IMG/VR virus record: IMGVR_UViG_3300047557_002197 | Span: 1-25,118 of that record | Strand: one strand, 5' to 3' | DNA length: 25,118 nucleotides | DNA from: a virus | In this document: positions 1 to 25,118 of the stretch, piece by piece | Layout: each line of letters opens with the position of its first letter | Position numbering within the stretch: position 1 is the first letter of the stretch | Notes under the pieces: model-generated | The model's input: the letters and a program-made list of their open reading frames with translations, nothing else | What the model was told of the DNA's origin: nothing | The model's database searches: none | Program-made: the position numbers and the translations under genes

Positions 1-444
1 AAAGAATATGTTGATAATGTAGTCGAAACCAGAGATATTGTTCTTAGTATAGATTTATCAGACGGTAAATCTAACACATATATCATTGACAATATATTAA
101 ATGGTCCAGCACCGACGGGTCCGGGATTAGCAGAAGATATTAACACTGCTGTTTTCAGAGGTAATACACCACAATATAGAAACGGAACAAAAGTTAAAAT
201 ATTATGTAATTTGATCAGTAATGCCAGCACATCGTTGGATATCAATGCATTACCTCCATCGATATCTACCGCAGCATTTATCACTGATCATATTACAGGA
301 AGTTCAGCGGCTGCGGTAACGAATATATCTTTTCCTGTGGCATCTATTGCTGGATCGTCTGTTTCTGTAACTAGAATTATCAAAATATTTGAAATGGTTG
401 CCGGATCATGGGCTTGGCAATCAGATACAGTATTACCACCATAA
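1..444 (+). CDS. 3' end of a phage tail-fibre-like structural protein (5' truncated)
   Basis: The reading frame is open from base 1 to the TAA at 442-444, giving 147 residues of C-terminus; the true start lies outside the window. A TTG at 211 is only an internal codon of this longer frame. The visible part begins KEYVDNV, which resembles the YVDN motifs of phage fibre proteins, and continues with a Ser/Thr/Ala/Ile-rich, beta-prone sequence ending WAWQSDTVLPP. No enzymatic motif is visible. It ends 19 nt before the next gene, whose product is a tail fibre, on the same strand. I take it as a virion or tail component from composition and context; the exact identity is unknown. Confidence 0.6.
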   Translation, partial: KEYVDNVVETRDIVLSIDLSDGKSNTYIIDNILNGPAPTGPGLAEDINTAVFRGNTPQYRNGTKVKILCNLISNASTSLDINALPPSISTAAFITDHITGSSAAAVTNISFPVASIAGSSVSVTRIIKIFEMVAGSWAWQSDTVLPP

Positions 445-450
445 TGAATT

Positions 451-455
451 AGGAG
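451..455 (+). promoter_or_regulatory. Shine-Dalgarno site of the first tail-fibre gene
   Basis: AGGAG lies 8 nt before the ATG at 464 and fixes that start. It contrasts with the next fibre gene (2618) and the gene at 5366, neither of which has a recognisable Shine-Dalgarno sequence. Confidence 0.7.
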
Positions 456-463
456 CGGCATAG

Positions 464-2566
464 ATGGCCTATATTATCAATAAATTTAACGGAGAACAAT
501 TAATAGTTCTCGAAGATGGTACCATAGATACTACTACTAGTTTAGGATTAGTGGGAAGAAATTATGTAGGATATGGTGAAACTCAGAACGAAAACTTTGT
601 TTATCTTTTAGAAAATTTTGCAAACATTTCTCCTCCTTCGAGACCCTTAGTTGGACAATTATGGTTTGACACTGTTAACAAAGTAGTCAATGTTTATGAT
701 GGAATAAACTGGTATCCTATTGGCAACGCTTTATTAAGAAATACTGCACCTACCAATCCTAATCTAGGAGCGATGTGGTTAGATACAAATGCAAATCAAT
801 TAAAATTATGGCTGGGTACAGGATGGAGAGAAATAGGTCCAGAGGCGGTGCCCGGATTCGGTAGCACCAAAGCTAGATCAGCAACATTAGATGACAGTGC
901 AGGAGATCCAAGACCAGTAATTTATTTAGAAACCGATGATACAATTTTTGCTATCTGTACAGCCGAAGCATTTACAATAAATTCATCTAATTTAGTTAAT
1001 GGTTTTTCTAATGTTTTAGTTGCAGGAATTAATTTATCAAATACTGCTAAAATTAAAGGTGACATTACAGGAAATGCCGGTAGCGCAGATAAATTGTCTA
1101 CTGCAAGATTTATTAATAATGTAGCATTTGATGGACAACAAAATATTACTATAAAGGCTTCCACAACCAACAAGTTGGTTAAAGGAACATATCTAACAGG
1201 ATCAGATTTTGACGGTAGTTCGGAAATCACATGGTCAGTAGATGCTACTCCTAGTAACCTAATAGGAAAAGTAGTAGCTAGAAATAGTGAAGGCGGTTTC
1301 TCTGCAGGAACAATTACAGCTAATTTTGTCGGCAATCTAACTGGTAATGTCAATGCAACTTCTGGTACAAGTAATTTTAACATTGTCGAAGCCAACACAT
1401 TTGTAGGAGCCGAATTAACTGGAAATGCATTTTCTGCTTCTCAGTTAGCGATACCAAGAAGAATTAATGGAGTATCATTTGATGGTACTAGTGATATAAC
1501 AGTAACCGCTGAAGCAGGAACCTTGACAGGATCTACATTAAATCCGTCGGTAATATTTTCAAATATAACATCTTTGGGAACTCTATCTTCATTATCTGTG
1601 GCAGATTTTGGAGTATCTATCGGTGCTTCGGGCGCATTAAGATTTTTTATAGATTCTTCTACACCCACAATTAGATCAACTAGCGGTTCTTTAAATTTTG
1701 ATATGGGAGTTGCAGGTCCTGATATTTCATTTGTAAATGCAGCTACTTCATTAACATTAGGAGGACCTAATGCTCCTGCAATATTAGGTGATAACACTAC
1801 GAATTTAGGTATTACAGGTTATAAATTTAACAACATTTTTGCTTCGACTTTTAAAGGATCATCGGTTGAAACCAGTGTAATTACTCCTGCAGTTCCGGGA
1901 GGCAACGTCACTGCTAATGGAAATTTGGTCGTAACTGGAAATTTAACAGTAGAGGGTAATGTTACAGCAGTAAATTCTACAGAAGTAACGATAGAAGATA
2001 AACTTATAAATCTAGCTAGTAATGCTACTTCTCAAGCAGAAGCAAATGGAGCCGGAATTTATATCAATGGTGCCAATGCTTCATTAATGTATTCTAGTGC
2101 CGGAAATAATTGGAGTTTAAACAAACCCTTAGATATGGGCATACATGATGTTACTACATCTGGTCTATTTAGAGGTACAGCCACATCTGCTCAATATGCT
2201 GATCTAGCAGAAAATTATCTAGCCGATGCTGAATATATTGTTGGTACTGTATTAGAATTTGGTGGAGAATATGAATTAACAGAAGCTAAGGAAGAAACTA
2301 GAAAAGTCGCAGGAGTAGTATCAAAAAATCCTGCTTACTTAATGAACAGTTCCCTTGCTGGAAAATATGTTGTATCAATAGCATTACAGGGCAGAGTCCC
2401 TTGTAAAGTTAGAGGAACAATACGTCGGGGAGATATGATAGTTAGTGCAGGAAACGGCTATGCAAAATCTGTTGAAAATCCCCAAATAGGAGCGATTATA
2501 GGAAAAGCTCTTCAAGATTTTGACGGTGAAGAAGGTATTATCGAAGTAGTAGTAGGCAGAATTTGA
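464..2566 (+). CDS. Tail fibre protein, marine T4-like phage type
   Basis: This 700-residue protein is likely a virion fibre or adhesin. The N-terminal module (about residues 1-130) contains KFNGE, LEDGTID, VGRNYVGYGE and two copies of a W-D-T-x-N type motif (GQLWFDT, GAMWLDT), a pattern I associate with cyanophage and related marine myovirus fibres. The middle is low-complexity, with repeated GN-L/V-TGN units. Around residues 486-545 is the segment containing GNLTVEGN and GAGIYINGAN, often seen before fibre tips. The C-terminal module starts at YADLAENY (about residue 577) and resembles fibre-tip domains with a VVSKNPA motif. The gene ends in tandem stops, TGA then TAA. It is paralogous to the next gene at both ends. 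The family is fairly sure; the receptor is unknown. Confidence 0.85.
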   Translation: MAYIINKFNGEQLIVLEDGTIDTTTSLGLVGRNYVGYGETQNENFVYLLENFANISPPSRPLVGQLWFDTVNKVVNVYDGINWYPIGNALLRNTAPTNPNLGAMWLDTNANQLKLWLGTGWREIGPEAVPGFGSTKARSATLDDSAGDPRPVIYLETDDTIFAICTAEAFTINSSNLVNGFSNVLVAGINLSNTAKIKGDITGNAGSADKLSTARFINNVAFDGQQNITIKASTTNKLVKGTYLTGSDFDGSSEITWSVDATPSNLIGKVVARNSEGGFSAGTITANFVGNLTGNVNATSGTSNFNIVEANTFVGAELTGNAFSASQLAIPRRINGVSFDGTSDITVTAEAGTLTGSTLNPSVIFSNITSLGTLSSLSVADFGVSIGASGALRFFIDSSTPTIRSTSGSLNFDMGVAGPDISFVNAATSLTLGGPNAPAILGDNTTNLGITGYKFNNIFASTFKGSSVETSVITPAVPGGNVTANGNLVVTGNLTVEGNVTAVNSTEVTIEDKLINLASNATSQAEANGAGIYINGANASLMYSSAGNNWSLNKPLDMGIHDVTTSGLFRGTATSAQYADLAENYLADAEYIVGTVLEFGGEYELTEAKEETRKVAGVVSKNPAYLMNSSLAGKYVVSIALQGRVPCKVRGTIRRGDMIVSAGNGYAKSVENPQIGAIIGKALQDFDGEEGIIEVVVGRI

Positions 2567-2580
2567 TAATTCTATGAACT

Positions 2581-2588
2581 GATAAATA
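2581..2588 (+). promoter_or_regulatory. Candidate T4-type late promoter
   Basis: GATAAATA differs at one position from the T4 late promoter TATAAATA. It lies in the 51-nt gap between the two tail-fibre genes and 29 nt before the ATG at 2618. One-mismatch octamers are not rare in AT-rich DNA, so placement in a gap is the main support. A perfect 10-nt AT palindrome follows at 2594-2603. Confidence 0.45.
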
Positions 2589-2617
2589 CAAGATATTATA
2601 ATAACGGACTTACAACT

Positions 2618-4432
2618 ATGGCATATCAAGTAGATAAATTTAACGGAACATTTTTTGTATCAGTAGAAGACGGTACTATTGATACTTCTTCAGATCTGCG
2701 ACTTGTGGGAAAAAATTATGCAGGTTACGGTGAAGTCCAAAACGAAAATTTTCTTCATTTATTAGAAAATTTTGCAAACACTACAGCACCACCTAAAGTA
2801 ATTACAGGACAAATATGGTTTGATACATCAAACAAAAAATTAAAATATTACGATGGATCTAAATTTAAAGTTGCTGGAGGTGCAGAAGTTAGTGCTACAG
2901 CGCCTAGCGGATTGTCAGCAGGAGATTTTTGGTGGGACAGTTCTGCAAAACAATTATATGCATGGAGCGGAACAGAATTTACACTCATTGGACCAGAATC
3001 TGCTCCCGACTTAGGAAATTCAACAGTTACAGCGGCAGTAATAAAAGGCACAGTTTCTACAGCAGTTGGCCCACATACTATTCTAAAAGTTATTGCAGAT
3101 GATAAAGTTGTTGGTATTTTTAGTAAAACTGCATTTACTATAGATAATTCTCAGAATCCAATAGAAGATTTCTCAGTGATTAAGAAAGGATTTACTTTGG
3201 CTAAATCCATATCAGGGGTTTCAACAGACGATTTTGTTATGTGGGGCACTGCAGAAAATTCTAACAAACTAGGTGGATTCGCGGCCGATCAATACATTCG
3301 AGTCGGAGTAAATGATTTTACTTCTGAAGTTGGATTTAGCGATGCAGGATTCCAAGTCGGCGATGGTAATGATTTAAGAGTTAGAGTAGAAAACGGCGAT
3401 GAAGTTATAGTAGAGAATAGATTAGGAAACGATATCACATTTAGAATTACTGTAACAGAAACAACCGACGAACGAGATGTCGCTATTATTACAAGATCGG
3501 GAATTATTCCTGGATCTGATAACGTTTATACATTAGGTGGAACTGTAGGCAGTAGCACAATTAGATGGAACAATGTATTTTCTACAACATTTACAGGAAA
3601 TTTAACAGGTAATGTAACAGGTAATACGACTGGAGTTCATACAGGAAATGTGTTAGCTAATGATAACACGATAATGATAAATGCATCGACTAAACAAATT
3701 GGTTATGTTGGAGCAAATATTGTTGGAACATTGACTGGATCTGTAACTGGTTCATCTGCATCGGCAACTAATGCATTGAAATTAACAGACTTGGATCCTT
3801 CTATCTCTGTTCCTGTAGGTGCTGTAGCAACCATACCTGTTAGAGATACTTCTGGAAACATCGCAGCTAATCAGTTTATTGGAACAGCCGATAAAGTTGA
3901 CAGAACTTTTATTGATAGTACAGATGCAGTAGTAGATCCTGCATGGAACAATGCGGTTACTAGCACCAAATATAGAACAGCTCGTCTGTCTGCCACAGCA
4001 TACAGTATAGTTGCTAGAGATTCAAGCGGCAATATTACAACAAATATATTTCAAGGAACAGCTACAGCAGCTCGTTATGCAGATCTAGCAGAGAAATATC
4101 TACCAGATGCTGATTACGATGTTGGAACAGTAGTAACTGTTGGTGGAGAAAAAGAAATAACAGCTAGTTCTTGGGGAGATCGAGCTATAGGTGCTATTAG
4201 TGCTAATCCTGCTTTTATGATGAATAAAGATCTGGAAGGCGGTGTTTATGTAGCACTAAAAGGTCGTGTTCCAGTAAAAGTCACAGGAGCAGTAAAAAAA
4301 GGCCAAAGATTAGTAGCAGCAAATAATGGCTGTGCTATGCCAGCAGTCCCACATGCTAATGATGTGTTTGCTATCGCTTTAGAAAGCAACGACGACGTTG
4401 GTGTAAAAATCATAGAAGCGATAATTTTATAA
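2618..4432 (+). CDS. Second tail fibre protein, paralogue of the upstream fibre
   Basis: This 604-residue likely virion fibre has the same modular plan as its neighbour. The N-terminal module has KFNGT, VEDGTID, VGKNYAGYGE, GQIWFDT and a second copy DFWWDSS (residues 1 to about 130). The central region contains GNLTGNVTGNTTG repeats, and the C-terminal module begins at RYADLAEKY (about residue 486) with an SANPA motif. The middle differs from the first fibre, with a segment containing DGNDLRVRVENGDEV. The pair looks like a duplication whose ends were kept while the centre diverged. No clear Shine-Dalgarno precedes the ATG; a late-promoter-like octamer lies in the gap before it. The stop is 1 nt from the next ATG. 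Confidence 0.85.
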   Translation: MAYQVDKFNGTFFVSVEDGTIDTSSDLRLVGKNYAGYGEVQNENFLHLLENFANTTAPPKVITGQIWFDTSNKKLKYYDGSKFKVAGGAEVSATAPSGLSAGDFWWDSSAKQLYAWSGTEFTLIGPESAPDLGNSTVTAAVIKGTVSTAVGPHTILKVIADDKVVGIFSKTAFTIDNSQNPIEDFSVIKKGFTLAKSISGVSTDDFVMWGTAENSNKLGGFAADQYIRVGVNDFTSEVGFSDAGFQVGDGNDLRVRVENGDEVIVENRLGNDITFRITVTETTDERDVAIITRSGIIPGSDNVYTLGGTVGSSTIRWNNVFSTTFTGNLTGNVTGNTTGVHTGNVLANDNTIMINASTKQIGYVGANIVGTLTGSVTGSSASATNALKLTDLDPSISVPVGAVATIPVRDTSGNIAANQFIGTADKVDRTFIDSTDAVVDPAWNNAVTSTKYRTARLSATAYSIVARDSSGNITTNIFQGTATAARYADLAEKYLPDADYDVGTVVTVGGEKEITASSWGDRAIGAISANPAFMMNKDLEGGVYVALKGRVPVKVTGAVKKGQRLVAANNGCAMPAVPHANDVFAIALESNDDVGVKIIEAIIL

Positions 4433-4433
4433 A

Positions 4434-5330
4434 ATGACAACAGGAACTCAAATATTTGCATCCCAGTTTGTTGCTATACAGGATAAAGCAGAACTCCTAT
4501 TAGGTACCGGTTCTGGTAGTAGCGGCTATGGCCAAACAGTTCAGTCTGCGGATGTATTTTCAGGTAATCAAATCACAAAAGCTCAGTGGGATGCATTGAG
4601 ATACGACATCGTTAATATTAGAATGCACCAAGATGGTGTTATGCCTAACATTATTACTGTAAATTCGGGAGACGTGATTGGATACGGAGCGGGTTCTCCT
4701 AATACTAATTATAATACATTATTAGATACGGCGATAGCTAATAAATTTCAAATCGCAGGCAATCAATCTATAGTTTCATCTAAAGGTTCAGCTACATTTA
4801 CCGGTTCCTGGTCAACTTCTGCAGAATTTACATTAACAATAACATTTTCAACAGCAGATCAGGGAAGATATTTTTTTAATAGCGGCGGAAAAATAAGATT
4901 AACGACAACTTTAACTGGAGGAACTGCTAGTCCTCAGTACAATGCATGGACTAGTTTTTTAAATGCTACCGGAGTGAGAAGTTTTGGAGCCGACACAGAT
5001 CCTTTTATAAATTATTATACGTTAACTAATTCTTTCCAAACTTATTATCAAGGATCTTTAACGACTCCTTATTCTGCTAATAACTACAGATTACAAGCTA
5101 GGACTAACGTTTCTAATAATTCTACTGGAACTGCTACAGTTTTATATTTGAAAGTTATTTTAACAGATGCTTATGTTGATAATTTTCCAGCTTCGCCGCC
5201 CCCTGATTTAGTAAACGGAACAATAACTATAGCTGTTGAAGAATTAAAAGCATCAGGTACAATGATACCGACGGGTAATTTTACTATCACTAGTCCAGCA
5301 TACTCACTTTCTAGTATCAGTGCTAGTTAA
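4434..5330 (+). CDS. Putative virion structural protein (first of a tandem pair)
   Basis: This 298-residue protein has no enzymatic motif. It is rich in Ser, Thr, Asn and Tyr and probably mostly beta structure. Landmarks are LGTGSGSSGYGQ (about 23-34), QWDALRYDI (51-59), RYFFNSGGKIR (145-155), TLTNSFQTYY (196-205) and a short proline linker PASPPPD (252-258) before a beta-rich C-terminal tail. The downstream gene has all these landmarks in the same order. Its start is 1 nt after the previous fibre stop, so it is probably translated by reinitiation. I recognise the type as a conserved structural protein of marine T4-like phages, but can give no gene name; a fibre or tail decoration role is inferred from position. 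Confidence 0.7.
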   Translation: MTTGTQIFASQFVAIQDKAELLLGTGSGSSGYGQTVQSADVFSGNQITKAQWDALRYDIVNIRMHQDGVMPNIITVNSGDVIGYGAGSPNTNYNTLLDTAIANKFQIAGNQSIVSSKGSATFTGSWSTSAEFTLTITFSTADQGRYFFNSGGKIRLTTTLTGGTASPQYNAWTSFLNATGVRSFGADTDPFINYYTLTNSFQTYYQGSLTTPYSANNYRLQARTNVSNNSTGTATVLYLKVILTDAYVDNFPASPPPDLVNGTITIAVEELKASGTMIPTGNFTITSPAYSLSSISAS

Positions 5331-5333
5331 AGT

Positions 5334-5341
5334 TTTAAATA
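5334..5341 (+). promoter_or_regulatory. Candidate T4-type late promoter
   Basis: TTTAAATA differs at one position from TATAAATA and lies in the 35-nt gap before the gene at 5366. The 11-mer TAAATAAACTG at 5336-5346 recurs exactly at 6346-6356 in the next gap, which supports a shared regulatory element. A 6-nt inverted repeat (GTTTTA at 5332, TAAAAC at 5351) flanks it, too short to weigh. Confidence 0.45.
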
Positions 5342-5365
5342 AACTGAAAATAAAACGTTATATCC

Positions 5366-6319
5366 ATGCCTGTTAATGACATAATCAGAGATGTAGACTA
5401 TAATTCCATAAGAACCAAAGTAGTTGGTATTCTGGGAACAGGTTCTGGCAACTCCGGTTATGGTCAAAATTTAAATAGTTCTGCTGTAGCCGTGGGTAAT
5501 AAAGTATCTATCAATGAATGGGCAAATTTGAGATACGATATTATTAATGCATATGTTCACCAAAATGGATCTATGCCTACTATTGTAACTGCCTCTGAAT
5601 CGGATAAAGTTAGATACAGTGCAATTGATGCTCCAGTTATAACATATGACACACTAGCTGATGGTTTAATTACAAATAAGTTTGCATTAGGTGCCGGCCA
5701 GTCTGCTGTAAATGCCTACACACCTTCTTCTACTACATGGCCGGGACCTTATGGATCATTTTGGAACACAAGATTAGTTTGCACCATCGATGTGTATTGG
5801 GCGAATTCTAATGCTGCCAGATATTTTTTTAATAGTGGAGGGCAGATAAGAATAGCAAGTTCTAGGAGTGGGGGATCTGTTTTTTCTCAAAATACATCTT
5901 GGACATCTATTTTAAGTTCTGCCGGAACTCAATCATTTGGTGGAAATAATCCAGGAACGGGAACTTCTCCTTCAGATGGTCAGAATTGGTATAGATTAAC
6001 TAATTCTTTTCAACAGTATTATTCAACAAGTGGTTCGAGCCCATACGGAGCAAATACTTATAGATTATTGGCCAGAGTAACTGATGTAATTAGTAATTCT
6101 TCCGGTACAGCAGCAGCTAGTCAATTTAGAGTGGAATTCGTTGATAATTATGTAGATCCCGGACCAGAACCAAGTCCTCCGCCCGGCGATCAAGTAGATG
6201 GAACAGTTTCAGTTTCAGTGTCAGCAGTTTACGCTACTGGAGTATTGGTTCCATCAGGATTCGGAACTTTTACAGTAACTCTACCCACGGTAGCAGTTGG
6301 AGCAGTAGCCCCAGCATAA
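5366..6319 (+). CDS. Putative virion structural protein (second of a tandem pair)
   Basis: This 317-residue protein is paralogous to the previous gene: LGTGSGNSGYGQ (about 23-34), EWANLRYDI (51-59), RYFFNSGGQIR (152-162), RLTNSFQQYY, SPYGANTYRLLARV, then a Pro-rich linker PGPEPSPPPGD (about 265-275) and a beta-rich tail ending in PTVAVGAVAPA. It is slightly longer because of insertions in the middle. No Shine-Dalgarno sequence precedes the ATG. It is probably a virion surface or fibre-associated protein; a specific role cannot be assigned. It is the last structural-type gene before the coupled enzyme cluster. Confidence 0.7.
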   Translation: MPVNDIIRDVDYNSIRTKVVGILGTGSGNSGYGQNLNSSAVAVGNKVSINEWANLRYDIINAYVHQNGSMPTIVTASESDKVRYSAIDAPVITYDTLADGLITNKFALGAGQSAVNAYTPSSTTWPGPYGSFWNTRLVCTIDVYWANSNAARYFFNSGGQIRIASSRSGGSVFSQNTSWTSILSSAGTQSFGGNNPGTGTSPSDGQNWYRLTNSFQQYYSTSGSSPYGANTYRLLARVTDVISNSSGTAAASQFRVEFVDNYVDPGPEPSPPPGDQVDGTVSVSVSAVYATGVLVPSGFGTFTVTLPTVAVGAVAPA

Positions 6320-6343
6320 AAATATTTCTCCGTATTATCCATC

Positions 6344-6351
6344 GCTAAATA
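6344..6351 (+). promoter_or_regulatory. Candidate T4-type late promoter inside the hairpin loop
   Basis: GCTAAATA is a two-mismatch version of TATAAATA, on its own a weak match. Support comes from the exact 11-mer TAAATAAACTG (6346-6356) shared with the preceding gap. It is the last visible promoter candidate before 18.7 kb of uninterrupted genes. Initiation would be expected a few nucleotides downstream, near 6357. Confidence 0.4.
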
Positions 6352-6368
6352 AACTGCGCAGATAATCT

Positions 6369-6373
6369 AGGAG
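6369..6373 (+). promoter_or_regulatory. Shine-Dalgarno site (sequestered in the hairpin)
   Basis: AGGAG lies 5 nt before the ATG at 6379 and sets that start. Four of its five bases pair in the outer stem of the 6324-6377 hairpin, so access probably depends on where the transcript begins. Confidence 0.65.
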
Positions 6374-6378
6374 AAATT

Positions 6379-6729
6379 ATGCACGAGCAACTCAAACAAG
6401 CTCTAGAGTTTGCAAACTATCAGCAAACATTTTCGATACAAAGAAAAATTCTTAAAGAAAAAATAGATGCCAAATTAACCTATGGTTATAATGGTGGGTT
6501 ATTTCGTATTGACAGAAATTTGTTAACATTTGTCGATACATTGTGCAATAAGGGTCGATCTGATGGAGTGGTTTTAATAGATTCAAACGACAATCCTATA
6601 ATGATAGAAAATCTAGAGGTTTTTAAAGATGAAATTTTCAGTAGATACTTTGAAGCTACTAATGAATATTTTGAAAACTTTGAAAAATTAAAAAAAAGTA
6701 GATCGGTTGAAAAATTATTAGAGCAATGA
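6379..6729 (+). CDS. Conserved phage protein of unknown function, 116 aa
   Basis: This small, charged, mostly helical-looking protein has no signal peptide, membrane segment or cysteine cluster. The centre has LFRIDRNLLTFVDTL and GVVLIDSNDNPIMIENLEVF; the C-terminus has FSRYFEATNEYF and ends KKSRSVEKLLEQ. I recall similar small proteins near the tail-fibre region of marine T4-like phages but know of no function. It is the first gene of the 17-gene coupled run. Its ribosome binding site lies in a candidate hairpin, and its stop overlaps the next start as ATGA. With no enzymatic motif, a structural, assembly or regulatory role is equally open. Confidence 0.75.
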   Translation: MHEQLKQALEFANYQQTFSIQRKILKEKIDAKLTYGYNGGLFRIDRNLLTFVDTLCNKGRSDGVVLIDSNDNPIMIENLEVFKDEIFSRYFEATNEYFENFEKLKKSRSVEKLLEQ

Positions 6730-7586
6730 AAAAAGGTATTTTAATTTACGCACATAATAATACTTCGGTAGATTACGCACTGATGTCGATAATTTCTGGA
6801 GGACTAGCGAAGAAAAATTTAAATGTTCCCGCATCTCTAGTCACAGATCAACATACAGTAGAATGGATGAAAGAATCTAAGATTTATGATGTTGCTAACT
6901 CTGTATTCGAACAAATAATCATAGTTGAAAAACCTCAGACTGCTAACAAAAGAAGACTTTTCGATGGCAATCATGATTCTATGATTCCATTTGTCAACGC
7001 TAATAGATATTCAGCGTATGAGCTAACTCCTTATGATAGAACATTATTAATAGATAGCGATTTTCTTGTGTTGTCTTCAAATTTATCTCAATATTGGGAT
7101 ATGGATTGCGATTATATGATCGGAGAATCAATTAATGATATATGCGATCAAAAGAGACTAGGTTATCATGATAGATACATTTCAGATGTAGGAATCAAAT
7201 TGTATTGGGCCACTACGATAATGTTTACAAAAAATCAAAAAAGTAAATTGTTTTTTGATCTTGTGCAATGTATCAAAGAGAACTATCAATATTTTGCAGA
7301 TATCTATAGATTCGACAGTAGACAATATAGAAATGATATATCTTTTAGCATAGCCAAACATATTTTAGACGGTTTCGAAGAACAAAAATCTCAGCAACTA
7401 CCACCAGTTTTATCTGCATTGGATCGAGACATATTACATGATGTATCTGGATCTAGACTAACTTTTTTAATAACGCCGAGATTAGATGATACCTATTGTG
7501 CAGCTTCGATATCCGGAGTAGACATTCATATCATGAATAAGCAAAGCATAGTAAGAAATAAAGAAAAGTTATTGGAATTAATATGA
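6726..7586 (+). CDS. GT-A-type glycosyltransferase-like protein
   Basis: This 286-residue protein begins with a strand typical of nucleotide-sugar-binding folds (KKGILIYAHNN). It has the context DRTLLIDSDFLV with an Asp-x-Asp triad at about 110-112, the usual place for the metal and nucleotide-sugar site in GT-A enzymes (GT8-like layout). A YRNDISFSIA segment (201-210) is probably acceptor-side or active-site, as the neighbour has GTDEAFALS in the equivalent place. No membrane segment is visible, so it should be cytosolic. It starts as an ATGA overlap with the gene before and ends the same way. Donor and acceptor cannot be read. Distant resemblance to the next gene (TPYDRTLLIDSD versus SPFDATICLDVD) suggests an old duplication. 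Confidence 0.7.
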   Translation: MKKGILIYAHNNTSVDYALMSIISGGLAKKNLNVPASLVTDQHTVEWMKESKIYDVANSVFEQIIIVEKPQTANKRRLFDGNHDSMIPFVNANRYSAYELTPYDRTLLIDSDFLVLSSNLSQYWDMDCDYMIGESINDICDQKRLGYHDRYISDVGIKLYWATTIMFTKNQKSKLFFDLVQCIKENYQYFADIYRFDSRQYRNDISFSIAKHILDGFEEQKSQQLPPVLSALDRDILHDVSGSRLTFLITPRLDDTYCAASISGVDIHIMNKQSIVRNKEKLLELI

Positions 7587-8422
7587 AATTTGGATATCTA
7601 TTAATTGTATCCGAAAATGAATCAGCGGATTATCTGCAATTAGCCTATGGTCTTGCTCTTAGTATTAAAAATACTCAAAAACCAGGATACGATCAAGTAG
7701 CAATAGTATTAGATGATAAAAATAAATTAAAAAGATTTAACAGTTCTTGGGTATTTGATCATGTGATCGAATGGGCCGAAAAAGATTTTTGGGATGGTAG
7801 ATCCTGGATGGATCAATTATCCCCATTTGATGCCACTATTTGTTTAGATGTTGACATGCTATTTCTAAGAGATTATAGTCATTGGGTTGATTATTTTTTA
7901 GAAAATTCTGAATTATATGTAGCTAATAAATCTTATACATACAGAGGTGAGCTAGTAGATGATCGATTTTATAGAAAAACTTTTATAAAAAATGATCTTC
8001 CTAATCTGTATTCCATGTATACTTTCTTTAAGAAAGAAAGTCGACTAGCATCATCTTTTTTTGATGTGGGTAGACAGATAATTTCTAATCCTACGGAATT
8101 CGCAAATATTTTTTTATCAGAATATAAACCCAGAATCATAGGCACCGACGAAGCGTTTGCTCTATCGGCTAAAATTTTAGGAATATCGGATACTATTTCT
8201 TATCCTTTAGAGTTTCCTAGAATAGTTCATATGAAACCTATGATACAGAACTGGCCTTGGCCAGCTGATTGCTGGAGCGATCATGTGGGATTTTATTTTA
8301 ATAGAAAAGGTCAATTAAAAATTGGAAATTATCATCAGAGCGATATAGTTCATTATGTCGAAAAGAATAAAATTAATGACGAAATTATTAACATCCTAGA
8401 AGAGATTGCGTGGAAAAAATGA
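7583..8422 (+). CDS. GT-A-type glycosyltransferase-like protein
   Basis: This 279-residue protein has an N-terminal strand FGYLLIVSENESADY and a DVD triad at about 89-91 in SPFDATICLDVDMLF, the likely metal-binding DxD. GTDEAFALSAKIL (about 187-199) and HMKPMIQNWPWP follow; acidic and His residues here often complete GT8-like active sites. A conserved-looking WDGRSWMDQLSPFD precedes the DxD. There is no signal peptide or membrane segment. ATGA overlaps join it to both neighbours. It probably acts with the gene before it on the same glycan or protein; the sugar is unknown. A nucleotidyltransferase or inactive relative cannot be excluded. Confidence 0.7.
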   Translation: MKFGYLLIVSENESADYLQLAYGLALSIKNTQKPGYDQVAIVLDDKNKLKRFNSSWVFDHVIEWAEKDFWDGRSWMDQLSPFDATICLDVDMLFLRDYSHWVDYFLENSELYVANKSYTYRGELVDDRFYRKTFIKNDLPNLYSMYTFFKKESRLASSFFDVGRQIISNPTEFANIFLSEYKPRIIGTDEAFALSAKILGISDTISYPLEFPRIVHMKPMIQNWPWPADCWSDHVGFYFNRKGQLKIGNYHQSDIVHYVEKNKINDEIINILEEIAWKK

Positions 8423-9027
8423 TAGATTTTGATACTTGGATTAAACATTATACACCTAAGCCAGTCGAATACGTTGCAACATTTGATCCTTCTACCGGTG
8501 CAGTATTAAGTGTGGGACCATCTCACGCCTTTGAACAAGAAAAAAATAAAATACCGGTAGACAAAGACCTTGCAGAATCTATTATTAATGCAGAAATAAA
8601 AATAAGTTCTTGTGTAGTTGATATAAATTCAAATTCGATAGAGGTAGCTGAAATTAAAAATGTCTATACCATCGATGATGTTCTTCACAGAATTATTTCT
8701 ACAAAATATTCTGAAATAAAAAAACCTGACATTTATCTAACTCACGATTCTAAAAGAAAGATTCTAAAGATCGAATTATCTGAAGAATTTGGAGGAACTA
8801 AAAAGCCCAAGGTTGTAGTAAAAAAGAGAAAAATAGTTTGGGATGGTGACACAGAAATGAATTTTTTAGTTACCGATTACAATGATCCGAACGTGCTTTT
8901 TAAGGTAATTTCTGTTACAATAAATGATCTAGTCGGAAAATCAAAAATCATTAAAGATTTTGATTATGCACAGTTTAGTGTCTATACTAGAAGATTATTT
9001 AAAAATTATGTGATTAACTACAAATGA
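8419..9027 (+). CDS. Conserved phage protein of unknown function, 202 aa
   Basis: I start it at the ATG at 8419, which makes an ATGA overlap like most junctions here. An in-frame GTG at 8410 would add three residues and is less likely. The protein begins MIDFDTWIKHYTPKP, then EYVATFDPSTGAVLSVGPSHAF, a beta-hairpin-like opening. A middle helix has DKDLAESIINAEIKI, a Lys-rich stretch has KKPKVVVKKRKIVWDGD, and a beta-rich end follows. There is no catalytic motif, membrane segment or cysteine cluster. I have an impression of similar proteins near tail genes of marine T4-like phages, without a function. It lies between glycosyltransferase-like genes, so an accessory or acceptor role is possible but unsupported. 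Confidence 0.7.
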   Translation: MIDFDTWIKHYTPKPVEYVATFDPSTGAVLSVGPSHAFEQEKNKIPVDKDLAESIINAEIKISSCVVDINSNSIEVAEIKNVYTIDDVLHRIISTKYSEIKKPDIYLTHDSKRKILKIELSEEFGGTKKPKVVVKKRKIVWDGDTEMNFLVTDYNDPNVLFKVISVTINDLVGKSKIIKDFDYAQFSVYTRRLFKNYVINYK

Positions 9028-9941
9028 AAGTTATAGAATTTGACGTTGTATTTTTAAGTTATGATGAACCAAATGCAGATTTGCATTATGCAGATCTTTG
9101 CAATAAAGTGCCTTGGGCAAAGCGTGTTCACGGAGTAAAAGGCAGTGATCATGCTCATAAAGCCGCAGCAGAAAAATCTGAAACTGAATGGTTTATCACG
9201 GTTGATGCTGACAACATTGTCGATCCTAGATTCTTCAATATCGATCTAGACATGTCAGATCCTAAAATTCAAGTATACGGTTGGTGTGGTCGAAACGTGA
9301 TAAATGGCTTGCGTTATGGCAATGGTGGATTAAAAATCTGGAAGAAAGATTTTGTTCTCAACATGAAAACCCACGAAAACTCTGACAGCGATAGAGGTCA
9401 AGTGGATTTTTGCTGGGAAGATGGTTATCGTAATTTTCCTTTAAGTTTTAGCGATAGTATCATAACAGGTAATCCTTTCCAAGCCTGGCGGGCGGGCTTT
9501 CGTGAAGGTGTAAAGATGACATTGCTAGATGGAGTTAAGGTACCACCTCAGGAAATTAAAGAACGCATATGGTGGCACAACATACACAGACTACGTATGT
9601 GGTCAACTGTAGGAAGCCATGAAGAACACGGAACATTTGCTGTTTATGGTGCTAGATTAGGAACCTGGATGGCTAACTGCACAGATTGGAACTATGTAGA
9701 TGTTAGAGATTTTGAGATCTTAAGGGATATCTGGAAGCAATATGGCAGACCTTACGAGGAAGCTAAGGGTGATGGATTAGTTGAAGCTACGAAAGATCTA
9801 GGAGAGAAAATCAAAACTAATTTAGGTCTAGATTGGCCTTGGTTAGATTCTCAACAAAGCAAATATACTTTAGATTTGTATAACGAAACTATGAATCTAA
9901 ACGATACCTACTTTAAAATGCCAGTGCCTGCAAATGTATGA
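9024..9941 (+). CDS. GT-A glycosyltransferase-like protein, full-length paralogue of the downstream repeat protein
   Basis: This 305-residue protein has a first strand FDVVFLSYDEPNAD (6-19), a phosphate-side loop WAKRVHGVKG (31-40), the helix HAHKAAAE, and WFITVDADNIVDP with DAD at 61-63 as the presumed metal-binding DxD. RYGNGGLKIW (about 97-106) and NPFQAWRAGFREGVKM (about 150-165) follow. The same blocks in the same order form the C-terminal domain of the next protein. A His/Trp-rich stretch (ERIWWHNIHRLRMW, about 180-193) is extra. It is probably cytosolic. An ATGA overlap joins it to the previous gene, and it overlaps the next by 8 nt. Fold prediction is fairly firm; donor and acceptor are unknown. 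Confidence 0.75.
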   Translation: MKVIEFDVVFLSYDEPNADLHYADLCNKVPWAKRVHGVKGSDHAHKAAAEKSETEWFITVDADNIVDPRFFNIDLDMSDPKIQVYGWCGRNVINGLRYGNGGLKIWKKDFVLNMKTHENSDSDRGQVDFCWEDGYRNFPLSFSDSIITGNPFQAWRAGFREGVKMTLLDGVKVPPQEIKERIWWHNIHRLRMWSTVGSHEEHGTFAVYGARLGTWMANCTDWNYVDVRDFEILRDIWKQYGRPYEEAKGDGLVEATKDLGEKIKTNLGLDWPWLDSQQSKYTLDLYNETMNLNDTYFKMPVPANV

Positions 9942-12855
9942 TATTTTTTACGTTTCTCGTGGATCTGGCAACGACGATGATTGGAAAAAAATCAAATCAA
10001 AATATCCGCTTGCCCAAAGATTATCTAATGTAAATTCCTATGAAGATATAAAAACCAAAGCATTTACAAAGATGTTCTGGGCGATATGGGAAAACGTTGA
10101 TCTCATAGATTCATTTAATCTTTTAGATTATACAGCAACTAAATGGGATGACATGTATGTTCACGTTTTTAAGAACGGTGATTTTTATGACGGCATCTGT
10201 TTATTCCCCAAACAAAAAACAATAAGTCAACGAGAATTTGAAAATAGATTTTTCACGGATAAAAAAGAAATAGATATAATTGCCAGTGTTCCTAAAAAGT
10301 ATGAACAATTTTATATTAATTCTTATGAAGAATATCTCGATGCTAAAAATAAAACAGTAACGGATATGTTTTGGGTAGTATGGAACGACCTAAAGATAGA
10401 AGAAGGATTCGATTTTAATTTTACGGTTCCTAAATATAATACCAATGTAGTTCACATTTTTAAGAATGGAGACTTTTATGATGGTATATGTTTATTTCCT
10501 AAAAATACGACTATAACAAAAAAAGAATTTCAACATAGATTTTTCGCAGAAAAAAAAGAAATCGATATAATCGCTAGTAGGCCAAATCGTTATCATATCT
10601 ATAAACCATCTTCATATAATGAATATATGAAAATCGAAGATGAAATGTTTTGGATAGTATGGCCCAATGTTGATGTCATCAATGATTCTATTTTTGATTT
10701 ATATTTTAGTCATCACAACAGCTATGATAGGCAAGAAAATCATATATTTAAAAATTTGTGCAACGACAAAGAGTCATATCTCAGCGGAGTGATTTTATGC
10801 AGCAAGCACAAAAGGTTGTCTAAAAAAGAATTTGATAGACAATATGCTGTAGATAAAAAAGAATATGATATAATAGCGAGTCGTTATCGTTATCCTATTT
10901 ACGAATTAGATTCTTACGACCGTTATCTAGAAATATGCCAAACAGGACAAAGTAAGATGTTTTGGGGAAAATGGCCCGAAATAGCAATGATAGACAAAAC
11001 TATTTTTGATTTATATTTTGATCCTAATGATGGAAAATACGATCACGATCGAGCTGAAAATCATGTTTTTTTAAACAGATGTTATGATCGAGAATCTTAT
11101 CTTAGTGGTCTTGTTTTATTTTCAAAAGATAAGATTATTTCTAAAAAAGAGTTTGAGAGAAGATATCTTATAGATAAAAAAGAACATGATGTAGTAGTAA
11201 GTAAATTTTGTTATCCTATTTTTAAAATCGAATCGTACGATCAGTATCTAGAAATAACGAAAAATTCTAAGCAACCAATGTTTTGGTGCCAGTGGTCGAA
11301 TATAGAGATAATCGACGAAACTATTTTTGATTTATATTTTGACCCCAATGATGGAAAGTATGATTACGACAGATCAGAAAATCATGTTTTTAAAAATCGA
11401 TGTGATAAGAAAGAATCTTTTTTAAATGGACTGGTATTATTTTCAAAAGATAAGATTATTTCTAAAAAAGAGTTTGAGAGAAAATATCTCATAGATAAAA
11501 AGGAACATGAGATTGTAGCAAGTAAATTTTGTTACCCTATTTTTAAAATTGACGATTATGATGATTATTTGAAAATAATTGAAAGTCAGACACAGCCAAT
11601 GTTTTGGTGTCAATGGCCGAATATAGAAATAATCGATGAAAGTATCTTTGATTTGTATTTTGATCCAAATGATGGAATGTATGATCATGATCGAAATGAA
11701 AATCATGTTTTTAAAAATCTTTGCAATAATAGTCCATCTTTTTTAAATGGATTACTTTTGTGTTCTAAAAATAAAATCATTTCTAAAAGAGAATTTGATA
11801 GAAAATATCTCATAGATAAAAAAGAACACGATAGAACTGTTAGCCGATTTAGATATAATCGATATAATGTAACTTCATATCAACATTATCAAGAAATTTT
11901 AGAAAAAGAAAAACAAAAGTTGTTCTGGGTAATTTGGCCTGAAATAACAGTGATTGATGAAACTGTATTTGATTTGTATTTTGATCCGAACGATGGAAAA
12001 TATGATCACGATCGAAATGAAAATCATACTTTTAAACATTTGTTCAATGACAAAGAAATCTATATAAACAGTTTGGTTTTATTATCTAAAGATAAACCTT
12101 TAAGTCAACGAGAATTTGATCATAGATTTTTGATTACGAAAAAAGAACACGATCGACTAGTATCAATGCACAGACCTTATGATGTTGTGTTTATTTCTTA
12201 TAACGAACCTAACGCTGACGAAAATTATAATAATTTAATAAAAATTTGCCCAAGGGCTAAAAGAGTTCACGGAGTAAAAGGAATACATCAAGCTCACATC
12301 AAGGCAGCATCTTTGTGCGATACAGATATGTTTTGGGTAATAGATGGTGATGCTATGATTGAAAAAGATTTCAATTTTAATTTAGTTATGTCTTCTTATG
12401 ATGTAGATTGCGTACATGTCTGGAGAAGTCGCAATCCGATAAATGATCTTGAATATGGTTACGGTGGAGTTAAATTGTTACCTAGACAAATGGTATTAGA
12501 TATGGATGTTACTACTCCAGATATGACCACCTCTATATCTAAGAAATTTAAAGCCATGGATCGAGTGTCTAACATTAATGCATTTAATACTGATGAATTT
12601 GCTACTTGGAGATCTGCATTTAGGGAGTGCTGTAAATTAGCGAGCCGTATCATAGAAGGTCAATACGAGGAAGAAACGATAGAAAGACTAGATATTTGGT
12701 GCTCTCAGGGAGCAGATAGAAAGTTCGGCCAATGGGCTATCAGCGGTGCTAAACTAGGTAGAGAATATGGATTAGAAAATAAAAATAATCCGGAAGCTCT
12801 AAGAAAAATTAACGATTTTGATTGGTTAAAGAGAGTATTCGATGGAATACAATAG
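9934..12855 (+). CDS. Giant GT-A protein: seven degenerate GT-A repeats plus one intact GT-A domain
   Basis: This 973-residue protein consists of repeats of about 97-109 residues, roughly 1-109, 110-206, 207-307, 308-414, 415-521, 522-628 and 629-735, then an intact GT-A-like domain at 748-973. The intact domain has YDVVFISYNEPNAD, RAKRVHGVKG, MFWVIDGDAMIE (DGD at 804-806), EYGYGGVKLLP and TWRSAFRECCKL, matching the previous gene block by block. Each repeat keeps a shortened version (YDIIAS strand, SYxxYLE helix, MFW strand, an ENHxFKN strand, then a GLVLFSK strand). At the DGD position the repeats read W-E-N, W-N-D, W-P-N, W-P-E, W-S-N, W-P-N and W-P-E. The first Asp is Trp in all seven, so metal-dependent catalysis is unlikely there. 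The repeats may bind glycan or act as a scaffold; that is inference. It overlaps both neighbours. Confidence 0.8.
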   Translation: MYDIFYVSRGSGNDDDWKKIKSKYPLAQRLSNVNSYEDIKTKAFTKMFWAIWENVDLIDSFNLLDYTATKWDDMYVHVFKNGDFYDGICLFPKQKTISQREFENRFFTDKKEIDIIASVPKKYEQFYINSYEEYLDAKNKTVTDMFWVVWNDLKIEEGFDFNFTVPKYNTNVVHIFKNGDFYDGICLFPKNTTITKKEFQHRFFAEKKEIDIIASRPNRYHIYKPSSYNEYMKIEDEMFWIVWPNVDVINDSIFDLYFSHHNSYDRQENHIFKNLCNDKESYLSGVILCSKHKRLSKKEFDRQYAVDKKEYDIIASRYRYPIYELDSYDRYLEICQTGQSKMFWGKWPEIAMIDKTIFDLYFDPNDGKYDHDRAENHVFLNRCYDRESYLSGLVLFSKDKIISKKEFERRYLIDKKEHDVVVSKFCYPIFKIESYDQYLEITKNSKQPMFWCQWSNIEIIDETIFDLYFDPNDGKYDYDRSENHVFKNRCDKKESFLNGLVLFSKDKIISKKEFERKYLIDKKEHEIVASKFCYPIFKIDDYDDYLKIIESQTQPMFWCQWPNIEIIDESIFDLYFDPNDGMYDHDRNENHVFKNLCNNSPSFLNGLLLCSKNKIISKREFDRKYLIDKKEHDRTVSRFRYNRYNVTSYQHYQEILEKEKQKLFWVIWPEITVIDETVFDLYFDPNDGKYDHDRNENHTFKHLFNDKEIYINSLVLLSKDKPLSQREFDHRFLITKKEHDRLVSMHRPYDVVFISYNEPNADENYNNLIKICPRAKRVHGVKGIHQAHIKAASLCDTDMFWVIDGDAMIEKDFNFNLVMSSYDVDCVHVWRSRNPINDLEYGYGGVKLLPRQMVLDMDVTTPDMTTSISKKFKAMDRVSNINAFNTDEFATWRSAFRECCKLASRIIEGQYEEETIERLDIWCSQGADRKFGQWAISGAKLGREYGLENKNNPEALRKINDFDWLKRVFDGIQ
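10855..12138 (+). repeat. Four in-frame tandem repeats of 321 bp within the GT-A repeat gene
   Basis: Repeats 4 to 7 of the encoded protein are each exactly 107 residues, giving a 321-bp period. They share blocks encoding IFDLYFDPNDGKYDHDR, ENHVFKN and KEFERKYLIDKKEH. Repeats 1 to 3 upstream (9934-10854) are shorter, more divergent and not in this period. The equal length suggests the last four arose more recently by unequal recombination or slippage. Confidence 0.8.
11116..11161 (+). repeat. 46-bp exact direct repeat, first copy (second copy 11437-11482)
   Basis: The 46 bases from 11116 to 11161 recur exactly at 11437-11482, a spacing of 321 bp, equal to the repeat unit. They encode the VLFSKDKIISKKEFER block of repeats 4 and 5. 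Synonymous identity over 46 nt, next to diverged flanks, points to recent duplication or gene conversion between these units. Confidence 0.85.
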
Positions 12856-14263
12856 AAATATAAAAGGTAACGAATTAAGAGAAATAAACGGTAGATATGA
12901 ATCTAGGTATCTCGCCGATGCAGAATTCGTATATCAAGAAATTAATAAAATTAGTCCGAGCTTTTGTTTGGCCAAGTGGTTTAATGTTAGTATACATATA
13001 CCAACAGGCAAAACTCATAGTTGTTATCATCCTAGGGCCCATCAAATTCCTTTACAAGAAGTAAAAATTGATGTTAGTGCTTTACATAATACAAAGTATA
13101 AAAAAGAACAAAGACAACTGATGTTAGAGGGCAAGCGTCCCGAGGAATGTAACTTTTGTTGGCAGATAGAAGATAGCGGAAGTCAACTTAGCGATCGTGC
13201 TTATAGAAGCAAGGATGTCTATGAACACGGTTTAATACAAGAAGCATTACAGCTTGGTTCAACGGGAAATGCATTACCCCGATATGTAGAGGTCAATTTT
13301 AATCAAGCCTGTAATTTTCGTTGTAGTTATTGTAGCCCTCATTTATCAACTGCCTGGCAACAAGATGTAGAACGCAATGGTGCATTCATACTAAATGACA
13401 GATGGCATAATGATATTACCTGGTTAAAATCTTTAAATATCGATAACAGTCTAGATAACCCTTATCTTTTAGCATTCTGGAATTGGTTGCCAACAGTATA
13501 TCCTACTCTTCAAACTTTTAGGATGACAGGCGGCGAGCCGCTAATGGATAAGAATACATTCAAAATGTTTGATTATGTAAAAAATAATCCTAAAAAAGAT
13601 CTTCATTTAAGTATAACTTCAAATTGTTGTCCGCCCGGCGATCAATGGTCTAAATTTATGACCAGTCTTAAAGAAATGACTGCTATTGATGCCATTGATC
13701 ATTTTATGCTATTCTGTAGCTTAGACAGTTGGGGATCTCAGGCCGAATACATAAGAAATGGCATGGATTTTAATTTGCTGTATAATAATGTTTGTGATTA
13801 TTTAGAAAATGGAGACAAACACAGTTTAACATTTATCATTACATTCAACGCTTTAAGTTATACAGGATTTCATGTTTATATCGAAAACATTTTAAAATTA
13901 AGAAAAAGATTTAATAATGGCCGCCAGCTAGTCTGGTTCGATGTCCCTCAATTATTAGATCCTGAATTCTTAAATCCAAAGTTATTACCGCATCTTGTAA
14001 CTGAACTTGAAAAAACAGTGGAATTTATGAAGTATAATCCAGAAACTAAATGGAATGAGTTTAAAGGATTTAGCGATTTTGAAATCAGCAAGGTACAAAG
14101 ACTAATAGATTGGATAAAATCTGACACAGCTTTCGATATGAATTTAGCTATGAAAAATTTTTATTTGTTCTTTAGCCAGCATGATCAACGAAGAGGAACA
14201 AATTTTTTAAATACTTTTCCTGAGCTTGAAAATTTTTGGAATGAATGTAAAAAATTAACATGA
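12842..14263 (+). CDS. Radical SAM protein with N-terminal twitch-like Cys region
   Basis: In this 473-residue protein the radical SAM core carries the CX3CX2C motif CNFRCSYC (C157, C161, C164), which binds the catalytic [4Fe-4S] cluster, and GGEP at 230-233 for SAM binding. Before the core is a Cys-containing region: C42, C61 (SCYHPR), C103 and C106 (PEECNFCW), probably an auxiliary-cluster (twitch-type) domain. SLDSWGSQAEYIRNG lies in the second half of the barrel. The C-terminus has DQRRGTNFLNTFPELENF, shared in form with the paralogue at 14892. The start overlaps the previous gene by 14 nt; the stop forms ATGA with the next. The substrate, peptide or sugar, is unknown. The closest relative in the window is the 14892 protein. 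Confidence 0.85.
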   Translation: MEYNRNIKGNELREINGRYESRYLADAEFVYQEINKISPSFCLAKWFNVSIHIPTGKTHSCYHPRAHQIPLQEVKIDVSALHNTKYKKEQRQLMLEGKRPEECNFCWQIEDSGSQLSDRAYRSKDVYEHGLIQEALQLGSTGNALPRYVEVNFNQACNFRCSYCSPHLSTAWQQDVERNGAFILNDRWHNDITWLKSLNIDNSLDNPYLLAFWNWLPTVYPTLQTFRMTGGEPLMDKNTFKMFDYVKNNPKKDLHLSITSNCCPPGDQWSKFMTSLKEMTAIDAIDHFMLFCSLDSWGSQAEYIRNGMDFNLLYNNVCDYLENGDKHSLTFIITFNALSYTGFHVYIENILKLRKRFNNGRQLVWFDVPQLLDPEFLNPKLLPHLVTELEKTVEFMKYNPETKWNEFKGFSDFEISKVQRLIDWIKSDTAFDMNLAMKNFYLFFSQHDQRRGTNFLNTFPELENFWNECKKLT

Positions 14264-14889
14264 ATAAAATATTTGTATTCGGAGACAGTTTCAGTACCTC
14301 ATCTAGGCATAATTGGTCTTGGATTAATCGTCTTTCCGAAAAATATAATTTATCAAATTATTCAGCAGCAGGACTAAGTTGTTCTAAAATTTTAGATTTA
14401 TTTCAATCTAAATTTTTATTCAACGAAATAGAAAAAAGTTTTGTAATATTTTGTTTGAGCGATAAATCGAGAGATTATATGAATATTGAAGATCCGGAAT
14501 GGGATTTGAAATCTAAATCTATATATAGACAAAGTATTTCTAAAATTTATGAAATTTTAAACGATAAAAATATAAATCATGTGATAGTTTGGGGATTTCC
14601 CAGCGATTACGCAGAAGTAAATGGATGGTTAAATAAAAAATTTGTTTATGTTGATAAAAATACTTACAAATATTTTATTGAATTTTCTAATCAAATAAAA
14701 CCGGCATTGATATATTACTCGAGACAAGAGTGTAAACACATTGTAAATGAAAAGAAATTGTGTGAGTATTTTTCAAATGATCGGAGACCTAATCATATTG
14801 CTAATGAAGAGATTCATAAAAAATTAGCGGATGTAGTTTCAAAGTTTATTAATAAAGAAATAACTGGTAGCGTAAATTTAGAGGCATAA
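14260..14889 (+). CDS. SGNH/GDSL hydrolase-like protein, atypical active site
   Basis: This 209-residue protein opens MNKIFVFGDSFS with the nucleophile-block motif GDS (Ser10). Block II is probably NYSAAGLSCSKI (about 33-44). Near the C-terminus the block V equivalent reads DRRPNHIANEEIHKKLAD: the usual Asp-x-His-Pro becomes D174-R175-R176-P177, with a His at 179. The catalytic His seems displaced or lost. SGNH enzymes hydrolyse or transfer acyl esters on sugars, lipids or peptides; activity here is uncertain. There is no signal peptide. An ATGA overlap joins it to the radical SAM gene before, and only 2 nt separate it from the next radical SAM gene, so the three are probably coupled. Confidence 0.65.
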   Translation: MNKIFVFGDSFSTSSRHNWSWINRLSEKYNLSNYSAAGLSCSKILDLFQSKFLFNEIEKSFVIFCLSDKSRDYMNIEDPEWDLKSKSIYRQSISKIYEILNDKNINHVIVWGFPSDYAEVNGWLNKKFVYVDKNTYKYFIEFSNQIKPALIYYSRQECKHIVNEKKLCEYFSNDRRPNHIANEEIHKKLADVVSKFINKEITGSVNLEA

Positions 14890-14891
14890 TA

Positions 14892-16253
14892 ATGGATCAA
14901 AGTAGAGTACATTTTATTAAAAATGTTAGAGATAGATTAAACACAGTAGGGCAAGGATTCTGTGCAATGAAATGGTTGCATCAAACTTTGTATCTACATA
15001 CAGGAGATAATCACAGTTGTTATCATCCTAGACCCCATCACATCCCTTTAGAAGAAATCGCCGAAGATCCTAGTGCATTGCATAATACTAAATGGAAAAA
15101 ACAACAACGAAAAACAATGTTAGAAGGAGGCCGTCCTGAAGAATGTTATTATTGTTGGAATATTGAAGATTTACCAGGCGAGCATCTCAGCGATCGTATG
15201 ATACACAGCTCAAGCGATTTCGCTGAACCAATGATTGAAAAATTGGCAGAACTTCCCTGGGATGCTCCTATTAATCCTCGTTATTTAGAAGTTAGCTTTG
15301 GCAACGGTTGTAACTATCGATGCGGATATTGCTGTCCTCAAGCTAGCACTATGTGGATGGAAGAAATTAAGAAACATGGTAATTACGATTTAACATATAA
15401 TCAATACGGCATTGAGTTTTTAAAATCTGGTAATTATTATGGACCTAAGGATGAAAATCCTTACATTGAGGCTTTTTGGAAATGGTGGCCAAGTTTAAGA
15501 AAAGATCTGCATACGTTACGAATTACCGGCGGCGAGCCATTAATGAATCCCGGAGCTATGCAATTTTTTGATCTACTAGAAACAGAACCTGCTCCACATT
15601 TAGAAATTACTTTAAACAGTAATTTAGGTGTTACGTTCGATAAAGTTGATAGATTGATCGAGAGAGTAAAAAGTCTTGTTAAACAAAAGAAGATTCGAAA
15701 GTTTAGTTTTTTTACCAGTATCGATAGTTGGGGAGAACAAGCTGAATACATGCGCACTGGACTAAAATGCGATCATTGGGAACGCAATATGATCGAAGTT
15801 ATAAAAGCCGGAGCAACAGTTAATCTAATGTGTACTTATAATGTTCTTTGTGTAACTAATTTCCAGAAATTATTGCACAAAGTTATAGAATGGAGAGAAA
15901 AGTTCGGTTTTCAATCTGTGGCTTTCGACACACCTTATCTTAAAGAACCCCCTCATTGGATGATAAACATACTACCGGAAGAATTTATTAAATATCAAGA
16001 AGAAACATTGCAATTCATTGTAGATAATAAACAATGGTTTACTGATGTTGAATATGAAAAGATGCTCCGTGTAACTAATTATATGAAAGAAAATCCTGTT
16101 AGTAAAGAAAAAATTCAACAAGGTCGCAGGGATTTTTATAGTTTCTTTACTGAAAATGATCGTAGATTGGGAACAAATCTTTTAGAAGTATTTCCGGAGT
16201 ACACGGATTTTTATCATCAGTGTAAAGATTTTTATGACAATTATGGAAAATAG
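14892..16253 (+). CDS. Radical SAM protein with N-terminal twitch-like Cys region (paralogue of the 12842 gene)
   Basis: In this 453-residue protein the cluster motif is CNYRCGYC (C140, C144, C147) and GGEP is at 213-216. The N-terminal Cys set is C24, C43 (SCYHPR), C85 and C88 (PEECYYCW). It shares many blocks with the gene two upstream: ALHNTK, MLEGxRPEEC, SxDSWGxQAEYxR and a C-terminal DRRLGTNLLEVFPEY. The two are clearly paralogues, perhaps for successive steps or two related substrates. A good Shine-Dalgarno AGAGG (14880-14884) lies 7 nt before the ATG, which overlaps a tandem TAATAA at the end of the previous gene. The gene overlaps the following SGNH-like gene by 20 nt, or 11 nt if the later start is used. 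Confidence 0.85.
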   Translation: MDQSRVHFIKNVRDRLNTVGQGFCAMKWLHQTLYLHTGDNHSCYHPRPHHIPLEEIAEDPSALHNTKWKKQQRKTMLEGGRPEECYYCWNIEDLPGEHLSDRMIHSSSDFAEPMIEKLAELPWDAPINPRYLEVSFGNGCNYRCGYCCPQASTMWMEEIKKHGNYDLTYNQYGIEFLKSGNYYGPKDENPYIEAFWKWWPSLRKDLHTLRITGGEPLMNPGAMQFFDLLETEPAPHLEITLNSNLGVTFDKVDRLIERVKSLVKQKKIRKFSFFTSIDSWGEQAEYMRTGLKCDHWERNMIEVIKAGATVNLMCTYNVLCVTNFQKLLHKVIEWREKFGFQSVAFDTPYLKEPPHWMINILPEEFIKYQEETLQFIVDNKQWFTDVEYEKMLRVTNYMKENPVSKEKIQQGRRDFYSFFTENDRRLGTNLLEVFPEYTDFYHQCKDFYDNYGK

Positions 16254-17019
16254 AAGATTTTTTTCTTATGGCTGTAGTTTTACATCTTATGCTCATCCCA
16301 CTTGGGCTGATTTAGTAGGCATAAAATTTGAGGAATACTATAATTACGGTCGACCAGGAGCAGGAAATATGTATATTTTTAATGCACTTATGGAATCGGA
16401 TCAGCATCATAGAATAGGTAAAGATGATCTAGTTATCATACAATGGACCTGTTCCTCAAGAGAAGATAGATATAAAGATAATAATTGGATATGTAAGGGA
16501 GGAGTATTCAATCTCTATCAAAAAAGAAAAGACTTTGAAAAATATTTTGATTTTAAGGGATTTGTCATAAGAGATCTAGCAGCTATTAAAGCGGCTAAAA
16601 AATTTTTAGATTATATTGGATGCGAATATTATTTTTTATCGATGGTTCCCATAACCACAAATAATATGTATGACGATCTAAGAGGTCAAACGATTGAAAC
16701 ATCTACCATCGATGCAGCTGAAGTTTATAAAGATATTTTGGATACAATTAAAAGTGATTATGCTACGATAATGGGTGAATACAAAAAATATAGACCCAAA
16801 GTTATTAATAACATAACAATAATGGACAATCATCCTTTGCCTACAGAACACTATGATTATTTAGAAAAAGTACTGCCTCAAGTTCTTCCTGGACCTAGAG
16901 ATATCGCAGAAAATCTCGATAGAGAATTATTTTCAATATATCGAACACACCATCAAGGATGGACTTATGAATTCAAAGATATACTAAAAGGTAAAAAAAA
17001 TCTTAAGGAAAGATTATGA
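16234..17019 (+). CDS. SGNH/GDSL hydrolase-like protein (GCS variant)
   Basis: This protein has 261 residues from the ATG at 16234; an in-frame ATG at 16243 would give 258 residues (MENRRFFSYG) and is equally possible, since neither has a strong Shine-Dalgarno. The nucleophile block reads SYGCSFTS: Ser15 is present but the usual Asp before it is Cys14. Block II is GRPGAGN (39-45), block III probably VIIQWT (67-72), and block V MDNHPLPTEHY has D198 and H200 in the DxHP arrangement. So Ser, Asp and His are all present. It is probably an esterase or acyltransferase on a glycan or peptide. It overlaps the radical SAM genes at both ends, giving a second radical SAM-SGNH pair. Confidence 0.65.
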   Translation: MTIMENRRFFSYGCSFTSYAHPTWADLVGIKFEEYYNYGRPGAGNMYIFNALMESDQHHRIGKDDLVIIQWTCSSREDRYKDNNWICKGGVFNLYQKRKDFEKYFDFKGFVIRDLAAIKAAKKFLDYIGCEYYFLSMVPITTNNMYDDLRGQTIETSTIDAAEVYKDILDTIKSDYATIMGEYKKYRPKVINNITIMDNHPLPTEHYDYLEKVLPQVLPGPRDIAENLDRELFSIYRTHHQGWTYEFKDILKGKKNLKERL

Positions 17020-18230
17020 TTAACGAACAGAATAAAGATACTTGGTGTGTAAATGCAGATCATGCTATGAGCGGAAATAATACCGGCACAACTAAAATTT
17101 GTTGCATGTATAGAAATGAAAATCTAACTCATACATTAGGTGTCCATACAATCAAAGAAAATTTTAATCAGAAAAACTTTCAACGAGCTAGAAAAGATCT
17201 GGCAGCCGGAATTCGTCATAGTCATTGTAGCTGGTGTTTTGAAGAAGAAGATGCAGGTCGTAAAAGTAAAAGATTACGCGATAACGAAAAATACTTTGAT
17301 TGGCTGAGAAAAGGAAATGCTCCTTTTGAGGGATTGGCTAAGGTTGAATTAAATTTGGGGAATACATGTAATTTAAAATGTAGAACTTGTGCTCCTCATA
17401 GTAGTAGTACCTGGATGCAGGAATATTATGACATCTATGAAAGTAAAAGATATCCGACTTTTAAATTATATTCCGAAGACATGAAAAAATATCATCAACA
17501 TTACGATGATGAAAGTCCATTCTGGGATGATCTAGAAGACAATCTTTCCACTATTAAGCAGTTTGATTTTTATGGCGGTGAACCTTTCATGAGCAAAAAG
17601 ATGTGGAAGGTGTTAGAAGTGGCTGTAGAAAAAGGCTATTCTAAAGACATGGAAGTACACTATGCTACTAATGGCACACAGTGGCCAGAAAAAAATGTAG
17701 AAATTTTTAAACATTTTCGTCATGTTCATATCAGTTTTAGTATCGACGGTATTAGAGATGGATTTACTTATATGAGATATCCCGCAGTCTGGGAAGAAGC
17801 AAAATCTAATATGATAAAGGCTCGAGAATTTAATGCTAGAACTTCGAATCTATATTTAGGATGGTGTATTACATTAAGTTCATTAAACATATGGAGTTTG
17901 CCTGACATACTTAAAGAACATTCTGAAAATTTTAAAGATTTTGGACCATATCTTAATTTAGTACATGGACCTATTTGGTATAATCTTACGCAGTTGCCAG
18001 AGAACATCAAAGGTAAAGTAATTGAAAGATTGGAATCAATTTCTCAGGATACTGTTGATCATCACATGTATAATTACCATTTACCGGGTGTGATCAATTA
18101 TATTAAACAGGGCGTGCCTCACGCTAAGAATTGGGAGAAATTTCTTGAATATACCAAAGTACATGATGAATATCGCGGACAAAATTTTTCACAAGTTTAC
18201 CCAGAATATTCAAAAATCATCGGAATTTAA
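17016..18230 (+). CDS. Radical SAM protein with N-terminal twitch-like Cys region
   Basis: In this 404-residue protein the cluster motif is CNLKCRTC (C118, C122, C125) and GGEP is at 187-190 (FYGGEPFM). The N-terminal cysteines are C11, C29/C30 (KICCMY), C71 and C74 (HCSWCFEEED), again upstream of the core. The barrel has SIDGIRDGFTYMRYPAVW. The C-terminal box DEYRGQNFSQVYPEY resembles the box in the 12842 and 14892 proteins, so it belongs to the same wider family though it is more diverged. ATGA overlap with the SGNH-like gene; its stop is 1 nt from the next ATG. The substrate is unknown. No membrane segment is visible. Confidence 0.85.
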   Translation: MINEQNKDTWCVNADHAMSGNNTGTTKICCMYRNENLTHTLGVHTIKENFNQKNFQRARKDLAAGIRHSHCSWCFEEEDAGRKSKRLRDNEKYFDWLRKGNAPFEGLAKVELNLGNTCNLKCRTCAPHSSSTWMQEYYDIYESKRYPTFKLYSEDMKKYHQHYDDESPFWDDLEDNLSTIKQFDFYGGEPFMSKKMWKVLEVAVEKGYSKDMEVHYATNGTQWPEKNVEIFKHFRHVHISFSIDGIRDGFTYMRYPAVWEEAKSNMIKAREFNARTSNLYLGWCITLSSLNIWSLPDILKEHSENFKDFGPYLNLVHGPIWYNLTQLPENIKGKVIERLESISQDTVDHHMYNYHLPGVINYIKQGVPHAKNWEKFLEYTKVHDEYRGQNFSQVYPEYSKIIGI

Positions 18231-18231
18231 A

Positions 18232-19503
18232 ATGCAAAATTTCTTTAATCATGAACAATTATGTCAACTTCATATAGAATTGACTAATGCCTGTAATGCA
18301 GCGTGTCCAATGTGTACGAGATTTCATATAAACAGTCCGTTGATAAGACCGGATCTAGAAATAGATCAGATCACGATAGAAAAATTTAAGAAATATTTTC
18401 CGCCTGATATTTTAAAAAAATGTGAGGTGATTTTATTCTGTGGTGTACATGGCGATCCGGGAATGGCTAGAGATTTGTACGAGATATGCGAATACATAGC
18501 CGAAGAAAGCCCAATGACTACTGTAAGAATGAATACAAATGGCGGTATGAGAAAGCCGGAGTTTTGGGCCAAGATGGGAGAGCTTTTCGGTAAAAAACTA
18601 AGAGATCACTGGTCTTGGTCTTGTACTTTTAGTATTGACGGTTTAGAAGATACTAATCATTTATACCGTCGTAACGTAGAATGGTCAAAACTAATGGCCA
18701 ATGTTCAAGCATTTATCAATGCCGGTGGTCGAGCAGAGTGGGATTATCTAATATTCAAACATAACGAACATCAAATAGACGAAGCCAAAGATCTTTCTAA
18801 AAAATTAGGATTTTATTCATTCGTTCCTAAAAAAGCATTAGGCGTTGACAACGGAACTAGTTTGATCAGAATGAGTGCAATGAATAGAGAAGGAAAACTC
18901 GATTATTGGATAGATGCTCCGGTAGATCCAAAAAATAGAAATCTCGAAAATCCTAAAGGACCAGTAGAAGAAAGATTTTGGGAATTTGATATAGATCATT
19001 ACAAGAGATTAAAAGAATCTAAACAACCGCATTGGGATCATAATAAAGCAGTATCTAATGTTTATGATATGCTCAAACGAGAAGATAATTCAACTTTGGA
19101 TCGAGCTGAAATTAAATGTAAAGCAGAAACAATGACCGGCGGAAAAGAAATTTTTGTCGATCAAAAAGGTCGGGTGATTCCATGTTGTTACATAGGTACA
19201 CATTTGAACGGTGTTCACAGCGATAGTCAAAGTCTGCAATTACATCATGAAATGCAAAAATATGGTTGGGATAAATTCGATCTAAACAAGCATTCTTTAA
19301 AAGAAATTTTAGATGCCGGGCATTTAGATAGAGTATTTACAGATTCGTGGAATAAACCTAGCTGTGCCGAAGGCAAGATGGCATATTGTGCAAATATATG
19401 CGGAACCTATAGTAGAGTAGACAGGATTTATACACATGAAAAAATGGATGATAAATCTCGAAATTGGAGAATAGAAAAGAATTTTGGGATTAAAGCAGAA
19501 TGA
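18232..19503 (+). CDS. Radical SAM protein with C-terminal SPASM/twitch-like domain
   Basis: I start it at the ATG at 18232 (423 residues), 1 nt after the previous stop; an upstream in-frame TTG at 18145 would lie deep inside the previous gene. The core motif comes early: CNAACPMC (C21, C25, C28). The SAM-binding motif is unusual, FCGVHGDPGMA in place of GGEP. VRMNTNGG and FSIDG are typical barrel strands. The C-terminal region has C296, C318 and C319 (VIPCCY), C378, C386 and C390 (CAEGKMAYCANIC), a SPASM or twitch pattern that holds auxiliary clusters. Unlike the other radical SAM genes here, the auxiliary region lies after the core. Many SPASM enzymes modify peptides, some modify sugars; the substrate is unknown. 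Confidence 0.85.
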   Translation: MQNFFNHEQLCQLHIELTNACNAACPMCTRFHINSPLIRPDLEIDQITIEKFKKYFPPDILKKCEVILFCGVHGDPGMARDLYEICEYIAEESPMTTVRMNTNGGMRKPEFWAKMGELFGKKLRDHWSWSCTFSIDGLEDTNHLYRRNVEWSKLMANVQAFINAGGRAEWDYLIFKHNEHQIDEAKDLSKKLGFYSFVPKKALGVDNGTSLIRMSAMNREGKLDYWIDAPVDPKNRNLENPKGPVEERFWEFDIDHYKRLKESKQPHWDHNKAVSNVYDMLKREDNSTLDRAEIKCKAETMTGGKEIFVDQKGRVIPCCYIGTHLNGVHSDSQSLQLHHEMQKYGWDKFDLNKHSLKEILDAGHLDRVFTDSWNKPSCAEGKMAYCANICGTYSRVDRIYTHEKMDDKSRNWRIEKNFGIKAE

Positions 19504-20657
19504 AAAAAGATGTATTTTGTTCATTACCTTTCACGGAAATATTTTTAGGTCCAGATGGAGACATCAAAACTTGTTGTTCTGCTAATGCAAGTTTGGGAAG
19601 TTTACATAGGAACACTATAGAAGAAATATTACAAAATGATACAGCAAAAAAAGTTAGAAAAGATCTGTTAGAAAATCGTTGGCCTTCTCAATGTGCTCAA
19701 TGCAAAAAACAAGAAGAGCAAGGAGCTAGATCTGAAAGATTGTCCGATAGAGAAGAGTTGTCTCAACAAATAAAAAATATAGACGAGAATACATTTGTTT
19801 TAAAACGTCTAGATTTAAGATGGAGTAATACTTGCAATCTATCTTGTGTTTACTGTTATGAATATTTTAGTTCTAAGTGGAGTGATATAAAAGGCATAAA
19901 GATTAATACTGTTAACGAACAAAATGAAGAAAGTCTTTTTAAATTTATAGAAAAGAATATCAATAATGGTTATATGTCAAGTGGAAATATATTGCTTGGG
20001 GGAGAACCTTTACTTCAAAAACAGAACAGTAGACTTATAGATCTATTATCTGGTCATGGTTTTTATATTTTAACTAATTTATCTGTACCTATAAAAACAA
20101 ACAAAATAGCTGAAAAATTATTAAATGAACCAACGATGCACTGGGGAGTAAGTTTTGAAACTGTAGGATCTCGATTTGAGTACGTAAGAAGAGGTGCTTC
20201 TTGGAAAACATTTAACGAAAATATAGACTATGTCAATGAAAATAAAAAAGAAAATTCTAGACTAGAAGCACATTCGTTATATTCCGTGTACAGTGCTTTT
20301 AATTTAATAGAATTTTATGAATTTATATTAGAGAAAAGATTTAGTAATGTTTTTTGGAATCTATTAGAATCTTCTGGAAACAATGTCGATGTTAATGTAA
20401 TGAATATGTCTCGGGAGATGAAAAAAAGAGCCATAAAAGAGATAGACAAATGTCAAGAAAGATTTCCTGATGCTCCCGGATTACATTGGTTGATCGATAT
20501 TAAAAACAAATTAAAAATCGATCAGAATAAATTTAATTTAAAGAAAAACAATAATATTCAAATAATCGATGATATAAAAAATATCGAAAGTCAACTTAAA
20601 ATGAGTGAATATTCATTTGAAAAATTATGGCCAGAGGTTTATAACAGCTTATGTTAA
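19500..20657 (+). CDS. Radical SAM protein with N-terminal twitch-like Cys region
   Basis: In this 385-residue protein the core motif is CNLSCVYC (C112, C116, C119) and GGEP is at 167-170. The N-terminal auxiliary Cys set is C7 (FCSLPF), C25/C26 (IKTCCSA), C65 and C68 (QCAQCKKQEE). The strand before the auxiliary cluster reads FLGPDGDIKTCC, a form often seen in SPASM-like domains but here N-terminal. FETVGSRFEYVRRGASW matches the SxDxxxxxFxYxRxGxxW motif of the other members. The C-terminus is Lys/Asn-rich and lacks the RGxNFxxxFPE box, so it is a more distant member. ATGA overlap with the previous gene; 7-nt overlap with the next. Confidence 0.85.
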   Translation: MKKDVFCSLPFTEIFLGPDGDIKTCCSANASLGSLHRNTIEEILQNDTAKKVRKDLLENRWPSQCAQCKKQEEQGARSERLSDREELSQQIKNIDENTFVLKRLDLRWSNTCNLSCVYCYEYFSSKWSDIKGIKINTVNEQNEESLFKFIEKNINNGYMSSGNILLGGEPLLQKQNSRLIDLLSGHGFYILTNLSVPIKTNKIAEKLLNEPTMHWGVSFETVGSRFEYVRRGASWKTFNENIDYVNENKKENSRLEAHSLYSVYSAFNLIEFYEFILEKRFSNVFWNLLESSGNNVDVNVMNMSREMKKRAIKEIDKCQERFPDAPGLHWLIDIKNKLKIDQNKFNLKKNNNIQIIDDIKNIESQLKMSEYSFEKLWPEVYNSLC

Positions 20658-21544
20658 TTTACTGTAATGGTGATAGTTTTACAGCAGGAGTAGGATTAGG
20701 GGATTATTTAATTCCAACATACCCCGGTGTTTTTAGTGAAGATGAATTAGAATCTAAAAAAATAGAGATTTCAAAATTTTCAGACACAAAATCTTTCTTT
20801 TATAGAAAAAAGTTTGTAAATTATGATGAAGTGGTAGATAATAAAACTGTGGCAAAATTTTATGATGATACAAATCAAAGTAGAGTAGTATATGAAAATG
20901 TTTATTCTATAGTAGAAAAAAACTTATCTTATCCAGCACAATTAGAAAAAATAGATAAATCGATTAAAACTATAAATGCAGCAAGAGCTGGCTCTAGTAT
21001 GGGCGGTATATGTTACAGAACTATTTTGGATTTATTAAATTATAAATCTCAAGGCATTAAAATAGATCTTGTAATTATACAACTAACTTCTATCGGAAGA
21101 TACGAAATATTTGATACAAATCAACACGATTTAATGATAGATAGACCATTATCTGTTTTTACTGATCCGTTAGATATTAATATATCTAAAGCGATTATTT
21201 CAAGGTATACCAATGAGGATTATCTTATCAAATTTTTATTTCATTTAGCATCTCTTAAAGAAACAGTAATTTCTATAACCGGAAAATCTCCTTTGATTAT
21301 AGATTCAATGAATGGCGAATGGATATTAACTAATATATCAAGTGCTAGACATTATATAAAAAATAACAATAAAGAATGTATAGATTATTTTGAAAATTTA
21401 GTCAATCATTCTATGATAAATTATTCTAAATTAAACTTAATGAGAAAATGTGCGAAAAAAATTCAAAGACCTTTCGAACATGATGGACATTATCAAATTG
21501 AAGTTCATAAATTAACAGCTCAAGAAATATATAAATCTTTATGA
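20651..21544 (+). CDS. SGNH/GDSL hydrolase-like protein with complete catalytic set
   Basis: This 297-residue protein has MLIYCNGDSFTAG with Ser9 as the presumed nucleophile. A long insertion (about 20-95) follows before block II, NAARAGSSMGGI (about 109-120), and block III IIQLTSIGRY. Block V reads HDGHYQIEVHKLTAQEI with D278 and H280. Ser, Asp and His are all present, so it is the best candidate for an active hydrolase or acyltransferase among the four. It is longer than usual because of the early insertion. There is no signal peptide, so the site of action is probably cytosolic. The start overlaps the radical SAM gene by 7 nt, and the stop forms ATGA with another SGNH-like gene. Confidence 0.7.
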   Translation: MLIYCNGDSFTAGVGLGDYLIPTYPGVFSEDELESKKIEISKFSDTKSFFYRKKFVNYDEVVDNKTVAKFYDDTNQSRVVYENVYSIVEKNLSYPAQLEKIDKSIKTINAARAGSSMGGICYRTILDLLNYKSQGIKIDLVIIQLTSIGRYEIFDTNQHDLMIDRPLSVFTDPLDINISKAIISRYTNEDYLIKFLFHLASLKETVISITGKSPLIIDSMNGEWILTNISSARHYIKNNNKECIDYFENLVNHSMINYSKLNLMRKCAKKIQRPFEHDGHYQIEVHKLTAQEIYKSL

Positions 21545-22260
21545 AAAAAATATGGGCATATGGCGATAGTTTTGTAGCAGGTGACCAGGATATACCTGGA
21601 AGAGTAGATGCTATCGAAGAAAACTCTAATTATAACCGATATAACATTAGCTTCGTATCTCATCTGGCAAAAAAACTTGAAGTTGAATTAACGAACCGAG
21701 CTATTAGTGGTTGCAGTAATTTTGTCCAATTGGATAGACTTTGGATGGACGCCCCCGATATTAAAAATACAGATATAGTAATTTTTGGTTTAACTACATC
21801 GTGGAGAGATAGGTTTACTCTTCCGCATACTTGTAAAGAATATTTTTTGGATACTCGAGGACCTTCTATATTAGATCGAGGGTTAGCTAGTAATCCACAC
21901 AAAATACCCTTAGTTGATCTTTTTTATGTATTAAGTAGTATAGAAAAGATAGAAAAAGTATATAATTTAAAAGTAGTTAAATTAAATTTGTTTCATGATA
22001 CTATATTAGAGGCATCCGAAGCAGAGAAAAAAATATTTGATTTTGAAAATTTTATAGGTTTAGGTGTTTCTGGAAATACATTGATGGAAGTTCTCACAGA
22101 AAATTGGGGTAATTCGAAGAAAATTATAGATCATAGCAAGTGGTCTCCGTCTAAAGAACATCGACATCTTTTTACTAGATTCTCTCATCCTAGCATAGAA
22201 GGTCACAAATTAATCGCCGATTGGTTAGAAAAAGAATTAATCAAGATGGGAATAATATGA
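21541..22260 (+). CDS. SGNH/GDSL hydrolase-like protein, block V Asp missing
   Basis: This 239-residue protein opens MKKIWAYGDSFVAG with Ser10. Block II is NRAISGCSNF (52-61) and block III probably FGLTTSWRDRF. Block V reads RFSHPSIEGHKLIADWL with H216 and P217, but the position two before the His, normally Asp, is F214. The Ser-His pair is kept; the Asp may be supplied elsewhere or be missing. ATGA overlaps join it to both neighbours. It directly follows another SGNH-like gene, so the two may form a complex or act on two positions of one product. It sits just before the glycosyltransferase gene. Confidence 0.7.
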   Translation: MKKIWAYGDSFVAGDQDIPGRVDAIEENSNYNRYNISFVSHLAKKLEVELTNRAISGCSNFVQLDRLWMDAPDIKNTDIVIFGLTTSWRDRFTLPHTCKEYFLDTRGPSILDRGLASNPHKIPLVDLFYVLSSIEKIEKVYNLKVVKLNLFHDTILEASEAEKKIFDFENFIGLGVSGNTLMEVLTENWGNSKKIIDHSKWSPSKEHRHLFTRFSHPSIEGHKLIADWLEKELIKMGII

Positions 22261-23036
22261 GAGAACTCACATTATCTAAAAATTGGAGGAAAGGTCTAGG
22301 CACAGAATTAATGGTGTTTTGTGTTTTATTAGATTATGGAGTAAAAAAACTTAATATAAGCGAACATCTTAATAATAAAAATTTTGAAAAATATAAAAAA
22401 ATTTTTAACGTTTCGGATGAACAGTTGATAATAAATCATACATCTAATTTATTAAATGAAATAGAACCTAGCGATCTTTTCAAAGTTTATAGTCCTTACA
22501 TAAAATTACCAAATACTAAAAAAGATAAAAAATATATTGGTATAGCTGGATATCAAGATTCTAAAATATACGAAAATCCTGGATTTGTATATCCTGAATC
22601 TAAAATTTATTCTATCGATGAATATTCTAAAATATATAAATTGATAAAAACATACGGGTATGAAGTTATTACTTTAGATAACAAAGATGTTTCATTGGAA
22701 GATAAAGTTCATCTAATTTCTGAATATTGTGAGTGCGTTATTGGTTATGAAGGCGGAACAGCGCATCTTTGTCATATGTTAAATATTCCATACATTATGC
22801 TACCGTGGCGTGTGACATTTGATGCAAAATTATTGCACTTAGACGAAAAAACTTATTTTTTAGACAGTCTTGATCATTTATTATCGTGGAAGAAAGAAGA
22901 TTTAGATCTTTGTATTAAGAAATTACATAACGGTAATACTAATAATGAGTTGGTTTTAAATCCAGATTTAATAAGAAATAGAATTAAAGGTCATCCGAGA
23001 AGTATCGAAGAAATTAAATTTTTAGGGCAAAGATGA
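22257..23036 (+). CDS. Short GT-B (GT9-like) glycosyltransferase-like protein
   Basis: I start it at the ATG at 22257 (259 residues, MRELTLSKNW), which gives an ATGA overlap with the previous stop; an upstream in-frame start at 22221 lies inside the previous gene. The N-terminus has GLGTELMVFCVLLDYG, like the Rossmann start of GT9-type heptosyltransferases. The second half has KKYIGIAGYQ, a helix, YGYEVITLD, then LISEYCECVIGYEGGTAHLCHMLNIPYIML. The GYEGGTAHL stretch (163-171) matches the donor-binding GPxxGPxHLA region of GT9 and related GT-B enzymes. At 259 residues it is shorter than the usual 330-370, with a small N-terminal domain. It is cytosolic by sequence. Donor and acceptor are unknown. 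Confidence 0.65.
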   Translation: MRELTLSKNWRKGLGTELMVFCVLLDYGVKKLNISEHLNNKNFEKYKKIFNVSDEQLIINHTSNLLNEIEPSDLFKVYSPYIKLPNTKKDKKYIGIAGYQDSKIYENPGFVYPESKIYSIDEYSKIYKLIKTYGYEVITLDNKDVSLEDKVHLISEYCECVIGYEGGTAHLCHMLNIPYIMLPWRVTFDAKLLHLDEKTYFLDSLDHLLSWKKEDLDLCIKKLHNGNTNNELVLNPDLIRNRIKGHPRSIEEIKFLGQR

Positions 23037-25057
23037 AAAAAATTTTTAATATCGTTAGAAAATCTATGCAGGCTCCTGTAGATTTAGATGACAAGCATCT
23101 TAAAATAATGGAAGCTATTTTGCCCTATGCTAGATCTACCCCTCAAAAGAATCTCACGGAAGTAGTAATACATAACGTTAGTAGAAAAACTAAAGTAAGA
23201 TTTTTTCTACTGCCAGAATGGGCAGTAAATTTTCCTCCTTATAATATTGCAAGATTAGTTTCAGTTGCCAAAGAAGCAGGTTATAGTGCTGACGGCGTTG
23301 ATCTTAATATCAAATGCTATAGAGATAAAAAAAATTGGGATATAGACTTTGATCCATGGCACGGTAGTAAAGAATGGAGATGGATGGGTCAATCATATCA
23401 TCAATATCTTCACAAGTATGTTCAGCCCATAATGGAAGATTGTATTCGAAAAATAGAAGAAGATAAAATTGATGTTGTGGGATTTAGTTTATATTATTGC
23501 AATCAAGAACCCACAGATTGGATGGCAGCAGAAATTAAAAAACGTTATCCTCATATAAAGATCATGGTAGGTGGCCCGCAGTGTCACGCTTTTCCTCCTG
23601 GCCCAGATAAACCATATTATGATTATGTGGTTTCTGGTGAGGGCGAAGAAATGTTGCTTAAAATATTGGACGATATTGAAAATGAAAAATATCCTGAGCA
23701 ACAGACTACTATTATTCAAACCGAAGGCCAAAGATTAGATTTAGATAAATTGCCCTGGGCAGATTACAGTCATTTTGATTTGAATGATTATGTGATGCCT
23801 AACGGAGTTAATGCTGAATTTAGTCGAGGCTGTACTGCCAAATGTGTATTTTGCAGCGAGACCCATTTCTGGAAATATAGGGGTCGAAGTGCGATCAATG
23901 CATTGAATGAAGTCGTAAATTTGTATAATACCTATGGCATAAATTTTATTTGGTTCTTAGATAGTCTAGTAAATGGCAATCTTAAAGAATTGCGGGCATT
24001 TTGTAAAGGAGTAATAGCCAGCGGTATTAAGATACAGTGGACTGGATATGCCAGGTGCGATGAGAGAATGGATTTTGATTATTACAAAGATCTCGCTGGT
24101 TCTGGATGCAAGATGTTAAGTTACGGAATAGAATCTGGATCCGATAAAGTTCTTATCGATATGGATAAGCGTGTAACAGTAAAAGAGATCGAACAAAATT
24201 TACATCATGGATCGATAGTAGGTGTTGAAGCACATACCAATTGGATTATAGGATTTCCTACAGAAGAATATCAAGATTTTTACAATTCTATGAATTTAAT
24301 ATGGCGGAATAGACTTTATATAAAAATAGTAGCCTGTGGTCATGGATTTACGGAACCTCCCGATACCATACTTTCTCAAAATTCAGAAAAGTTCGGTATG
24401 ATTAAAGCCTATTATATGAACAACTGGATTACAGGAGATTTTAAGAATTCTAAAGTACATAGAGCTATAAGATTAGTCACTTTTAACATATTTTTAGAGC
24501 ATTGTCCCGGCAAGGACTCTTCATTTGCTAATTTTGATACTAAAAAATATCATAAGATAAAATTCCATAAATCGTCTATATTGAATCAAATAGATTATGA
24601 AACTTTTGATTTTTCTATAATCAAGCCCAACATAAATCCGTTAGCAGATAGTGTGGTAAATGAAATTTGGCCATTGTTAAGATTGCTATGGCGATCGAGG
24701 GGAGGATATGATATCAAGATCAACATAACTCCTCAAGATATCAAGAATGAATTCGGAGATAGACTAGGATGTAATTTTACAGCCATTTGCGAATTCACTA
24801 TTGATAAAGAAGGTAAGTGGAAAGCTGATTTTGATTTTAAATTTGAAGAAGATGCCGATCCATGGAGATATCAAGATTATTCTAGAGAAAAATCGATGTC
24901 GGCTAAAAGAGCAAGAATATTAGCTATTCCTGGTAGTGACGGAGAAGTGACTTGGAATATGGATATCTATAAGAAACATTTAGAACTTATAGAAGAACTA
25001 CAAAAGAAAAATCTAAGTTTTAGTTATAGATATAAAAATGAAGGTCAATGGATTTAA
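23033..25057 (+). CDS. B12-binding-type radical SAM protein
   Basis: This 674-residue protein has, after about 55 N-terminal residues, a Rossmann-like cobalamin-binding domain: LLPEWAVNFPPYNIARLV, VDVVGFSLYYCNQ, HIKIMVGGPQCHAFP and VVSGEGEEML (GEGE 202-205). No DxHxxG His motif is visible, common in the B12-radical SAM class. The radical SAM motif is SRGCTAKCVFCSE (C267, C271, C274), followed by GRSAINALNEV, YGIESGSDKVL and IIGFPTEEYQDF, typical of this class. A C-terminal extension of about 190 residues has no motif I know. Members often methylate unactivated carbons or rearrange; some act on lipids or sugars. ATGA overlap with the glycosyltransferase gene. It is the last gene of the coupled run. 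Confidence 0.8.
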   Translation: MKKIFNIVRKSMQAPVDLDDKHLKIMEAILPYARSTPQKNLTEVVIHNVSRKTKVRFFLLPEWAVNFPPYNIARLVSVAKEAGYSADGVDLNIKCYRDKKNWDIDFDPWHGSKEWRWMGQSYHQYLHKYVQPIMEDCIRKIEEDKIDVVGFSLYYCNQEPTDWMAAEIKKRYPHIKIMVGGPQCHAFPPGPDKPYYDYVVSGEGEEMLLKILDDIENEKYPEQQTTIIQTEGQRLDLDKLPWADYSHFDLNDYVMPNGVNAEFSRGCTAKCVFCSETHFWKYRGRSAINALNEVVNLYNTYGINFIWFLDSLVNGNLKELRAFCKGVIASGIKIQWTGYARCDERMDFDYYKDLAGSGCKMLSYGIESGSDKVLIDMDKRVTVKEIEQNLHHGSIVGVEAHTNWIIGFPTEEYQDFYNSMNLIWRNRLYIKIVACGHGFTEPPDTILSQNSEKFGMIKAYYMNNWITGDFKNSKVHRAIRLVTFNIFLEHCPGKDSSFANFDTKKYHKIKFHKSSILNQIDYETFDFSIIKPNINPLADSVVNEIWPLLRLLWRSRGGYDIKINITPQDIKNEFGDRLGCNFTAICEFTIDKEGKWKADFDFKFEEDADPWRYQDYSREKSMSAKRARILAIPGSDGEVTWNMDIYKKHLELIEELQKKNLSFSYRYKNEGQWI

Positions 25058-25118
25058 AATAGTTTATTAGTAGAATCTAAAATATCTTTTTTTAATTTTT
25101 CGATATCCACTTTAAAAT
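25054..25118 (-). CDS. 3' end of a convergent gene (partial, runs off the window)
   Basis: On the minus strand a frame is open from the window end to a TAA stop (complement of 25054-25056). It encodes a 20-residue charged helical tail, KVDIEKLKKDILDSTNKLF after one Phe. Its stop overlaps the stop of the + strand gene (25055-25057) by 2 nt. The + strand frames here carry stops. Only 21 codons are visible, so chance openness is possible; the Lys/Asp/Glu-rich composition favours a real gene. Function is unknown. Confidence 0.45.
   Translation of the reverse strand, partial: FKVDIEKLKKDILDSTNKLF

Follow-up and report, generated by a model that had tools for sequence, protein, structure and literature searches.

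Composition and extent of the gene cluster

The analysed sequence, called the window here, is a virus contig of 25,118 bases from IMG/VR (record IMGVR_UViG_3300047557_002197). Positions 12842-25057 of its plus strand carry eleven ORFs, all of them open, with a spacing of -20 to +2 nt. These encode six radical SAM (rSAM) enzymes (R1-R6), four SGNH-like proteins (S1-S4) and a protein with a GT-B-type donor domain, in exactly the interleaved order of the original prediction, and the genes do overlap or nearly overlap as it had stated (Table 1). Two start sites were revised: R4 probably starts at the ATG at 18232 instead of the TTG at 18145 from which its ORF was listed (resulting gap +1), and the GT-B gene probably at the ATG at 22257 instead of the TTG at 22221 (resulting gap -4).

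The limits of the cluster had to be changed, as the predicted start at 12842 was not borne out. Gene overlap and a promoter-like element place the beginning at gene 6379: going back from R1 to this gene the gaps are -14, -8, -4, -13, -4 and -4 nt, no gap between 6379 and 25057 exceeds 2 nt, and gene 6379 itself has 59 free bases on its 5' side. The cluster therefore also includes the GT8-like protein, another transferase-like one and the GT-A-like products of genes 9024 and 9934. The array at 12842-25057 had been described as lying directly downstream of tail-fibre genes, which is true in a loose sense, since the two are separated by 6.5 kb (6379-12855) with other genes, of which several are glycosyltransferase-like.

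Table 1. Features of the cluster and its upstream region in the window
Position	Strand	Feature	Basis
6344..6351	+	late-promoter-like element GCTAAATA (TAAATA at 6346-6351)	6/8 match to the T4 late consensus TATAAATA
6379..6729	+	first gene of the putative operon, 116 aa, kept in relatives	
6726..7586	+	GT8-like glycosyltransferase	weak Pfam PF01501 match under cut-off; conserved synteny
7583..8422	+	probable glycosyltransferase-like protein	no family match
8410..9027	+	protein conserved in relatives	
9024..9941	+	GT-A-like protein	40% identity to a chromosomal protein of Bdellovibrionota whose gene is near an rSAM gene
9934..12855	+	seven tandem repeats, then GT-A-like end domain (residues 749-972)	
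12842..14263	+	R1, predicted N-terminal-twitch rSAM enzyme, paralogue of R2 (37%)	NF033640 profile
14260..14889	+	S1, SGNH-like, GDSF nucleophile motif	profile link to S4
14892..16253	+	R2, predicted N-terminal-twitch rSAM enzyme, the most conserved of the six	NF033640 profile
16234..17019	+	S2, predicted SGNH fold, GCSF replacing GDSF	profile and structure model
17016..18230	+	R3, predicted N-terminal-twitch rSAM enzyme	NF033640 profile
18232..19503	+	R4, rSAM enzyme with weak C-terminal SPASM match	profile
19500..20657	+	R5, predicted N-terminal-twitch rSAM enzyme	NF033640 profile
20651..21544	+	S3, SGNH-like, GDSF motif, no family match	profile link to S4
21541..22260	+	S4, SGNH/GDSL-like, GDSF motif	weak GDSL matches
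22257..23036	+	GT-B-type donor-domain protein (GT9 / UDP-GlcNAc 2-epimerase-like fold)	structure model
23033..25057	+	R6, predicted cobalamin-binding class B-type rSAM enzyme	Pfam domains

T4-type late promoters drive virion genes. The TAAATA of the candidate promoter lies at -33 relative to gene 6379; of 21 non-redundant orthologues, 17 have it between -33 and -30. The complete consensus TATAAATA occupies this place in 8 of the 29 distinct regions upstream of orthologues of the gene. In 698 kb of relatives TATAAATA occurs 33 times, with 23 of these copies within 60 nt 5' of a gene. It is rarer than expected (33 observed versus 119.5 expected); as comparable AT-rich words are likewise rare, only its position is taken as evidence. 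In two loci of a distant branch a sigma-70-like sequence, judged by eye, takes the promoter place. Scans for sigma-70 promoters and terminators gave no excess over shuffles. The simplest reading is that 6379-25057 would form one 18.7-kb operon transcribed from a late-type promoter.

Putative enzymes of the operon

Each of the six rSAM proteins contains one copy of the CxxxCxxC motif. R1, R2, R3 and R5 are predicted members of the N_Twi_rSAM family (NF033640), as their whole-protein scores of 306, 307, 313 and 212 bits, respectively, exceed the curated cut-off of 170 bits; R4 and R6 fall outside it. To our knowledge, this family has a name only, with no reaction assigned to it. R4 (42 bits) can be assigned no further than to the radical SAM proteins, its SPASM match being weak, and a PDB profile search with it gave no match. 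R6 has a B12-binding domain (PF02310, 45.4 bits) followed by an rSAM core (PF04055, 48.4 bits), both over the Pfam cut-offs, a domain layout that points to a cobalamin-dependent (class B) radical SAM enzyme. Against the named B12-rSAM subfamilies (ApyD, PhpK, rSAM_ocin_1 and others) its scores are far under the curated cut-offs, the best being 108 of 750. R1 and R2 are paralogues, and in the group that they define Cys 24, 43, 85 and 88 (R2 numbering) are invariant together with the rSAM cysteines, from phages through to bacterial chromosomes. Four N-terminal cysteines are as expected for an auxiliary cluster in N_Twi_rSAM proteins.

The SGNH-like proteins share a GDSF/GCSF block followed by a conserved Gly segment and a C-terminal His. 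The Ser and the His are conserved in all four, while the spacing of the Asp differs and no Asp is evident in S4. GDSL family matches, weak ones, were obtained with S4 alone, and its PDB profile search returned nothing significant. Profile comparison connects S1 (96%) and S3 (89%) to S4, and more weakly S2 (63%); the SGNH assignment of S1 and S3 is by this link to S4 only, a structure model having been made for S2. The top structural matches of this AlphaFold2 model (pLDDT 75) are all SGNH hydrolases, with 1vjg as the best (Z 9.9), which suggests an SGNH superfamily fold for S2.

The predicted GT-B enzyme could be corroborated in part. No Pfam or NCBIfam match over cut-off and no significant match in a PDB profile search was found, but residues 80-231 of its structure model (pLDDT 70) match the C-terminal donor domain of GT9 proteins and UDP-GlcNAc 2-epimerases (Z 10.0). 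The N-terminal part of the model is short and uncertain, and a second Rossmann-like domain is not clearly matched. The GT-A-like protein of gene 9024 is up to 93% identical between phages. No signal peptide or transmembrane segment is evident in any enzyme of the operon.

Conservation in viral relatives

A search of viral contigs with R2 found 188 relatives; 80 of these were examined, leaving 40 loci once near-identical R2 sequences had been removed. Contig ends and the use of R2 as query bias this set. In 35 of the 40 non-redundant loci R1 is the immediate upstream neighbour of R2, and R3 and R4 follow R2 in 26 of the 34 with enough sequence, whereas an SGNH gene is nearby in 18 of the 34 and missing from about half. 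The CxxxCxxC motif is kept in all 318 rSAM copies of the examined loci. Values of pN/pS, to be read with dS saturated, are 0.09-0.11 for R2, 0.14-0.19 for R1 and R4, and 0.17-0.20 for R6 when compared with its closest relatives; for S1-S3 the range is 0.4-0.9. R1, R2, R4 and R6 are thus under strong purifying selection, and the contrast between low rSAM and high SGNH values indicates a constrained rSAM core with a variable SGNH part. Because the array is conserved in 40 non-redundant loci and is under purifying selection, it is beyond chance.

The conserved synteny sought in viral contigs was indeed found: R1-R2(-R3-R4) travel together, and scattered single genes were not encountered in these R2-collected loci. 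The R1-R2-R3-R4 core is an established module, and variation is confined to the 3' end. Downstream of R4 the gene content differs between phages, many loci then reaching a conserved block on the opposite strand, and the 3' half of the window array (R5, S3, S4, GT-B, R6) is freely swapped. Replacement genes in these sister cassettes encode a carbamoyltransferase, Methyltransf_13/14 and Methyltransf_24 proteins, an NAD-epimerase, DUF6492 and further SGNH-like proteins; a sugar C-methyltransferase is among the methyltransferases. In six loci the module occurs in other neighbourhoods, lacking the 6379-GT8 genes. Closeness to the fibre region is therefore common but not obligatory, and the predicted link to tail-fibre genes as such was not supported, as some phages carry the module away from those genes.

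A T4-type capsid gene is present in 4 of 12 contigs of relatives examined, and the capsid protein of a 281-kb relative is 66-72% identical to those of the jumbo phages Phosso, PA5oct, Vibrio 2.275.O and GAP32. The window is assigned to a jumbo-phage lineage of the T4 superfamily. NF033640 is matched 18 times in the 281-kb relative, where SGNH, epimerase-type and 2OG-oxygenase genes accompany rSAM genes in a second island. Searches for cultured relatives by tblastn with R2 and R6 gave partial matches of 24-28% identity at best. The host is probably an aquatic bacterium.

Chromosomal counterparts

Relatives of R1 and R2 (36-46% identity) were found in bacterial genomes, mainly of Bdellovibrionota, in one scan. 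In the family tree chromosomal members are placed in each of the two clades, R1 and R2, although long branches call for caution, and R1-R2 pairs are also present in chromosomes. One such pair in Bdellovibrionota (locus L094) is found among genes for a DegT aminotransferase, a nucleotidyltransferase and a GDP-mannose 4,6-dehydratase, and in L098 relatives of R1/R2 lie near an ABC-2 exporter pair. Locus L150 encodes homologues of the 9024 protein (40%) and of the 9934 end domain (47%), adjacent and in the phage order, followed by a twitch rSAM enzyme that is 47% identical to the product of a gene in the second phage rSAM island, while in L151 a carbamoyltransferase gene adjoins rSAM genes. On the strength of these links we argue that glycosyl transfer and radical chemistry form one system. 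The Bdellovibrionota relatives do not prove the identity of the host.

Proposed function and alternatives

Gene content, order and continuity, conservation, selection, the position of the promoter-like element, the lack of evident membrane segments and the chromosomal counterparts can be observed directly; the substrates, reactions, acceptor and benefit of the operon are what we infer below. We tentatively favour, as possible and somewhat short of probable, a late cytosolic glycan-tailoring operon that most likely acts on virion proteins. Its soluble cytosolic enzymes, transcribed late from 6379-25057, would make and attach a multiply modified sugar or short glycan. The twitch enzymes R1-R3 and R5, the SPASM-like R4 and the cobalamin-binding R6 could perform radical sugar steps (oxidation, epimerisation, deoxygenation, C-methylation), S1-S4 may add or remove acyl groups, and sugar transfer would fall to the GT8-, GT-A- and GT-B-like proteins. 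The likeliest acceptors would be the phage's own virion proteins, fibre or fibre-adjacent proteins first.

Glycan synthesis is favoured because of the GT8- and GT-A-like proteins, the GT-B donor domain, and the carbamoyltransferase, methyltransferase and epimerase genes of sister cassettes. Sugar or glycan synthesis, one part of the original prediction of a modified sugar or glycopeptide, is thus backed by the neighbourhood, the sister cassettes and the R1-R2 pair in a nucleotide-sugar cluster, the reactions themselves being our suggestion and a glycopeptide product hypothetical. Cytosolic acceptors are favoured because the enzymes have no evident signal peptide or transmembrane segment; late-type expression combined with soluble enzymes argues for cytosolic late acceptors, and so for virion proteins over the host surface or DNA. 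A precedent is found in mycobacteriophages, which glycosylate capsid and tail-tube proteins according to the relevant parts of two reports (PMC12363180, PMC12619734). Several findings speak against the glycan view: among named rSAM families, those closest to R6 and R3 are in many cases maturases of peptides, the module also occurs beyond its usual fibre/GT8 neighbourhood, the SGNH genes are variable, the glycosyltransferase calls are weak for 6726 and indirect for 7583, and the late promoter of the window matches at 6/8 positions. A bolder version, in which a relay of the six rSAM enzymes builds the glycan onto the virion with chemistry unprecedented in viruses, its core pathway being shared and exchanged with Bdellovibrionota chromosomal arrays, appears doubtful to us.

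The main rival, which we consider unlikely, is that the rSAM enzymes act like RiPP maturases and directly modify amino-acid side chains of virion proteins, with secondary tailoring by the SGNH and GT proteins. The best scores of R6, all under cut-off, are with the RiPP enzymes ApyD and rSAM_ocin_1 and also with PhpK, and R3 resembles SkfB in the PDB. This explanation gains weight because of (CHxS)-tail rSAM cassettes in cultured jumbo phages. In Phosso and Atu_ph07, rSAM/SPASM genes soon follow the homologous fibre gene, together with a cupin gene and a gene for a protein ending in CHxSCHxSCHxSRSRR; in SURPRISE13 and pPa_SNUABM_DT01 the same type of (CHxS)3 tail is found on different carrier proteins adjoining a cupin and rSAM. 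As in the window, rSAM genes adjoin structural genes in these four phages. Unlike in the window, their cassettes combine SPASM-type rSAM enzymes with a cupin and a Cys-His-Ser tail, no N_Twi_rSAM match exceeds the cut-off, and no SGNH or GT protein was recognised. Conversely, no (CHxS) tail occurs in the window or its relatives, and a homologue of the Phosso CHxS protein was not found in viral contigs. The C-termini encoded by genes 4434 and 5366, considered as candidate rSAM substrate tails, are similar between phages but contain neither Cys nor a repeat motif. The operon leaves no intergenic space for a precursor gene, although a distantly encoded precursor is possible, and the neighbourhood is glycan-like rather than RiPP-like.

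It is improbable that the region is an island of linked cargo genes without a common pathway, hitchhiking in a variable region. The swapping of the 3' half and the quite different partners in other rSAM islands of the same phages would fit this, but the R1-R2-R3-R4 linkage, its purifying selection over wide divergence and the R1-R2 pairs in bacterial chromosomes argue otherwise. Aminocyclitol and aminoglycoside pathways combine a BtrN twitch rSAM dehydrogenase, the cobalamin rSAM enzyme GenK, a TobZ-type carbamoyltransferase and an amidinotransferase. A diffusible metabolite of this kind would account for the enzyme combination, for the amidinotransferase-like genes that a relative and Bdellovibrionota have in their rSAM islands, and for the carbamoyltransferase gene adjoining rSAM genes in both; however, the window has neither a carbamoyltransferase nor an amidinotransferase gene, the operon has no exporter and a benefit to a lytic phage is not evident, so that we regard this as very improbable. 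A change of host surface polysaccharide during infection, for example one that blocks superinfection, is distinctly unlikely, less so than these two. Chromosomal relatives do lie in nucleotide-sugar loci or by an ABC-2 exporter, and glycosyltransferases of the pelagimyophage host-recognition cluster are interpreted in this way in the part of the report dealing with them (PMC7029224), but the operon lacks a membrane-bound transferase, flippase or exporter, signal peptides are not evident, and a late-type promoter would be late for excluding competitors. Least probable of all, and hardly to be expected, is DNA hypermodification by radical chemistry and glycosyl transfer on phage bases as a defence against restriction: phage glycosyltransferases are known to hypermodify DNA (cited in a passage of PMC12619734), yet the promoter is late-type and not early or middle, no base-hydroxylating or nucleotide-synthesis gene was recognised in the operon, and the chromosomal counterparts occur in non-viral glycan contexts.

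Comparison with known systems

What is now defined is a conserved unit under selection, with its limits, its likely time of expression and its chromosomal counterparts. If its product is a virion glycan, phages would make sugars by radical chemistry, the unit would offer new rSAM enzymes as well as new sugar enzymes, and the gathering of rSAM genes at host-recognition regions would be explained.

The original prediction knew of no described phage pathway of this composition. As far as worked-out pathways go this stands, but earlier reports describe rSAM arrays within or close to the tail regions of large phages (PMC12390700, PMC5332604, PMC7029224). Aeromonas phage 332-Vera has many rSAM genes in or near its tail-fibre region, and such phages were called highly unusual (PMC12390700); the T4-like genome TARA_ERS488813_N000010 has 12 rSAM genes, discussed under iron-sulfur metabolism (PMC5332604); and pelagimyophages have rSAM genes in a host-recognition cluster in or next to the tail-fibre region (PMC7029224). 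All three resemble the window in the many rSAM genes of a single large phage. In the pertinent parts of these reports no function is offered for the arrays and, unlike for the window, there is no mention of interleaved SGNH or GT genes, of a promoter, of a conserved core or of chromosomal counterparts. Literature searched for rSAM enzymes in connection with O-antigen, SGNH proteins or DNA hypermodification yielded nothing on point.

The mycobacteriophages Che8, Corndog and Myrna (PMC12363180) resemble our proposal in that phage-encoded glycosyltransferases modify virion proteins; unlike in the window, where the system is known from its genes, no rSAM or SGNH partner is mentioned in the corresponding sections. 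The rSAM arrays of Bdellovibrionota (G021, G023) and Elusimicrobia (G025) share with the window the R1/R2 relatives, a GT-A-like pair and a carbamoyltransferase nearby, but differ in being chromosomal, without tail genes and with many more rSAM copies (26 to 86 matches). The conserved rSAM/SGNH/GT operon thus fits neither the rSAM-rich islands nor the virion-glycosylation systems fully, and is best filed with the former, the rSAM-rich phage islands being its closest counterpart.

Repeats and a second late-promoter-like site

The gene at 9934-12855 of the window, which lies within the rSAM/SGNH/GT operon, contains seven tandem repeats, each about 100 residues long. Every repeat resembles a truncated version of the GT-A-like end domain in which FWxxW replaces the acidic motif. 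On the minus strand of six phage loci (L006, L018, L044, L056, L064 and L076), TATAAATA is found 15-16 nt 5' of the called start of c13, a conserved gene on the opposite strand. This is a second positioned late-promoter-like site.

rSAM-rich bacterial genomes and further phage islands

The 2.9-Mb genome of an Elusimicrobia MAG (G025; loci L100, L107, L153 and L154) has 86 matches to N_Twi_rSAM, many of them within open frames of 700-1200 residues; those inspected in L107 and L154 start at the N-terminus with TPR-looking repeats. Matches are also found in arrays in Bdellovibrionota-type genomes, i.e. 33 in G021 (L088, L149-L151) and 26 in G023 (L093, L152), and the rSAM islands of G021 also contain 2OG-oxygenase-like, Asp/Asn hydroxylase, amidinotransferase-like and carbamoyltransferase genes.

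The 281-kb record of a related phage has a second rSAM island at 226-263 kb (L132, L133), in which about 12 rSAM genes are accompanied by SGNH, epimerase-type, 2OG-oxygenase and amidinotransferase/arginine-deiminase-like genes. By eye, rSAM genes and PP-loop ATPase-like, nitroreductase-like and adenylate-ligase-like ORFs were seen at 70-85 kb of a 98-kb phage record (L134), possibly a further biosynthetic island.

A (CHxS)3 cassette in cultured jumbo phages

A cassette with the gene order cupin, rSAM/SPASM maturase, tailed protein is common to the cultured jumbo phages Phosso, Atu_ph07, pPa_SNUABM_DT01 and SURPRISE13, the last together with the closely related FLC6/FLC8.

Cupin-rSAM/SPASM-tailed protein cassettes
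Locus	Coordinates
L145	17999-26148
L146	18811-25549
L148	4451-10996
L155	5480-12937

The body of the third protein differs between lineages, while its (CHxS)3-like C-terminus, ending in SRxRR or ARGRR, is kept. We know of no description of such a phage cassette, which appears to modify a phage protein, perhaps one of the virion, in a RiPP-type or His-Xaa-Ser-like manner.
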